64,000 nucleotides of DNA from Candidatus Poribacteria bacterium (GCA_022828145.1 JAJEJA010000079.1:1-64000); one strand, 5' to 3'. Positions 1 to 64,000 are shown, counted from the first letter of the stretch. Numbers and translations: made by a program. Notes: generated by a model from the sequence alone, not told the origin.

Positions 1-1660
1 CATCTTCCACTGAAACGGATACCGTGTGGTCACCTTCAGCTAACTTATCGGATAGGTCAAAAGTGAACTCGTTACCATCTACCATCGCTTCTACGGCATC
101 GCCATCAACCATAAGACTGACAGCAACCGCACCAACACCCATAAACTCACCCGAGATATGACTAAAGGTGTGATCATAAATGCCACCAGCAACAGGTGAA
201 TCAATGGATACTGATGCTTCAGGATAGGCAACTGAGAAAGTCGTTGAAGCCTCAGCCGTTTCACCATTAGCATCTTCCACTGAAACGGATACCGTGTGGT
301 CACCTTCAGCTAACTTATCGGATAGGTCAAAAGTGAACTGGTTACCATCTACCATCGCTTCTACAGCTGTGTCATCAACCATAAGACTGACAGCAACTTC
401 ACCGACACCCATAAACTCACCCGAGATATGACTAAAGGTGTGATCATAAATGCCACCAGCAACAGGTGAATCAATGGATACTGATGCTTCAGGATAGACA
501 ACTGAGAACTTAGTTGTTGCCTGTGCAGTATTACCATTAGCATCCGTGATTTCAACGGATACCATGTGTTCACCTTCAGCTAACTTATCTGTAAGGTCAT
601 AGCTGAACTGGTTGCCATCTACCATCGCTTCTACAGCTGTGTCATCAACCATAAGACTGACAGCAACTTCACCGACACCCATAAACTCACCTGATATATG
701 ACGATAGGTGTGATCATAAATGCCACCAGCAACGGGGGAATCTATTGACAATGTTGGAACTGGCAATCTTATTGAGAAGATAGCAGTTGCTTTAGCCGTT
801 TTTCCATTGTCATCAGTAGCAACAGCGACAAGTGTAAACTCGCCATCATCTAAAGGATCAGCAGGCGTATACGTAAATCCGTTATCGTTTATTTCTGCTT
901 CAACTGGTTCACCATCAAGGGTAAGACTGAGTGTTACTGGTGTTGCAACACCTGAGAACTCACCTGATATAGTGGGTCTGCTAATATCATATATCTGCCC
1001 TGCAGCAGGCACATGAATCATAACTGTGGGACCCGGTATATTAATTGCGAAGTCAGTAGATGTTTGAGCAGTTCTGCCGTTAGCATCTGTGACGACTACC
1101 ATCACCGTATGTGGACCGTCACTCAGGTCATCTGAGGGGGTATAAGTGAATTGGTTATTGTCGTTCACGGTTGCCTCAACTGCGTCCCCGTCAATAGAGA
1201 GTGCGACCTCTACTGGATCAGCACCAGAGAAATCACCTGCGATAATCGGTTTACCGTGGGTATATGTTTGACCAGCCTGTGGTGAGTGAATAGCGACTGT
1301 GGGAACCGGTAATACGACAGTAAAGGTTAGAGATGTCTTAGCAGTTAAATCACTGCCATCCGTAACCTCAACAGCGACTGTATATTCACCGTCCTCTAAG
1401 ACTCCATCTTCATTTTCATCTTTTTCAGGCAGTGTATACGTAAATTCGTTATCGGTTACCATCGGTTCAACAGCTTCACCATTAATTGTAAACTCTGTAA
1501 TTTCAACGTTGCCACCACCCGTAAAGAACCCGGTAATTTCTTCTACACTGTGATCAAGCGTTTGCCCTGAAGCGGGTGCTGTAATCACGACTAATGGGTC
1601 TTCACCTTCAATGGCAAACATTACAGTACTTGTACCGACATTACCAAGTATATCAGAAAC
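1..1660 (-). repeat. Tandem 270-bp repeats coding 90-residue Ig-like units
   Basis: The string CATCTTCCACTGAAACGGAT at 1 recurs at 271, and related versions begin near 541, 811, 1084 and 1358. The first three units are almost identical at DNA level over long stretches and the later ones diverge. Each unit codes one 90-residue Ig-like domain of the giant protein. The near-identity of the outer units implies recent duplication or gene conversion, and such arrays may be collapsed in short-read assemblies. Confidence 0.9.
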
Positions 1661-4600
1661 TTGCACTGTGAACTGATATGCGCCCCCAGCAAGTTTGTCT
1701 GTTCGTGTATAGACGACAGAATCAAGGTCTTGTTCAACCCTATCCTGATCGACATCAATCGGAACTGCATCTTGAACAACTTCTTCTGGGCGGAGTCGGT
1801 CTAATGTAACAACAGCTGTGTCTGTGGCACTTACGCCACTGCCATCGCTAACGCCGCTACCTATTTCACCATCGCCGAAATCAGCAGAAAGTGTTGGTAA
1901 GTCATTGACTGTAGCACCTTCTGTTGGGGTTCCAATAGTGATGATGGGACCGGTGTTATCCAGGTTAATCATTGCTAATGCGAAAGTTGCAGAACCGTTC
2001 CGTTTTGTTACGCGACCTTCAGGTGTATACCATCCATCGTTGAATTCTGAGAGTTTATCTGCCATCAGTGAGAAAGCGTTCTCAGCATCACTGCCAGCAG
2101 TAAATGTAGTCTCCATTCCGTTAAGAAGAACTCCTGTAAGGTCTTCAACGACTAAATGAGAAGTATCATTAACGTTGAAACTTACAGCGATTGATTCTTT
2201 GAGAGGGTATCTACCATCTTGAAGCGGGTGTCTATCTGGCGATTCACCATCAACTGCCGTTACAGTAATATTAGTAATATCACTTAAACGGAGGTTTTTG
2301 ACATGAACCGTGATCACTGGTGAAGGCTTGTCTGCTTCACCTTGAACTTGGACATTACCGTGTTCATCAACGGTAAGTGCATGATACATATATGTACCGT
2401 TATCAAGTGCACCTACATCAACTTCAACATATCCATTTTCCAAACTACCTTCAGCGGGTGCAGCTTCTGTTCCATCAGGATTAGTCCGAATGAGTTGCAG
2501 ACTTCCACCGGCATAAGTAATTTCTTCGGCAGTTGGTTGAATATGGAATATAGCGACTGGTGAAGCAACGCCATCTTCCTCAGCAATACCCCCGACTGTG
2601 TAGCTGCCATCATCATTGGCATCAATAGGTTGCATCTCACCGTAAGCATCTCTGTCAGAGACAGCGGTGATGTTTGTCGGACCGAGTGGTGGGACATCAT
2701 CAACATTGTCTAATGAGAAGTGTGCGTCTACACCATCAACTTGTGGGTACTCAGGATGATCTTCATTCTTAGGTGTAAGTGCAATAGCGCGTACACGATA
2801 TTGGTTATCATCTAAGGAGACATCGCGTTCTGCAGCATCGCCTCTTTCGATAGTATCCTCGAGTTTAATGGGGTCGTCCGTTCTGTCTAAGAGTGCAAAC
2901 TCTCGTGTATCAACGGTTACTGAGAACTTCATCAAAGCAGGAATCGGTAACGTTGCGTCTCCACCTGATAGAATATTATGTTGTAGGACTTGTGTAAGTC
3001 CTGTTGTAATATCATCATAATCGGCATCTGTCACCATTTCAGATTCGACAGTACCTGTAATACGTTCCCAGGTTTCATCGCCGGGACGTTTTACCTCAAA
3101 CCGTACGGCTTCTGTTGGTGGTGATGATCGTGATGGTGAGGTATGACCGTAAGTATATGCATTGAAAGTAAGTTCATACTTAGGTGCTTTACTATCTGGA
3201 TTTACCATTCCATCAGAATTCTCAACTGTGATTGCTAACACACCTGGATCAGGTCTGTATGTGTTCTGTACATTAACAGTGATCTCGTGAGCGGTGGTTG
3301 TGCTGAGGTCAGCGTTAAGAATATCATCCTTATCTTGACGGTTTCCGGCTGCGTCTTCAGTCAATGCGTAAACCGTAAATGAGAAGACTTGACCTTTTGG
3401 ATTATAGACGAATTCATCTGAGTTTGCGTGATAAGTATCTTCAAGATACCTGTCGTTATAGACTTCTCCATCAGGTGTCATTTCTAAACCTGTAGAATCC
3501 ATCAGTGTACCGACATCAACCATAACTGTCCATTCATCGCTACCTTCTGCTGTTTCGGTTACGTCACCGATGATTGTACCTTCAGGTAGTGAAGTGAAGA
3601 GATGAACAGAATTATAGGTATCCCGTTCTGCTCCTGGTTTAATTGTAAGTGTAATGACGGGTGAATGTACATCTGGATCATACTTATCAACCAGTCCACC
3701 TACGTTAAAGCTACCGTCTTCATTAGGGGTAACTTCAACACCGTCTTGCGAAACGGTAATCATGTTCTGTCCGAGTGGCGCGACATCATCAACGTTATCA
3801 ACGGAGAACATGTCCGTATAATCAGGACCTTCAACGGCTTCTGATATATCGCTTTCATCCTCGCCGACAGCATAAGCGCGCACCATATAACGGTTTGTAT
3901 CTAACTCAGTATAGGATGTGCCATCTGGATTTGAGGCAGCATGTGCCGCAGCAAGGTTATCCATTTCAATCGTATCAGCTAATGCCATTGTATCTACAGT
4001 GATAACCCACTTAAGGTAGCTACCAGAATCTTGAATATGGAGCATGTCATCAACATATACATCTGCTAAGACATTACCGTTGAACGTGATTGCTGCAGTG
4101 TCTGTACCTGACATACCAGCAGGATCAGTGAGTTCAACTGTGCCAATACCTGCCCAAGCCTCATCGTTCATCCGCTTTGCTTCAACACGAATGGATGCTG
4201 TTGCTGGAACAGTTCTACGTGGTGTATATGCGATAAGTTGGATCGTACCTTGCGGTGCACCACTATCAGGATTGGTCATGTTGATAGAGTCATCATCAAC
4301 ATCAACGACCAAGACTTTCGGATCAACTGGATGGACATCGTCATCAAGCTTGATCATGAAGTATTCTGTTTCAGGTGTTGTTGATGTGATATCCAAGTCG
4401 TTTCTCGTAATTGTACGAAGACTCACGGTATTCTCAGCAACAACTAAATCCTCAAAATCTGTTACAGTCCAAGGATGCTTAAATCCCTCAGGATGATCCT
4501 CACCTTCTACTAACGCAATAGGATCACCGATGGTAACCCAATCACCAGCCGCATTCTTGTATTGAACTGTGATCGTACCAGGGTGTGCTATACCGTGGTT

Positions 4601-7600
4601 TTCTGCACCAGATCGCTCGTCAACGTTAATGGTTAAGGTTAGTTCTCGAGCATTGGCATAGACTGTGTTCTTTTCATAGTCATCAACTATTCCATTATAG
4701 TTGACGTCCCCTAAACTTGCCAATGTGATGCTTGACCTATCATATTCAGGTTTAACGACTCTTAGACGGGTCGCCCCAACATTAGAACTAATATTTAACA
4801 GGTTATCAATCCCCAATGCACGTATACCATATTCACCTTTAGGGAACGTCATTCTCATGACGCGATCTTCATTGTAGGTAAGTGGAATTGCATCAATGTC
4901 TGCAACCAGAGCCCCGAGTAGATCGACAATAAACTGCGCTCTTGCATCATTTATTGGTCGTATACCGAGTTTAGCAAGTTCTGGGTTTCCTACTTCTTGT
5001 ATCAATCCGGGTGTTATTAGGCTCAAAACTCCGGTAAAAGGTAAACTCCAAAGTGAGTCAACAATTGGTCGGTACTGCTCAGGAATGGTAGCCAAAAGAG
5101 GATTGCCTTGTAATTGCTCTTTGGCGATATCCCAGAGATCCGAAGCTAACATAGATGATTCTACCGTCAAAGGCAGCCAAGTTGTAATTGAATTTCCATC
5201 TTTATCAAGACCTGAGACTTGATAAAGCAGGTAACCATCATCCCGTCCCAGAATGCCTTTTGTGAGTACACTACCAATGTCTAACAGTGCAGCTGGTCCG
5301 CCGGACTTGTCTGTACTAACAAAGATGCTATCTTTATTCAAGTAACCAGAGGAATCGACGTCTGCATTAGCAATAGGTGTGAATGTTATAGCTGCTTCAG
5401 GTGCAGAGTCGTCACCGATGAAATCAACTGCGATATGATCTACAGCATCACCATCCGCGTTACGCACAACAGTTTCAAGTGTGTAATTTCCATCAGCAAT
5501 CGCGTCAAAATTAGCAACCCAGAGCGATTCTGTATCATAGTCAATATCTGGCACGGTGAATACCGATGCCAGTTTCGGATCAAAATTACCTTCAAATTCT
5601 GTTAGTAAATTGTTTGCGTTTCGTCCTAACAACTGCGTCAGTCTATTAAACTCACTAAACGGAATTTGGTTCCCTCCTTGAGAAAGAACGTATATTCTGG
5701 CAATTTCTAATGCGACATCTGTTGTTAAGAGTGCATCAATAATACCGCGATCTTGGAACTGAAGGTTCCGGGGATCAGGCATTGACCAACTCTCAATCCG
5801 GTATGAATTTGATGCATTATCCTGTGTATGCGTTCCATCACCATCGGCGATTGCTTCACCGAGTGCTACAGGATTGACGATATTAAGCATTACAGGTTCC
5901 ACCAATGTAACTTCAAAATAGTAGAAGACATTGCGTCCTGGAATAATACCGACATCTCCCTTCCAAACGACACCCTTATCTTCATCATAAGGTTCCATTT
6001 GCAAGGAAATATATTCTCCATCTAAACCTTCTTGTGAATATCGAAGAACCACTTCTCTGAAGATTTTAGGAAAATCAGGAGCAACCGCGGGCCAAGCCGG
6101 TAGGTTAGTTGCGGCAAGTGTTTCCTCAAGTTCGAAGGTATAAGGAATTGTATCTGCTTGGAATTCTCTTGGTGAAATACGTTTACCTTGCACTGCTGGA
6201 GAACCGCTGAGTCTAAATTCGACACTACCGTTCTCAAGTGCATTTGGAACGCGAACATACACGTTCATTTTATCGTCAGCCAGATACTTCTTATCTGGGA
6301 TCACATTGGTATAAAGTAAGTCTGTTAGCGCGGGTGAAATAGCGTTTCCGAAGTTTTCACTGTCTAACTGCGGTGGCTCATTCTGCCCAAAAATAGATTG
6401 AGGTGTTTCTGCTGTCAAGGCATATCTAATCTGAGCTTTAGGCAAAAATCCTTCTGGGATCTGATTCAACACAAGATCAACAGCCTCAGCAACACGATCA
6501 ACAGGATCGTTTGGATTAAGTGTAAGTCCAGCTCCCCTGATTAAGCTCTCAATAAACCCTCTTGCATAAACTTTGTTTAGAGAGACACCACCAAGTCGTG
6601 ACTGTCCGTTTAAATTTGAAGGGATAAGATCTACGCCTGTTGATTGCTCCACTGTAGCAAATTCAAACACAAAGTTTGCAGGGGATGAATCCGCTGTACC
6701 GTCATTTGCTACCAATGTTAATGTGACAGTTGCACCAGGAATAGTGGGCATTGCCGTAGTGGGAGCATTCTGCGTAATCTGGACAGGACTGGTAAGCGTT
6801 CCGCTTGGAATACTGTAATATGCAGCCGCTTCAGTTGGTTCCACCGAAATAGAACCTGTTACAGTAACCGCGTCTCCGTTAACATCTGCAGTCGAAAAAG
6901 CGACATTAAACGAACCACGTTGAGCAGTTGTCGGACTTGTGGTTGTAATAGATATCGTCGGTGGTGCTGGATCCAGTTTCACTGCTGCATCAAATGTGAT
7001 TACAAAAGTTGCAGGGGATGAATCCGCTGTACCGTCGTTGGCTATCAGTGTTAAAGTGACAGTCGCGCCAGGAATGGTAGGCATTGCCTCAGTAGGTGCC
7101 ACCTGCGTAACCTTCACACTTCCGGTGAGCGTTCCGCTTGGGATACTGTAATATGCAGCCGCTTCAGCTGGTTCCACCGAAATAGAACCTGTTACGGTAA
7201 CCGCGTCTCCGTTAGCATCCGCAGTCGAAAAAGCGACATCAAACGAACCACTTTGAGCAGTTGTCGGACTTGTGGTTGTAATAGATATCGTCGGCGGTGC
7301 TGGATCAGATCCGTCACCAATTGCCGTAGCTGCATTGATCAATTCCAATAACTTATCAAGTCCTGCAACAAGGTCAGTCCCAGTAAGGCTTAATAAAGCT
7401 TTAGTATTTTCAGCAGCGAGGACCGCTTGAACATCTGCATCAGCAATAATGGCGATATGAGCATCTGTTAACGTTAGACCTGCAGTTTGTGCAATTGCCT
7501 TTAAGCTGTCACCTGTAGGATCCGTTTTTAATGAATTGACTGCGAAATCAATCACACCTGCTGGTGTCAACCCAAGGGGTAATTCACCCTTTAGGCCTTC

Positions 7601-7780
7601 AAGAACCTCTGGCAGGTATTGTTTTATATTTGCACGTCTAAGTACCAGATTGTGTTCATCAAACACTTGTTGGGCGAGTTCTTCGGGAGTTGCGTCCTGC
7701 CCATACACAGTGTCTGTAATTGAAAAGTGAAAAACACACAATGTAAAAATCAAAAAACAAACAAGTGTTCGTTTTTTCAT
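1..7780 (-). CDS. Giant secreted Ig/cadherin-like repeat surface protein (3' end beyond window)
   Basis: The minus-strand frame stays open from an ATG at 7780 to the left edge, about 2593 codons without a stop, so the gene is 3'-truncated by the window. The start follows a strong AGGAGG Shine-Dalgarno site, and residues 1-28 form a Sec signal peptide (MKKRTLVCFLIFTLCV..., ending YGQ). After a helical region (about 30-155) come two near-identical bacterial Ig/cadherin-like modules (about 157-385, starting PAPPTISITTTSPTTAQSG). The middle has a module repeated with a period near 1090 bp (NVDDVPPLGPTNI at about 2690 and NVDDVAPLGQNMI at about 3780). The last 550 visible residues are tandem 90-residue Ig-like repeats (HTVSVSVEDANGETAEAS, SPVAGGIYDHTFSHISGEF). 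The composition is acidic and Thr/Val/Gly/Asp rich with almost no Cys. This suits a cell-surface or secreted adhesin-like protein; the exact function is unknown. Confidence 0.85.
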   Translation of the reverse strand, partial: MKKRTLVCFLIFTLCVFHFSITDTVYGQDATPEELAQQVFDEHNLVLRRANIKQYLPEVLEGLKGELPLGLTPAGVIDFAVNSLKTDPTGDSLKAIAQTAGLTLTDAHIAIIADADVQAVLAAENTKALLSLTGTDLVAGLDKLLELINAATAIGDGSDPAPPTISITTTSPTTAQSGSFDVAFSTADANGDAVTVTGSISVEPAEAAAYYSIPSGTLTGSVKVTQVAPTEAMPTIPGATVTLTLIANDGTADSSPATFVITFDAAVKLDPAPPTISITTTSPTTAQRGSFNVAFSTADVNGDAVTVTGSISVEPTEAAAYYSIPSGTLTSPVQITQNAPTTAMPTIPGATVTLTLVANDGTADSSPANFVFEFATVEQSTGVDLIPSNLNGQSRLGGVSLNKVYARGFIESLIRGAGLTLNPNDPVDRVAEAVDLVLNQIPEGFLPKAQIRYALTAETPQSIFGQNEPPQLDSENFGNAISPALTDLLYTNVIPDKKYLADDKMNVYVRVPNALENGSVEFRLSGSPAVQGKRISPREFQADTIPYTFELEETLAATNLPAWPAVAPDFPKIFREVVLRYSQEGLDGEYISLQMEPYDEDKGVVWKGDVGIIPGRNVFYYFEVTLVEPVMLNIVNPVALGEAIADGDGTHTQDNASNSYRIESWSMPDPRNLQFQDRGIIDALLTTDVALEIARIYVLSQGGNQIPFSEFNRLTQLLGRNANNLLTEFEGNFDPKLASVFTVPDIDYDTESLWVANFDAIADGNYTLETVVRNADGDAVDHIAVDFIGDDSAPEAAITFTPIANADVDSSGYLNKDSIFVSTDKSGGPAALLDIGSVLTKGILGRDDGYLLYQVSGLDKDGNSITTWLPLTVESSMLASDLWDIAKEQLQGNPLLATIPEQYRPIVDSLWSLPFTGVLSLITPGLIQEVGNPELAKLGIRPINDARAQFIVDLLGALVADIDAIPLTYNEDRVMRMTFPKGEYGIRALGIDNLLNISSNVGATRLRVVKPEYDRSSITLASLGDVNYNGIVDDYEKNTVYANARELTLTINVDERSGAENHGIAHPGTITVQYKNAAGDWVTIGDPIALVEGEDHPEGFKHPWTVTDFEDLVVAENTVSLRTITRNDLDITSTTPETEYFMIKLDDDVHPVDPKVLVVDVDDDSINMTNPDSGAPQGTIQLIAYTPRRTVPATASIRVEAKRMNDEAWAGIGTVELTDPAGMSGTDTAAITFNGNVLADVYVDDMLHIQDSGSYLKWVITVDTMALADTIEMDNLAAAHAASNPDGTSYTELDTNRYMVRAYAVGEDESDISEAVEGPDYTDMFSVDNVDDVAPLGQNMITVSQDGVEVTPNEDGSFNVGGLVDKYDPDVHSPVITLTIKPGAERDTYNSVHLFTSLPEGTIIGDVTETAEGSDEWTVMVDVGTLMDSTGLEMTPDGEVYNDRYLEDTYHANSDEFVYNPKGQVFSFTVYALTEDAAGNRQDKDDILNADLSTTTAHEITVNVQNTYRPDPGVLAITVENSDGMVNPDSKAPKYELTFNAYTYGHTSPSRSSPPTEAVRFEVKRPGDETWERITGTVESEMVTDADYDDITTGLTQVLQHNILSGGDATLPIPALMKFSVTVDTREFALLDRTDDPIKLEDTIERGDAAERDVSLDDNQYRVRAIALTPKNEDHPEYPQVDGVDAHFSLDNVDDVPPLGPTNITAVSDRDAYGEMQPIDANDDGSYTVGGIAEEDGVASPVAIFHIQPTAEEITYAGGSLQLIRTNPDGTEAAPAEGSLENGYVEVDVGALDNGTYMYHALTVDEHGNVQVQGEADKPSPVITVHVKNLRLSDITNITVTAVDGESPDRHPLQDGRYPLKESIAVSFNVNDTSHLVVEDLTGVLLNGMETTFTAGSDAENAFSLMADKLSEFNDGWYTPEGRVTKRNGSATFALAMINLDNTGPIITIGTPTEGATVNDLPTLSADFGDGEIGSGVSDGSGVSATDTAVVTLDRLRPEEVVQDAVPIDVDQDRVEQDLDSVVYTRTDKLAGGAYQFTVQVSDILGNVGTSTVMFAIEGEDPLVVITAPASGQTLDHSVEEITGFFTGGGNVEITEFTINGEAVEPMVTDNEFTYTLPEKDENEDGVLEDGEYTVAVEVTDGSDLTAKTSLTFTVVLPVPTVAIHSPQAGQTYTHGKPIIAGDFSGADPVEVALSIDGDAVEATVNDNNQFTYTPSDDLSDGPHTVMVVVTDANGRTAQTSTDFAINIPGPTVMIHVPAAGQIYDISRPTISGEFSGVATPVTLSLTLDGEPVEAEINDNGFTYTPADPLDDGEFTLVAVATDDNGKTAKATAIFSIRLPVPTLSIDSPVAGGIYDHTYRHISGEFMGVGEVAVSLMVDDTAVEAMVDGNQFSYDLTDKLAEGEHMVSVEITDANGNTAQATTKFSVVYPEASVSIDSPVAGGIYDHTFSHISGEFMGVGEVAVSLMVDDTAVEAMVDGNQFTFDLSDKLAEGDHTVSVSVEDANGETAEASTTFSVAYPEASVSIDSPVAGGIYDHTFSHISGEFMGVGAVAVSLMVDGDAVEAMVDGNEFTFDLSDKLAEGDHTVSVSVED
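6620..7315 (-). repeat. Two tandem Ig/cadherin-like modules, near-identical DNA
   Basis: Two copies of a module of roughly 330 bp lie back to back in the N-terminal part of the giant protein. Shared strings include GCAGGGGATGAATCCGCTGT (6681 and 7013) and the stretch coding AAAYYSIPSGTLTGSV in both. A few substitutions separate them, so the duplication is recent but not the latest event in the gene. Confidence 0.85.
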
Positions 7781-7837
7781 TAACTTTTCCTCCTCGTTAA
7801 GTCTCCATAAAAAACGAGACTAAATTCTGAAGTTTTA

Positions 7838-7893
7838 GATGGGCAAGCGGGAAACACACAACAAAAACGATAGGAGGTAGGTGTTTGCCCATC
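7838..7893 (-). other. Inverted repeat in the 5' leader of the giant gene
   Basis: GATGGGCAA at 7838-7846 pairs perfectly with TTGCCCATC at 7885-7893, and an inner AAACAC/GTGTTT pair can extend the fold. It lies about 60 nt upstream of the start codon, inside the presumed transcript. It could be a cis-regulatory hairpin, but it matches no riboswitch class I recognise. Confidence 0.4.
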
Positions 7894-8101
7894 CAATTCT
7901 AACAGCCTACTACCAAGTATCAAATTTCTTTTACCTCTAAGTAACTCACCCCAAAATAGTTTTAACATATCCGCATTGAAGGTCAAAGCAAGCAATTATC
8001 GGGCACCGAATTATGTATTTGACCAGAAATCTCCATTAAAGTTTACATAACAAATTAGGGTGATTACACAATAATGTTTTATTGACTAATAAATAACCTA
8101 T

Positions 8102-8129
8102 ATTATAAAGCCTATTAATGTAAAGTCAA
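8102..8129 (-). promoter_or_regulatory. Sigma70-type promoter for the giant gene
   Basis: Read on the minus strand, TTGACT (8129-8124) is followed after 16 nt by a perfect TATAAT (8107-8102). Transcription would start near 8095, giving a leader of about 315 nt before the ATG at 7780. No other gene start lies between. Confidence 0.6.
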
Positions 8130-8467
8130 CTGCTATTTTAACAAAAGCAACAGTATTAAGCAAGCATTTTAATCGGTGCACGGGTTTTTTTTGAGTAATT
8201 TGCAAAAATTTTCCGCGAATATGAATATCATCGATTAAATTGCAATCGGTATTTAATATAATACTACAATTTAAAAAACATGTCAAATCAAATTCTTCAC
8301 TTTTTTCGGTTAAATTTATAAAAAAACACAAGCAAAAAATCAGAAGTTAATTGACATCATGACATAAAACAAAAAAATTGTCAAGAAAAAACGACCAGGA
8401 TTATCAGAATTTACAGGATTAGACCAGGATAAGAGGGAAGATTGACAAGGATTAGACCAAGATAAGA

Positions 8468-8545
8468 GGGAAGAATGGAAGAATGGAAGGATGGAAGGAT
8501 GGAAGAGGGGAAGATGGGAAGAGGGGAAGATTGGAAGGGAAGGGG
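8468..8545. repeat. Purine-rich simple-sequence tract
   Basis: About 78 bases consist of GGAAGA, GGATGG and GGGGAAG units with only scattered T and no C. It resembles slipped-strand microsatellite sequence and could form triplex or A-form-like DNA. No coding potential is seen. Confidence 0.75.
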
Positions 8546-8795
8546 TGGTTTGTCAGAATCGCGGATTACGCGGAGGACGCTGCATTTTCTGAACCAGGAT
8601 TTATAGGATAAGAATAAGAGGATTTACAGGATAAGAGGTGCCTTCTCGGATTTTATCCTTCTGAAAATGTGAAACCTTTTATGGAGGATAAATGGGGTGG
8701 AGAAAAAAGCACAATCAAGGATGAATGTGCTACAGCAATATCAAGATAGATGTTGTGCAGAAGAGAGGGAATGGAGAATGAATGTTGGAGAAAGA

Positions 8796-8821
8796 GGCAC
8801 AATCTAACAGAATGTGCTACA
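8796..8821. repeat. 26-bp palindromic interspersed repeat, family 1
   Basis: A full copy of the unit beginning GGCACAATCTAACAGAATG and ending TGTGCTACA. GCACA and TGTGC form a 5-bp inverted repeat around a 10-nt spacer. It lies 18 bp downstream of the hemY stop codon. A degenerate copy lies at 8709-8734. Confidence 0.85.
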
Positions 8822-8839
8822 AAAGCGTCCTTATATTAA

Positions 8840-10279
8840 TTAGGATAGGGTATCTAATAGTCTCATTGCCGCCTGTTCGCCGCTATGGATACAATCTGGA
8901 ATTCCGATACCGTGATACGCATTGCCTGCTAAAACTATGCCGTTTAGTCCATTGGCAAGTTCATCAATTTCACTGACAAGTTGCTGATGTCCGACATGAT
9001 ATTGCGCCATCGCTTGCGAATGTTGACTAACGACTGAAAAAATAGGTTCTGCTGAAATGCCGAGTAATTCCGATAGGTCTTTATGTACAATTGACGATAA
9101 TTCGTCACTATCGGGTTTACCTTTAATATAATACGTACTCTCTGCCACAAACGCGCGAAGTAATACATAATCTGATGGGGCACGGTTTTCAAACTTTACA
9201 CTACTAAACGAACATCCTATCATATTACGTTGCTCAGTTATCGGCACAACGAATCCCATACCGTTCAGTGGATGCGATACATCTTCACGACGAAATGCAA
9301 GATTAACTGTGGCAGATGAAGAATAGGGAATAGTACTGAGTTTGTCGGAAAGTTGAGGTGATACTTGAGCTAATATATTAACTGTTTGCGGGGCAGGTAG
9401 CGCAATGCAAAGTAGATCCGCTTCTAACACTTCACCGGTGTCAAGGTGAACACGCCAACTATAGTTATGTTCACTATCACTCTCTTTTTTTTGGATTGAT
9501 GTGACAGGAGATTGTAAACGGATATTGTTAGATAAATTCTCGGCAAGTGCATCAACTAAAGTCTGCATCCCGTCTGTAAAGGATAGGAATAGACTATAAC
9601 GTGGTCCGCTTGTATCACGACTGGTTTGTGAAGATTTGCGTTTCTGTGCGATGAGTGCTTTTATGATGCTGCCGTGTTCCCGTTCCATTTCTATAAATCG
9701 TGGGAAGGTTGCTTTTAGACTCAGGTTTTCTGCATCTGATGTATAGATTCCGCCTATCATCGGTTGTGCCATACGTTCAAACGCCTCTTTACCAAGTCTG
9801 CGTCTAACGAAATCTGCGACCGATTCATCCGTCCCATCGCTACGAGACGAAATGAATAGGTCAAGTGCTATACGGAGTTTCCCTCCCCAGCTGAAGATCG
9901 GACTTTTGATAAATGGCAAAAAAGAACCCGGTGCCATCATATAAAAACCCTCTGGCACCGGTATGAGTCTACTTTTACGGACTACGAAGCTCTGTCTTAC
10001 TTTGGGATTAGTCCCTATAAATTTATCAGTAAGACCGAGTTCTTCAGAGAGTGCTTTTGCCCACGGTTTTGTTGAAATAAAGGCATCAGGACCGTGTTCA
10101 ATGATAAAACCCTCTCTATGCTCAGTCTGAATCACACCGCCGACTCTATTACCCGCTTCAAGCAGCGTTAATGTAAGGTGGATATTTCTGTTGTTCGCTT
10201 CACGTAACAACCGATATCCTGTGGCTAATCCTGTGATTCCACCTCCGATAACAATAGCACGTTTCTGTTTAGATGTCAT
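8840..10279 (-). CDS. hemY: Oxygen-dependent protoporphyrinogen/coproporphyrinogen oxidase
   Basis: FAD-dependent enzyme that oxidises the porphyrinogen ring late in heme synthesis. The N-terminus has the dinucleotide-binding signature VIGGGITGLATGYRL, then the PPOX-type LLEAGNRVGGVIQTEHREGF and HGPDAF segments. The C-terminus has the second FAD motif (NGIVLAGNAYHGIGIPDCI). Its 479 residues match the family's usual 450-480. I start at the ATG at 10279, with AAGGA 8 nt upstream, rather than the TTG one codon earlier. Last gene of the heme block after hemH. Whether it uses proto- or coproporphyrinogen cannot be read from the sequence. It is separated from hemH by a cluster of short palindromic repeats. 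Confidence 0.93.
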   Translation of the reverse strand: MTSKQKRAIVIGGGITGLATGYRLLREANNRNIHLTLTLLEAGNRVGGVIQTEHREGFIIEHGPDAFISTKPWAKALSEELGLTDKFIGTNPKVRQSFVVRKSRLIPVPEGFYMMAPGSFLPFIKSPIFSWGGKLRIALDLFISSRSDGTDESVADFVRRRLGKEAFERMAQPMIGGIYTSDAENLSLKATFPRFIEMEREHGSIIKALIAQKRKSSQTSRDTSGPRYSLFLSFTDGMQTLVDALAENLSNNIRLQSPVTSIQKKESDSEHNYSWRVHLDTGEVLEADLLCIALPAPQTVNILAQVSPQLSDKLSTIPYSSSATVNLAFRREDVSHPLNGMGFVVPITEQRNMIGCSFSSVKFENRAPSDYVLLRAFVAESTYYIKGKPDSDELSSIVHKDLSELLGISAEPIFSVVSQHSQAMAQYHVGHQQLVSEIDELANGLNGIVLAGNAYHGIGIPDCIHSGEQAAMRLLDTLS

Positions 10280-10299
10280 CAATTATTCCTTTTTTCACA

Positions 10300-10508
10300 G
10301 AATGATGCTCAAAGAGGCACAATCTAACAGAATGTGCTACACTTCCAATACTGGGGCACAATCTAACAGAATGTGCTACAAAGAACAGAATGATGCTCAA
10401 AAATGCACAATCTAACAGAATGATGCTCAAAGAGGCACAATCTAACAGAATGTGCTACAAAGAACAGAATGATGCTCAAAAATGCACAATCTAACAGAAT
10501 GTGCTACA
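10300..10508. repeat. Cluster of five family-1 palindromic repeats with a 79-bp duplication
   Basis: Copies starting GGCACAATCTAACAGAATG lie at 10316-10341, 10355-10380, 10405-10429 (variant ending ATGATGCTCA), 10434-10459 and 10484-10508. The segment beginning AAGAACAGAATGATGCTCAA at 10381 recurs at 10460, a 79-bp tandem duplication. The last copy overlaps the 3' end of hemH: its CTA at 10504-10506 is the TAG stop. Spacing is irregular (13-25 bp between units) and there are no cas genes, so this is not CRISPR. Confidence 0.85.
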
Positions 10509-11442
10509 AAGAAGCAGAGACAAAATCTGCTAACATGCCGATAAATTTTGGATGGTCGCCAACGGTGCCTGTTCGGATAAAATCAATACCGCATTCTTCC
10601 GCAATTTCTTTCGCTTCTATGTCAAGGTCATACAAGACTTCAACGTGGTCGCATAGGAATCCTATTGGGGATGCGACAACGGTGTCAATACCTTCCGTTC
10701 TCTTTGCTTTTAGCCAATCATTGATATCAGGTTGTGTCCAAGGGATAGGACTGTTTTCCACTTCACTTTGATAAGCAAAACTGAACTGTTTTTTGTCAAG
10801 CATCCGTGCTACTGCTTTACCCGTTGCTTCAAACTGTTGTGAATATGGCGATGTATCTGCAGCGACTTGAGGAATTGCATGAGCAGTAAAAACGACTTCG
10901 GCATGTTCTAATTTGTTTGCACAAGCGATTTTGATATTCTCTGCGATGGCACCGACATATCCTTCATGTGTGTACCAAGGTTCAATATAGTCAATTGTTG
11001 GTTGTTCACCTTTTACTGCTTCAATACCTTTTTTGACTGTGTTTAGATACCATTCATAACTGACTTTTGCTCTGTGAGGTGCCATGACAATGCCAAGCAT
11101 TCTTCGGTGTCCTTTATCTGCCATTTCCGCAATGACGTCCTTTAAATAAGGTGTCCAGTGTCGAAATCCTGCATAGACGGGTAAGGGTAAGTTCCTCTGC
11201 TCTAATGCGTTTTGTAATGCTTTAGCTTGTATAAAGGTGAGTTCGTTAAATGGTGAAAACCCGCCTAACTTTACATAATGGGATGCTATATCTTTTACGC
11301 GTTCCTTTTGAGACTCTGCTTCTCCGGCAATACCTTCAACAAAGCAGTAGGCTTCACCTGGACAGTTTTGTGTATCGTATTTTTTACAGCATCCTGGGGT
11401 CGGTCCCCCGAATGCGACGAGTAAGACGCTATCGTATTTCAT
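10504..11442 (-). CDS. hemH: Ferrochelatase (proto- or coproporphyrin)
   Basis: Inserts ferrous iron into a porphyrin at the end of heme synthesis. The fold markers are LLVAFGGP at the N-terminus, HYVKLGGFSPFN, FTAHAIPQ with the catalytic His at 188, and FLCDHVEVLYDLD with Glu268. These correspond to His183 and Glu264 of the Bacillus subtilis enzyme, and the length of 312 residues matches too. I start at the ATG at 11442, preceded by AGGAGA; a longer frame to 11529 would begin inside the MITE-like element and is rejected. An unusual Cys-rich segment follows the first strand (GCCKKYDTQNCPGEAYC, Cys 18, 19, 27, 33). The stop codon is supplied by a 26-bp palindromic repeat. Confidence 0.93.
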   Translation of the reverse strand: MKYDSVLLVAFGGPTPGCCKKYDTQNCPGEAYCFVEGIAGEAESQKERVKDIASHYVKLGGFSPFNELTFIQAKALQNALEQRNLPLPVYAGFRHWTPYLKDVIAEMADKGHRRMLGIVMAPHRAKVSYEWYLNTVKKGIEAVKGEQPTIDYIEPWYTHEGYVGAIAENIKIACANKLEHAEVVFTAHAIPQVAADTSPYSQQFEATGKAVARMLDKKQFSFAYQSEVENSPIPWTQPDINDWLKAKRTEGIDTVVASPIGFLCDHVEVLYDLDIEAKEIAEECGIDFIRTGTVGDHPKFIGMLADFVSASL

Positions 11443-11463
11443 GTTATCTCCTGAAACTTTAGT

Positions 11464-11618
11464 TAACGTGAGTTTGATAATTAAATGCAATATGCGTTGT
11501 AGGTTGGGTTGAGGCACGAAACCCAACATGTACTGCTCTATAATGGGTCAAGATGTTGGGTTTCGTGCCACAACCCAACCTACGTATTTATTTGTTCTGA
11601 TTTATCAAACTCACGTTA
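11464..11618. mobile_element. MITE-like element with 17-bp terminal inverted repeats and 4-bp direct repeats
   Basis: TAACGTGAGTTTGATAA at 11464-11480 is the perfect reverse complement of 11602-11618. Inside is a second long inverted repeat, with arms GTAGGTTGGGTTGAGGCACG and its partner ending CAACCCAACCTAC. TAGT occurs directly on both sides (11460-11463 and 11619-11622), as expected of a target-site duplication. It has no coding capacity. It sits between the metallo-beta-lactamase gene and hemH, inside the heme gene block. Confidence 0.8.
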
Positions 11619-11621
11619 TAG

Positions 11622-13079
11622 TTAAGCCATATTGGCAAATTGTGCGGGTATATAAGATGGGTCAACAGCAATTGCTTGTGTGAAAGCTTCACGTGCATTT
11701 TTTTCATCACCATTCGTGCGATGTGCGAGTCCGATCGCAAAATATGCTTGTGCCAGCTGCGTTCCCTTCAGACCGCTAACCAATGCCTTATAGATTGATT
11801 CCATTCCCTGTTCCGGATCATCACCATTCCGATAGGCAGATAAGATGTGATTGTATCCCCGCAAGAGATGTGCAGGTGCATAATCGGGATTTAACTCCAG
11901 TGCTATATTTAGGGCATTTTTTGCTTCAAAGAAAAAATCACCCTTCTCAAGCACACTCGCAACAGTACGAGATGCTTGTGTCAGTAAATCCGCATAAGCT
12001 GTCCATGCTTGTGGTAAATTTGCAAACTTCTCAGTAGCAGTTTTCAAAATTGCGATGGCTAAACCGTAATCATTGCCTTCTTCGAGCTCTTCAGCAGTCT
12101 CACGATACGTCTCAAATTCGGTGAGTTTATATGTGTGTTCACGAAGTTTGTTTACATCGGCTGCTGGTATAGTAGACGGTTTTAGATGTTGCCATCCGGG
12201 TTCGGGATCATCAATTAACCCGCGATACACCCGAAGAATAGCATAACGCGGCGTTCCCCAGACTTCAGCAATATTGGATATCCAATTCGGCATGTTCGCT
12301 TCCATCTCAGTTAACAATTCTTTCAGTGACATCCCTTGTTCCACGTGCTTGCGTACTTCAGTAAGGAAATATGCCTCTATCTTGATCAATAAATCAATTT
12401 CTGCATCATGAGCTAAAGGTCCGTGTCCAGGTAGCACATGTTCAGGATTGTAAGTCCGCAGTTCTTTAATTGTATCAATCCAATCATGGTTTGCCATAAG
12501 TCCTTCATTCATGACAGGTTGTCCAAAAATAGGAAAACTCCCTGTCATCACTGTATCCCCTGATACGATACACCCCTCAGCAGGGATTCGAATAGCAGTC
12601 GCATCATCGGTTTCTGCTTTTCCCAAATGTACAAGGTGTAGGCGTTGATTACCTAAATCAAGTTCTGTTTCTTGATCGAATGTCTGCTGTGGTAAGAATG
12701 GTGGGTCACCGAGTGTGAAACCGCGGGAACGCAGGAAATCCTCCTGACGTGGTGATCTGTTTACCATAAAGTCTTTTGTCATCCCCCGCGCAACAACTGT
12801 TGCTCCTGCTTGATGAAATACCGTATTGCCATTTGTGTGATCCCAGTGGTAGTGGGTATTAATCGCGTATAGAATCGGTTTTTCTGTGATGGTTCGAATT
12901 GCCTTGAGAAGCCGTTTTCCCATCATCTGATTCACCTGTGTATCTATGACTGCAACACCTTTATCTCCGATGATAATGGAAGAGTTGACAATATTGCGAA
13001 ACAGATACACGCGATCTGTTACCTTAACAAGTTCTCCGTATTGACGCGGTCCGAAAGGGTTTTCTTGGATGTTTTTCAT
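11622..13079 (-). CDS. Metallo-beta-lactamase-fold hydrolase with C-terminal TPR-like region
   Basis: Residues about 15-240 form a metallo-beta-lactamase domain: the metal motif is HYHWDH (76-81), followed later by SGDTVMTGSFPIFG and the LPGHGPLAHDAE His. The middle (about 250-330) and C-terminal part (about 335-485) are helical, including TPR-like units around ALELNPDYAPAHLLRGYN and AFTQAIAVDPSYIPAQFA. The architecture recalls alkylsulfatase-type hydrolases, but the substrate is unknown. There is no obvious signal peptide. It lies 23 bp downstream of hemE and upstream of hemH in the same direction, so co-transcription with heme genes is likely, yet no known heme enzyme has this fold. The ATG at 13079 has only a weak AGGA site. 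Confidence 0.85.
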   Translation of the reverse strand: MKNIQENPFGPRQYGELVKVTDRVYLFRNIVNSSIIIGDKGVAVIDTQVNQMMGKRLLKAIRTITEKPILYAINTHYHWDHTNGNTVFHQAGATVVARGMTKDFMVNRSPRQEDFLRSRGFTLGDPPFLPQQTFDQETELDLGNQRLHLVHLGKAETDDATAIRIPAEGCIVSGDTVMTGSFPIFGQPVMNEGLMANHDWIDTIKELRTYNPEHVLPGHGPLAHDAEIDLLIKIEAYFLTEVRKHVEQGMSLKELLTEMEANMPNWISNIAEVWGTPRYAILRVYRGLIDDPEPGWQHLKPSTIPAADVNKLREHTYKLTEFETYRETAEELEEGNDYGLAIAILKTATEKFANLPQAWTAYADLLTQASRTVASVLEKGDFFFEAKNALNIALELNPDYAPAHLLRGYNHILSAYRNGDDPEQGMESIYKALVSGLKGTQLAQAYFAIGLAHRTNGDEKNAREAFTQAIAVDPSYIPAQFANMA

Positions 13080-13102
13080 TTATTGTCCTGAAGGGCCCTG
13101 GC

Positions 13103-14182
13103 CTATAGAACCTTTGCAATGCTTACGAAATGTTTAACGTTTTCAAAGGGTGTGTCTCTGTGAAGTCCATGGCTAAGGTTCAAAATATGTCCTGTCTTTC
13201 CACCTTGTTCAATACATGTCCTCACAGCTTCTGTTATGTCATCAAACGTTCCGTCACGAAGTATATCGTTATCAACGTTTCCTTGTAATGCGACTGAATC
13301 GCCTGCTTCCTTTTTAACTGTGCCCAAATCAACACATTTTCCGACACTTAACACATCCGCTCCGCTTTGGTGCATTAAATTAACGTAAGGACACTCTTTT
13401 GCAAAGAGGATTGCGGGTGTATCTGTATTCAGTTCAGCAAAAATACGTTGGTGATACGGTAGGGCAAACGTTTCATACATCTGCTGCGATAAGACATCTG
13501 CTATAGACTCAAACAGCTGCACAATTTGCACACCTTGACTAATCTGATAATTCAGATAATTGATCGTCATTTTGGTCAATCTATCTAACAAAAGATGGAG
13601 CAGTTCTGGGGCATTTTGCATCATTTCAAAAACAGGTGTTGCTTCCTCCGATATTCCCTCACCGCGTTTCATTGGACTTTGACCTGCTATGAGGAAGAAA
13701 GCGAGTGTTAGCGGTGCTCCTGCAAACCCGATGAGCGGTAATTCCGCTGCCAATACGTTGCGAAGCCGTTGGATAACGCAACCTGTATACCTTAATTGAA
13801 CGTCAGGGTCATCCACCGGTTTAAGCGCATCTACCTGTTTCTGCGTGCGTATCGGTTCGTCTAAAACGGGTCCAGGTGAAAAGCGGAAGTGTGCTCCCAT
13901 CGGAGACAGCGGTGTAAGGATATCTTTATAAACAATAATAGCATCTACACCGATACGTTTAGGGAGAAGTGATATTTTTACTGCCCACTCCACATCTGTA
14001 TCCGACATCGGTGTGGGACAGGTTCGGAACAGACGTTCTAATGGTAGGTTGATGCTTTGTCTTATTTGTCGATAGAGGGGGTCCGATCTTCCTGCTTGCC
14101 GCATCATCCAGACGGGTACGCGTTCTATGGGCATGCATTTCGCTGCGCGAAGCAGAAGGTCATTCTTTAATTGTTGTTCCAT
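13103..14182 (-). CDS. hemE: Uroporphyrinogen decarboxylase
   Basis: Decarboxylates uroporphyrinogen III to coproporphyrinogen III. Recognised by RVPVWMMRQAGR near the N-terminus, VYKDILTPLSPMG (family FSDIL...PMG, Asp kept), IGFAGAPLTLA, and the C-terminal LNLSHGLHRDTPFENV. The 359 residues fit the family. The normally near-invariant sequence after RQAGR (YLPEY) reads SDPLYR here, and LGHGV reads LSHGL. These changes lie near the active site, so substrate handling may differ. No clear Shine-Dalgarno site precedes the ATG at 14182. It heads the hemE, MBL, hemH, hemY series. Confidence 0.92.
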   Translation of the reverse strand: MEQQLKNDLLLRAAKCMPIERVPVWMMRQAGRSDPLYRQIRQSINLPLERLFRTCPTPMSDTDVEWAVKISLLPKRIGVDAIIVYKDILTPLSPMGAHFRFSPGPVLDEPIRTQKQVDALKPVDDPDVQLRYTGCVIQRLRNVLAAELPLIGFAGAPLTLAFFLIAGQSPMKRGEGISEEATPVFEMMQNAPELLHLLLDRLTKMTINYLNYQISQGVQIVQLFESIADVLSQQMYETFALPYHQRIFAELNTDTPAILFAKECPYVNLMHQSGADVLSVGKCVDLGTVKKEAGDSVALQGNVDNDILRDGTFDDITEAVRTCIEQGGKTGHILNLSHGLHRDTPFENVKHFVSIAKVL

Positions 14183-14202
14183 ATTAAAAAGGAGTAATCG
14201 CT

Positions 14203-14883
14203 TTACTGTTCTTTAAAACGGGCAAGTTCCTCTCGGAGTTGTGCAGCTTCAGCTTCTGCTTTTTCAGCACGTGCTTTCGCTGCCTCAGCAGGAGTCTGCA
14301 GCCATTTCATTGCATCCGGATCGTAAATCCCAAGACCAGTATCCTCTAAATGAAAATCCAAGTTTAGGACTTCAGAACGCAATCCACCATCAAGGTTCGG
14401 AGAAACTTCATCATAAGTACCATCAACAAGATGAAATCCCATCAACGGGGTCGGTAAATAACGTCTATCAGCATCATAGAGAAAATACTCCGGTATTCCC
14501 ATTGTAGCATAGTGCGCGACTTTCCCATCTAAATCATTGCGATAGGTGCGTCTGCTCGAAAACTCCATCACGAAATCGGGAGCCTTGCCTTCCTCCCATA
14601 CCTTATAGGTGCGGCGGAGTTTCTGTCCTATCCCGAAAGAGACAAGAATATCAGGAGACGCAGCAGTACGAAGGGGCCCCTCAATGTCATACATCATGAT
14701 ATTGCCGGAGATATAAACTTCCGGGTTTTGTGCAAAATGCCCCTCAAGGACCTGCCGCAGCCACACTATCCACTTATAATGGAGATCGGTATCAGCCATA
14801 GGTTTACCATCCGATTCAGGGTAGAGATCCGCCGTTTCTGTCGGCGCGTAAGGTATTTGGCGCACGTTTGGGTAACTTTCCAT
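14203..14883 (-). CDS. Uma2 family (DUF820) nuclease-fold protein
   Basis: A 226-residue protein of the Uma2/DUF820 family, a PD-(D/E)XK-type fold of uncertain role that is expanded in cyanobacteria and several uncultured phyla. Visible signs are PDILVSFGIGQ, APDFVMEFSSRRTYRNDLDGKVAHYATMG and IPEYFLYDADRR; the D...E-x-S spacing fits the nuclease-like core. The last 35 residues are an Ala/Glu/Lys coiled coil (AEAAKARAEKAEAEAAQLRE) common in this family. The start at 14883 has AGGAGGT 7 nt upstream. It lies 20 bp before hemE but is probably not functionally linked to it. Confidence 0.88.
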   Translation of the reverse strand: MESYPNVRQIPYAPTETADLYPESDGKPMADTDLHYKWIVWLRQVLEGHFAQNPEVYISGNIMMYDIEGPLRTAASPDILVSFGIGQKLRRTYKVWEEGKAPDFVMEFSSRRTYRNDLDGKVAHYATMGIPEYFLYDADRRYLPTPLMGFHLVDGTYDEVSPNLDGGLRSEVLNLDFHLEDTGLGIYDPDAMKWLQTPAEAAKARAEKAEAEAAQLREELARFKEQ

Positions 14884-14904
14884 TGGGGTACCTCCTATCT
14901 ATAC

Positions 14905-14959
14905 GGCACACGGAGTGTGCTACTACCGTTAAGAATGGCACACGGAGTGTGCCTACTAC
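14905..14959. repeat. Two copies of 23-bp palindromic repeat, family 2
   Basis: GGCACACGGAGTGTGC(C) followed by TACTAC occurs at 14905-14926 and 14937-14959. GGCACAC and GTGTGCC form a 7-bp stem with a 3-nt loop. The second copy continues into CTTTTAAG, which provides the TAA stop (14962-14964) of the upstream membrane protein gene. A third copy is at 57348-57377. Confidence 0.85.
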
Positions 14960-14961
14960 TT

Positions 14962-15306
14962 TTAAGTCAATGGACTTCTCTTCTTACGTCGCTCAAGGAA
15001 CTGTCTTAATTTTACGAAACTCTTCACATTCTTCATTATTCTACCACTCTCGCGTTCCTCAAGATAGAGCAGAAACCCCATCAGATAGAGACTAACCAAG
15101 AATAGCAGAAAACCTACTATACACTGTGCAATTGCCCAATAATTCAGTCTTAAACCCAGGTAAGGGGTAACAGTAACTTCGTCAACGGTCTCAGCAGATG
15201 GGTTCTGCTCGGGCCACTCAACAGATACAAGGTTACCCCACCCTGTTACGGCAAGAGTCAAAAATACAATTGATAAGACAAAGACAATAAAAAATGGTAT
15301 ACCCAT
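14962..15306 (-). CDS. Small two-helix membrane protein, unknown function
   Basis: A 114-residue protein with a hydrophobic N-terminus (GIPFFIVFVLSIVFLTLAV), a periplasmic-type loop rich in Glu/Pro, a second membrane helix (AIAQCIVGFLLFLVSLYLMG) and a basic tail (RRKKRS). I do not recognise a family. It begins 14 bp after the dehydrogenase stop in the same direction, so it is likely translated from the same mRNA. Its stop codon is in the extension of a family-2 palindromic repeat, so the natural C-terminus may have been changed by repeat insertion. Confidence 0.6.
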   Translation of the reverse strand: MGIPFFIVFVLSIVFLTLAVTGWGNLVSVEWPEQNPSAETVDEVTVTPYLGLRLNYWAIAQCIVGFLLFLVSLYLMGFLLYLEERESGRIMKNVKSFVKLRQFLERRKKRSPLT

Positions 15307-15319
15307 ATCGGTTACCGAT

Positions 15320-16390
15320 TTATGATGAGACCTTTATCAATCCTTTGGTACAACTATCTTCGCGATTGCGTACCTTGGTGATACCTTCAACGAGTGAATC
15401 GAGTGAAAATTCGTGGCTGATAATCTTGTCCATGTTTACATCACCGCTGGCGATGAGTTGAACGGCTTCTTCCCATGTATCTGGCGCAAGCCATGAAAAT
15501 CTGATAGTCTTATCCATTAAGATAGTATCAAGAATAGGTACCTCCATCACATCAGCATCACCTGGAAGTCCGAAGATAACGACGGTTGCATGCCTACCTG
15601 TAACTGCAAGTGCGGTATGAATAGCATCAAGGGAGCTGGTTGCTGTAATAGCACGGTCTGCTAATTCACCATCATTAAGGTCCTGAATAGCAGCCCCAAG
15701 GTCTTCAACATAGTGCGGAGAGTCTTTATCACTCACATTGACGATTAAATCTGCACCCAGTTCCTTTCCGCGTTCAAGACGATAGTCGCGAGTACCAACA
15801 AGCAGAACATTTTTCAAGCCGCGGCTTTTTAGAACTTGCACCATCATCAAACCGATAGGTCCTGGTCCGAAGACCACTGCTGTTTGTCCCTCTTCGGCAT
15901 TGAGATTATTGACTGCATATAATCCGCATGCAAGCGGTTCCGTTAACGCACCTTGATCGTAGGTGACATTGTCGGGTAGTTTTACTGTCCAACGGTAATC
16001 AGAGACTGCGTATTCCGCGAAACCGCCATCAACGCCTACTCCTAAGATTCGCTTTTCAGGACATAGGTTGGATAGACCTTTTTTACTCCAGAAGGAATCT
16101 GGATTTGATTGTACTGGATTTACAACGACACGATCACCGACTTTAAACCCGCCTATTTTTCCTGCTGCGTCTCCGACTTCCACGACTTCACCTGTAAACT
16201 CGTGTCCAAGAATAAGGGGTCCTTTACCATCGTCCGTTTCAAGTGAACTGTAACCGAAATAGTATGCGACATCCGAACCACAGATACCGACGGAACGGAC
16301 TTGAACTAACAGATCATTGTCACCGTGTTCTGGAACAGGTCGATCTTCAAGGTTCATAGATTCTGGTTCATAGAAAATTTGAGATTTCAT
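15320..16390 (-). CDS. Zn-type medium-chain alcohol/polyol dehydrogenase
   Basis: A 356-residue medium-chain dehydrogenase/reductase related to sorbitol, threonine and galactitol dehydrogenases. The catalytic zinc site shows GICGSDVAYY and LGHEFTGEVVEVG, with Glu in LTEPLACGLYAV. The Rossmann nucleotide site is VVFGPGPIGLMMVQVLK. The lobe that normally holds the structural zinc has only one Cys (NLC), so structural zinc is probably absent. Substrate unknown; the neighbouring sulfatase suggests carbohydrate or polyol catabolism, which is inference. The start has a strong AGGAGG site 7 nt upstream. Confidence 0.9.
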   Translation of the reverse strand: MKSQIFYEPESMNLEDRPVPEHGDNDLLVQVRSVGICGSDVAYYFGYSSLETDDGKGPLILGHEFTGEVVEVGDAAGKIGGFKVGDRVVVNPVQSNPDSFWSKKGLSNLCPEKRILGVGVDGGFAEYAVSDYRWTVKLPDNVTYDQGALTEPLACGLYAVNNLNAEEGQTAVVFGPGPIGLMMVQVLKSRGLKNVLLVGTRDYRLERGKELGADLIVNVSDKDSPHYVEDLGAAIQDLNDGELADRAITATSSLDAIHTALAVTGRHATVVIFGLPGDADVMEVPILDTILMDKTIRFSWLAPDTWEEAVQLIASGDVNMDKIISHEFSLDSLVEGITKVRNREDSCTKGLIKVSS

Positions 16391-16455
16391 TTTGTGCCTC
16401 CTAACTTTTATGAATGAATTTAGTTTAACATATATGCGTTAATTTTACAATGAAA

Positions 16456-18069
16456 TTAAGGATGCGGTTCACCTGCTTTCGGTTTCTCCTTAGGCGCATT
16501 CGATTCCTCTCCGAAACGGATGTGTAACGAGGCACCTGGGGCATGTCGCTTTCCATATAGCACATGTTTAATGCCCCAAAAGGCAAATGTAGTGGTTATC
16601 ATGACTGCTAATCCCCATAACGCTACCTGCAACAACTCATCAGAAAATGAGACGGTACTTCCTGTCTGTTTAGGTACGGTATGCACGCTGATGGGTACCA
16701 ATACGGTGCAAATTATCGCGTTTAACTTTATCACACCCTCTGTAACCAATCTGTGCGGACTGAAATTGACCAACGCACGTTCAAAATTGAAAACAACCAT
16801 CCACCACAGTAATATAAGATAGAGTAGTTGTCCCCTTCCGATCCAATTCTCAGAAATAAAAGGAATCGGATCGCGAAGGTTAACTGCTAAGATAACAATT
16901 AGCGCTATGCTAAGTAAGATGTAAACGAGTTCAAACCACCCTATCCATCCTCTAGAATGACGTAACCATCCCACGACTGGTATCCCAAACATTTTTTCAG
17001 GAAGAGATTGAATAGTATCAACCCATGTTTGAACTGCTTTGCGATAATTGAGGTATGTCAACGCGATGATGACACAGAAAATTGTGAACATGTCCATCCA
17101 AGGCGGGAGAACAGGATCAATTTCCAATAGAGGTGTGCGATTCAGAACAGAGCCGAAAGCAACTGCTATTCCAATACCAAAGAGTAGACCTTGCAGCTGC
17201 TCCATGACACTGTGCCAATTCGTTTGGAGTCCTGTTCTAATGCAGAGTAACTTCAGCAATTGTCCGAAGGCAAACGCTATTCCTCCTGCTAAACCTACCA
17301 TCAAAGCGACATAAGCAACACCTGCAAGATTATACTGCCAGCAGTATACGAAAACAGCTGCAACCATCCCGACACATCCTGCCCAATTATCTCCTCGTGG
17401 AGGTGTCATCCGAAGTTTAAGTACGTTCACTAAGAGTAAGAACGCGGCAAACCAACCAACACCCATATAGAGTACAAGTGCCGTTCCCATATCCAGGCTT
17501 CCTCTAAATATGATGACGATAATAGATGCCACAATTGCGACTATTGCAGCTAACCAGTCCGAGTCATACCAATAAAGAGGACTTTCGTGCCGTTGCATCC
17601 GTTTCGTTGCAATCATACGGTCCATGACAACTGCCTGAAGTGACCATCCAATAAAGACAGCACAGATAGGAACAATAAACATTGTTAATGTGTTGTGCTC
17701 AGCATTTGCAATAAATGCGGGGAGTGCTGTTCCTGCTCCACCTAAAGCTGCCCACAGAAACCCGATGACGAATAGATTTGCAAAGCCGTAGAGCACTGTA
17801 GGTGAATGCGATGAATGTGAATAACCGACGACCTGCATATAGGACATACTGCCACCGAAAGACCAGCCTATTGCGCCGAACAGCGCGAAATAGTGTACAT
17901 AACGTAGCCAATCTTCTCGTCCAGATAGTAGAACAAGAGCGATTGCCGTTAATGCTCCTGGTAGTGCGGCGCCATATTCATGTCCGAAATTCCCGCGTAT
18001 TCCCCAACCAAGAGAGAGCGATAACCCGCACAATAACAACAGTTGCCAAGGAAGCGTTGTAATATCCAT
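16456..18069 (-). CDS. Polytopic membrane protein of unknown function
   Basis: A hydrophobic protein of 537 residues with about 12-14 predicted membrane segments, starting MDITTLPWQLLLLCGLSL. A Gly-rich polar motif lies early (WGIRGNFGHEYGAALPGAL). The C-terminal tail is cytoplasm-like and charged. I start at the ATG at 18069, three bases after the sulfatase stop, with AGGAG 13 nt upstream; a TTG at 18081 inside the sulfatase gene would sit too close to that site. Tight coupling to the sulfatase suggests a transporter or membrane partner for sulfated sugar use, which is only inference. No transporter family signature is recognised. Confidence 0.75.
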   Translation of the reverse strand: MDITTLPWQLLLLCGLSLSLGWGIRGNFGHEYGAALPGALTAIALVLLSGREDWLRYVHYFALFGAIGWSFGGSMSYMQVVGYSHSSHSPTVLYGFANLFVIGFLWAALGGAGTALPAFIANAEHNTLTMFIVPICAVFIGWSLQAVVMDRMIATKRMQRHESPLYWYDSDWLAAIVAIVASIIVIIFRGSLDMGTALVLYMGVGWFAAFLLLVNVLKLRMTPPRGDNWAGCVGMVAAVFVYCWQYNLAGVAYVALMVGLAGGIAFAFGQLLKLLCIRTGLQTNWHSVMEQLQGLLFGIGIAVAFGSVLNRTPLLEIDPVLPPWMDMFTIFCVIIALTYLNYRKAVQTWVDTIQSLPEKMFGIPVVGWLRHSRGWIGWFELVYILLSIALIVILAVNLRDPIPFISENWIGRGQLLYLILLWWMVVFNFERALVNFSPHRLVTEGVIKLNAIICTVLVPISVHTVPKQTGSTVSFSDELLQVALWGLAVMITTTFAFWGIKHVLYGKRHAPGASLHIRFGEESNAPKEKPKAGEPHP

Positions 18070-18071
18070 TA

Positions 18072-19487
18072 TTAACGCCAATCTCCTGTGACTTCTTGAT
18101 AAGGTGCGACCGGTTCAAATTCCTCATCGTAGTCCCCACCGTTGTGACTATTCTCGCAGGAGCGGAGCCATTCATGCAAGTTTGTACGGGTTTGCGTCAT
18201 AAGTTCGCGTTGTTCATCTACTAAGTTAGTCGTTTCTGCGCGGTCTTCAATCATGTCAAAACATAAATCTTCGCTGCCATCCCCCGATAGGTTTGTCAGG
18301 CATTTATATCGGTTATCCATCAGTGCGATGGTGGGTGCATCAAACATTGAGCGTTTACCACTGATGAAGCGGTACGGGATCGGTGTTGGACGTTCTGTTC
18401 TGTCTCCTTCAATAGTCGGCAGTAGACTGATCCCGTCAATTGGACGATTATCTGGCTTTTGATAGTTCATCACTTCGGCGATTGTTGGGAAGTAATCCAA
18501 CGTGCTGCACGGCATGTTCACGACGCGTCCAGGGTCTGCATGATTTGGCCAGTGCAGTAATGCGGGGACACCGACTCCGCCATCAAACAGAGATCGTTTT
18601 CGTCCGCGCAAGCCGCCTGTTGATCCCCGATTCCGACCATCTCTTCCTGTGCGACCTTCAGGACCATTGTCCGAACAGAACCAGATCATCGTGTTCTGTG
18701 ATACACCCCACGCTTCCAATGTATGATACAGTCGTCCCACCTGATCGTCTATTGCGGTAATACATCCGTAATAGTGTTGTTCAGCTTCACTATAGGCGGC
18801 ATACATTGCGCGATATTCTGGTCCTGCGACAACTGGTGTATGGGGTGCATGAAACCAGATTGTGGTAAAGAACGGTTCGGCATTTTCGATAGCGTTTTCA
18901 ATAAACGGAATCGCACGGTCCATTATCACTCTCGAATCGCATCCTTCCAAATTCTCCGTTGCCAGTTTTCCCACCCCATCATTACTTTCGTAGTACGGTG
19001 ATGCCCAAGGACGGTCCAGACGTTTTCCGTTCCCTTGAATCCCAACGGCGGGATCCCATGTTGGTACCGCATATTCTGTGGCAAAAGAGGTATCGTAATC
19101 CCGTTCCCACGGTGGTGCATAATTTCGCGTTGGATTACGATTAGGTTTACCTGAATAATTCCGGTCTAATGTACCCAGATGCCATTTACCAAAATGTCCA
19201 GTTGTGTATTGATATGACTTCAACATGCGTGCGAGGGTTATCTCTTGTGCGGGTAAATGTCCACGGTTGGCATGTGTTACCCCGTATCGGAAATAGTGTC
19301 GTCCGGTTAAACAGGTGCCGCGTGTTGGGGAGCAGACGGGACCTCCTGCATAAAAACGCGTGAATCGGATACCGTTGTTCGCTAATTTATCCAGATGCGG
19401 GGTTTTGATTATCTCATTTCCGTTAAATTCGACATCGCCATATCCCAGGTCATCGCACATCATTAGAACTATATTTGGACGGTTCAT
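18072..19487 (-). CDS. Formylglycine-dependent sulfatase (arylsulfatase A-like)
   Basis: Hydrolyses sulfate esters. The N-terminal metal site is NIVLMMCDDLGYGD, the nucleophile motif is GPVCSPTRGTCLTGR with Cys52 as the formylglycine precursor (CxPxR type), and later family signatures include GHFGKWHLGTL and WFCSDNGPEGR. It has 471 residues. No signal peptide is present with the chosen ATG at 19487, which has a GGAG site 7 nt upstream. A longer frame up to 19892 is rejected because it overlaps the divergent gene and lacks family similarity. Without a signal the enzyme would be cytoplasmic, or exported only if an upstream start were used. Natural substrate unknown; a sulfated glycan or aryl sulfate is plausible. 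Confidence 0.9.
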   Translation of the reverse strand: MNRPNIVLMMCDDLGYGDVEFNGNEIIKTPHLDKLANNGIRFTRFYAGGPVCSPTRGTCLTGRHYFRYGVTHANRGHLPAQEITLARMLKSYQYTTGHFGKWHLGTLDRNYSGKPNRNPTRNYAPPWERDYDTSFATEYAVPTWDPAVGIQGNGKRLDRPWASPYYESNDGVGKLATENLEGCDSRVIMDRAIPFIENAIENAEPFFTTIWFHAPHTPVVAGPEYRAMYAAYSEAEQHYYGCITAIDDQVGRLYHTLEAWGVSQNTMIWFCSDNGPEGRTGRDGRNRGSTGGLRGRKRSLFDGGVGVPALLHWPNHADPGRVVNMPCSTLDYFPTIAEVMNYQKPDNRPIDGISLLPTIEGDRTERPTPIPYRFISGKRSMFDAPTIALMDNRYKCLTNLSGDGSEDLCFDMIEDRAETTNLVDEQRELMTQTRTNLHEWLRSCENSHNGGDYDEEFEPVAPYQEVTGDWR

Positions 19488-19530
19488 ATTTGATTCTCCA
19501 TTTCTGTCCATAGTATGTGGTATTTCGGTT

Positions 19531-19559
19531 AATTTACAAGAAATTAGAATTAATGTCAA
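19531..19559 (-). promoter_or_regulatory. Sigma70-type promoter for the sulfatase unit
   Basis: On the minus strand TTGACA (19559-19554) is followed after exactly 17 nt by TAAATT (19536-19531). Transcription would start near 19524, about 37 nt before the sulfatase ATG. The divergent SprA-like gene begins only 142 bp away, so its promoter shares this intergenic stretch, but I could not pick it with confidence. Confidence 0.6.
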
Positions 19560-19629
19560 GTTGCATAAGGATGTAATGTAAACCCAAATTCTGCTTTTCC
19601 GTTTTAAAGAAAATATAACATCTGAAATC

Positions 19630-22600
19630 ATGGAGTATACACTTTTGAAGCCAAAGTCTAAAAACTGTTTTCTGTTTTCTGTTGTGCTTTCCATATTTTT
19701 GATTGCAATACCTGCTTTTACTGCTGATAAAGACCCATCAACATCGCCCGACACAGAACAACCCCAACAAGATACGACTCCTATCTCTGAATCTGAGAAT
19801 CCTTTTAACAAGCAATCCAAAAAGGATCCTAACCCAAAAAATATTTGGATACTGCCAAAACCTGAAACTAAACCGGATGATCCACCAATCACTGAAGACG
19901 AAGATTTAGAAATACCCGCACGACGTCAAGTCCTGATACCCTACTTAGAAACACTAAGACGTTGGAGATATGCGCCTGAATTGGGAGACCTTTCAGAACT
20001 ATACGATTGGAGACCCCGACAAGAGAGAGAAACACGAGGCATTGACCTACCGATGGACTCAAACCTCCAGATTACAGGCTTTCAATCCGTCACTGTTGAA
20101 GTCAACAAAACACACTACTTTGGTGAAGGTGATTTGAACCGATACGGTGGCTACGGTTACAGCAGCTACGGAAACTACGGCTCTGGACTTGATCTCGGTC
20201 TAAGTTCCTCTTATGGATATGAAGACTTCGGTTATAGCAGCGGGTTCGGAGGTGGATACGACAGCTTTGGTACAGGTTACGGGAGTGGATACAGTGGATA
20301 CAGTAGCTATGGTAGTGTTCCTCGCTCAACAGGCATTAACATCAGACAACAACAACAGATCGGATTACACGGTCGGGTAGGAGAACGAACACATATCGCG
20401 GTAGACTACAATGCAGGTGATACTTTTGGTGGCGGATATGGGGGTTCAGGATACGGTGGTTTTGGCGGACTCGGTGGTGCGAAAGAACAGAAAATAAAAA
20501 TCTGGTATGAGGGTAAACCTGACAGTTTTATCAAAACAATCTCTTTCGGAGACATCACGCTGAGTTTACCCAACACACGTTTTTTGAACATAAATCGGAA
20601 TCTGTTCGGACTTGAAGGTGTCTTTCAATATAAAAACACACGACTCACCGCTTTCGGCTCAAGAAGCAAAGGCGTGCGTGAAGTCAGGACATTCCGTGGA
20701 CAATCTCGAAGAGCCAGCTTCGGATATGGACCGAGAGGGATTCAGATTGCAGATGCAAATTATGTTAAAAATAGGTTTTATCTAATTCACAAGGATGAAG
20801 ACGGTTTGCTGCACAACGCGTACCTACCGATAAAACAGGGAAGTGTAGAAATCTATATTGATGATAACGTCGTCGGTAACAACCAAGGCGGAAAACGCAC
20901 CAGTCAAGGTTACTTTAATCCACAGTTCCCCGGACAAGATTATAACATTGACTATGAAACAGGTGAAATTGAATTCCTTACCTCTATCTCAACAAGTTAT
21001 ACCATCGTCGTGGCTTACGAGTACCTCGGTGATGGAGGCGGTAGTGTTGGAAATCCAGGGAACGTCTTTGCTGATGAAAACGGAGATGGTTCCATAGATG
21101 AAGAGGGTGAAGAAATCGGTTATGTTGTTCTAAAGGAGAAAGGATTTCGAGGTACAGCAGCTTCACACGTCTATAGTCTCGGTAATCGCAATATAAATCC
21201 ACGCGATTTTCAACTCAGTATAATCAGACAGGGGGAGAGTGAAACATTTCAGACGGATACTGGGCTCGTCCCATTTATTGAGATATTCGGATTAGACCAA
21301 AATGGAGATGGTGTCGTTGACCCTGAGTTCATAGATTATGACAGAGGCATCTTACGTTTTCCGTATTTTAACCCGTTCTATATTACGGATCCTGAGCATC
21401 CGTTCTATCGCTATAGAGATTCCATCAATAATGAAGCGATATATCTTGAAACCCTCCGAAGTACTGACCAGGTCTATACTATCGTCGCTGATTATTCGTA
21501 TCAATCCGAATACTATAACGTCGGTTTATTCGTGATACCAGATAGCGAAACTGTTCGTGTAAACGGTAGACTTGTAACTCGTGGCACAGATTACATAATG
21601 ACTTATGAGGTAGGAACGATTAATTTTTTCATTGAGATTGATGAATTTGATGAGATCGTTGTTGAATTTGAAAGAACTCCTTTCGGTGGCGGTTCACAAC
21701 AAGCTGTCGCTGGTTTGTGGTTAGAATATACACATAAACCTAAACCGAAGTCAGAAAGAGAACAGAACCTTGAGGACAGATTCAATCGCTTAGGCGGTAT
21801 GCGTCAGTCCCAGAATGGATTGTCACAGATTGGATTGGATACGAATAACCTTAACAATAGAGATCAGTTTTCGGGGCCTTCCTCGATTATTACAGGTCCT
21901 CAATTCGGTTCACGTTCAGGTTTTGGAAGAAGCAACGCAGGTTTTGGCTCTGGATTCGGTGGAGACTTTGGTACTGGATATAGCAGCTACGGCAGTTTCG
22001 GAGGAAGTTCACGCATCGGTTCAAATTATTATGGTGGATACGGGAGTAGCATGAACTATTTCAATCCAGTCTACCAGAAAGGATTCAATATATCCACTGG
22101 GTATATCATCACAACAGGACAGAGAATAGTTGAGATACCGAATGTCAACGAAGTGCCGAACCGGCTACAAGCCTTCAATATCAACACAAGTTTCGGTAGA
22201 GAGTTTAACATGGCTTGGTTGGTAAACCCTATTCCGTTTGTCAATTTGCAAAGATTTCCTGTCTCCGTTGACTTTAGTGGAGAAACCGCCTATTCTCATA
22301 ACAACCCAAATAGCATTGGCGTAGCATTGATTGATAGCATGGAAGGTGTAAGAGAAACGACAACAGTTCCGACAATAAAGTATAGATGGAATCCGAGTAG
22401 CGTCCCGTATATTCCTGATGAAAACCGAACAGAAACGCCTACACATGATTATTATACAATACCGACACAAGAGAATAGAGTTCTCTTTAAGGTAGCATTA
22501 AAAGATAGGGAAGAGTCCGAAGCCGTTGGGAACTACATGCGTAACCGAGATGTACCTGCGTCATCCATACAACCTTTATCCCTTTCAACTGAAGAACGTT

Positions 22601-25600
22601 TGATAATGGAAATTGGTTATGAATTTACAGATGTAGTGTCAGAATGGGGCGGGTTTTCGAACGGTATATCAAATTCAGGTGTTGATTTTTCAGAACGCGG
22701 GTTTGTAGAAATGTGGTTACGCGTTCAGGGAGATGATGACATTACACTTTACCTCAACATCGGTGCTGTCAGTGAAGATTCAGATTCAGATGATAGGCTG
22801 GATAGTGAAGACCTGCCCCAATCCTTAGTAGATTCCAATAAGGATAGTATTGTTGACGCGCTTGATCTTGACTTGGAGAACTTGCCTGAATCCCAACGAT
22901 ACGCTGGTAACGGTAGGTTGGAGACAGATGAGGATGTTGGATGGCAATATGATGGTCCCATTCAATCTGAATCGTTTGGGGCAGACAACCAAATTTTGGA
23001 TAGTGAAGATTTGAACGGAGATGGTGTTCTGGACACCGTTGATGCGTATTTTCAGGTTGCGATCCCTCTCAATGAGATTCCTAACGAATGGATCAAAGGT
23101 CAAAACAGTAACGGCTGGACATTTCTTAGCATTCCTATAGCAGAATTTATAGCCGAAGGAACTCGTATTCCCAGTTTAGTGTTCGTTCAGCATGTCCGGT
23201 TTTGGTTGATGAAGAACCGTCCCGGTAACGTATCGGGTACATTTCAATGGGCATCGATTGAAATAGTTGGCAACAGATGGCAACAGGGAATAATTACGCA
23301 ATCCCCCCAATTGTGGAACGCAGCATCTACCTCTGCCACTGCTATACAACTGACTGAACAACGGGTCGTTGACGACACACTTGAAAGGTTTATTGTCGGT
23401 ACAAAAGATAACTTCAGTTATGACGACTATCAGACTGCTTATAACGAAATTGAAGATGATGAACTTTTTAGAAAATTACACCCATACACGGCAGAAGCGG
23501 TCGGTTTTCAGACACGGCAACAACGCGAACAGACCTTAAGCCTTGAATACTATCTCTATCCGGGTTCACACGGTATCACCTCAAAGCAACTGAAGGGTTT
23601 CACACAGAGTGAAGGTCAGGATTTTAGTCAACACGATACGTTACGTCTATGGTTATACGGTGACAAGAGTGATACGACTTTTGTGCTACAACTTGCCCCC
23701 AATGTAGCCACAGGTTACCGGAGCACATACTACAGCTCTGATCCGTTTCTCAACCAACCACAACCGGAAGAAGATGTGAATGTTTTTGAGAATCTGACCG
23801 ACTATTATGAATATACCTTGCCGATAGATTTTGATGGTTGGAAACTTATAGAGATTGACCTACGGGACAATATCCGAAATGAATATCCAGACAGGGTTGA
23901 TAATGAAAACAGTGAGATAGGTGTGGCGAATCAAGATGCCGTTACAACATCTAATCCTAACGAGCCGGATGGACATCCAGATGGTTTTACTGTGAGAGGG
24001 ACAGGAGCGAGCAGAACACAACTCACAGTAAAGAACATAGGTGGTATACTGCTTGGCATCCGTAACGACACAGATCAGGAAATCAGCGGTGAAGTATGGG
24101 TAAACGAAATCCATCTCGGTGATCCACTCATTCGCGCGGGTTGGGCGCGTCGGGGTAATATGTCCATCTCACTGGGCAGCATCGTCCGACTGCGTGGCGG
24201 TTATGCAAGTCAAGATAAAGATTTTGAAAGCGGTGCCGGTGAAATCGGACGACAACGTTTATCATCCCGTGGTTATAGCACCACAAACAACGACTATAAC
24301 ATTAATGCGGATGTTACTATCTTTCGGTGGTTACCTATCAGATATTCCATCAATGAACAGGAATCTGAAACGGAGGCACTACGCGGCAGTTACACATCCT
24401 TTCAAAGTGGTAAGAGTGAAACGTTGAGACGAGATGTCTCTGTGCAATTTAATCGAAATCCGTATCCAAACCTGGGGTTTGCCTATAACTATCAAGACTT
24501 TTGGAACGAACGACAAGGAACACAGATCAGTCATTTATATACAGGTACCTTCCGATACGACATCGGTTCAAAACTTGGCTTCAATGTACAATATCGGCAT
24601 GAAGACATTATCGCAAAACCTGAAACGGCGACGGATACCTCCACAGGTGTTTCTTCCTACTATAGTTACGGCTATGGCAGGAATCGTGACGAAAAAACAG
24701 ATAGTGGTTCCATAAAACTAAGCATCAGTCCAATAAACGCGTTTAGTCTCAGTCCAACGTACGATGTGAGAAGAACACACGAGAAAAGGGATCCGAACAG
24801 ATTTAGATCATCATACTCTTTTAGCGGGCCAGTAGAAAATGTACTTGGCGATACACCCTCTGTAGAAGAAGAGGAAACCGAACCCGAATTTACGATTGCT
24901 GAAAGGGAACATCGAATTTCCCTGACACCCCGTCTGAACCGTGATCTCATCGGACTCCGGCCTACAGTAACAAGTCGAGTCAGTTTCAGGGAGAACTGGT
25001 TCACCGAACAGAAAGACGCATCACTTAACGGCAATGTCAATTTCGGTTTGAACTTACGCATTCAAAAGTGGCTCGGTTGGATCTTGCCTAAAAATCCTAA
25101 AAAGAAGGCACAACCTACATCAAATAACGGTGCCAGGAATAAGTTAAATGGGCAAGCAGACAAAGTAGAAGTGATGGGCCCCGATACACAAACGCAACTG
25201 GATGCGACGCTTCAGCAGTTGCGCGATCGCAATGTTGATGAAGCGGAAATCCAAGAATTTCTGGAAAATCAGAACGATTGGATTAATCGGGATAAAGCAG
25301 AGATGACGACAGCAGAAAATATCTCCACCGCATCAGTAAAGGAAGGCATGCTACACCGCATCATCAATACATTTACGATCAATACGAATGCAAACTTCAC
25401 CGCTACAGAGTCATTTCGTCAACTGGAACCTGGCAAATCACTGTTAGAAATCTGGAGACTTGAACAGGATGCAGAGGAACGTACGAATTCTCGGAAAAGC
25501 AATCGCTATACCTTACGTACCTCTATAGAACCCTGGAAATGGCTATCATTCGGAACAAACCTTAGTTTTGCAGATAGTTTCCGAAAAAGCTACGGTAGCA

Positions 25601-26175
25601 CATATACTTCCCATGCGGAAACTTATGAAGGGGATATTAAGATCAATTCACGACAAGCCTCCAGTTTTCAGCTACGGTATAGTTATACCATACGTGAAGA
25701 GGCGAACCTTGATGTAACAACAAGCGATAGTTCGTCACATACACCTTCCTTGAGTTGGATACACAAATGGGGTCAAGAGACGAGAACTTCATTAGGTGTT
25801 CGGACGACCATCCGTGATTATCTCCGTCGCGGCATTGAGAGTAAAGCGTTCATCGTTACCCCGAACTTTAGCATTGACTACCGTTACCGCACGGAAGGTG
25901 GTATCCGTGTACCCTTTTTCGGTAGGATTCCACTTAAACACGATCTTGACTTGACGAATACACTTTCTATGGCAATCCGCAGAGAAACATACGGTGCGAA
26001 CAGAGAAGAACGGTCTGAACGGTATGAGACAACATTACGCGCAGGATACAAACTGAGTAATCATCTCACGGCAAATCTGCATTTAGGATTGAGTTACAAC
26101 CACGACAGGGTTGAGGAGGGGAGAGATTATCTCTCTATCGCAAGCGCGCTGACAGTAAGAGGTGAATTTCAGTAA
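19630..26175 (+). CDS. sprA-like: SprA-like giant outer-membrane translocon protein (type IX secretion type)
   Basis: A 2181-residue exported protein with signal peptide (CFLFSVVLSIFLIAIPAFTA). The order of elements parallels SprA of gliding Bacteroidota: a barrel strand plus INIRQQQQIGLHGRVGERTH, then FIKTISFGDITLSLPNT, NRNLFGLEGVFQYKNTRLT, a Lys/Arg-rich GSRSKGVREVRTFRGQ, and ANYVKNRFYLI. Two Gly/Tyr/Ser-rich low-complexity insertions lie near residues 170-235 and 760-810. Acidic calcium-type loops DENGDGSIDEEGE, DQNGDGVVD and DLNGDGVLD occur near 482, 556 and 1128. The C-terminal 700 residues are amphipathic strands typical of a barrel. Size and order agree with SprA (about 2400). The ATG at 19630 lacks a ribosome site; a TTG at 19645 has GGAG 9 nt upstream and is an alternative start. 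Family assignment is from remembered motifs. Confidence 0.75.
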   Translation: MEYTLLKPKSKNCFLFSVVLSIFLIAIPAFTADKDPSTSPDTEQPQQDTTPISESENPFNKQSKKDPNPKNIWILPKPETKPDDPPITEDEDLEIPARRQVLIPYLETLRRWRYAPELGDLSELYDWRPRQERETRGIDLPMDSNLQITGFQSVTVEVNKTHYFGEGDLNRYGGYGYSSYGNYGSGLDLGLSSSYGYEDFGYSSGFGGGYDSFGTGYGSGYSGYSSYGSVPRSTGINIRQQQQIGLHGRVGERTHIAVDYNAGDTFGGGYGGSGYGGFGGLGGAKEQKIKIWYEGKPDSFIKTISFGDITLSLPNTRFLNINRNLFGLEGVFQYKNTRLTAFGSRSKGVREVRTFRGQSRRASFGYGPRGIQIADANYVKNRFYLIHKDEDGLLHNAYLPIKQGSVEIYIDDNVVGNNQGGKRTSQGYFNPQFPGQDYNIDYETGEIEFLTSISTSYTIVVAYEYLGDGGGSVGNPGNVFADENGDGSIDEEGEEIGYVVLKEKGFRGTAASHVYSLGNRNINPRDFQLSIIRQGESETFQTDTGLVPFIEIFGLDQNGDGVVDPEFIDYDRGILRFPYFNPFYITDPEHPFYRYRDSINNEAIYLETLRSTDQVYTIVADYSYQSEYYNVGLFVIPDSETVRVNGRLVTRGTDYIMTYEVGTINFFIEIDEFDEIVVEFERTPFGGGSQQAVAGLWLEYTHKPKPKSEREQNLEDRFNRLGGMRQSQNGLSQIGLDTNNLNNRDQFSGPSSIITGPQFGSRSGFGRSNAGFGSGFGGDFGTGYSSYGSFGGSSRIGSNYYGGYGSSMNYFNPVYQKGFNISTGYIITTGQRIVEIPNVNEVPNRLQAFNINTSFGREFNMAWLVNPIPFVNLQRFPVSVDFSGETAYSHNNPNSIGVALIDSMEGVRETTTVPTIKYRWNPSSVPYIPDENRTETPTHDYYTIPTQENRVLFKVALKDREESEAVGNYMRNRDVPASSIQPLSLSTEERLIMEIGYEFTDVVSEWGGFSNGISNSGVDFSERGFVEMWLRVQGDDDITLYLNIGAVSEDSDSDDRLDSEDLPQSLVDSNKDSIVDALDLDLENLPESQRYAGNGRLETDEDVGWQYDGPIQSESFGADNQILDSEDLNGDGVLDTVDAYFQVAIPLNEIPNEWIKGQNSNGWTFLSIPIAEFIAEGTRIPSLVFVQHVRFWLMKNRPGNVSGTFQWASIEIVGNRWQQGIITQSPQLWNAASTSATAIQLTEQRVVDDTLERFIVGTKDNFSYDDYQTAYNEIEDDELFRKLHPYTAEAVGFQTRQQREQTLSLEYYLYPGSHGITSKQLKGFTQSEGQDFSQHDTLRLWLYGDKSDTTFVLQLAPNVATGYRSTYYSSDPFLNQPQPEEDVNVFENLTDYYEYTLPIDFDGWKLIEIDLRDNIRNEYPDRVDNENSEIGVANQDAVTTSNPNEPDGHPDGFTVRGTGASRTQLTVKNIGGILLGIRNDTDQEISGEVWVNEIHLGDPLIRAGWARRGNMSISLGSIVRLRGGYASQDKDFESGAGEIGRQRLSSRGYSTTNNDYNINADVTIFRWLPIRYSINEQESETEALRGSYTSFQSGKSETLRRDVSVQFNRNPYPNLGFAYNYQDFWNERQGTQISHLYTGTFRYDIGSKLGFNVQYRHEDIIAKPETATDTSTGVSSYYSYGYGRNRDEKTDSGSIKLSISPINAFSLSPTYDVRRTHEKRDPNRFRSSYSFSGPVENVLGDTPSVEEEETEPEFTIAEREHRISLTPRLNRDLIGLRPTVTSRVSFRENWFTEQKDASLNGNVNFGLNLRIQKWLGWILPKNPKKKAQPTSNNGARNKLNGQADKVEVMGPDTQTQLDATLQQLRDRNVDEAEIQEFLENQNDWINRDKAEMTTAENISTASVKEGMLHRIINTFTINTNANFTATESFRQLEPGKSLLEIWRLEQDAEERTNSRKSNRYTLRTSIEPWKWLSFGTNLSFADSFRKSYGSTYTSHAETYEGDIKINSRQASSFQLRYSYTIREEANLDVTTSDSSSHTPSLSWIHKWGQETRTSLGVRTTIRDYLRRGIESKAFIVTPNFSIDYRYRTEGGIRVPFFGRIPLKHDLDLTNTLSMAIRRETYGANREERSERYETTLRAGYKLSNHLTANLHLGLSYNHDRVEEGRDYLSIASALTVRGEFQ

Positions 26176-26194
26176 AGAGTAGCGTGTCAATCGT

Positions 26195-26256
26195 GGCACA
26201 ATCTAACAGAATGTGCTACAAAAACAACAAGGCACAATCTAACAGAATGTGCTACA
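26195..26256. repeat. Two family-1 palindromic repeats between convergent genes
   Basis: Full copies lie at 26195-26220 and 26231-26256, 10 bp apart, between the 3' ends of the SprA-like gene and nuoN. The GCACA/TGTGC stem could act as a weak bidirectional transcript end, but no T-run follows, so a terminator role is unproven. Confidence 0.85.
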
Positions 26257-26326
26257 AAAACCCGCGCCCTTTGTAAAACAGACGCTATGACTCTCAGACG
26301 ATTTTATTTATGGAGAGCACGTTGAA

Positions 26327-27811
26327 TTAGTTAAAAGCGATGACTTGGACATGATCTACAATCAAGGATGGTAGAATACCGAGCAGTATAACGCCGATTG
26401 CTGCAAGAACGAGTCCGATAACTAAGGTTGACGGATATGGTTTGAACTCTAATTCATCTTCAGGTTCACGCATATACATCGTTACGATGACGCGTAAATA
26501 GTAGAACGCTGAGATAGCTGTATTGATAGCACCGACAATTACGAGCCAGATAAGCCAGTTATTTTCAGCTTCAACTCCAGCTTCAACAGCGGATTTGAAG
26601 ATATAGAATTTTCCTACAAACCCAGCAAATGGGGGAAAACCCGCAAGGGATAGTAACATGAGTGACATTAACATACCGATTAAAGGTTTTTTGAAACCGA
26701 GTCCTGCATAATCGGAAATCATCAAACTCTCTCCATCAGCAGTTCTTGCTAAGATGACTGCGCCGAACGCTCCGATATTCATAACACAGTAAATAAATAG
26801 ATACATAATCGCACTTGACGTTCCCTCGCTGTTTGCCGCTGCTAAACCGATCAATACGTATCCAGCGTGTGCAATACTTGAATATGCCAGCATCCGTTTT
26901 ATGTTTGTCTGTGCAATAGCGATGACGTTTCCAACAGTCATTGTTAGTATTGCCAAGATGATGAGAACCGTGTTCCATTCAGTATCAATATTTGGTAATG
27001 CTTCCATGAATATTCTTACAAACGCTGCAAATCCTGCTGCTTTTGGTCCGGCAGAGATGAATGCAGCGATTGTGGTCGGTGCGCCTTCATAAACATCTGG
27101 TGCCCATTGATGGAACGGAACGATTGCGACTTTGAAACCGAAGCCAACGATGAGTAAGAATACACCAGCAAATAAAAATGGACCGGGTAGTGCAGTTTCG
27201 CTTTCAGCGGTAAGGTCAGTTAAGTATTGGGCAATTTCTGGAATGCTGGTTGTACCGGTCGCACCGTAAATTAAGGCGATTCCGTATAGAAAAAATGCAC
27301 TTGCGAACGCACCAAGCAGAAGGTATTTCATTCCCGCTTCACTTGAGGCAGGATTGTCCCGGAAATAGCCTGCTAAGACATACAACGATAATGACATCAG
27401 TTCTAAGCCGAGGAAAACGATAATCAGTTCATTTCCTGCAGCCATCAACATCATGCCAAGGGTTGCAAGTAGGATAAGGAGGTAGTAGGGACCCTGTTTT
27501 TTATCGTCTCTGCCTAAATAACTTAATGAGATGAGTACAACCAGAATTGTTGAAACGAGGAAGATTATATTAAAAAAGAGAGAATAGGCATCTACCTCAA
27601 ACATACCTTCGAATTGCGTTCCAAATGACTCAGTCCGTAGCATTCTAACGGATTCCACCAAGGCAATTCCTGCTCCAGCGATAGTTATATAGCCAAGGAC
27701 CTTTTTTGAAATTGCGTCGAAAAGGTCAAAGATTAGGACAATAAGCATCGTTGCAACGATCACAAGTGATGGCATGATGAGTGACCAATTAATAATAATG
27801 TCAGATGGCAT
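26327..27811 (-). CDS. nuoN: NADH-quinone oxidoreductase subunit N
   Basis: One of the three antiporter-like proton-pumping membrane subunits of complex I. The 494 residues contain about 14 membrane segments with the Proton_antipo_M core (LIIVFLGLELMSLSLYVLAG with the essential Glu, and AIVPFHQWAPDVYEGAPT with its Lys-region, and RMLAYSSIAHAGYVLIGLAA). The ATG at 27811 has GGGAGA 8 nt upstream. It is the last gene of the nuo run and is separated from nuoM by an antiporter gene. Confidence 0.95.
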   Translation of the reverse strand: MPSDIIINWSLIMPSLVIVATMLIVLIFDLFDAISKKVLGYITIAGAGIALVESVRMLRTESFGTQFEGMFEVDAYSLFFNIIFLVSTILVVLISLSYLGRDDKKQGPYYLLILLATLGMMLMAAGNELIIVFLGLELMSLSLYVLAGYFRDNPASSEAGMKYLLLGAFASAFFLYGIALIYGATGTTSIPEIAQYLTDLTAESETALPGPFLFAGVFLLIVGFGFKVAIVPFHQWAPDVYEGAPTTIAAFISAGPKAAGFAAFVRIFMEALPNIDTEWNTVLIILAILTMTVGNVIAIAQTNIKRMLAYSSIAHAGYVLIGLAAANSEGTSSAIMYLFIYCVMNIGAFGAVILARTADGESLMISDYAGLGFKKPLIGMLMSLMLLSLAGFPPFAGFVGKFYIFKSAVEAGVEAENNWLIWLVIVGAINTAISAFYYLRVIVTMYMREPEDELEFKPYPSTLVIGLVLAAIGVILLGILPSLIVDHVQVIAFN

Positions 27812-27879
27812 TCAGAATCTCCCGTTTTATATAAAATGTAGAACAGACTGTAGAATAATCATTAAAAACATTGACTTGC

Positions 27880-29373
27880 CTATCGCAGGAACACAAAAGT
27901 TACAACTACGAAAAGCGGGACTAAAATTACGATTGACCATAACATATAGCCGAAGAAACTTGGCATGCGGATGCCACTCTGTTCGGCAATCGCCTTTACC
28001 ATGAAATTGGGTGCGTTGCCGATATAGGTATTCGCGCCCATGAAAACGGCTCCCACAGAAATGGCAGTTAGCAATCTAACATACTGTATGTGATTAGGAT
28101 CAGTCAATTCAGACATCTTCAAGATACCTGATGCTTCAGCTTCGGTAAGTTGCAACTGTCCGAGGGCAGTGTTGAAGAATGTCAGATATGTCGGAGCATT
28201 GTCTAAGAAACTGGACAGCACACCTGTTACCCAGAAGTAGTGTAGGGGTTCTTTTATAGCGACGATTAGCCAACTCATTGCACCATCTTTACCCACACCG
28301 AGAATCGTCAACGCAGGAATAATTGTTATAAAAATACCCGCAAAGACTTTAGCCACCTCTTCAATTGGTTCCCAAGAAAATTCGTTTTCTTGCCGTAATT
28401 TGCCGCTAAATGGCGTGAATTTGAGTGACAATAACCCCATCAATACAATCAACACATCACGCGCAATGTTCTGCCAATATACATGTACATCAAATATGTT
28501 GATTTCTCCCCATTTGAAAGTTCCACTCATCAATACAGCGGCGATGATACCGAATAGGAAAATCAAGTTAAAGAGGCCATCAATCCGAATCGGTTCGTTG
28601 GTGCCATCATCTGGTACTACACCACCTTCCCGTTTAAACATGAAAGTGTCTATGATAAAGAAAAGTGCTATTAAGATAACGCTAATAAATAGCATGTGTG
28701 GAAATAGTGCTGTTGTTGTCCAGAAGAAGGGGACTCCGTGGAGAAAACCTAAGAAGAGTGGTGGGTCTCCCAAAGGTGTTAGGGAACCTCCAATGTTACT
28801 TACCAGAAAGATGAAGAAAACAACCAAGTGAATTTTGCTTTTACGATACGCGTTGGCTCGAATTAGCGGACGAATGAGGAGCATGGATGCACCTGTCGTG
28901 CCTATCCAAGAAGCAATCGCGGTGCCAATTAAAAGCAAAAGTGTGTTGACTACTGGTGTGCCGCGAAGTGTCCCGCGCACGAGAATTCCCCCAGCAACTG
29001 TGAACAGACCCCATAAGAGAACAATAAACGGGATATAGTCTATAAGATAGATGTATAAAATATCGTGAAAAGCGTCCCCTCTGTAAGCTATCAGGTACGG
29101 TATTCCGAAAATTAATGCCCATGCCAGCGACATCTTCCCACCGTGATGCACGAGAAAATGAGAATCAAATATTAGTGGGAGAAGGGCAATTGATAGGAGT
29201 ATACCGACAAATGGTATGATACTCCAAAGTGGCAAATTTTTACCATCAACTTTATAGTGTCCGTGCGCTTCGCCGTTTGCGTCCTCATCGGCACCGAAGA
29301 CATCTATTGAAACGGAAAGGGTAAGTCCAAGAACAACAAATAGTATTAGACAGGAAGCGATTTTTGATTTCAC
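27880..29373 (-). CDS. NhaD/ArsB-superfamily sodium:proton antiporter embedded in the nuo operon
   Basis: A 497-residue ion transporter with a leading hydrophobic segment that may be a cleaved signal (ending VFGADEDANG) and about 11-12 membrane helices. The hallmark motifs are SNIGGSLTPLGDPPLFLGFL in the first half and SFLDNAPTYLTFFNTALGQL in the second, which match the paired NhaD-type repeats. It would exchange Na+ for H+ across the inner membrane. Translation begins at GTG 29373, overlapping the nuoM stop by one base, with GAGGAGG 13 nt upstream. Its place between nuoM and nuoN implies co-expression with complex I and perhaps conversion of proton to sodium gradient. Substrate is inferred. 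Confidence 0.85.
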   Translation of the reverse strand: MKSKIASCLILFVVLGLTLSVSIDVFGADEDANGEAHGHYKVDGKNLPLWSIIPFVGILLSIALLPLIFDSHFLVHHGGKMSLAWALIFGIPYLIAYRGDAFHDILYIYLIDYIPFIVLLWGLFTVAGGILVRGTLRGTPVVNTLLLLIGTAIASWIGTTGASMLLIRPLIRANAYRKSKIHLVVFFIFLVSNIGGSLTPLGDPPLFLGFLHGVPFFWTTTALFPHMLFISVILIALFFIIDTFMFKREGGVVPDDGTNEPIRIDGLFNLIFLFGIIAAVLMSGTFKWGEINIFDVHVYWQNIARDVLIVLMGLLSLKFTPFSGKLRQENEFSWEPIEEVAKVFAGIFITIIPALTILGVGKDGAMSWLIVAIKEPLHYFWVTGVLSSFLDNAPTYLTFFNTALGQLQLTEAEASGILKMSELTDPNHIQYVRLLTAISVGAVFMGANTYIGNAPNFMVKAIAEQSGIRMPSFFGYMLWSIVILVPLFVVVTFVFLR

Positions 29374-30947
29374 TATTTCGTCTGTGCCTCCTCTTCGTGC
29401 GATAGTCGTATTTCAGTGTTTTGTTTCAACAAGGGTTTTTGTGTTTCTCCAGGATTATTGACTTGTCCGACTGCTGGGGTGCTGCGGGGAACTTGAACTT
29501 TTGTAGCAACTTTCTCCACAGAGGTTTCCATCGGTTTCAAGAACGTATTAGGAAAAACACCAATCCAAACGATGAAGACTAATATCGGTACCAAGACAGC
29601 GATTTCGCGTGAGTTTAAATCAGGTAAAGATTCGTTTGTTTTATCCAGTTTTCCGAACATCACCCGTTGGAACATCCACAGCATGTAGACTGCCGCCAAG
29701 ATTACGCCTGTTGTTGCAAAGACGACGTACCATTTTGAAAAAGCACCTTCAACAAAACTACCGAGTAGGATCATAAATTCACCTACGAATCCGTTTAGAC
29801 CTGGTAATCCTATGGAGGATAGTGTTACGATGAGGAAAATTGATGCAAAGATAGGCATTCGTTTTGCTAATCCGCCAAAATCAACAATCATTCGGCTGTG
29901 CCTTCGTTCATATATCATGCCGACTAATAGGAACAACGCACCCGTGCTGAGTCCGTGATTTACCATCTGCAAGACGCTTCCCTGAATAGCCTCATGACTT
30001 TGCGAAAAGAGTCCGAGCACAACAAAGCCGAGATGACTCACACTGGAGTATGCTACTAACTTCTTGAGGTCTGGTTGTACCATCGCTACTAATGCGCCAT
30101 AGATAATACCGATTACAGCGAGTGTGACGATCCACGGCGTGTGTAGCGCTGCTGCCTCTGGAAAGAGGGGTAAGCAGAATCGGATTATGCCATAAGTACC
30201 CATTTTGAGTAGTACCCCCGCAAGGATAACACTCCCAACTGTGGGTGCTTCAACGTGCGCGTCAGGGAGCCATGTATGGAAAGGAAATAGGGGGACTTTT
30301 ATTGCAAAGGCGATAAAAAATGCAAGGAATAGATAACTGTCATGAGTAAATCGTCCACTTAATGTTGTAAGGTCAAAACTATTGCCATTTTGGAAGTAGA
30401 GTGCTAAAATGCCGACTAACATGAGCGCACTACCTGCCATTGTATAAAGGACGAACTTTATAGTGGCATAAATCCTACGTTCACCACCCCAAATCCCGAT
30501 GAGGAAATACATTGGGATTAGCATTGCTTCCCAGAATACAAAGAAGAGGAATAGGTCTAACGAGCAGAAGACACCTAACATGCCGGTTTCCAGTGCCAGA
30601 AGTGACATCATAAAACCGTTCAGTCCCTTCTCTACCGAATTCCATGCGGCAAGAATACATACCGGTGTCAGGAACGTTGTGAGTAGAATTAACCACAACG
30701 AAATACCGTCAATGCCGATGTGATAACTGATGCCTAAACCGGTAATCCAATTCTCCTTTTCAACAAGTTGGAACGCAGTGTCAGTCGCTGTTTCTTCAAA
30801 TCCAGTGTAAAGTCCTATTGAGATAACAAATGTGAGTAGACTGATGGTAAATGCTATACCTTTTACAACAGATGGTCCCATACCTCTGAGCAATGCAATC
30901 GCTATTACACCGAGAAGTGGTAAAAAAATAACTAATGAGAGTAGCAA
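29373..30947 (-). CDS. nuoM: NADH-quinone oxidoreductase subunit M
   Basis: Second antiporter-like pump subunit of complex I, 524 residues. Family signs are FFVFWEAMLIPMYFLIGIWGG with the pump Glu, KVPLFPFHTWLPDAHVEAPT and KKLVAYSSVSHLGFVVLGLF. The start is TTG at 30947 with AAAGGAG 8 nt upstream. A 213-bp gap containing a small hairpin separates it from nuoL. It overlaps the downstream antiporter by one base. Confidence 0.96.
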   Translation of the reverse strand: MLLSLVIFLPLLGVIAIALLRGMGPSVVKGIAFTISLLTFVISIGLYTGFEETATDTAFQLVEKENWITGLGISYHIGIDGISLWLILLTTFLTPVCILAAWNSVEKGLNGFMMSLLALETGMLGVFCSLDLFLFFVFWEAMLIPMYFLIGIWGGERRIYATIKFVLYTMAGSALMLVGILALYFQNGNSFDLTTLSGRFTHDSYLFLAFFIAFAIKVPLFPFHTWLPDAHVEAPTVGSVILAGVLLKMGTYGIIRFCLPLFPEAAALHTPWIVTLAVIGIIYGALVAMVQPDLKKLVAYSSVSHLGFVVLGLFSQSHEAIQGSVLQMVNHGLSTGALFLLVGMIYERRHSRMIVDFGGLAKRMPIFASIFLIVTLSSIGLPGLNGFVGEFMILLGSFVEGAFSKWYVVFATTGVILAAVYMLWMFQRVMFGKLDKTNESLPDLNSREIAVLVPILVFIVWIGVFPNTFLKPMETSVEKVATKVQVPRSTPAVGQVNNPGETQKPLLKQNTEIRLSHEEEAQTK

Positions 30948-31001
30948 AAAGAACTCCTTTAATGGATGGTGCTACCTCAGCACCTATAATTTAATTCTAT
31001 T

Positions 31002-31026
31002 GTCGGGTTTTGTTCCTCTACCCGAC
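31002..31026. repeat. Short hairpin in the nuoL-nuoM gap, family 3-like
   Basis: GTCGGGT (31002-31008) pairs with ACCCGAC (31020-31026) across an 11-nt loop, followed by CTACGAAA. It resembles a shortened form of the GTTGGGTT/AACCCAAC element seen at 11464-11618. A second small hairpin, GGTGC/GCACC, is at 30968-30984. The 213-bp gap holds no gene. Confidence 0.55.
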
Positions 31027-31160
31027 CTACGAAATAATGCAATACTGTAAACCCTAAATGCTTGCCAAAAAAATATATTTTTGTCAGTCCCACCAACTTG
31101 GCGTAATCAAGATAAGTAACCAATCCAAGTAGGAAAAACTAAGATAACTTCTTAATCACA

Positions 31161-33092
31161 TTAGTTAACGAAGAACAAGTAATAGGCAAGGAATAAGACT
31201 ATGCCAATAACCATTGACAGAATATACGCTTGGACAACCCCTGTCTGCAGTCGCCTAAACAATCCCCCAATTACTCGTATAAGTGCTGCTACACCGTTGA
31301 CAATTCCATCAATAATACCAACATCAAAAAGTTTCCACAATAAGAAGTGTGAAGCGTTTTTGATGGGTTGGACGATGAAGGTATTGTATATCTCATCAAC
31401 ATAGAATTTGTTAGCAACAAGCCAAGAAAAATCCTTTTTTTGTAATGCATTTGTTGGTTCTGCTGCAGGTGCCCGATCTTTATAACGTGTCCAAGCAAAA
31501 GCAATACCTGCAATGCCAACGATTGAAGAAATCGCCATAAACAGGAGTACACTCCCTGGTGCCTTGTCTGCCTTTGGGAAAACGTCTTCTGTGAAATGAT
31601 GGAACCAACTATCATGTCCACCCACACCTAAGAGTAAACCGATCAGCGCAGCAGGGACTGCCAGTATTACCAGTGGCAACCACATCACTGCTGGTGATTC
31701 ATGAACGTGTGAGTCGACTTCAGGTTCAACGCGAGATTTTCCGTAGAAGGTTACGAAGATGAGACGGAACATGTAGAACGCAGTCAGGAATGCTGTGGCT
31801 AATCCGATGATGTAAATTATCTTTGAACTTCCCCATGCGCTGTGCAGGATTTCGTCTTTACTCCAGAACCCACTGAGTAAGGGTGCCCCTGCAATTGCCA
31901 ATGCACCGACTAAAAATGTTGCATGTGTAATCGGCAATTTTTTCCGCAATCCTCCCATTTTTCGTATGTCCAATTCGTTTGCCATGGCATGCATCACACT
32001 ACCGGCTGTTAGGAACATGAGACCTTTGAAGAATGCATGTGTCACCAAGTGGAAAATACCGGAGGCGTAAGCACCGATTCCAACACCGACAAACATATAT
32101 CCGAGTTGACTGACGGTGGAATATGCCAGAATCCGTTTGATGTCGTTCTGTTTGAGTGCAATGATTGCAGCGAACAGTGCCGTAAGGACACCGATCCAAG
32201 CGACAACGACTCCTGTTCCTGCCAGATTATAGAGTACAGCGGAACGTGCTATCATATAGACACCCGCAGTTACCATTGTGGCAGCATGTATTAACGCACT
32301 GACAGGTGTTGGACCTTCCATAGCATCGGGTAGCCAGACGTAAAGCGGGAGCTGTGCTGATTTTCCGACTGCTCCGACAAAGAGGAGCAATGTCGCAACC
32401 ATGAGTGTAACTTTTGTAGTTTCTCCAAAAACTACATTAATAGCACTAGTACCAGTTTCTGCTTTGTCAAATATGGTTACAAAATCAAGGCTTTCGAACG
32501 CTGCAAACAACGTAAACATCCCTAACAGGAAACCGAAATCGCCAATTCTATTGACAATAAACGCCTTTTTACCAGCATCGGTAGCGGATTGTTTTTCATA
32601 CCAGAAACCGATCAACAGATAAGAGCAGAGACCGACACCTTCCCACCCAACAAACATCATCAGATAGTTGTTGCCGAGAACGAGGATGAGCATTGCAAAC
32701 ACAAATAGGTTGAGATAAGCGAAATAACGCGTATAGCCTTCATCACCGTGCATGTAGCCGATGGAATATACGTGAATGAGAAATCCGACACCTGTGATGA
32801 CCAATAACATCACCGTTGTCAACGCATCAACATGGAATCCGATGTCAACACTGAACTTCCCACCGGCAATCCATTTATAGACAAATCCATCATCTCCTTC
32901 AAGCGTTGCGTTACTATCAATGTTGATAGTAACGAAGGCAATAATTGAGCAGATAAGAGAGATAAACACCGCAAGCGCGCCAATAGTTCCGCTAAGTTTC
33001 TCGTTCCCTTTTAGCCATTTGCTGAACAACCCGTTAATCAAAAACCCGACAAGTGGTGAAATTAATAAGATAATAATTAGTTCTTTTGACAT
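31161..33092 (-). CDS. nuoL: NADH-quinone oxidoreductase subunit L
   Basis: Largest antiporter-like subunit of complex I, 643 residues with about 15-16 membrane segments. Recognised by MFVGWEGVGLCSYLLIGFWY, AQLPLYVWLPDAMEGPTPVSALIHAATMVTAG and KRILAYSTVSQLGYMFVGVG. The C-terminal part should contain the long lateral helix and last transmembrane anchor (VVQAYILSMVIGIVLFLAYY). It starts 3 bp after the nuoK stop. Length is slightly above the E. coli protein (613). Confidence 0.97.
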   Translation of the reverse strand: MSKELIIILLISPLVGFLINGLFSKWLKGNEKLSGTIGALAVFISLICSIIAFVTINIDSNATLEGDDGFVYKWIAGGKFSVDIGFHVDALTTVMLLVITGVGFLIHVYSIGYMHGDEGYTRYFAYLNLFVFAMLILVLGNNYLMMFVGWEGVGLCSYLLIGFWYEKQSATDAGKKAFIVNRIGDFGFLLGMFTLFAAFESLDFVTIFDKAETGTSAINVVFGETTKVTLMVATLLLFVGAVGKSAQLPLYVWLPDAMEGPTPVSALIHAATMVTAGVYMIARSAVLYNLAGTGVVVAWIGVLTALFAAIIALKQNDIKRILAYSTVSQLGYMFVGVGIGAYASGIFHLVTHAFFKGLMFLTAGSVMHAMANELDIRKMGGLRKKLPITHATFLVGALAIAGAPLLSGFWSKDEILHSAWGSSKIIYIIGLATAFLTAFYMFRLIFVTFYGKSRVEPEVDSHVHESPAVMWLPLVILAVPAALIGLLLGVGGHDSWFHHFTEDVFPKADKAPGSVLLFMAISSIVGIAGIAFAWTRYKDRAPAAEPTNALQKKDFSWLVANKFYVDEIYNTFIVQPIKNASHFLLWKLFDVGIIDGIVNGVAALIRVIGGLFRRLQTGVVQAYILSMVIGIVLFLAYYLFFVN

Positions 33093-33095
33093 GTT

Positions 33096-33401
33096 TTATC
33101 CTTTTAGCGAATTGATTTCATCCACATTGATTGTTTCGCGATGTTTGAAAACACTGACAATAATTGCTAATCCGATGGCAACTTCAGCGGCAGCAACAGC
33201 CATCACAAAAATGACGAACAGTTGTCCCTCTGCTTGTCCAAGGTGTCGACTGATTGCTACAAAAGCGAGATTCGCTGCGTTCAGCATCAGTTCAATACAC
33301 ATAAATATGATAATTGCGTTTCTACGGATGAGGACACCGATAACGCCTATTGTAAATAGGAGTGCACTTAAAACGAGATAATATTCTAATGGTAATGACA
33401 T
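33096..33401 (-). CDS. nuoK: NADH-quinone oxidoreductase subunit K
   Basis: A 101-residue, three-helix membrane subunit of complex I. The membrane Glu residues of the family are seen in [16 protein letters not shown] and [16 protein letters not shown]. It is closely followed by nuoL and lies 58 bp after nuoJ. Confidence 0.97.
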
Positions 33402-33459
33402 ATAAACCTTCTCTATATTTTCATAAATGCCAGCTTAATATTTTTTGGTTGAGTTTTTT

Positions 33460-34005
33460 CTAATTTTCTGGTTGTTTATCCCGTTTCACTAAGACAATTA
33501 CACCGATTAATGCTGCCAACAGAATGAGCGATGTAACTTCAAACGGTAAGAGGTAGTCGCTAAATAACAGTCTGCCAATATCATAGGTTTCAATCGGTTT
33601 ATTGGCAAGTGCAGCAGCTGCTTCTTTTGCTGCGTCTGATGCAACTGCAGTATCATTCTTGAGTGCTCTCACGGCAATGTAAACACCTTCTACAGCCAAT
33701 AGGATACCCAAAATAATCGCTACGCCTTTTAGTTTACCCGTTAATGCTCCCTTTGCAGAAAGTGTGCCGAGGTTTAGGAGCATAATTACGAAAAGGAACA
33801 GCACCATAATTGCCCCTGCATACACAATGACTTGAACGGCAGCGACGAAGTGCGCGCCTAACAACACAAACAATCCCGCTTGAGAAAAAAAAGTTACAAT
33901 CAGCGATAGCGCGCTATAGATAGGATGACGAAACGAAATTACGGCGATCGCACCGATAATTGAGACAGTACCAAAGATGATAAATACAATTAGTTCTGGA
34001 TTCAT
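33460..34005 (-). CDS. nuoJ: NADH-quinone oxidoreductase subunit J
   Basis: A 181-residue, five-helix membrane subunit of complex I. The family segments are IFGTVSIIGAIAVISFRHPIY, GAHFVAAVQVIVYAGAIMVLFLFVIML, and the terminal helix EVTSLILLAALIGVIVLVKRD. It follows nuoH directly (14-bp gap), so the usual nuoI between H and J is missing here. Confidence 0.95.
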   Translation of the reverse strand: MNPELIVFIIFGTVSIIGAIAVISFRHPIYSALSLIVTFFSQAGLFVLLGAHFVAAVQVIVYAGAIMVLFLFVIMLLNLGTLSAKGALTGKLKGVAIILGILLAVEGVYIAVRALKNDTAVASDAAKEAAAALANKPIETYDIGRLLFSDYLLPFEVTSLILLAALIGVIVLVKRDKQPEN

Positions 34006-34019
34006 TTACAACACGTCTC

Positions 34020-35243
34020 CTATTCTATCGCTTCTATAGTTAATGTTTCTTGGCGTAACGGTGCTGCAGAAGTGTCTTGTGCAGCAGCCTTACTGTTATT
34101 GTCCAGGGCAAGTATTCCAGCAACGATAGAGACAACGATAAACGCTGCAACCGTATTGCCAATACCTATCCAAACAAGATTACCTTTTGTTGCTATATAG
34201 AGTGTGCCGGTTACAACGATAGAAGTTAAAGCAACGGGTAATAGGAACTTCCAACCGAAATTCATGAGTTGATCGTAACGGAATCGTGGGAGTGTCCAGC
34301 GCACCCATATAAAGACGAAAAGGAAAATCCCTGTCTTAATAAAGAAAATTGCAAATGAGATAACTCCGCTCCATATCGGTCCACCCATTGTCTCCAAACC
34401 GAAGAATTGCCATCCACCTAAGAAAAGCGTTACAACGACTGCTGAACCGACGATCATGTTCATATATTCAGCCATAAAGAATATCGCGAATTTCATACTG
34501 CTGTATTCAGTGTGATACCCCGCGACGAGTTCTTGTTCCGCTTCGGCGAGATCAAACGGCAATCGATTCGTTTCGGCGAACATAGCAGTTGTAAATGCCA
34601 AGAATGCTGGGAAGTGTATGAGAAAGTTCCATTCCCACGGATATGATCCCTGTCCTTCACCCGCTATTGCCTGTCCTTCACCCGCTATTGTTCGAAGGCT
34701 AAGTGATCCGGAAAGCATCAACACACCAATAATTCCCAATCCTAACGTGAGTTCATAACTTATCATCTGTGCTGATGAACGCAAACCCCCTAAAAGCGAA
34801 TATTTGTTATTTGATGCCCACGCACCGATAACTACACCGTAAACACCGAGAGATGTTATCGCTAAGATATACAATATGCCGATATTGATGTCCGCAATCT
34901 GGAGAGATATCTCAAGTTCTCCTATCGTGATAGCATCTCCGAATGGGACAACAGCGATTGTAAGCATTGCGGGGATCAATAACATAGCAGGGGCAAGCAC
35001 ATAAAGCGGTTTGTCTACATGATTTGGGATGAGGTCTTCTTTAAAGAGGAACTTAATGCCATCTGCGATAGGTTGGAGGAGTCCTTGCGGTCCGACACGA
35101 TTCGGTCCGAGCCTGTCCTGAATCCATCCGCTTACTCTACGTTCAGACCAAATCATTACCATTACACCGATAACTAACAGATGTGCAATGAAGAGTACTT
35201 TTATGATGGGAATCACAATTTGTTCTAATATATTTATTTCCAT
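34020..35243 (-). CDS. nuoH: NADH-quinone oxidoreductase subunit H
   Basis: Membrane subunit that forms the quinone entry site with NuoB and NuoD. The 407 residues contain WSERRVSGWIQDRLGPNRVGPQGLLQPIADGIKF, WASNNKYSLLGGLRSSAQMISYEL, and FAETNRLPFDLAEAEQELVAGYHTEYSSMKFA, all diagnostic. A 21-bp direct repeat at about 34657-34692 duplicates AIAGEGQ in a loop (GEGQAIAGEGQGSYPWEW). The C-terminus has an extra Ala-rich, probably cytoplasmic tail. The ATG at 35243 has a GGAG site. Confidence 0.97.
   Translation of the reverse strand: MEINILEQIVIPIIKVLFIAHLLVIGVMVMIWSERRVSGWIQDRLGPNRVGPQGLLQPIADGIKFLFKEDLIPNHVDKPLYVLAPAMLLIPAMLTIAVVPFGDAITIGELEISLQIADINIGILYILAITSLGVYGVVIGAWASNNKYSLLGGLRSSAQMISYELTLGLGIIGVLMLSGSLSLRTIAGEGQAIAGEGQGSYPWEWNFLIHFPAFLAFTTAMFAETNRLPFDLAEAEQELVAGYHTEYSSMKFAIFFMAEYMNMIVGSAVVVTLFLGGWQFFGLETMGGPIWSGVISFAIFFIKTGIFLFVFIWVRWTLPRFRYDQLMNFGWKFLLPVALTSIVVTGTLYIATKGNLVWIGIGNTVAAFIVVSIVAGILALDNNSKAAAQDTSAAPLRQETLTIEAIE
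34651..34692 (-). repeat. 21-bp tandem duplication inside nuoH
   Basis: CCTGTCCTTCACCCGCTATT followed by G is present twice in direct succession. It adds seven residues in frame in a loop before the SYPWEW segment and does not disturb the membrane core. Confidence 0.85.
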
Positions 35244-35304
35244 GAATTCTCCTTCTTGATGACGCCCTTCTTGTTGACGGCAACAATGTAAAACATCATT
35301 GAAG

Positions 35305-36942
35305 TTACGCTAACTTAATCCCTGCGTCTCCAATTTTCTGATGTGTTGCGTCACCGTATCCCTCAACACTTTCTGCTATTGCCAGGGCAATCTCACCTGC
35401 AAAGCTATATTCAAACTCTCCACCAAGTTGATTAGCAATTTGCTGGGTTATGAGCCAATCCGATTGTGCTTCTCCTGGTGGGTCAATCGTTTTGCGTATC
35501 CGCTGGACCCATCCTGTGGAATTAGTGAAGGTACCATCTTTTTCTGCAAATGTTGTTCCCGGTAGTATTACATCAGCCATTTCAGTAACAGCTGATGGCA
35601 GTATATCTTGTACGATGAGGAAATCCACCTTACTCAGTGCCTCTTTTTCTGCTTCGTCAAGTGCTCGTTCAGGTACACCACTCACGAGATATACGACTTT
35701 TGCACCAGCAACTTTTTCCCAGAGTGTCTCACCTTCCAATACCACATTGCCGTTTGCGGAACCGAGTATTGTTCGCGCGCCTGCGGTATTAGGGTTCTTA
35801 TCTGCTTCAATGGTGAATTGCGGGAATTTGTGCTCTTCACCCAGTTGTTGTCCAAACAGTCCTAACTGCGTCGTTTTTAGAACATCATGGGCAAACTGCT
35901 GTAGTACAAAGTTATCCTCATTCGTTGCTTGTGCAGAACCGATGACAACGATATCATTAGATTCTACTTCAGAGATTTTCTCGGTAATAAGTGATAGTGC
36001 GTCTGCCCACTGCGTTGTAACAAGCTCATCCTCAACGCGTTTTTGCGGAAGTTGGAGACGGTCATCATTATTGACATAATGGTATCCGAGTCGTCCATCA
36101 TCACACATCCAGTGTTGGTTAATATCTTCATGGAATCTCGGTTTTATGCGATAGAGACCATCTTCCTTATATTCTACAGTAACATTACAACCGACACTGC
36201 AGCCCGAACAGATACTGTTTTCCTTTTTCAGAAACCAGGGACGAGATTTGAAAAGGAAATCCTTACTAATCAACGCACCGACGGGACATATATCAACGAC
36301 GTTCCCGGCGAGTTTGTTATCAAGGAGTTGTATAGGCGTGCCGGCATGGTTCCGTGGAATGTCAATTTCATCGTGAGAACCACGATTTATCAGTCCAAGT
36401 TCACCTGTACCTGACACCTCATCACAAAATCGTATACAACGTGTGCAGACGATACAACGCGTCGTATAGAGCAGAACATCTGGACCTAAGTCTTTTTTTG
36501 GTGGAACGTTTTTGACTTCCACATAACGGCTTTTATCGTGTCCGTGCCGGTAACTGAAGTCTTGTAGATCACACTCACCTGCTTGGTCGCAGACAGGACA
36601 ATCAAGCGGATGATGTACCAAGAGAAACTCAAGGATGTCTTCTCGCGCTTTTATGACACGGGGACTATCTGTCCGAACGATGACGTCATATTTACCATCT
36701 ATTTTTCTCTCTGGCGGTGCGGATCGGACAGTCGTTGTGCAGCCTGTCGCTAATTGTCTTTCTGGCATCTCTGAACTTCTCAGGTAAAGGTCAATGAGAC
36801 ACATTCTGCAATTAGCAGGACGACTTAACCCAGGGTGGTAGCAATAGTGAGGAACTTCAATGCCGTGTTGCCTTGCAGCCTCAACTATATTCGTTCCATC
36901 TTCAACCTCTATTTCAAGGTCATTTAGTTTAATAAATGCCAT
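35305..36942 (-). CDS. nuoG: NADH-quinone oxidoreductase subunit G (short form)
   Basis: Iron-sulfur subunit of the complex I peripheral arm. The [2Fe-2S] ligands N1b are in VPHYCYHPGLSRPANCRMC, the His/Cys cluster N5 is in HHPLDCPVCDQAGECDLQ, and cluster N4 is in CIVCTRCIRFCDE and CPVGAL. A further CSGCSVGC with a downstream Cys (WMCDDGRLG) fits cluster N7 of the molybdopterin-like domain. That domain is shortened, so the protein has 545 residues against about 900 in E. coli. The start at 36942 lies 5 bp after the nuoF stop. Confidence 0.95.
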   Translation of the reverse strand: MAFIKLNDLEIEVEDGTNIVEAARQHGIEVPHYCYHPGLSRPANCRMCLIDLYLRSSEMPERQLATGCTTTVRSAPPERKIDGKYDVIVRTDSPRVIKAREDILEFLLVHHPLDCPVCDQAGECDLQDFSYRHGHDKSRYVEVKNVPPKKDLGPDVLLYTTRCIVCTRCIRFCDEVSGTGELGLINRGSHDEIDIPRNHAGTPIQLLDNKLAGNVVDICPVGALISKDFLFKSRPWFLKKENSICSGCSVGCNVTVEYKEDGLYRIKPRFHEDINQHWMCDDGRLGYHYVNNDDRLQLPQKRVEDELVTTQWADALSLITEKISEVESNDIVVIGSAQATNEDNFVLQQFAHDVLKTTQLGLFGQQLGEEHKFPQFTIEADKNPNTAGARTILGSANGNVVLEGETLWEKVAGAKVVYLVSGVPERALDEAEKEALSKVDFLIVQDILPSAVTEMADVILPGTTFAEKDGTFTNSTGWVQRIRKTIDPPGEAQSDWLITQQIANQLGGEFEYSFAGEIALAIAESVEGYGDATHQKIGDAGIKLA

Positions 36943-36947
36943 ATATA

Positions 36948-38426
36948 TTACTCCAGTTCAGAGAATTCTTTCGGTATAAATCGTTGCTGGTAAGCGTAAT
37001 TTTCTTCTGGTGGTACTGTCGCCTCCGCAACAGGCAGTGTGACCAGTTTACCTTCTCGGATAGCGGCTTCAAATTCAGGTCTAAACTTCCGCATATAACT
37101 GACTGCGGGCCAAGAAACAGCGATACCAAACACGCAGATCGTGTTCCATGTCATTGTATCCACGTTTGCAATGTTGTTTGCAACATCTTCCAGTAGATCA
37201 AGGTCTTCGTAGATTTCCTCAGTTTCACCTGTATCCCCCCATCTACCACTTTCGGTAACACCGAATTTCGGTCGTGTGATAGTGGTTTTTCTACCTTCGC
37301 CATCTACAATTCTTTGAACAATATCTCTTACCCACGGTGTACCCCATCGGCAAGGTGTACATTGTCCACACGATTCATGCGCGTAGAACTTCATGATATT
37401 GAGTAAGCAGTCGACGATGTTGCGTGTCTCATTCATAACGATAATGCCGCCCGATCCGAGCATTGATTTTGCAAGTGTGAGCGATGTAAAATCGAGTCGT
37501 GTATCCAACTCGTAATGCGTCAGGATCGGTGCGGAACTACCGCCAGGGATAACTGCTTTAACCTCTTCACCACGTAAACCACCTGCCACTTCAATAAGTT
37601 CAGTACATGTCAATCCGAGTTCCAATTCATAAACACCCGGTTCGTTAACATCTCCGCTGATACAGTAAAGTTTTGTGCCTGTGTTCGGATCAGGTGTCGG
37701 AGGATCACTTCGTGTATCAGCATACGTCGGTCCCATCTCTGTATACCATTCCACGCCATTCCCTACGATGAAAGGTAGGTTACACAGCGTCTCCACATTT
37801 TGCACGACAGTAGGTTTCATAAACACCCCTTCAACAGCGGGGAAAGGAGGTTTGTTTCGGGGTTGTCCGCGTTTTCCTTCAAGCGATTCAATCAGACCTG
37901 TCTCTTCACCGCAGATATAAGCACCTGCTCCTGGATGTGTATAGATATTGACGTTCAGACCTGTGTCGCGAATGTTTTCTCCAAGGTAACCCTGTTCATA
38001 AGCCTCTTTGATGGCAGCATCTAACATCTTTTTACCGAGTGTGAATTCACCACGAATATAGACATAAGTGGTCTCAATTCCCATTGCATAGCAGCAGATG
38101 AGGATACCTTCAATTAGCAGATGCGGATTTTTCTCCAACACATACCGATTGCTGAATGTGCCAGGTTCACTCTCGTCAGCGTTGCAGCAGAGATAACGCG
38201 GTTCAATATCTTTTGGGACAAAGCTCCATTTAGCACCAGTAGAAAAACCTGCCCCGCCTCTACCTTTCAAGCCAGAATCCTTCACCATTTGAGCGATGTC
38301 GTCCGGTTGATATTCGGCAAGTGCTTTTTCAAAGCGGGTGTAACCGTCGTATTGTCGATAGACATCATAAGTGTTTATATTTGGAACATTTAGATGCTCG
38401 TAGAGAATCCGTTTTTCTTGAACCAT
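36948..38426 (-). CDS. nuoF: NADH-quinone oxidoreductase subunit F
   Basis: Binds NADH and FMN and carries cluster N3. The nucleotide loop is GLKGRGGAGFSTGAKWSF, the FMN region CCNADESEPGTFSNR, and the 4Fe-4S ligands SCGQCTPCR plus the Cys of NTICVFG. A stretch of about 25 residues (RKTTITRPKFGVTESGRWGD onward) is inserted between the Cys cluster and DLDLLEDVANNI, and the usual ALGDAAAWP reads VFGIAVSWP. A smaller Pro-rich insertion precedes GTKLYCISGDVN. 492 residues, slightly above the usual 430-450. Confidence 0.96.
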   Translation of the reverse strand: MVQEKRILYEHLNVPNINTYDVYRQYDGYTRFEKALAEYQPDDIAQMVKDSGLKGRGGAGFSTGAKWSFVPKDIEPRYLCCNADESEPGTFSNRYVLEKNPHLLIEGILICCYAMGIETTYVYIRGEFTLGKKMLDAAIKEAYEQGYLGENIRDTGLNVNIYTHPGAGAYICGEETGLIESLEGKRGQPRNKPPFPAVEGVFMKPTVVQNVETLCNLPFIVGNGVEWYTEMGPTYADTRSDPPTPDPNTGTKLYCISGDVNEPGVYELELGLTCTELIEVAGGLRGEEVKAVIPGGSSAPILTHYELDTRLDFTSLTLAKSMLGSGGIIVMNETRNIVDCLLNIMKFYAHESCGQCTPCRWGTPWVRDIVQRIVDGEGRKTTITRPKFGVTESGRWGDTGETEEIYEDLDLLEDVANNIANVDTMTWNTICVFGIAVSWPAVSYMRKFRPEFEAAIREGKLVTLPVAEATVPPEENYAYQQRFIPKEFSELE

Positions 38427-38462
38427 ATTTTCCCTCTACATATTGTTTCTTATTTTATCCTA

Positions 38463-38492
38463 TAGGTTGGGTTGAACGAAATGAACCCAACA
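38463..38492. repeat. Short GTTGGGTT inverted repeat, family 3
   Basis: TTGGGTT (38467-38473) pairs with AACCCAA (38484-38490), flanked by TAGG on the left. It is a shortened relative of the inner arms of the MITE-like element at 11464-11618. It lies between the endonuclease VII-like gene and nuoF, at one border of the inserted gene pair. Confidence 0.7.
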
Positions 38493-38514
38493 ATTTGTCG
38501 TTGATAACCTATTC

Positions 38515-38907
38515 TTACGACAGAAATGTAAGCGTTCCTTTGATCCACTCTATAGCTCTTTTAAGGATAGTAATGTTATCATCAAAATTGCCAAGTCCAG
38601 TGTTGCATCTGTTGCAAATGTAACCCCTAATTTTCCCTGTTTTATGGTCATGATCTAAATTTACATCTCTGGTTGTCTGAATGGTTATAGTTCTTTCACA
38701 AACTTTACAATAAAACTCCTCACCTATTTGGGGTTTAGGGTGCTTAGTCTCATATTCCCGTCTGACTTTTGCCGGTATTGCTTTCTTATACGCGCGACAT
38801 TCTTTACATTCACTCCGCCAAACACTTGGTCGGTTTCGTTCAAACGCGTCTATTGGCAAAAGTCTTCGGCATTTCTTACAAATGCGGGGTTTTGCTTCTT
38901 GAGCCAC
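38515..38907 (-). CDS. Endonuclease VII-like HNH nuclease
   Basis: A 130-residue protein with four paired Cys motifs (CKKC, CKEC, CKVC, CNRC) and the core NLDHDHKTGKIRGYICNRCNTGLGNFDDN. This is the signature of the recombination endonuclease VII family, known from T4 gp49 and many phages, where it cuts branched DNA; related proteins act as nicking or restriction HNH enzymes. It starts at GTG 38907, preceded by GGAGG with suitable spacing, and overlaps almost directly with the methyltransferase stop (38909). The pair is probably co-translated. Target unknown. Confidence 0.85.
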   Translation of the reverse strand: MAQEAKPRICKKCRRLLPIDAFERNRPSVWRSECKECRAYKKAIPAKVRREYETKHPKPQIGEEFYCKVCERTITIQTTRDVNLDHDHKTGKIRGYICNRCNTGLGNFDDNITILKRAIEWIKGTLTFLS

Positions 38908-38908
38908 C

Positions 38909-39721
38909 CTAAGCCTCCAACAATTTTAGTTGCTCGGCGGCCGTACGGTTCCTTTTCAGTCTTTCTTTAGCAATTTCACAGTAATTTGCATTTATTTCAC
39001 TGCCAATATAATTTCTATTGTTCAATTCAGCCATTAATGCGACAGTACCACTTCCAAGAAATGGATCGTATACCAAATCTCCTATGTTGCTCCAAGAAAG
39101 TATGTGATCTTGCGCCAATTGCTCCGGGAATATAGCAGGATGTTTGTGTGCGATTTTATCCGATGCGGAATGTCCATTTCCGATCATATATTCCCAGACA
39201 TTCGTTCTTCTGCCATAATCACCATAACCTTCTCGGTTTAACTTCAATAAAGACCCATCAGGTAAGCGTTTTGTGCCGGTATCTCCCTTTCGTGATTCTT
39301 TGTTTTTCCTGTCTTTAATCAGGTTAATTGTTTTAGGTTGCCCTTTGCTAAACACGAACATATACTCAAATGATTGCCAATAAGTTTTGTTATTACCAAC
39401 TGCTCCTCTTGGCGGTTTCAAGTATATCATTGTATCAAATAGGTTAAACCCGATCTCTTTAAAATAAAGTGCCTGTCGAAATGAAGTTCCTGTCTCATTT
39501 CCCTTTATCGTCTGATCACCAATGACCCATACAACTATGCCACCCACCTTAACAACTCGGTGCAGATCCATAGCAATTTGTTCAAACTCTTCAAGTCTAT
39601 ATCCTTCATATTCTCGCATTTCGTCATAGGGAGGTGAAGTTACAACAAGGTCAACGAACTCATCATCCATCATTTTCATGGAGTCAATACAGTTTTCATT
39701 TCTTATATCGTTCAATTTCAT
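38909..39721 (-). CDS. DNA (N4-cytosine or N6-adenine) methyltransferase
   Basis: A 270-residue amino-methyltransferase. The catalytic motif IV is TSPPYD (residues 28-33) and the SAM motif I DPFLGSGTVALMAEL lies near the C-terminus, so it is of beta-type order (IV before I). A GNGHSASDKIAHKHPAIFPEQL segment fits motif X-type boundaries of DNA_methylase N4/N6 enzymes. I start at MKLNDIR (39721), which has AGGAG 8 nt upstream, and not at 39790. Paired with an HNH nuclease, it may form a small restriction-modification or phage-derived module between nuoE and nuoF. Recognition sequence unknown. Confidence 0.88.
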   Translation of the reverse strand: MKLNDIRNENCIDSMKMMDDEFVDLVVTSPPYDEMREYEGYRLEEFEQIAMDLHRVVKVGGIVVWVIGDQTIKGNETGTSFRQALYFKEIGFNLFDTMIYLKPPRGAVGNNKTYWQSFEYMFVFSKGQPKTINLIKDRKNKESRKGDTGTKRLPDGSLLKLNREGYGDYGRRTNVWEYMIGNGHSASDKIAHKHPAIFPEQLAQDHILSWSNIGDLVYDPFLGSGTVALMAELNNRNYIGSEINANYCEIAKERLKRNRTAAEQLKLLEA

Positions 39722-39928
39722 CTTACAACTCCTTTGAACACCATCCTTAAGAACTTCCGATAGATGTAGTTGTTCTATATATAGACTCACGCGAATTGAA
39801 CAGAGAAGGATATATTTTGCTGAATGTCATTATCTCGTTATTGAATTTTAATATTGAAAAAGTAATTCCATATTTGTATTTCTTCAAATTGTATCAATAT
39901 TGTTAAGGCTGCACTTTCTTACGCAAAT

Positions 39929-40453
39929 TTAACTTGGAAGTTGCTCTAATATTTCATCAACTTTTTCAGGTGTCAAATTCTTATATAAATCGTCATTTAC
40001 CATGATTACGGGTGCGACATCACACGATGCAAGACATTCTACTTTCATCAAGGTAAACTTACCATCATCAGTTGTTCCCTTTGCCAAATTCGTCTCCGAA
40101 GCCACGTCAGTACCGAGTTTTGTCTTGAGATATTCTAAAACCACCTTGCAGTCGCGTAGCGCACAAGGTAATGTATGACAGATGCGGATAACATACTTAC
40201 CAACCGGTTCCTCAAAGAACATCGGATAGAAGGTTACCACGTCTTTTACCTTCATGACCGTGACCTCTAACAGTTCCGCAACATATTTCATCACAGCAGG
40301 GGTAATATAACCCTCTTGCCGTTGTGCAAGGTGAAGTGTTGGCAGCATCGCTGCTTCTTTTATGGGGTACCGACCAATCAATTCATCAAATTGGCTTCTG
40401 TTTTCTTCGTTGAACTGAAATGGTGTTTCTATTTGTATTATTTCATCTGACAT
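39929..40453 (-). CDS. nuoE: NADH-quinone oxidoreductase subunit E
   Basis: Thioredoxin-like subunit carrying the [2Fe-2S] cluster N1a. Ligands are CHTLPC (C-x4-C) and CLASC (C-x3-C) in KVECLASCDVAPVIMVND. N-terminal helices before it contain LPTLHLAQRQEGYITPAVMKYVAELL. The 174 residues are normal for the family. The 207 bp between this gene's 3' end and the methyltransferase start are AT-rich and hold nothing I can identify. Confidence 0.96.
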   Translation of the reverse strand: MSDEIIQIETPFQFNEENRSQFDELIGRYPIKEAAMLPTLHLAQRQEGYITPAVMKYVAELLEVTVMKVKDVVTFYPMFFEEPVGKYVIRICHTLPCALRDCKVVLEYLKTKLGTDVASETNLAKGTTDDGKFTLMKVECLASCDVAPVIMVNDDLYKNLTPEKVDEILEQLPS

Positions 40454-40490
40454 CTATGTTTTCCTTTTATTCGCTATCGGTAGTCAGCAA

Positions 40491-40607
40491 TCAGCAATCA
40501 ACAAGAGTTTTAACATCTACGGATAAACATCCCTCAATTGTTTCATAAATGTTTTCAAGCAATTCTTCAAAGGTGTCACCTTGTGTAGCACAACCGGCGA
40601 TTGTTAG
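40491..40607 (-). pseudogene. HicB-like antitoxin C-terminal remnant
   Basis: The minus-strand frame ending at TGA 40491-40493 reads LTIAGCATQGDTFEELLENI then YETIEGCLSVD. This closely follows the HicB antitoxin pattern (PxLPGCxTQGDTxEEALxNIxEAIExYL). No ATG, GTG or TTG start lies in frame at the proper distance and the N-terminal strand is missing. The frame is +1 relative to the neighbouring small protein. It is best read as a decayed hicB with no hicA beside it. Confidence 0.5.
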
Positions 40608-40825
40608 CCTGCTTCTACAAATGCGTCCTGTACTTTGCGAGGTAATTCAACAAAAATGAAATAAGATTCAGGATATAAGTAATCTTCCTCAGATTCATCA
40701 ATGACCCGTAAATATCCTTCACTGGCTGCATCTACGTCAGGCAGAATTTGGTAAAATTTTCGCTTCTCTAAGTCTTCACACCCGTTGTTTTCGATGCATA
40801 GTGCAAATTTGGTGTTTATTTTCAT
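40604..40825 (-). CDS. Small acidic protein, unknown function
   Basis: A 73-residue protein beginning MKINTKFALCIENNG, with KFYQILPDVDAA and LRVIDESEEDYLYPESYFI. I recall similar short proteins as conserved hypotheticals in cyanobacteria and uncultured phyla, often next to HicB-like or toxin-antitoxin genes, but I cannot name a function. I start at the ATG at 40825; a longer frame to 40933 overlaps the VOC gene and adds unlike sequence. The start has only a weak ribosome site. It is directly followed by the HicB-like remnant, which fits a former toxin-antitoxin context. Confidence 0.65.
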   Translation of the reverse strand: MKINTKFALCIENNGCEDLEKRKFYQILPDVDAASEGYLRVIDESEEDYLYPESYFIFVELPRKVQDAFVEAG

Positions 40826-40859
40826 TTCAATGATTTCAAAGTGGAACTGATTCGAATAA

Positions 40860-41216
40860 TTAAAATCTCCCCCCAAACTGGATTCGGTTTTTCTCAGGGT
40901 CTCTGATATCAAAAACCCCGTAACCATCCTCATTCTCCAGAGGTCTCAAACGTAACCCTTTTGACTTTAAATGTTGGTGCATTGCACTCACACTTTCGAC
41001 ATGAAGCATTAACTTCTGTCTGCCCTCATTCGGTTTACTTGCGCTATGGAGACACAGTTTACACTCACCTGTATCAAAACGATAAAAACGGTGTTCTGGA
41101 AAGGGTTGATCTTCATCAGGCGTTAATCCGATAACATCTCTATAAAACGCGATGACATTCTTCATATCTTTTACGAAAAGCATGACTCCGCCGAGACTGA
41201 CTTTCATTTCTGACAT
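40860..41216 (-). CDS. VOC family (glyoxalase/dioxygenase-fold) protein
   Basis: A 118-residue protein of one VOC module pair: GGVMLFVKDMKNVIAFYRDVIGL in the first beta-alpha-beta-beta-beta unit, and DGYGVFDIRDPEKNRIQFGG in the second. Such proteins bind a divalent metal and act as isomerases, resistance proteins or dioxygenases; no specific enzyme can be named. It lies between nuoD and nuoE and is transcribed with them. Confidence 0.85.
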   Translation of the reverse strand: MSEMKVSLGGVMLFVKDMKNVIAFYRDVIGLTPDEDQPFPEHRFYRFDTGECKLCLHSASKPNEGRQKLMLHVESVSAMHQHLKSKGLRLRPLENEDGYGVFDIRDPEKNRIQFGGRF

Positions 41217-41284
41217 ATCAAATCCTCTCTCATTCTTTACCGTTTGATGATGCGATCCGATTCCCCAATTATGTAAGGGTATTA

Positions 41285-42481
41285 TTACCTATCCAACTCC
41301 CCAGCGATCACGTTCAAACTTCCTAACACAGCTACGGTATCTGAAACCATACCACCTTCCAACATGTGCGGCAGTGCTTGGAAATGGAAGAAACTTGGGG
41401 GACGAATCCTGATACGATATGCAGTCCCACTGCCATCACTCACAATATAGAATCCTAATTCTCCGTTAGGAGATTCTGTCGCGCAATAATGGTCTCCGAG
41501 CGGGGGCTGAACGCCGTGACCATCCATGACAATCTTAAAATGATGGATCAACCCTTCAATATGACCGTAAGCATCCGATTTATCTGGCATCATGATTTTG
41601 TTATCATCAAGACTAAACGGGCCATCTGGCAGATTATCCAATGCCTGTTTGATTATGCTACAACTCTGTATCATCTCCTCCATGCGGACTAAGTATCTGT
41701 CGTACGCATCGCCATTTGTGCCGACTGGCACCTCAAATTTCATTTCGTTATAAGAGGAATACGGTTCAGCTTTGCGGATGTCGTGTGCCACACCTGTCGC
41801 GCGCAGACAGGGACCGGTTAACCCGTAACTGATTGCATCTTCAGAGGAAATTGAACCGACGCCTTTTGTTCTATCCATCCAAATTCGGTTTCGGGTCAAC
41901 AAAGTATGTGTTTCTTTTAGTGCTTTTGGGAAATTGGTAATAAAATCGCGAGCATCAGTTTCAAATCCGTCATAGAGGTCACGAAAAACGCCGCCGACAC
42001 GGGTATAACTTGTTGTCAATCGTGCACCTGTCGTCTTTTCAAAGATGCTGTATAGTTTTTCGCGTTCACGGAAACTGTAGAGGAAAACTGAAAATGCGCC
42101 TAAATCTAATGCCGCTGTTCCAAGCCACAACAGATGATCCGCCATACGGGAAAGTTCTGCCATCAGAATCCGGATATATTGACACCGCTTCGGCACCTCA
42201 ATACCGAGTAGTTGTTCCACCGCAAGCACATACCCGAAATTGTTAGAGAGTGGAGAGAGATAATTCATCCGATCTGTAACAACGATGTATTGGTTGTAAT
42301 CTAAATGCTCTCCAAGTTTTTCGAATCCGGTATGCAAGTATCCAGCATGAGGTGTAGCTTTCAGAATAGTCTCACCGTCCAATTCTAAGACGATCCGAAG
42401 CGTTCCGTGCGTCGCAGGATGTTGCGGTCCAAAGTTGAGGACCATCTTTTCACCCGTCGTCCGATCCATTTCCCCTTGCAT
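41285..42481 (-). CDS. nuoD: NADH-quinone oxidoreductase subunit D
   Basis: The 49-kDa-type subunit with part of the quinone pocket. Family marks are VLNFGPQHPATHGTLRIVLELDGE, the Y-containing LHTGFEKLGEHLDYNQYIVVTDRMNYLSP, and ESPNGELGFYIVSDGSGTAYRIRIRPPSF. It ends with SLNVIAGELDR, the canonical C-terminus. 398 residues. The ATG at 42481 has AAGGAG 8 nt upstream, inside the end of the small upstream ORF. Confidence 0.97.
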   Translation of the reverse strand: MQGEMDRTTGEKMVLNFGPQHPATHGTLRIVLELDGETILKATPHAGYLHTGFEKLGEHLDYNQYIVVTDRMNYLSPLSNNFGYVLAVEQLLGIEVPKRCQYIRILMAELSRMADHLLWLGTAALDLGAFSVFLYSFREREKLYSIFEKTTGARLTTSYTRVGGVFRDLYDGFETDARDFITNFPKALKETHTLLTRNRIWMDRTKGVGSISSEDAISYGLTGPCLRATGVAHDIRKAEPYSSYNEMKFEVPVGTNGDAYDRYLVRMEEMIQSCSIIKQALDNLPDGPFSLDDNKIMMPDKSDAYGHIEGLIHHFKIVMDGHGVQPPLGDHYCATESPNGELGFYIVSDGSGTAYRIRIRPPSFFHFQALPHMLEGGMVSDTVAVLGSLNVIAGELDR

Positions 42482-42484
42482 AGA

Positions 42485-42637
42485 TTACTCCTTGTCTAAC
42501 ATTGACTTACGCCGGTCTACTTTGAGGCGTTGGTATTTGCTACTGCTTTTTTGGAATTGTTTCTGGATAACTCCTAAAATCCAGCATACACCACCTATCC
42601 AAACACAGAAAAAAAATGTCAAAATGATTACACTCAT
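42485..42637 (-). CDS. 50-residue single-helix membrane peptide upstream of nuoD
   Basis: A short frame starting ATG 42637 reads MSVIILTFFFCVWIGGVCWI, then a basic, polar tail (KQFQKSSSKYQRLKVDRRK) and ends TAA at 42485. One N-terminal transmembrane helix followed by a positive tail is clear. Its stop overlaps the AAGGAG ribosome site of nuoD, so translation is likely coupled. The family is not recognised; it could be a small accessory protein of complex I or a fortuitous ORF. Confidence 0.5.
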   Translation of the reverse strand: MSVIILTFFFCVWIGGVCWILGVIQKQFQKSSSKYQRLKVDRRKSMLDKE

Positions 42638-42676
42638 AATTCTACTCTCAATATCTTAATTATAAGTATGCTGCAA

Positions 42677-43243
42677 TTATTCAACTAATTCAATCACACC
42701 GCACCCAATTCGAGCACCAGCATTCCCGGAGGGTTGAGAAACGAAGTCGTCTGGGCCTGCATGGACGATAATACCTTTTCCAACCACATCTACATTTGAG
42801 CCGGTACCAATTTCCCAGAGATCGGTCACGAGTTCAATAGAGCCTGTGCCATCTTCTCCGACCACTATATTTCCAATATCTCCGAGGTGGAATTCACCTT
42901 CACCCCATTTCCCGTGTGCAACGTCAGTTGGATTCCAATGTCCGCCTGCTGATGTTCCATCAGGTGCACTGCAATCGCCATTTTCGTGAATGTGAACACC
43001 ATGCTCGCCAGGGGATACGTTCTCAACTTCAATACGTACCATGACATTCTGTCCTGTCTGTGTGAAAGTTGCCGTGCCTGAGACCGTACTGCCACTTGAT
43101 GGGTTAATTATCGCACTTGCTTGTTTTGATGGACCTGTTGAAATTCCTTTCTCTATGTATTCACAACCTGCTAACACAATAGTAACAGCAGCACATAGTA
43201 GGATTACAGCATTGATGCGGTTTTTGATATAGTTCTTCTTCAT
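42677..43243 (-). CDS. sodC: Cu/Zn superoxide dismutase, lipoprotein
   Basis: Removes superoxide in the periplasm. The N-terminus is a lipoprotein signal with lipobox LAGC at Cys27. Copper and zinc ligands are in GVHIHENGDC, GGHWNP, HLGDIGN and IIVHAGPDDF, with the Cys pair of the conserved disulfide in ENGDC and RIGCGVIEL. 188 residues. I start at ATG 43243 with GGAGG 7 nt upstream, not the TTG two codons earlier. Placed between nuoC and nuoD, unusual for a dismutase; it may protect the membrane from superoxide made by complex I. Confidence 0.95.
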   Translation of the reverse strand: MKKNYIKNRINAVILLCAAVTIVLAGCEYIEKGISTGPSKQASAIINPSSGSTVSGTATFTQTGQNVMVRIEVENVSPGEHGVHIHENGDCSAPDGTSAGGHWNPTDVAHGKWGEGEFHLGDIGNIVVGEDGTGSIELVTDLWEIGTGSNVDVVGKGIIVHAGPDDFVSQPSGNAGARIGCGVIELVE

Positions 43244-43302
43244 TTTCAATCCTCCATAAATTTTAATAATAGGGAAACATAATCCGTCTATTTAGTATCT
43301 TG

Positions 43303-43851
43303 TTAGACATTCTGTTTTTCAAAATTAAAACTTTCGCGCTCACCCCGTCCCCGTAGTGGATAATCCTTTTGGAGTGGGTGTCCTTCAAAATCGTCGGGCA
43401 TTAAAATTCGCCGTAGGTCAGGGTGTCCTTCAAAGTCTATACCGAACATATCGTAGGTTTCACGTTCAAGCCAGTTTGCCCCTTTCCATAGATCCGTCAC
43501 CGATTGGATTTTCAGTTCTTTTTCATGCACCGGCACTTTGACCCGAATACGCGAGGTTTCCTCTTCAAAAGTGTAAAGTTGATAGATGACCATAAATCGG
43601 GCATAGTCATACTTCATCAACTCTGATTCTAAATTAGAATTGTCAACCGCCGTGACATCTACAAGGAAAGAATAGGCGAGTTCTGTTTTTAGGTATTCTA
43701 AGAGTAAGTAACTCTTTTCTTTATTTACGACAACAACGACCCCGTTCTGTGATTCTGCTTCTTCTAAGAGTGCATCACCGAACTTTTCTCGTAACTGTTC
43801 AAGAACGCGTGGTATCGTTTCTTCCGTAATCTCTTTTTCTTCTTCATTCAT
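43303..43851 (-). CDS. nuoC: NADH-quinone oxidoreductase subunit C
   Basis: The 30-kDa-type subunit of the peripheral arm, separate from NuoD. Signature segments are RIRVKVPVHEKELKIQSVTDLWKGANWLERETYDMFGIDFEGHPDLRRILMPDDFEGHPLQKDYPL. 182 residues. The start codon directly follows the nuoB stop (TAAATG). Confidence 0.97.
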   Translation of the reverse strand: MNEEEKEITEETIPRVLEQLREKFGDALLEEAESQNGVVVVVNKEKSYLLLEYLKTELAYSFLVDVTAVDNSNLESELMKYDYARFMVIYQLYTFEEETSRIRVKVPVHEKELKIQSVTDLWKGANWLERETYDMFGIDFEGHPDLRRILMPDDFEGHPLQKDYPLRGRGERESFNFEKQNV

Positions 43852-44370
43852 TTATGCAACCTCAGCCCCTTTAGGTAACTCACCTTTATGTATCTGACGT
43901 TGCACTTGCATCACAGCATCAATCAGATCTTCGGGTCTTGGGGGACAACCAGGGATATAAACATCAACGGGTAAAAATTGGTCAACACCTTGTATTAAGG
44001 TATACGTATCGAAAACGCCTCCACAGGATGCACATGCTCCCATTGAGATAACCCATTTTGGTTCGGGCATCTGGTCGTAAATCCGTTTGAGAACAGGCAT
44101 CATTTTGATTGAGATTCGACCTGAGACGATAAGTAGATCAGATTGACGCGGTGAGAATCGAATTGCCTCGGATCCGAAACGGGAAAGGTCAAATTTGGAC
44201 GCCAAAGTTGCCATCATTTCAATTGCGCAGCAAGCGGTTCCGAACGGCATTGGCCACAGTGAATTCTTGCGTCCCCAATTCACGACTTTGTCAATAGTGG
44301 TTGTGACGAAATTACCTTCGCTTTGGTCAGCTCTATGTCCACTTTCAATATTCGGATTGGCTAATCCCAT
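43852..44370 (-). CDS. nuoB: NADH-quinone oxidoreductase subunit B
   Basis: Carries cluster N2, the last electron donor to quinone. Ligands are the tandem Cys pair in [13 protein letters not shown], the Cys in [10 protein letters not shown] and the Cys in IPGCPPRPE. 172 residues from the ATG at 44370, which has AAGGAGG 7 nt upstream and overlaps nuoA by 10 bp. A longer frame to 44391 is rejected. Confidence 0.97.
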
Positions 44371-44723
44371 GTTAAGCCTCCTTTTTTCCAAGCATAAATG
44401 TAACCCAGAAGGAGAATACCGATAAACACCAGCATCTCAACTAAAATAAACATACCATTTTCGGCTGAAAATCTTTTAAAGATCACCGCCCACGGATACA
44501 GAAAAACAACCTCAATATCAAAGATGATAAAAAGCATCGCTATAAGGTCGAACCGGATAGTGAACCTTTGTCTTGCATCACCGACAGGTTGCACACCAGA
44601 TTCGTAGACAGAGAGTTTGACTTTTGTGGGTTTTTTGGGTCCGAGAAGATGAGTCAAGCCAAGATTAACGCCTGCAAACAGAACTGCAAAGAGTCCTAAG
44701 AATACTATCGGAAGATATTCCAT
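44361..44723 (-). CDS. nuoA: NADH-quinone oxidoreductase subunit A
   Basis: A 120-residue three-helix membrane subunit. The family core is [41 protein letters not shown]. It is the first gene of the nuo operon. Its last codons overlap nuoB by 10 bp. Confidence 0.97.
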
Positions 44724-44837
44724 TAATAATTACTCTATTCTATTTTAGCATCCAACGGCAGTTAAAAAATAACTACCTGTAAAATACTTCTGTATTGGTG
44801 TAATTCTTACGTTATCAATCATACAATTTGCGTACAA

Positions 44838-44857
44838 ATTCCAAGTAAATTTGGAAT
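44838..44857. promoter_or_regulatory. Perfect palindrome in the nuo leader, operator candidate
   Basis: ATTCCAA (44838-44844), a 6-nt spacer and TTGGAAT (44851-44857) form a perfect 7-bp inverted repeat. It lies just downstream of the proposed nuo -10 box, covering about +5 to +24, where a bound repressor would block transcription. No binding protein can be named. Confidence 0.4.
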
Positions 44858-44868
44858 CCGTTCTTATA

Positions 44869-44896
44869 ATTTTACATATTCAGAGAAAAGTGTCAA
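44869..44896 (-). promoter_or_regulatory. nuoA: Sigma70-type promoter for the nuo operon
   Basis: TTGACA (44896-44891) is followed after 16 nt by TAAAAT (44874-44869). The start would be near 44862, leaving about 139 nt of leader before nuoA. The leader contains a palindrome at 44838-44857. The 260-bp gap to pdxH holds no gene. Confidence 0.55.
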
Positions 44897-44983
44897 GTAT
44901 TTTTCACTATAAATAACGATTTTTTTGAAATATAGTTGAAATAAAATGATTTGAAACTATTTAAAGTCGGAAAAGTGTAGTTT

Positions 44984-45625
44984 TTATGGAGATAAAGTTT
45001 CTATCGTCCAGTTTCCATCTTCTATCAAAGTATAACGTATTCTATCATGCAGCCGACTTGGACTTCCCTGCCAAAACTCAAACATGTTTGGCATGAGTCT
45101 ATATCCTCCCCAATGTGAAGGGCGAGGAATGTGCTTATCAGCATACGTCAACTTTGCTTTCTCAAAGTTCTGTTCAAGATGTTCTCGTCCAGAAATCACA
45201 ACGGTTTGACGTTCTGTCCGTACTGCAAGTTGACTATCTCTGGGACGACTTGCGAAATACGCATCCGATTCGGTATCCGTCATCTTCACAATTGTCCCTG
45301 AAATTCGCACCTGTCGATCCAGTTCTCGCCAATAGAAAACTGCAGCAGCGTGTGGATTCGCAGCGAATTCCCTTCCCTTTTGACTATCATAATCGGTATA
45401 GAAACAGAATCCTTCTCTGTCAAACCCTCTGAGAACGACCATCCGTGCTGAGGGGATACCGTCAAGGGTTGCGGTGGCAAGTGTCATCGCATCTGGCAGA
45501 TCAATGTTTGCTGCTATAGCATCATTAAACCACTTTTCAAACTGATCGAAAGGATTATCTGCTGCATCGACTTTTGTCAAGCCACCATGGTGTTGATATT
45601 CTCTACGTAGTTTGTCTGTATTCAT
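44984..45625 (-). CDS. pdxH: Pyridoxamine/pyridoxine 5'-phosphate oxidase
   Basis: FMN enzyme making pyridoxal phosphate. Diagnostic stretches are SARMVVLRGFDREGFCFYTDYDSQKG (FMN phosphate region), PHAAAVFYWRELDRQVRISG, and the C-terminal SHWGGYRLMPNMFEFWQG with the ending SRLHDRIRY. 213 residues, normal. It starts one base after the trkH stop, so it is co-transcribed with trkA and trkH. Its product is the cofactor of GcvP encoded upstream in the same direction. Confidence 0.95.
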   Translation of the reverse strand: MNTDKLRREYQHHGGLTKVDAADNPFDQFEKWFNDAIAANIDLPDAMTLATATLDGIPSARMVVLRGFDREGFCFYTDYDSQKGREFAANPHAAAVFYWRELDRQVRISGTIVKMTDTESDAYFASRPRDSQLAVRTERQTVVISGREHLEQNFEKAKLTYADKHIPRPSHWGGYRLMPNMFEFWQGSPSRLHDRIRYTLIEDGNWTIETLSP

Positions 45626-45626
45626 G

Positions 45627-47135
45627 TTATTTTTTCCAATAATTCGGAGAGAAGAGAATTAGCACAGTATATATTTCCAACCGTCCCAATAGCATGCAAA
45701 ACGTTAGGATAAATTTACCTATAGAGGGTATATGAGCATAATTGTCAATAGGTCCTACATCACCAAGCCCTGGACCGATATTTCCCATCGTAGCAATTGT
45801 GCACCCTGCAGCGGTAATTAAGTCCAATCCCAGTGTCGCCATGATACATGTAACGATTGCGAAAATGCCGATAAAAAAGAAGAAGAAGCCCAATACATGT
45901 GTTAGTACTTCAGGAGGAACTACCCTGTCATTGACACGGACAGGAAGCACAGCATGTGGAAAGATAAGTCTTTTAATTTCTGCGCCGCTCTGTTTAATGA
46001 GCAGTAGGAAGCGAAGTTGTTTCATACCACCACCTGTTGACCCGGCACAACCACCATAGAACATGAGCGTTACCAAGATAAATTGCGATAAGGCGGGCCA
46101 CATCTCAAAGTCAGCAGTGCCATAACCTGTAGTTGTCGTGATAGATAGAACTTGGAATGCTCCATAACGGATTGAATCCCAGACCGAATTGTAGGGGACA
46201 TCTCCATCTACATTTGTAAATCTAACAATGTTCCAAGAAACGAGAAGGATGCTGATGAGGATCACGACACAATAGAATCTGAATTCCGTATCTTTAAAGT
46301 ACCCCTTAACTTCACCTCGTAGCGCGCGATAGTGTAGCGCAAAATTAGTTCCCGCAAGAAACATAAAAACAGTGATAACCGTTTCAATATAGACACTGTT
46401 GAAATGTGCAATGCTGTCATTTTTAGTGGAGAATCCACCCGTTGCCATCGTGCCAAATGTATGGCAAAGTGCATCAAAAAGTGTCATTTTCCCTGCCCAA
46501 AGCAACAATGTCTCTATTAGCGATAGTAGGATATAAACACCCCAAAGTAGTTTGGCGGTTTGTGCGATACGCGGTGTAAGTCTTTCTGTTTGGGGTCCAG
46601 GTGCTTCTGCGCGAAATAGCTGCATGCCGCCAACACCGAGCATCGGGAGGATGGCTACTGCAAGTACGACAATACCCATTCCACCAAGCCAATGGCTGAA
46701 ACTACGCCAAAATAGCATTGCATGTGAAAGACCTTCAATCTCTGTAAGTGTCGTGGCGCCTGTAGTTGAGAAACCGGACATAGATTCAAAATAGCTAAAT
46801 GAAAATTCCACGAGAGAAGAACGTCCTTCTGCCGCAAATACGCCACCGAGTTGATACGGAATCGAACCGAATAGCGCAACAAACACCCAACCTAATGCCA
46901 CTATAGCGAAGCCTTCACGAATTCCAAGCTCAGGGTCTGGAGGTTTTATTGTGAAACGTAGAATTAAGCCGGTACACAATGTTATAACGGTGGCGTAAGC
47001 AAACGCCAACATATCGGCTTTTGGTTCATCTGTGCTGTAATAGTAGTAGATACCGATGAGCAACGGCAATAGCATCGTGCCTGCAAGACAGATGAGGAGG
47101 TTTCCAAGGGTGTGGAAGACGAGTTTTCGACTCAT
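45627..47135 (-). CDS. trkH: Potassium uptake membrane protein TrkH/KtrB family
   Basis: Cation channel-like subunit for potassium uptake, 502 residues. All four selectivity-filter-type loops are visible: GFSTTGATT, TMATGGFSTK, TTTTGYGTAD and ATMGNIGPG. The surrounding pore helices include WRSFSHWLGGMGIVVL and GGCAGSTGGGMKQLR. The C-terminus has the LLGRLEIYTVLILFSP segment. It pairs with the regulatory TrkA gene 28 bp upstream. Confidence 0.94.
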   Translation of the reverse strand: MSRKLVFHTLGNLLICLAGTMLLPLLIGIYYYYSTDEPKADMLAFAYATVITLCTGLILRFTIKPPDPELGIREGFAIVALGWVFVALFGSIPYQLGGVFAAEGRSSLVEFSFSYFESMSGFSTTGATTLTEIEGLSHAMLFWRSFSHWLGGMGIVVLAVAILPMLGVGGMQLFRAEAPGPQTERLTPRIAQTAKLLWGVYILLSLIETLLLWAGKMTLFDALCHTFGTMATGGFSTKNDSIAHFNSVYIETVITVFMFLAGTNFALHYRALRGEVKGYFKDTEFRFYCVVILISILLVSWNIVRFTNVDGDVPYNSVWDSIRYGAFQVLSITTTTGYGTADFEMWPALSQFILVTLMFYGGCAGSTGGGMKQLRFLLLIKQSGAEIKRLIFPHAVLPVRVNDRVVPPEVLTHVLGFFFFFIGIFAIVTCIMATLGLDLITAAGCTIATMGNIGPGLGDVGPIDNYAHIPSIGKFILTFCMLLGRLEIYTVLILFSPNYWKK

Positions 47136-47163
47136 AGGTAGTGGTTATTCGATAAGTGATTTG

Positions 47164-48537
47164 CTAAACTCTCCGCGCTGCAAACATATCCTCTACAACC
47201 GGTATAGCATCGGGCATACTGAAGACGATTACGCGGTCAGCGGGTTGAATAACGGTGTTGCCGTGTGGAACAATATGATTTTCGCGACGGAGTATTGCAC
47301 CGATAAAGGCATGCTCGGGGAATTTCGCTTTTAATGATCTGAGCTCTTTGTGAACGATTTTCGAATTTACGCCAGCAACGAGTTCTATCACTTCCGCTTC
47401 AATTTCATGAAGTGAAGCAACAGAAACTATATTGCCCCGACGGATGAGTCTAAGCAGGTTGCTTACAACGGTCAGGTGTCTGCTAACTGCCCCATCTAAA
47501 CGGTGGATACGTGCAAGTAACGGAAGATAACGTGGTTGCTGAATTAAACTCAGAACACGTTGTGCGCCGTGTTCCTTAGCGGTCATGCAAGCCATTATAT
47601 CGTTTTCATCATCACCTGTTACCGATACAAATCCACTAACTTCTTCAATACCCGCTTCTTCCAACAGTTGAAACTGTAGGTAATCGCCGTGTAGAACAGT
47701 TGTTCGTCTGAGTGTTTGTGAAGCGAGATCAGCAAGTTTACCGTCCGCTTCAATCAGTTTCACATCTGTTCCATTACTTTCAAGAGAACGGGCAAGCTCA
47801 ATTCCGATAACACTTGCACCGACAATGATGACACGGTCAAGATGGGGGTTAATTATAATACCGAACAGACGAAAAAACTGTTCTATTGCAATTGTGCTGC
47901 CGATGACAAATACGTCCTCACCTTCTTGCAACTTGTCATCTCCTTTAGGGATAATAACATTCTCAGAACCGCGTTTTTTTATTGCAGCGAATCGGATACC
48001 TGAAATAACCCCATCCGCGTCTAATTCTGCCAGTGATTTACCTACGAAAGGGTTGTTCGGCTTGATGCGTAAAGCAGCAAGTTGGATTCTACCGTCTTCA
48101 AACTCGACGATTTCTCTGGCTTCAGGGATTCTTAAGAGGCGGATAAATTCTTCAACACATAAATGTTCGGGATTAACAAGGAGGTCAATACCAAAATCGT
48201 TTGCGGTTAATCCGCTTTCATCTGAAAAGTAATCTGGATTTGATACGCGTGCAATTTTCGTTTCTACTTGGTAACGATTTGCAATTTGGCAGGCAAGCAT
48301 ATTGATCTCATCGCTGTTGGTAACCGCGATGATAAGTTCGGCATCACTAATACCAGCATTTTTCAGCAGCACAGGTGATGCCCCTGAGCCGCACAGCGTT
48401 TGTAAATCTAATTGTTCGTTGACTCGTTGACAAGCCTCTTCAGATTCATCAATTAAGACGACATCGTTATTTTCTGCTGTCAACAGTTTAGCAGTGTGAA
48501 ATCCGACTTCTCCTGCTCCAATGATTATTGCTTTCAT
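47164..48537 (-). CDS. trkA: Trk system potassium regulator TrkA
   Basis: Cytoplasmic NAD(H)-binding ring subunit of the Trk channel, 457 residues. It has two Rossmann RCK_N domains (IIGAGEVGFHTAKLL at the start, VIIVGASVIGIELARSL near 230) and RCK_C domains after each (ALRIKPNNPFVGKSLAEL and SLKAKFPEHAFIGAIL). The length agrees with E. coli TrkA (458). Partner of trkH directly downstream; 80 bp separate it from the end of gcvP. Confidence 0.94.
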   Translation of the reverse strand: MKAIIIGAGEVGFHTAKLLTAENNDVVLIDESEEACQRVNEQLDLQTLCGSGASPVLLKNAGISDAELIIAVTNSDEINMLACQIANRYQVETKIARVSNPDYFSDESGLTANDFGIDLLVNPEHLCVEEFIRLLRIPEAREIVEFEDGRIQLAALRIKPNNPFVGKSLAELDADGVISGIRFAAIKKRGSENVIIPKGDDKLQEGEDVFVIGSTIAIEQFFRLFGIIINPHLDRVIIVGASVIGIELARSLESNGTDVKLIEADGKLADLASQTLRRTTVLHGDYLQFQLLEEAGIEEVSGFVSVTGDDENDIMACMTAKEHGAQRVLSLIQQPRYLPLLARIHRLDGAVSRHLTVVSNLLRLIRRGNIVSVASLHEIEAEVIELVAGVNSKIVHKELRSLKAKFPEHAFIGAILRRENHIVPHGNTVIQPADRVIVFSMPDAIPVVEDMFAARRV

Positions 48538-48617
48538 ATTTTATGACGGTTTAAGTGCTTTTGAACTGAAGAAGCACCTATACAGCAAACCTGTTGTTTC
48601 TATTTTAGATACGCATA

Positions 48618-51503
48618 TCAATAGTCTGTCAGCGGGGGACAAGAACATACTAAATTTCTATCTCCGTGCACTTCGTTTATTCGTGCAACGGGGGGCCAAA
48701 ACTTTGTCTGACGGACCCACGGTTTTGGAAATGCAGCTTTTTCACGCGAATATGGATGCTTCCAATCGGACTTCGTGACTGCTTCTACCGTATGGGGTGC
48801 ATTCTTCAGAACATTGTCTTCCGTTGAAGCCTCACCATTTTCAATTTCTGCTATCTCTTCACGAATTGAAATCAGTGCAGAACAGAAGCGATCAATTTCA
48901 GCTTTAGATTCACTCTCGGTCGGTTCAATCATCATGGTTCCAGGTACGGGCCACGAGACTGTTGGCGCGTGAAATCCGTAATCCATCAATCGCTTAGCAA
49001 CATCAGTAACGTCTACACCTGCTGTTTTCTTAAAACCACGCAGATCAATAATACATTCATGGGCAACCAATCCATTTTTACCAGTGTAAAGGACAGGGTA
49101 ATGCGGTGCTAATTGTTTAGCAATGTAATTTGCATTAAGGATAGCAGCTTCTGTAGCAGATTTCAGTCCTTCTACCCCCATCATTGCAATATAAGCCCAA
49201 GAGATGGGAAGAATGCCGGGACTGCCCCACGGTGCAGCGGATACCGGTCCAATGCCATCTTTGCCTCCAACTGAAACAATTGGGTGGTTAGGCAAGAAAT
49301 CTGTCAGGTGAGCCTTCACACCAATCGGTCCCATGCCTGGGCCACCTCCTCCATGCGGGATACAGAAAGTTTTGTGTAAATTGAGATGACAGACATCTGC
49401 TCCGAAATCTGCCGGACGACTCAACCCAACAAGCGCATTAAGGTTAGCACCATCCATATATACCTGTCCACCATGTTCATGCACAGTATCACATATCCTG
49501 TGAATCTGTTCTTCAAAAACACCGTGTGTGGAGGGATAGGTTATCATTGCAGCCGCCAATGTATCATTGTGGGTCTCAGCCTTTTCTTTCAAATCGTCAA
49601 GGTCTATGTTACCTTCTGTGTCACATGCTACGACAACAACTTTCATACCCGCCATAACAGCACTGGCAGGATTTGTTCCGTGTGCAGATGTTGGAATTAA
49701 ACAGACATCTCGGTCCCCTGCGTTCCGACTCTGATGATATTTCCGAATGACTAGCAATCCAGCGTATTCACCTTGTGAACCCGCATTTGGCTGCAGTGAA
49801 ACAGCACTAAAACCTGTAATCTCTGCTAACCATGTTTCTAACTGTTCAAATAGCATAAGATAGCCTCGTGCTTGTTCACTCGGCACAAACGGATGTATCT
49901 CCCCAAAAGTTTGCCATGTGACAGGCACCATTTCTGCAGTTGCGTTTAGTTTCATCGTACAGGAACCGAGCGGTATCATCGCATTTACAAGTGAGAGGTC
50001 CTTGGCTTGTAATCTGTGGATATATCTCAACATCTCCGTCTCGGAATGATAACTGTTGAAAACGGGATGTGTAAGATAAGGGGATGTACGCTGTAATATT
50101 GCGGGTATCTCAATAGATTTTGCTGTATGACTCTCATCTCCGTTTTCTGCTCTATTTTCTGCAAAGGGTTGTAGGAGGTTGTCTACATCGACCTGTGTCG
50201 TGGTTTCGTCTAATGAGATACCGATGTGCGTTGCATCGATTCTTCGGAGATTAAGTTGTTTCTCTTGAGCAGAAGAAACTATACCTTCCATTTCGTCCGC
50301 GTTAACTTGAACACTGAGCGTATCAAAGCACGCCGCATCTCCTGTATTATATCCCAGTTTCTCAATCTCAGAACGTAGCGTGCATGTATGCATGTGTACC
50401 TGTTCGGCGATCTGCTTAAGCCCCTTGGGACCGTGATAGATAGCATACATTCCTGCCATAACAGCGAGGAGTACTTGTGCAGTGCAAATATTACTGGTTG
50501 CTTTTTCGCGACGTATATGTTGTTCGCGTGTCTGAAGTGCTAATCGGATGGCGGGTTCATCGTTAGCATCATGAGAAACACCCGCAATACGTCCGGGAAT
50601 GCTACGTTTAAGCTCTTCCTGTGTTGAGAGGAATGCAGCATGCGGTCCACCATATCCGAGCGGGACACCGAACCTCTGTGAGTTGCCAATCACTATGTCT
50701 GTCCCGAATTCTCCAGGGGGTTTCAGAAGCAAGAGTGCTAATAGGTCGGTTGCAGTAACAAATAATCCACCTGCAGCATGCACTTGTTCAGCAAAACGGT
50801 GATAATCGTAGATAGTGCCATCTGTAGCGGGATATTGCACGATTGCACCTAAGATCGGCGTGTCAAAATTGATGTTACGATGATCACCTATCTGCAATTC
50901 TATACCTAAAGGTTCAGCACGGGTTTTTAGAACTGCGATTGTTTGTGGATGACATGTTTCGGATACGAAGAACTTACGACTTATCTCCTGTGGGACATTC
51001 GCATAACACATTGACATCGCTTCAGCGGCTGCTGTTGCTTCATCCAGCAGGGAAGCGTTAGCAACTGGGAGTCCGGTTAGATCAATAACCATCGTCTGAA
51101 AGTTTAGCAACGCCTCTAATCGTCCCTGTGAAATTTCTGCTTGATAAGGTGTGTATTGCGTATACCAACCCGGATTTTCCAGTATGTTCCTTTGGATGAC
51201 AGGTGGAACATAGCAGTTATAATATCCCATTCCGATATAGGAACGGTAGACCTGATTATGAGAGGCGAGCTGCTTTAATGCGTCAAGGACTTCGTGTTCT
51301 GAAAACACTTGAGCGTATTTGTTTTTTTCTCCAATGTCCAAACTCAGCGGCGATGATAGTCTTATATCTGATGGCACAACATCAGCAATGAAAGATTCCA
51401 TTGATGCATAACCGAGTGTCCACAACATCTGATTAATTTCTTCTGGACGAGGACCTATGTGTCTATCAGCGAAAGTAGTCGTACTGTTTTCTTGGTCAAG
51501 CAT
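48618..51503 (-). CDS. gcvP: Glycine dehydrogenase (decarboxylating), P-protein
   Basis: PLP enzyme that decarboxylates glycine and passes the aminomethyl group to GcvH. A full-length fused-type P-protein of 961 residues. The N-terminal half shows [16 protein letters not shown] and VGNS-type region; the C-terminal half has the cofactor lysine in [17 protein letters not shown] at about residue 711, and [12 protein letters not shown]. It overlaps the gcvH stop by 8 bp. The C-terminus ends with [15 protein letters not shown], the usual family end. Confidence 0.97.
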
Positions 51504-51882
51504 CTTCTACCTCAATATGTGCCTGATAACCGTCGGCATCAAGAAGTGTGTCAAGTTCACTCGGATCGGTCATCTTGATTTTCAAGAACCACCCATCATC
51601 GTAAGGTGAGTCATTCACCTGTTCAGGAGCATCAAGAAGTGTTTCGTTCACCTCAATTACTTCACCGCTTACGGGTGCGTAAAGGTCAAATGCTGCCTTT
51701 ACAGATTCTATCACACCGAGTTCCGCTTTATGGGTTAATTGTGTGCCAACATCAGGTAATTCAACGAAGACTATATCCTGAATTTCAGATTGTGCATAGT
51801 CTGTGATGCCAACTGTAGCGATGTCGTCTTCGGATTTTACCCATTCATGACTTTCCATGTATCGTAAATTATCTGGGATCAT
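51496..51882 (-). CDS. gcvH: Glycine cleavage system H protein
   Basis: Small lipoyl carrier of the glycine cleavage system, 128 residues. The lipoylated lysine is Lys62 in [20 protein letters not shown]. The start HEWVKSEDD follows the usual pattern. It precedes gcvP with an 8-bp overlap and follows the protease/TPR genes by 19 bp. Confidence 0.97.
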
Positions 51883-51901
51883 CTAATTTTCCTTGGTTAT
51901 A

Positions 51902-53578
51902 TCATTCTCCAACCAGTACAACACGGTTGATTTCCAAATCATCGAAAGCTTGTCCATTTTTGTCTGTAATCCGTAGAAAAAATCCCCAACCAAATTCCTC
52001 TTCACACACTTTGACGAGGATACTGTTCTTACCTGGTTTAAGTGTCACGGGAAAAACATATCTGTCCATGACTGCTTTATGTGTTTCTGTGTGTGCATAT
52101 ACTTCTTCGCCGTTTAGCCAGACTTTTCCCTGATCGTCGCTATCAAAGCGAAATTGGACTTCCCTTTCATCAGGTGAAATAACGGTCGTCCATGCATAGG
52201 CAACTCGCCAATCGACATCTTTCCCAAACCTGATATTGCCATCCAATTTATCATCTGAACATTTCTCCCAACCCACCTTACCATCTATTGTGTCGTATTT
52301 CACGGTTGTGTCAAAATGTGTTGCATCTTCAGGAATATATGCAGTATCAAAACCGATTTTACCTATATTATCAAATGGGCCGAGGACTATCCATGAGTCT
52401 TCTGCAATTAAACCCGTGTTTTGAATATGTTCACCTGCTTTGTCAAGCATACCTTTATCACGGTAATACTCAGCGATACCAATGTTAGCATCTAAATCCT
52501 TTGGGGCAAGTTTAATCACTTCAGTGAAATCTTCATAAGCTGCTTGAGAGTTTTTTAGTTTAAGATTTATTTTACCGCGTGCTGTGTATGCTTCAGCGTT
52601 GTTGGGGTCAATTTTCAGGATTTTAGAATAATCGTCTTTTGCGCCTTTATAGTCTTTGATATGGTTCTTTGTGTGTGCCCGGGCATCATACGCAAGGATA
52701 TTCTCTGGATCAAGTTTTATTGCTTGATTATAGTCATCTATTGCATCATCATGCTCACCGAGTGCATCCTTGACAACTCCGCGACTCATAAAATAAAATG
52801 AATCCTCTGGTTTTAGTTGAATTGCTTTATCTAAATGTGTTATCGCTTGATTATAGTCCTTGGCATAGTATTTTTCTTGTGCTAAATTATAATTTTGAAC
52901 TGACCGGATAACTTCACGTTTATGCCACTGTTGTATAGATTCTGTTTTAGTTTCAGTAAGTATCGCTTTGACCGTGTTTGCGGGAATAGCATAACTATAA
53001 GAATCATAAACTGCAGCTGCAATGCCGATGACTTCACCTGCACTGTTTAGAATAGGACCTCCACTATTTCCATGAGAAATATCAGCTTTCATCCGAAACC
53101 ATTTATTGTTCTTCAGAGTGCCTTGTATAGTTCCCTTGGTTACTTTGTAATTAGTTGGAAATCCTACCGCATATATAGACTCACCGATTTGGACTTTGTC
53201 ACTATTTCCAAAAGGTAGTGGTGTGCCTTCATCTGCAATTTTTAGGACGACAAGGTCATTCTCTATATCAAAAGCAGTTACCTCTTCAATTCGCCAGACT
53301 GTCTGACTGTTCATCAGTTTTGCGGTGTAGAAACCTGGTACTGCAACGACGTGTATATTGGTGACAATCTTATCTCTGTCTACGAAGAAACCTGTTCCCA
53401 TACCGCCTGTTGAAATGTTACCACCGACTATGCGCACAATAGAATCTTTTACCTCATCGGATATTAAGTCAATTTCCGTTGAAACCTCAGATTTTTCGGG
53501 AGTTTCCTGTGCATAAGAATGCGAGAAACATAACCCTAAAATCAATAAACAGAATAAAAGTTTTATATAGTGTCTCAT
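51902..53578 (-). CDS. Secreted trypsin-like protease with TPRs and C-terminal beta-sandwich domain
   Basis: Signal peptide (MRHYIKLLFCLLILGLC..., ending SYAQ), then an S1C/trypsin-fold domain with an intact triad: His76 in TNIHVV, Asp108 in AFDIENDLV and Ser172 in HGNSGGP. About four to five TPRs follow (TPR units ending DYNQAIKLDPENILAYD). The last 170 residues differ from the two paralogues: SWIVLGPFDNIGKIGFD, then VQFRFDSDDQGKVWLNGEEV and KPGKNSILVKVCEEEFGWGF, a carbohydrate-binding-like beta-sandwich. A periplasmic or surface protease with binding modules is likely. Substrate unknown. Starts within 4 bp of the upstream paralogue's end. Confidence 0.88.
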   Translation of the reverse strand: MRHYIKLLFCLLILGLCFSHSYAQETPEKSEVSTEIDLISDEVKDSIVRIVGGNISTGGMGTGFFVDRDKIVTNIHVVAVPGFYTAKLMNSQTVWRIEEVTAFDIENDLVVLKIADEGTPLPFGNSDKVQIGESIYAVGFPTNYKVTKGTIQGTLKNNKWFRMKADISHGNSGGPILNSAGEVIGIAAAVYDSYSYAIPANTVKAILTETKTESIQQWHKREVIRSVQNYNLAQEKYYAKDYNQAITHLDKAIQLKPEDSFYFMSRGVVKDALGEHDDAIDDYNQAIKLDPENILAYDARAHTKNHIKDYKGAKDDYSKILKIDPNNAEAYTARGKINLKLKNSQAAYEDFTEVIKLAPKDLDANIGIAEYYRDKGMLDKAGEHIQNTGLIAEDSWIVLGPFDNIGKIGFDTAYIPEDATHFDTTVKYDTIDGKVGWEKCSDDKLDGNIRFGKDVDWRVAYAWTTVISPDEREVQFRFDSDDQGKVWLNGEEVYAHTETHKAVMDRYVFPVTLKPGKNSILVKVCEEEFGWGFFLRITDKNGQAFDDLEINRVVLVGE

Positions 53579-55911
53579 TTTTCCACCTCCGGATCTATCT
53601 CTTTTGCCTTATCAAAATCAATTTTCGCTGCATCATGTTGTCCAAGTGCTTCCTTTGCTTTTCCACGATTGTGGTATGCTTTAGCGAATTTCGGGTTAAG
53701 TTCAATAGCTTTATCATAGTCAGCAATTGCACCATCGTAGTCCTTAAGGGAAACCCTTGTAAGTCCCCGGTCATTGTAGACGGGAGCTTGTTCAGGTTTG
53801 AGTTTTATTGCCTGATTATAGTCTTCTAACGCACCAGTATAGTCACCGAGTTTATGCTTTGCATTACCGCGATCTTTATAAGCGAAGTGAACTTCAAAAG
53901 GGTCGTCAGTATTAATAACTTTTATTGCTTGATTGTAATCTTCTATTGCACCAGTATAGTCACCCATGTCAACTTTTGCTCTGCCGCGCATCCTATAAGC
54001 GTAGGAGTCGTCGGGTTTCATTTTTATTGCGTGTGTAAAATCGTCTATCGCCTCATCGTGGTTTCCAAGTTTAATCTTTGCAAGGCCGCGGGCGTTTATT
54101 ATGTAGTAAGTGAATTCAGGTTTGAGTTTGATTGCCTGATTATAGTCTTCTATTGCCCCAGTATACTCACCAAGTTTTTGCTTTGTATCCCCGCGTCTCT
54201 TGTAAGCATAAGCATCATCAGTTTTTAGTTTGATTGCCTGATTATAGTCTTCTATTGCCCCAGTATACTCACCAATAATTTCCTTTACATCCGCTCTATT
54301 CTGGAAAGCCTGAGCATCGTCAGGTTTTAGTTTTATTACCTGTGTAAAATCTTCTATCGCACCCGCATGATCATCAAGCCTACGCTTTGCCCAGCCACGA
54401 TTGTTGTATGCATTAGCGTCGTCAGATTTTTGTTTTATCGCCTGTGTATAGTCCTCTATTGCTCCGTTATGGTCGTCAAGTGCCTCCTTCGCAGCAGCAC
54501 GATTGTTGTATCCGTAGGCATCATTAGGTTTCAGTTTGATTGCGTGTGTAAAATCTTCTATCGCACCCGCATGATCTCCAAGAGCGCGCTTTGCCCAACC
54601 GCGATTATTGTATCCGTAGGCATCATCAGGTTTTAGTTTGATTGCATGTGTAAAATCTTCTATCGCACCCGTATGATCTTTAAGATGTCTCTTTGCCCAC
54701 CCGCGCTCGTTGTATGTATGAACATCATCAGGTTTGAGTTTTATTGCCTGATTATAGTTTTCTATTGCCCCTGCATGATCCCCAACGGATACTTTCATGC
54801 GCGCGAGCTCTTTATACAAATTGGCATCGTCAGGTTTGAGTTGGATAACATCAGATTTGAGTTGGACAGCACGTGAATAGTCATCTATTTTACCGGCGTT
54901 ATCTCCGAGTTTGCCTTTAGCATCTCCGCGTTTCTTGTAGGTGTCAGCATCATCAGGATTAATTTTTATAGCCTGATTATAGTCCTCAATCGCACCCGTA
55001 TGATCACCAGAGTCGGATTTCGCTTTCGCCCTATCCTTATAGATTCCTGCCTCGTCGGGATTTAGTTTGATGGCTTGGTTATAGTCTTCTATTGCGCTAT
55101 TCCGATTGCCAAGGCTTGCTTTCGCTTTTGCCCTAAACTTATAAGTATCTGCGTTGTCGGGGTTCAGCTCTATAGATTGGTTGAAATCATCTATTGCACC
55201 TTTAGCATCTCCAGCATGATACTTCGCTTTGCCTTGTTCGGTGTACAGATGTGCTTGGACACGTTTTTGTTTCCGCCACTGCGTGAAAGGCTCCGTTGAA
55301 GTAGCACCAGCGAGCAATGCCTTGATCGCGTTTACGGAACTATTGCCGGGGTCATGACCATAATGGATTCCGATGATTTCTCCTTTACTGTTTAGTAAGG
55401 GACTTCCGCTGTTTCCTGGGTATGCTTCGATTGTCGTTTGAATCCCTCCATCGTTCTGCTGGATACCAGTTACAGTTCCCGCCGCGCCCTTGTATTCTCC
55501 ATAGGGGTAACCCACGAGAAAAACAGAATCACCGATCTGCAACATGTCGCTGTTACCTAAAGGCAGCGGTGTGCCTTCACTCGCAGCTGTTAGGATGGCG
55601 ATGTCGCGTTTGATATCAAAGGCAGTGACACCTTTTATAAGCCAAATTGTTTTCTTGTCCCAACTTTTGGCGAAAACGGGTCCGCGCTTAAAGTGAAGAG
55701 CAACGTGAAAATTCGTTGCAATCTTGTCCTTCGTTATGAAGAACCCGCTACCGCCTCCACCGATACGGACTATAGAAGCTTTTCCTTTTTCGGATATTAA
55801 GTCAGTTTCTGTTGGCTTTTCGGTATTTTCGGCAGTTTCCTGTGCATAAGAAAGGGAAATAAATAACGCCAAAACCAAAAAGCATAATGAAAATTTTATG
55901 TAATGTCTCAT
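53575..55911 (-). CDS. Secreted trypsin-like protease with a long TPR array
   Basis: Signal peptide (MRHYIKFSLCFLVLALF..., ending SYAQ) and protease domain with His69 (TNFHVALH), Asp103 (FDIKRDIAIL) and Ser168 (YPGNSGSP). Then about 15-16 TPRs of 34 residues fill residues 215-765, with units such as AGAIEDFTHAIKLKPDDA and RGWAKRRLDDH. Many units are near-identical at DNA level, so the array has expanded recently. It ends like the next paralogue (GQHDAAKIDFDKAKEIDPEVE). ATGA overlap with both neighbours. Secreted or periplasmic; TPRs probably bind client proteins. Confidence 0.88.
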   Translation of the reverse strand: MRHYIKFSLCFLVLALFISLSYAQETAENTEKPTETDLISEKGKASIVRIGGGGSGFFITKDKIATNFHVALHFKRGPVFAKSWDKKTIWLIKGVTAFDIKRDIAILTAASEGTPLPLGNSDMLQIGDSVFLVGYPYGEYKGAAGTVTGIQQNDGGIQTTIEAYPGNSGSPLLNSKGEIIGIHYGHDPGNSSVNAIKALLAGATSTEPFTQWRKQKRVQAHLYTEQGKAKYHAGDAKGAIDDFNQSIELNPDNADTYKFRAKAKASLGNRNSAIEDYNQAIKLNPDEAGIYKDRAKAKSDSGDHTGAIEDYNQAIKINPDDADTYKKRGDAKGKLGDNAGKIDDYSRAVQLKSDVIQLKPDDANLYKELARMKVSVGDHAGAIENYNQAIKLKPDDVHTYNERGWAKRHLKDHTGAIEDFTHAIKLKPDDAYGYNNRGWAKRALGDHAGAIEDFTHAIKLKPNDAYGYNNRAAAKEALDDHNGAIEDYTQAIKQKSDDANAYNNRGWAKRRLDDHAGAIEDFTQVIKLKPDDAQAFQNRADVKEIIGEYTGAIEDYNQAIKLKTDDAYAYKRRGDTKQKLGEYTGAIEDYNQAIKLKPEFTYYIINARGLAKIKLGNHDEAIDDFTHAIKMKPDDSYAYRMRGRAKVDMGDYTGAIEDYNQAIKVINTDDPFEVHFAYKDRGNAKHKLGDYTGALEDYNQAIKLKPEQAPVYNDRGLTRVSLKDYDGAIADYDKAIELNPKFAKAYHNRGKAKEALGQHDAAKIDFDKAKEIDPEVEK
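53600..55250 (-). repeat. Tandem near-identical TPR-coding units
   Basis: Units of about 102 bp recur, with shared strings such as TTGATTGCCTGATTATAGTC (for example near 54230 and 54130) and CGCACCCGCATGATC (near 54360 and 54560). Identity within neighbouring units is high, which points to recent duplication or slippage in the array. Confidence 0.8.
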
Positions 55912-57326
55912 TCTCCTACCTCCGGGTCTATCTCTTTTGCCTTATCAAAATCAATTTTTGCTGCATCATGTTGACCGAGTGCTTCCTTTGCTTTTCCACG
56001 ATAGTGGTATCCCTCTGCATACTCAGGAAAGAGTTCAATCGCCTTATTATAATCAGTGATCGCGCCACTGTAGTCTTTAAGGTCAGCCTTTGCAAGTCCT
56101 CGGTCAATGTAGCCATAAGCATTTTCAGGTGTTAGTCTGATAGCCATATTATAATCTTCAAAAGCACCATCATAGTCATTAGATTTTCGCTTTACATTGC
56201 CACGATTTATATATGCAGCGTAAGTACCAGGTCTATCATCAAGGCTAACCGTTATCGCTTGCGTATAATCCTCAATTGCCCCTGCATAGTCCTCAAGGTC
56301 TACCTTTATTTGTCCGCGAAGACTGTAGGCATAAGATACGTCAGGTTCCAGTTCTATGGCAAGGTTACAGTCATCAATCGCGCCTGCATAGTCTTTAGTT
56401 TTATGTTTTAATTTTGCACGATCGTAGTATGCCCACCAAGTCACATTAGGATTGGACTTAATTGCTTGCGTAAAATCCTCTATAGCACCAGCATAGTCCC
56501 CCATCCGTTTCTTTGCTAGTCCGCGGATGTTATATCCGGAGGGATCATTAGGTTTGAGTTTAATTGCTTCTGTAAAATATTCAATTGCCCCTTCAAGATC
56601 TCCATCAGAAAACTTTTGCATTCCTCGACTATGATAGACATAAGCACGAACCACATTTCGCTTGCGCCATTCTGCCAAAGGTTCTGTAGAAGTAGAACTT
56701 TCCAGTAACGCTTTTATAGCGTTTGAAGGTCTGGCATCGTAATAATGCCCGACGTGGATTCCAATGACTTCACCTTTGCTGTTTATCATCGGACTACCGC
56801 TGTTCCCTGGATATGCTTCAAGTGTTGTTTTAAGACATTTATCTCTACTGCGTATATCTTTTATAATTCCATCTACCACCTTGTATTCTCTTGAATAAGG
56901 AAAACCAGCGAGATAGACAGTCTCACCAAGCTTAAGTGTATCAACGTCCACTAAAGTTAGGGGTTTTCCTTCCCCTTTTACTTTCAAGATAGCCATGTCA
57001 CTCTTTGCATCATAAGCCCAAACGCCTTCAATTCGCCAGATCGTTTCTCTATGGCCTAATTTAGCGAAAATAGGACCGGCTGTAGGACCTGCAGCAACGT
57101 GAAAATTAGTTGCAATTTTATCAGGTGTTACAAAAAATCCTGTCCCACCACCTAAATACACATTCGACGCTATCAGTCTTGTCCCGACTAAACGCACCGT
57201 AGACTCTTTTGCCTTGTCTATTCCTATTGACGTTTCATCTTTGTCAGAAGGTTTCTGTGCATAAGAGAATGAAAGAAACAACCCCAATATAAGGAAACAT
57301 ACTAAGTATCTTGTGAAACGTCTCAT
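55908..57326 (-). CDS. Secreted trypsin-like protease with TPR repeats
   Basis: Signal peptide (MRRFTRYLVCFLILGLF..., ending SYAQ), trypsin-fold domain with triad His76 (TNFHVAAG), Asp110 (YDAKSDMAIL) and Ser176 (YPGNSGSP), and about 7 TPRs to residue 465. The C-terminal 30 residues are nearly identical to those of the next paralogue. 472 residues. It is the first of the three paralogues and lies 59 bp after gcvT, with a family-2 palindrome in the gap. It has a likely ATGA overlap (TCAT) with the next gene. Confidence 0.88.
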   Translation of the reverse strand: MRRFTRYLVCFLILGLFLSFSYAQKPSDKDETSIGIDKAKESTVRLVGTRLIASNVYLGGGTGFFVTPDKIATNFHVAAGPTAGPIFAKLGHRETIWRIEGVWAYDAKSDMAILKVKGEGKPLTLVDVDTLKLGETVYLAGFPYSREYKVVDGIIKDIRSRDKCLKTTLEAYPGNSGSPMINSKGEVIGIHVGHYYDARPSNAIKALLESSTSTEPLAEWRKRNVVRAYVYHSRGMQKFSDGDLEGAIEYFTEAIKLKPNDPSGYNIRGLAKKRMGDYAGAIEDFTQAIKSNPNVTWWAYYDRAKLKHKTKDYAGAIDDCNLAIELEPDVSYAYSLRGQIKVDLEDYAGAIEDYTQAITVSLDDRPGTYAAYINRGNVKRKSNDYDGAFEDYNMAIRLTPENAYGYIDRGLAKADLKDYSGAITDYNKAIELFPEYAEGYHYRGKAKEALGQHDAAKIDFDKAKEIDPEVGE

Positions 57327-57347
57327 TTTATCACCTCAACGGGTTAC

Positions 57348-57377
57348 GGCACACGGAGTGTGCCTACTACTTTTAAG
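57348..57377. repeat. Family-2 palindromic repeat with extension
   Basis: GGCACACGGAGTGTGCC, then TACTACTTTTAAG. The 30 bases are identical to the extended copy at 14937-14966. The 7-bp stem lies between gcvT and the first protease gene. Confidence 0.85.
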
Positions 57378-57385
57378 CGTTCATG

Positions 57386-58456
57386 CTAAATAAAAGGCAC
57401 TTTGACGATTGTTGCAGGATGTTTTTTACCCCGTATCTCAATTGCAATACTTTTGCCTACAATCGGTGAGATTGAAGCAAAACCGATATTACATTTCAGA
57501 CTCGGTGACGGAGCCCCGCTGGTCACTTTGCCGATATGATCACCGTTTTGAAAAACATCATTTCCACACCGTGCAACAGCACGATCCAACATTTGAAATC
57601 CTACTAACTTTTTGTTTAAATCACCCTTTTCTTTTTGTACAAGTAGCGCGTCCCTACCGATGAAATCTCCTTGATCTAACTTTACAAATCGACTTAAACC
57701 CGCTTCAAACGGTGTTGTATCATCATCCATATCCATTCCGTAGAGTCTCAGTCCTGCCTCAAGCCGTAAAGTGTCGCGCGCACCGAGTCCGCCCGGTAGT
57801 CCTCCAGCTTCAATAACAGCAGGATAGAGTACATTCCACAAATCCTCCGCGCTATCTGCCTTAACATATAACTCAAAACCGATCTCACCCGTATATCCGG
57901 TTCGCGAAATTGCAGCGGGTATTCCAGCAACTTCATCAACGACAAACCGAAAAAACGAAATATCAGCTGCATCCAATTCGGAAACGAAAGGATTTAGTAT
58001 ATCTATAGATTTTGGACCTTGCAGCGCAATAAGGGTTGTATTCTCACTGTCATCAATTACATCTGCCCCAAGACTATTGTGTTTTTTTATCCATGTAAAG
58101 TCTTTCTCAATGTTAGCAGCATTCACAACCAGCGTAAAATCATCGCCGTCGTGTCTATAAATGACGATGTCATCCACTATACCGCCATTTTCATTACAAA
58201 GAAGCGTGTATTGCACCTGTCCATCAGATAAACGGTTGACATCGTTTGTCGTGAGTTTCTGGACTAATTCCTTTGCCCCATTCCCCTTAACGTCAATCTC
58301 TCCCATGTGCGACAAGTCAAAAAGTCCTGCAGATTCACGAACTGCAAGATGTTCCTTTACTATACTTGAATATTGTAACGGCATTTCCCACCCACCGAAT
58401 TCCGTGAACTTGGCGTTTAGGGATTTGTGGACTTCATAAAGCGGGGTTCTATTCAT
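57386..58456 (-). CDS. gcvT: Aminomethyltransferase, glycine cleavage T protein
   Basis: Transfers the methylene group from GcvH to tetrahydrofolate. Family hallmarks are FTEFGGWEMPLQYSS near the start, HMGEIDVKG, RTGYTGEIGFELYV, LEAGLRLYGMDMDDDTTPFEAGL and the ending VTSGAPSPSLKCNIGFA. 356 residues, normal. It heads the gcv series, but the three protease genes separate it from gcvH and gcvP. A promoter candidate lies upstream at 58513-58542. Confidence 0.96.
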   Translation of the reverse strand: MNRTPLYEVHKSLNAKFTEFGGWEMPLQYSSIVKEHLAVRESAGLFDLSHMGEIDVKGNGAKELVQKLTTNDVNRLSDGQVQYTLLCNENGGIVDDIVIYRHDGDDFTLVVNAANIEKDFTWIKKHNSLGADVIDDSENTTLIALQGPKSIDILNPFVSELDAADISFFRFVVDEVAGIPAAISRTGYTGEIGFELYVKADSAEDLWNVLYPAVIEAGGLPGGLGARDTLRLEAGLRLYGMDMDDDTTPFEAGLSRFVKLDQGDFIGRDALLVQKEKGDLNKKLVGFQMLDRAVARCGNDVFQNGDHIGKVTSGAPSPSLKCNIGFASISPIVGKSIAIEIRGKKHPATIVKVPFI

Positions 58457-58512
58457 CTGTTGTCTTCACTATTCTTTCTAATTAATTGGGTATTGGTATG
58501 ATTTTCATATCT

Positions 58513-58542
58513 ATGATACACTATCAGAGAGGGAAATGTCAA
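58513..58542 (-). promoter_or_regulatory. gcvT: Sigma70-type promoter for gcvT
   Basis: TTGACA (58542-58537) is followed after 18 nt by TATCAT (58518-58513), about 57 nt before the gcvT ATG. No glycine riboswitch is recognised in the short leader. 58549-58566 is a small purine-rich stretch. Confidence 0.5.
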
Positions 58543-58648
58543 TCAAAACGATGGAAGGAGGGAAGGGGGCATCTCCGAACTCAAGGGTAAGCAGCGTGAA
58601 ATTGCAGGAGCTGCGAAGTAGAATCCTCACAGAACAAGTTTAATAGGT

Positions 58649-59275
58649 TTAGTATTTTCTCTTTAATGATGACCAAGTCGTTGCTAATTTAGCATCCGGT
58701 TGAACTGCATGCGGTTCGACGCCTTCAACATCCTGAACATGTTCACCTTCGTATAGACGGATATGGTCAAGCCAAACATCGGTTTTATCGGTTCCCATGA
58801 TAATACCTGCCCGTGAATTTACGTCATCTACAGGCATCGTAAACGTAAGAATAAATTCACTCCAGATTTCAGTTACGTTCATAACCAATGAAGAGTAGAC
58901 AGTCCAGGGTGCCCCTTGATGCATAATTCGCATTGTAGTCTTTCTTGGGTTTTCTGCCTTTGCCCACACACTATAGGTATAGGTTGTATTTTTTTTCAAA
59001 GTAAACGGTTGTTGATAGAATTGTATATTTCCTACGGCGTTGCCCTCTTTAGTGATACTGATATAAGCAGCATTATCACCCACCACAGGTTCTGCTTTCC
59101 TACCTTCAGTCAGGAAGACTGCACTTGCGCTTTCATGGGTCCAGTGATGCCATTTATCAAGTTGAAGGTCAAAATCACCGTTTTTGAGGATATTCTCTGG
59201 CAATTGTTGTGAATATGCTAAGGTTGAAATTCCAAATATTATAAGTGAAAATCCAACAGTGTAAAGTTGTTTCAT
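58649..59275 (-). CDS. Secreted carbohydrate-binding-like protein
   Basis: A 208-residue exported protein with signal peptide (MKQLYTVGFSLIIFGIS..., ending AYSQ). The mature part has NILKNGDFDLQLDKWHHWTH, YQQPFTLKKNTTYTYSVWAK and FTMPVDDVNSRAGIIMG, a pattern typical of CBM4/9-like jelly rolls. Function is probably glycan binding; no catalytic residues are seen. I start at the ATG at 59275, which overlaps the stop of a tiny upstream ORF (ATGA). Confidence 0.75.
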   Translation of the reverse strand: MKQLYTVGFSLIIFGISTLAYSQQLPENILKNGDFDLQLDKWHHWTHESASAVFLTEGRKAEPVVGDNAAYISITKEGNAVGNIQFYQQPFTLKKNTTYTYSVWAKAENPRKTTMRIMHQGAPWTVYSSLVMNVTEIWSEFILTFTMPVDDVNSRAGIIMGTDKTDVWLDHIRLYEGEHVQDVEGVEPHAVQPDAKLATTWSSLKRKY

Positions 59276-59472
59276 TGTGATCTGCCTTTGACTGTGTAGT
59301 AGATAGTCCATTCTAATTGTTCGGGTAAAGTTCTCGATTCGGAGATCGCTCCTACCGATGGACTGCTTTTGGTAGGAGGGAACTCCGATTCCCGACTATT
59401 ACTTATACCCACAAGTTCATTCTGGACTATCCAGTAGTCTGTGCATTGCTGAAGTTTAATATCTATACCCAT
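59272..59472 (-). CDS. 66-residue ORF containing an in-frame palindrome, possible leader gene
   Basis: Starts ATG 59472 with AAAGGA about 8 nt upstream, a strong promoter just before it, and an ATGA overlap with the secreted protein gene. Protein: MGIDIKLQQCTDYWIVQNEL, a middle part coded by an inverted repeat (ISNSRESEFPPTKSSPSVGA), and QLEWTIYYTVKGRSQ. The family is not known. It may be a small gene enlarged by the palindrome, or a chance frame through a repeat. Confidence 0.45.
   Translation of the reverse strand: MGIDIKLQQCTDYWIVQNELVGISNSRESEFPPTKSSPSVGAISESRTLPEQLEWTIYYTVKGRSQ
59334..59395. repeat. 62-bp imperfect inverted repeat inside a small ORF
   Basis: TCGATTCGGAGATCGCTCCT ACC (59334-59356) pairs imperfectly with GGTAGGAGGGAACTCCGATT CCCGA (59371-59395). 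It can form a long hairpin. Its reading in the minus frame has no stop, so it contributes about 20 residues to the small ORF. Confidence 0.75.
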
Positions 59473-59492
59473 GGGGACTATTCCTTTCTAAA

Positions 59493-59521
59493 AGTATAAT
59501 AAGTTTTTAGCAAGTTTTCAA
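59493..59521 (-). promoter_or_regulatory. Sigma70-type promoter for the small ORF and secreted protein
   Basis: TTGAAA (59521-59516), 17-nt spacer, TATACT (59498-59493) on the minus strand. Transcription would begin near 59486, 14 nt before the small ORF's ATG. This supports a real transcription unit here. Confidence 0.55.
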
Positions 59522-59723
59522 CCTTTTTCCATCCAAACAGTATGAAAACTACCATTTATACCCACTTTATGCTGAATTATTTTCACCATCGTACTACCAG
59601 AACCCAAGTTGCTACCTATAGGATTTTAGATTGACAGTCACCGTAATTTAGCGAAGTTAGGAAACCTCGCCAGCAGGTGGCACACTCACCGCATAGCGTC
59701 AACTGTCAGTTTGCGCCCTCACA

Positions 59724-59749
59724 GGCACAATCTAACAGAATGTGCTACA
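59724..59749. repeat. Family-1 palindromic repeat
   Basis: Full copy (GGCACAATCTAACAGAATG..., ending TGTGCTACA) 25 bp downstream of the WD40 gene's stop, again at a gene 3' end. Confidence 0.85.
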
Positions 59750-59774
59750 TTAGGTGGCAACTTGGGTTACCATA

Positions 59775-61979
59775 TCATTTATCTATCTCCTTTAAATCCC
59801 ATAAGAGCGTTGTACCATCTGTTCCTGAAGTGATTAGTGTTTTTCCATCCTCCTCAAAACTGATCCATCGGACAGGATTGTATGCTGTGAAAGTTGTCTT
59901 GAGTTTTCCAGTGCTTAGATCCCATAAAAGAACCTTGGCATTTTCTCCGCCGCTTGCAAACGTTTGTCCGTCTGGCGAGAAGGCTATTGGCGAAGCTGGG
60001 TCATATTCCTTAAGTGTTGTAATAAGTTCTCCAGTTTTCAAATCCCAGAAACGCATTGTCCCGTCAGCACTCCCACTGACAAGTGTTTTCCCATTTGATG
60101 TAAACAGTGTGCGTGTGATGTTCCCTCTATGTTTTTTGAGAATAAACTTTTGTTGTCCAGTTTGTGTATTCCAAATCCAAATTCTATTATCACCTTTATC
60201 CTCATACATTGCTTTTGCATAACCGACCAAGGCACTTCCATCTGGCGTAAATCGAAGTGAAAAACTTAATCTTTCTGGACTAATATAAGATGCTTTGCGT
60301 CTTCCTGTTTTTGCATCCCATAAAATAGCATTGTTATACGAAATACTGACGATATTATTTCCATCAGGTGAGAATAGCACCGAATGGACTTCCCATGGAT
60401 GTCCCATCAGTAAGAATTGTGGATGTCCCGTATCCGTATTCCATAACTGAACCATTTTTGGATCTTTTGCAGGAGTAGCAAGTAATTCACTATCAGGTGA
60501 AAAAACGTGTGTGAAGTTTTGATATCTGGCATCTCTGGTGTAAGCAGCTTTCTGTTTACCAGTTTTTGTATCCCATAGGTAAATTGTTTTGTCTGCAGCA
60601 GTGGAAAGAAATTGTCCATTGGGAGAAAACTTAATAGATGAAATAGTTTTTAAATGCCCAGAGAGGGTGGCTATGTGGGAGTCTGTTTCAATATCCCACA
60701 ACACCACAGATTTGTTATCTTTAATTGCCAACGTTTTCCTGTCTGGAGAGTATGTTAACATTTCGATAGATCGTGAAAAAGGAGAATAAAGAAGTGATAA
60801 AGAAGGATTTAAACCTCTCAGAAAAGGTTTTTGATGTCCAGTTTCCACATCCAGCAATGTGTATGTTTCATCATCATTCTCATAGATCTCCTTTTTACCA
60901 TCAGGGAAAACGCTTATAGGTTTAGATTTAACGCGTTGCTTTGTAAAGTCTATTTTCAATTCACCTGTGTTGGTGTTCCAAATATGAATGGCGTTATTTG
61001 TGTTAATACTTGCTAATGTTTCATTATCCGGTGAAAAAGCTAACCTACGAACAAGGTCGGGTGTTTCTATTGTCCGTAAGTGCTTCCCTGTTTTAGCATC
61101 CCACAACCGAATTGAAGAATCAGAACTCCAATGGGTGTATGTTGCCCCACTTGCGATTGTTTTACCATCTGAAGAAAAAACAACGGTTGTAACCCAACCA
61201 CTATGTCCCGTAAGTGTCACTTTATGGTGTGTGGTTTTCGTGTTCCACAACCGAATAGTCGTGTCTCTACTACCACTTGCGAGGGTTTCACTATCGGGTG
61301 AAAATGCTAATGTAAGTACAGATCCAGGTTCCGTTATGTCGCTGGGAGCCAATCTGTGTCCAACAAGAGAAGCGATCTGTTTTTTCTTTTCTGTAGAAAG
61401 AAGCTTGACGGTTCCGTCAAAATCCCCGGCTGCAATTATATCACTATCCGGTGAATACGCTAATGAATGGATAGCGTTAAACTTCCCTTTGATGTCTGTT
61501 ATATGTCTGTGTGTGTTGATATTCCACAGACGGACAAATTTTTCGTCAGCAGCGACACTTGCTAACTTTCGGCTATCTCCTGATATGGCGATGTGTGTCA
61601 CCCCATTCTGATGTCCTGTCAGCACAGCAATGTTTTTTGTGGTCTGAGGGTCCCAAAGCCTAATCGTCCCGTCACTGCTACCACTTGCTAATATCTTGCC
61701 ATCAGCGGAGTATGCCACTGACTGCACCCTATCTGTATGTCCGGTGAGAAGTGATAATGGTTCGTAGGTATCTGTATCGTAAAGCCAGACACCGATAGAC
61801 GCAGCCACTGCAAGTTGCCTTCCATCAGGAGAATATGCGATATGGTTGAATATTCCGTTTCCGATGCGTTTGATTGCGTTTTCAGGCAACCCAATTTGTG
61901 TCTCGTTCTGACCGAAACTGTTTAATAACAGAAGCGATACCAATAACCATGAAAGCATTAAAAAGCAAAAATGTTTCAC
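59775..61979 (-). CDS. Secreted WD40 repeat protein (two propellers)
   Basis: A 734-residue exported protein with signal peptide (MKHFCFLMLSWLLVSLLLLN..., ending SFGQ) and about 16 WD40-type blades across the rest, for example RLWDPQTTKNIAVLTGH, RLWDAKTGK, YLWDTKTGK and RFWDLKTGE. The number of blades implies two adjacent propellers. The start is GTG at 61979 with GAGGAGG upstream. No enzyme domain is present, so it is likely a secreted scaffold or binding protein. Similar to the downstream-edge WD40 genes on the same strand. Confidence 0.9.
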   Translation of the reverse strand: MKHFCFLMLSWLLVSLLLLNSFGQNETQIGLPENAIKRIGNGIFNHIAYSPDGRQLAVAASIGVWLYDTDTYEPLSLLTGHTDRVQSVAYSADGKILASGSSDGTIRLWDPQTTKNIAVLTGHQNGVTHIAISGDSRKLASVAADEKFVRLWNINTHRHITDIKGKFNAIHSLAYSPDSDIIAAGDFDGTVKLLSTEKKKQIASLVGHRLAPSDITEPGSVLTLAFSPDSETLASGSRDTTIRLWNTKTTHHKVTLTGHSGWVTTVVFSSDGKTIASGATYTHWSSDSSIRLWDAKTGKHLRTIETPDLVRRLAFSPDNETLASINTNNAIHIWNTNTGELKIDFTKQRVKSKPISVFPDGKKEIYENDDETYTLLDVETGHQKPFLRGLNPSLSLLYSPFSRSIEMLTYSPDRKTLAIKDNKSVVLWDIETDSHIATLSGHLKTISSIKFSPNGQFLSTAADKTIYLWDTKTGKQKAAYTRDARYQNFTHVFSPDSELLATPAKDPKMVQLWNTDTGHPQFLLMGHPWEVHSVLFSPDGNNIVSISYNNAILWDAKTGRRKASYISPERLSFSLRFTPDGSALVGYAKAMYEDKGDNRIWIWNTQTGQQKFILKKHRGNITRTLFTSNGKTLVSGSADGTMRFWDLKTGELITTLKEYDPASPIAFSPDGQTFASGGENAKVLLWDLSTGKLKTTFTAYNPVRWISFEEDGKTLITSGTDGTTLLWDLKEIDK

Positions 61980-61997
61980 CCAGTTCCTCCTCTCTTG

Positions 61998-62083
61998 GTA
62001 GGTTAGGTTGAGACACGAAACCCAACAAGATATGCTTTTACCGGCTGTAAATGTTGGGTTACGTAAGCTCTACCCCCACCTAC
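61998..62083. repeat. Degenerate family-3 inverted repeat
   Basis: GTAGGTTAGGTTGAGACACG near the left end and ACCCCCACCTAC at the right end are imperfect arms, with an inner ACCCAACA/TGTTGGGT pair. It is a decayed relative of the inner arms of the MITE at 11464-11618. It overlaps the frameshifted 3' end of the next gene; CTA at 62080-62082 is its stop in the alternative frame. Confidence 0.65.
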
Positions 62084-63371
62084 TTATTATACTTAATAAG
62101 ATCCCAAAATAAGATTGTGCCGTCCCCATGTCCACTCGCTAATGTTATACCATCTCGTGAAATAGAAAATGGCTCTATTCCATCTCATCATGTCCTGTGA
62201 TGGTCGTTTTGAGTCGTCCTGTTTGGACATCCCAGACTCTGATTTCATTGCGATTGTGGACAGCGAATGTGTTCCCATCGTCCGAGAAAATGGTTGAAAA
62301 AATATACTGTGTTTGCCAACTGGAATATGCTTTTGACTGCGCTTTTTTTACGTCCCAAAACCTGATTTGCCGGAACCTGTAATCCGCCCTGCTTTGATTG
62401 AGACTAACAAGTGTGTCTCCCTTAGGTGAGAACAGAATACTGCTTACATACCCCATCTGGCCTGTTAGCGTCTTCTGCGGTTTTCTTGTGTTCAGATCCC
62501 ACAGTTGTATTTCGTTTTCCTTCCCTCCACTTGCGAGTGTTTTTCCATCGGGGGACAATGCGACGGTACTAAACCAAGTTCTCCCCTTGAGGGTGAGATC
62601 CGTGATACGTTTTCCTGTTTTTGTATCCCTTAACCGAATTCCTTGTTTTATATCCCAACTGACAAGGGTGCTTGCATCAGGTGATAACGCACAAGATATA
62701 ACTCTACCAAATCGATTGTGTCTTTCAAGATTATCGGGTAGTTCCTCTGTGAATGTAGCGAGTCGTTCACCTATTTTCGCGTCCCACAGTAGGTTTTTTT
62801 GCCAACCACTACTCGCCAACATGCTCCCATCCTGCGCGAATGTTATAGAATAAACACCGCCAGTATGTCCACCAAGCGTTGCTTTGAGTTGTCGTGTCTT
62901 TAAATCCCACAACCTTATTGTATCGTCCCGACTACCGCTTGCAAGAGTCTCACCATCAGGCAAAAACTTTAGTAAAGTGATTCCGCCGACATGCCCGGTA
63001 AGTGTGGCTTTGTTTTTTCCTGTTAATGTATCCCACAATCGTATAGTCGTGTCCACGCTCCCGCTCACAAGTGTTTTTCCATCTGTAGAGAATGCTACGC
63101 AAGTAACCGCAGCTGTATGTCCTTTTAGGAGAGCGAGTTCTTTAGATGTGTCAGTATCATAGAGCCATACGCCAATAGTCGTTGCTGCAGCGAGTCTGGT
63201 TCCGTCAGATGAAAGTGCTATACCATTACCCCATGCTATATTACCTTTGCTAAGACGTGCTTTTGCACCTTCAGGTAAACCCACGGATGTGTAGTCAGAA
63301 TCAACTTCTTGCGCTTGTGTAAATCCACTTGAAACACAAAGAAGGATGAGAATTGGAATTAAAATTTTCAT
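62080..63371 (-). pseudogene. Secreted WD40 protein with a 3' frameshift
   Basis: The frame from the ATG at 63371 (GAGG site, signal peptide MKILIPILILLCVSSGFTQA) runs to a TAG at 62175, giving eight WD40 blades that end ...TTITGHDEME. In the next frame the sequence continues as IEPFSISRDGITLASGHGDG then TILFWDLIKYNK, a complete extra blade, ending TAG at 62080. A single-base change near 62175 therefore removes the last blade. The gene might still make a protein; the frameshift may be real or an assembly error. It begins 9 nt after the preceding gene's stop. Confidence 0.75.
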
Positions 63372-63379
63372 CAGTTTCC

Positions 63380-64000
63380 TCACTTTTCTGAAATATCCCA
63401 CAAAAGAATTGTGCCGTTTCGATGCCTACATGCCAACATCTTGCCATCAGGTGAGAAAGCTACAGAAGAATCTTCCTTGCCATCCCCTGTGAAGGTCGTC
63501 CTAAGTTTACCTGTTTGGATATCCCATAACCGAATTGTCGTGTCCTTACTTGCACTTGCCAACGTTTTACCATCAGGAGAGAACGCAATGGAATTTACCT
63601 CTTCTGTATGTCCGGAATATGTACTTTTATGTTTTCCGGTATTGATATCCCATAACCAAATGGCATAATCAGGATTTTTGCCACGACGATAGGTAATATA
63701 ACCAGTGGTACTTGCGAGTGTTTTTCCATCGGAAGAAAACGCAATACGGACGACAGGACCTTCATGTCCTATGAGTGTTGTTCTCTGTTTTCCAGTATGA
63801 GGATCCCAGAAGCGGATTGTACTATCCCCTCCTCCACTTGCGAGTGTTTTTCCATCGGGCGAAAACGCAATACAGTTCACCCCATCTGTGTGTCCAGTGA
63901 GAGTGTTTTTGAGTTCCCCAGTCAGCATGTTCCATAACCGAATCGTAGTAGGATGCTTCTTGCCTCCAGAAGATTGTTCTGATCCTCCACTTGCCAGTAT
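63380..64000 (-). CDS. WD40 repeat protein, 5' end beyond window
   Basis: The frame is open to the right edge, so the N-terminus is missing. The visible 206 residues have five WD40 blades: TTIRLWNMLTGE, TIRFWDPHTGK, AIWLWDINTGK, TIRLWDIQTGK and the terminal TILLWDISEK. The blades are near-consensus (GHTDGVNCIAFSPDGKTLAS), unlike the more divergent ones in the other WD40 genes. It is followed after 9 nt by the frameshifted WD40 gene. Confidence 0.9.
   Translation of the reverse strand: MLASGGSEQSSGGKKHPTTIRLWNMLTGELKNTLTGHTDGVNCIAFSPDGKTLASGGGDSTIRFWDPHTGKQRTTLIGHEGPVVRIAFSSDGKTLASTTGYITYRRGKNPDYAIWLWDINTGKHKSTYSGHTEEVNSIAFSPDGKTLASASKDTTIRLWDIQTGKLRTTFTGDGKEDSSVAFSPDGKMLACRHRNGTILLWDISEK

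Follow-up and report, generated by a model that had tools for sequence, protein, structure and literature searches.

The question raised by this locus is whether bacteria outside the Bacteroidota possess the type 9 export gate SprA and, if so, how much of the remaining secretion machinery accompanies it. A 2014 study saw sorting domains in Poribacteria but no Por structural genes, and said of the pathway that it "remains to be revealed" (PMC3909097). A 2016 survey recorded the T9SS in Bacteroidetes only (PMC4793230), a 2025 paper calls SprA, by then reported in the FCB group, "FCB-specific" (PMC12611786), and the T9SS has been inferred to have first evolved within Bacteroidota gliding (PMC12635249). 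No report of SprA or T9SS machinery in Poribacteria beyond the 2014 statement was found in the open-access literature. NCBI lists Poribacteria as a candidate phylum without a superphylum, represented here by MAGs and single-cell genomes only; marker genes place it near Aerophobetes/Hydrogenedentes and PVC (PMC3909097).

The sprA-like gene and its surroundings

The window, the whole 64,000-nucleotide stretch of Candidatus Poribacteria DNA that was analyzed, carries the sprA-like gene with the following parts:

19630..26175, + strand: sprA-like gene for an outer-membrane translocon protein; open reading frame with ATG start, 2181 aa, intact
19630..19725, + strand: predicted Sec signal peptide, residues 1-32, suggested by eye from a basic N-terminus, a hydrophobic core and an AFTA/D end
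19918..23304, + strand: N-terminal half, residues 97-1225, predicted to hold the initial strands of the barrel and the extracellular cap (AlphaFold and Foldseek)
20527..20571, + strand: motif FIKTISFGDITLSLP, residues 300-314, from an alignment of 34 Poribacteria sequences
22981..24351, + strand: block of strongest similarity to TIGR04189 (profile positions 1082-1503), from the profile search
22996..23034, + strand: motif LDSEDLNGDGVLD, residues 1123-1135, near-invariant in the Poribacterial alignment
24034..24345, + strand: match to Pfam SprA_N (PF14349), residues 1469-1572, 25.6 bits, E 7e-6
24145..26172, + strand: C-terminal barrel part, residues 1506-2181, with about 25 long predicted strands (AlphaFold and Foldseek)

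The preliminary description had proposed, from the order of a few strings, that this protein follows SprA, and every string quoted there lies in the intact frame in that order: FIKTISFGDITLSLP (residues 300-314), NLFGLEGVFQYKNTRLT (324-340), a basic loop (342-361) and ANYVKNRFYL (376-385). Residues F306, G307, D308, L311, L313 and P314 are invariant among the 34 aligned Poribacteria SprA sequences. In a canonical-type SprA, the first motif aligns with RIEVGNVTLDAP, and LDSEDLNGDGVLD matches LDTEDLNGDNRLD.

The 5' end of sprA overlaps an antisense sulfatase frame (18072-19892). This frame is 606 aa long here versus 471 aa in the nearest relative, so the sulfatase probably begins near 19487 in reality, which would make the overlap artificial. 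Next to it, 16456-18081 (- strand) encodes a conserved 541-aa protein that matches no Pfam or NCBIfam model and adjoins sprA in a few close relatives. On the other side, two genes break up a complex I (nuo) cluster (26327-40453, - strand): that of a CitMHS_2 transporter (27880-29373), which separates two genes for antiporter-like subunits, and that of an N6/N4 DNA methylase (38909-39790). At the beginning of the window, a giant repeat frame of at least 2593 aa (2-7780, - strand), with a signal peptide, Ca-stabilised/Ig-like repeats and tandem units 270 and 333 bp long, is cut by the contig start; the C-terminus, the expected place of any sorting domain, lies beyond the assembled contig.

Profile and fold evidence for SprA

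The NCBIfam model TIGR04189 (Sov/SprA) matches the 2181-aa protein in five stretches at 148.3 bits (E 1.6e-43), below the curated cut-off of 200, and PF14349 (SprA_N) just misses its cut-off of 27 at the 25.6 bits given above. The window protein reaches neither curated threshold and is outside the curated SprA equivalog. Searches of PDB sequences with the single protein or a 34-row profile reached no SprA chain, and fold comparison was needed.

Two AlphaFold models of moderate confidence were made with the Poribacterial alignment, covering residues 97-1225 (mean pLDDT 58) and 1090-2181 (mean pLDDT 67). When these were compared with the whole PDB by Foldseek, the four top matches of each half were the SprA entries 8gl6, 8gl8, 6h3i and 6h3j. 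The N-terminal model matches 8gl6 at E 4.7e-30 (best non-SprA entry, 1.8e-4) and the C-terminal model at E 4.7e-18 (best non-SprA entry, 1.7e-7), with alignments spanning about 1300 and 1280 columns, respectively. The TM-scores to SprA are low, since each model covers half of the chain but is set against a complete one, and since its domain arrangement is uncertain. The C-terminal model shows about 25 long strands and the N-terminal half several; counted on a two-piece model of moderate confidence, they are consistent with the closed 36-strand barrel predicted earlier. The Foldseek matches support the SprA fold, with its giant barrel and extracellular cap. Taken together, profile and fold make the protein almost certainly a diverged SprA homologue, as the preliminary description had supposed.

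Cargo, sortase and carrier

Three kinds of partner were found: a PorV/PorQ-type carrier, a PorU sortase with a sorting domain, and cargo with type-A C-terminal domains. In the same genome, 62 type-A sorting domains exceed the TIGR04183 cut-off, and 16 other Poribacteria genomes give 21-75 hits each; examples follow the pattern NYPNPFNPET-WIPYQL...IY...GxxVRTL...WDGKNxxGExVASGVYFYxFTAG...KMLIxK. PF13860 (FlgD_ig) overlaps these domains.

Three large C25 peptidases (1779-2229 aa) each combine the peptidase domain with a C25 propeptide and, at the C-terminus, a sorting or FlgD_ig domain; the PorU GHG and Cys residues are in place. One copy scores 423.8 bits with the PorU model NF033707 (cut-off 420); the other two fall below, at 378.6 and 350.1 bits. 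A PorV-family gene starts 4 bp downstream of the above-cut-off porU; porU and porV are neighbors in Bacteroidota too. Two further proteins of the PorV family reach 203 and 193 bits with NF033709 (cut-off 90), and none of the several paralogues reaches the strict PorV equivalog cut-off of 250 bits. Both the PorV family (PF19572, above cut-off) and C25 were present in all 19 Poribacteria genomes searched. PorV-family proteins and FlgD-like C-terminal domains are widespread; each is weak evidence by itself and counts only jointly with the rest. The combination makes it likely that a type 9-like export system is present, in its outer-membrane half and with its cargo.

A probably missing motor

The inner part of the machinery gave a different result. 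GldM has no credible match in 85 Poribacteria genomes, covered by a search of 21 genomes and then one of 194 that includes the whole phylum; the same search scored a positive control at 362 bits in a genome outside the phylum (G145). The G145 locus (C1:3466000-3482000, L176) has GldK, GldL, GldM and GldN all above the cut-offs of the same models in hmmscan, which shows that the models work. GldL gave no credible match and GldN none at all in six-frame searches of 19 Poribacteria genomes, run with no positive control in the same search. The absence of Gld proteins thus refers to six-frame searches with GldL, GldM and GldN profiles; the GldK profile overlaps a common sulfatase-modifying family. 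Two weak GldM matches both fall in one genus, and the one in G000 proved on examination to be an NtrC-type regulator; a weak GldL match adjoining sprA in G004 is a generic coiled coil. On balance, the canonical Gld motor is probably truly absent from Poribacteria.

The preliminary description had envisaged a T9SS or a related secretion machine in this genome, to be checked with profiles for its components. PorU, the PorV family and about 62 sorting-domain hits bear this out in part, with SprA matched below cut-off and porV found; the complete T9SS falls away, GldL, GldM and GldN not having been found. The outcomes named as counting against it were no SprA match or no other T9SS gene; what emerged is a SprA match accompanied by PorU, PorV and sorting domains.

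It is unlikely, though with a real chance, that a complete T9SS is present and that its motor and ring have diverged too far for the GldL, GldM and GldN profiles. Poribacterial SprA shares only 16-26% identity with the SprA proteins of other lineages, and fast-evolving partners could escape detection; the profiles tried were those three, two of them without an in-search control. However, the same kind of search still finds the other parts of the system, and the two weak GldM matches, confined as they are to one genus, lend little to the idea once the examined one is known to be a regulator. Furthermore, a GldM match is also missing from genomes with far more canonical SprA (G172, 1130 bits; G085, 672 bits; G128, 657 bits), so that divergence would need to be restricted to the motor.

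A second possibility is that another motor has taken over. GldLM and TolQR/ExbBD are proton-driven motors of one class, and a cluster in G000 (C57 3995-9842, L205) encodes an outer-membrane lipoprotein of about 1100 aa belonging to no known family, an ExbB and an ExbD, possibly a new energised outer-membrane system. Its ExbB carries a periplasmic N-terminal CarboxypepD_reg (carboxypeptidase-regulatory-like) domain and is accompanied by either a single ExbD or a pair of them. The cluster is retained in 8 genomes from across the phylum, and its ExbB is the only strong MotA/ExbB match in G000, which has one further marginal match, and in the single-contig G046; these points favor a TolQR/ExbBD-type motor replacing GldLM as energiser. 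Yet the cluster has no genetic link to SprA, PorU or PorV, elsewhere in the phylum genomes carry 2-6 such genes, and the ExbB is nearer TolQ (103 bits) and may just serve Tol-Pal or TonB-like uptake. The replacement is therefore doubtful, and to name this cluster as the SprA energiser is a guess only.

A proposed export route

The best reading is that the energy chain is absent, replaced or unrecognisable. In the route proposed here, Sec would move large surface proteins with a C-terminal type-A sorting domain to the periplasm; this cargo would enter the SprA pore, be captured by a PorV-family carrier and leave SprA sideways. PorU would then trim it and probably anchor it. The route is drawn from homology to Bacteroidota; what was computed here is that the parts are present and that the profile matches are absent. 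In Flavobacterium johnsoniae, cargo binds PorV loops within SprA and leaves via a lateral opening; once the motor is removed, cargo stays trapped in SprA, extraction being thought to require energy (PMC10994853). By analogy, the Poribacterial variant probably works like a T9SS at the outer membrane. With no recognisable GldL/GldM motor or GldN, extraction from SprA would need some other drive: a different energiser, the folding of the cargo, or proteins too diverged to be recognised. With the motor not found, the Poribacterial system is not classed as a canonical T9SS.

It is improbable that the SprA homologue has some other job (e.g., glycan, lipid or S-layer export) and that what look like sorting domains are no more than common FlgD-like C-terminal domains. 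Such a reading could appeal to the overlap of PF13860 with the sorting domains and to the neighborhood of sprA: over about 75 loci no conserved partner gene adjoins it and ties it to secretion genes, and its genus-specific neighbors are sugar hydrolases, dehydrogenases and DUF6785 proteins. Against it stands the phylum-wide co-occurrence of SprA, PorU with its active site, the linkage of PorU to PorV, and large secreted proteins with type-A domains by the dozen.

Distribution in the phylum

The relatives of the window protein from named genomes are all from Candidatus Poribacteria, at up to 91% identity. Homologues through the phylum are about 40-93% identical, have intact frames and align over their full length. 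A phylum-wide profile search found SprA in 84 of 85 Poribacteria genomes and in all 56 good ones, including single-contig assemblies; the sole genome lacking a match, G030, is 81% complete. The host is not a member of the Bacteroidota, as had been suspected from the sequence of the locus. In a tree with 26 other SprA sequences, the Poribacterial proteins form one clade (100% SH-aLRT); the tree is a quick one, and its deep joins are unreliable. The single clade is as expected for old vertical inheritance.

Only one genome, G006, exceeded the TIGR04189 cut-off, through a foreign-looking contig (C30, L114) with a second, canonical-type SprA related to that of another lineage; on alignment and tree this copy is probably a contaminant, and it was set aside. 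That the window's own sprA is likewise a contaminating or misbinned Bacteroidota contig has virtually no probability: the data are MAGs and G006 does hold such a contig, but the same nuo and sulfatase genes flank sprA in related MAGs, the gene forms a separate clade, and its phylum-wide distribution, single-contig genomes included, excludes contamination.

The type 9-like export system, with a SprA gate, sorting-domain cargo and a differing energy step, is best regarded as a putative ancestral trait of Poribacteria; we consider it likely that this system exists and that its gate was present in the ancestor of the phylum.

Beyond Poribacteria

The search of 194 genomes also gave a SprA match in 41 of about 110 non-Poribacteria lineages, 26 of them above cut-off, and a GldM match in none of those 41. 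Many of these lineages may belong to the FCB group, and the wider motorless pattern is a lead, not a result. In G145, by comparison, no SprA match accompanies GldKLMN among the matches listed, which may reflect a first-look step limit for the 2319-position profile. There is perhaps slightly less than an even chance that type 9 export is widespread outside Bacteroidota in the form of an older outer-membrane module (SprA, PorV, PorU and cargo) that runs on another energiser or on no energiser at all, the GldKLMN chain and gliding being later additions in Bacteroidota. If true, this would reverse the published inference of a T9SS origin in Bacteroidota gliding (PMC12635249).

For Poribacteria, the findings supply a candidate for the missing export gate of the sorting-domain proteins seen in 2014 (PMC3909097). 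Among these are many eukaryote-like repeat proteins, which may be turned towards the sponge host. The range of SprA extends beyond Bacteroidota and, by the placement in PMC3909097, beyond the FCB group, contrary to its description as "FCB-specific" (PMC12611786). Since extraction by GldLM is considered the energy-requiring step (PMC10994853), a motorless phylum-wide system would make the power source of type 9 export directly testable.

Comparison with known systems

Nothing like the Bacteroidota GldKLMN chain was found, GldM being absent in 85 genomes and GldL and GldN in 19; unlike known SprA systems, Poribacteria thus yielded no GldLM motor and no GldN ring subunit. With the TolQR/ExbBD proton motors they share a conserved ExbB/ExbD cluster, whose action on SprA is a guess. 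Compared with T9SS PorU and PorV (NF033707, PF19572, NF033709), Poribacteria differ in having three large PorU-like copies (1779-2229 aa), two below the equivalog cut-off, and several PorV paralogues, none above the strict 250-bit cut-off; they agree in the C25 domain with its propeptide, the GHG and Cys residues, the C-terminal sorting domain and a PorV-family gene directly downstream of one PorU. The Poribacterial protein differs from SprA (TIGR04189, PF14349) in its 16-26% identity, its scores below the curated cut-offs and its glycine/tyrosine-rich loops, and resembles it in length class, order of conserved blocks, the EDLNGD motif, the predicted barrel and cap fold, the best PDB fold match of both halves, and its company of PorV and PorU partners and type-A cargo.
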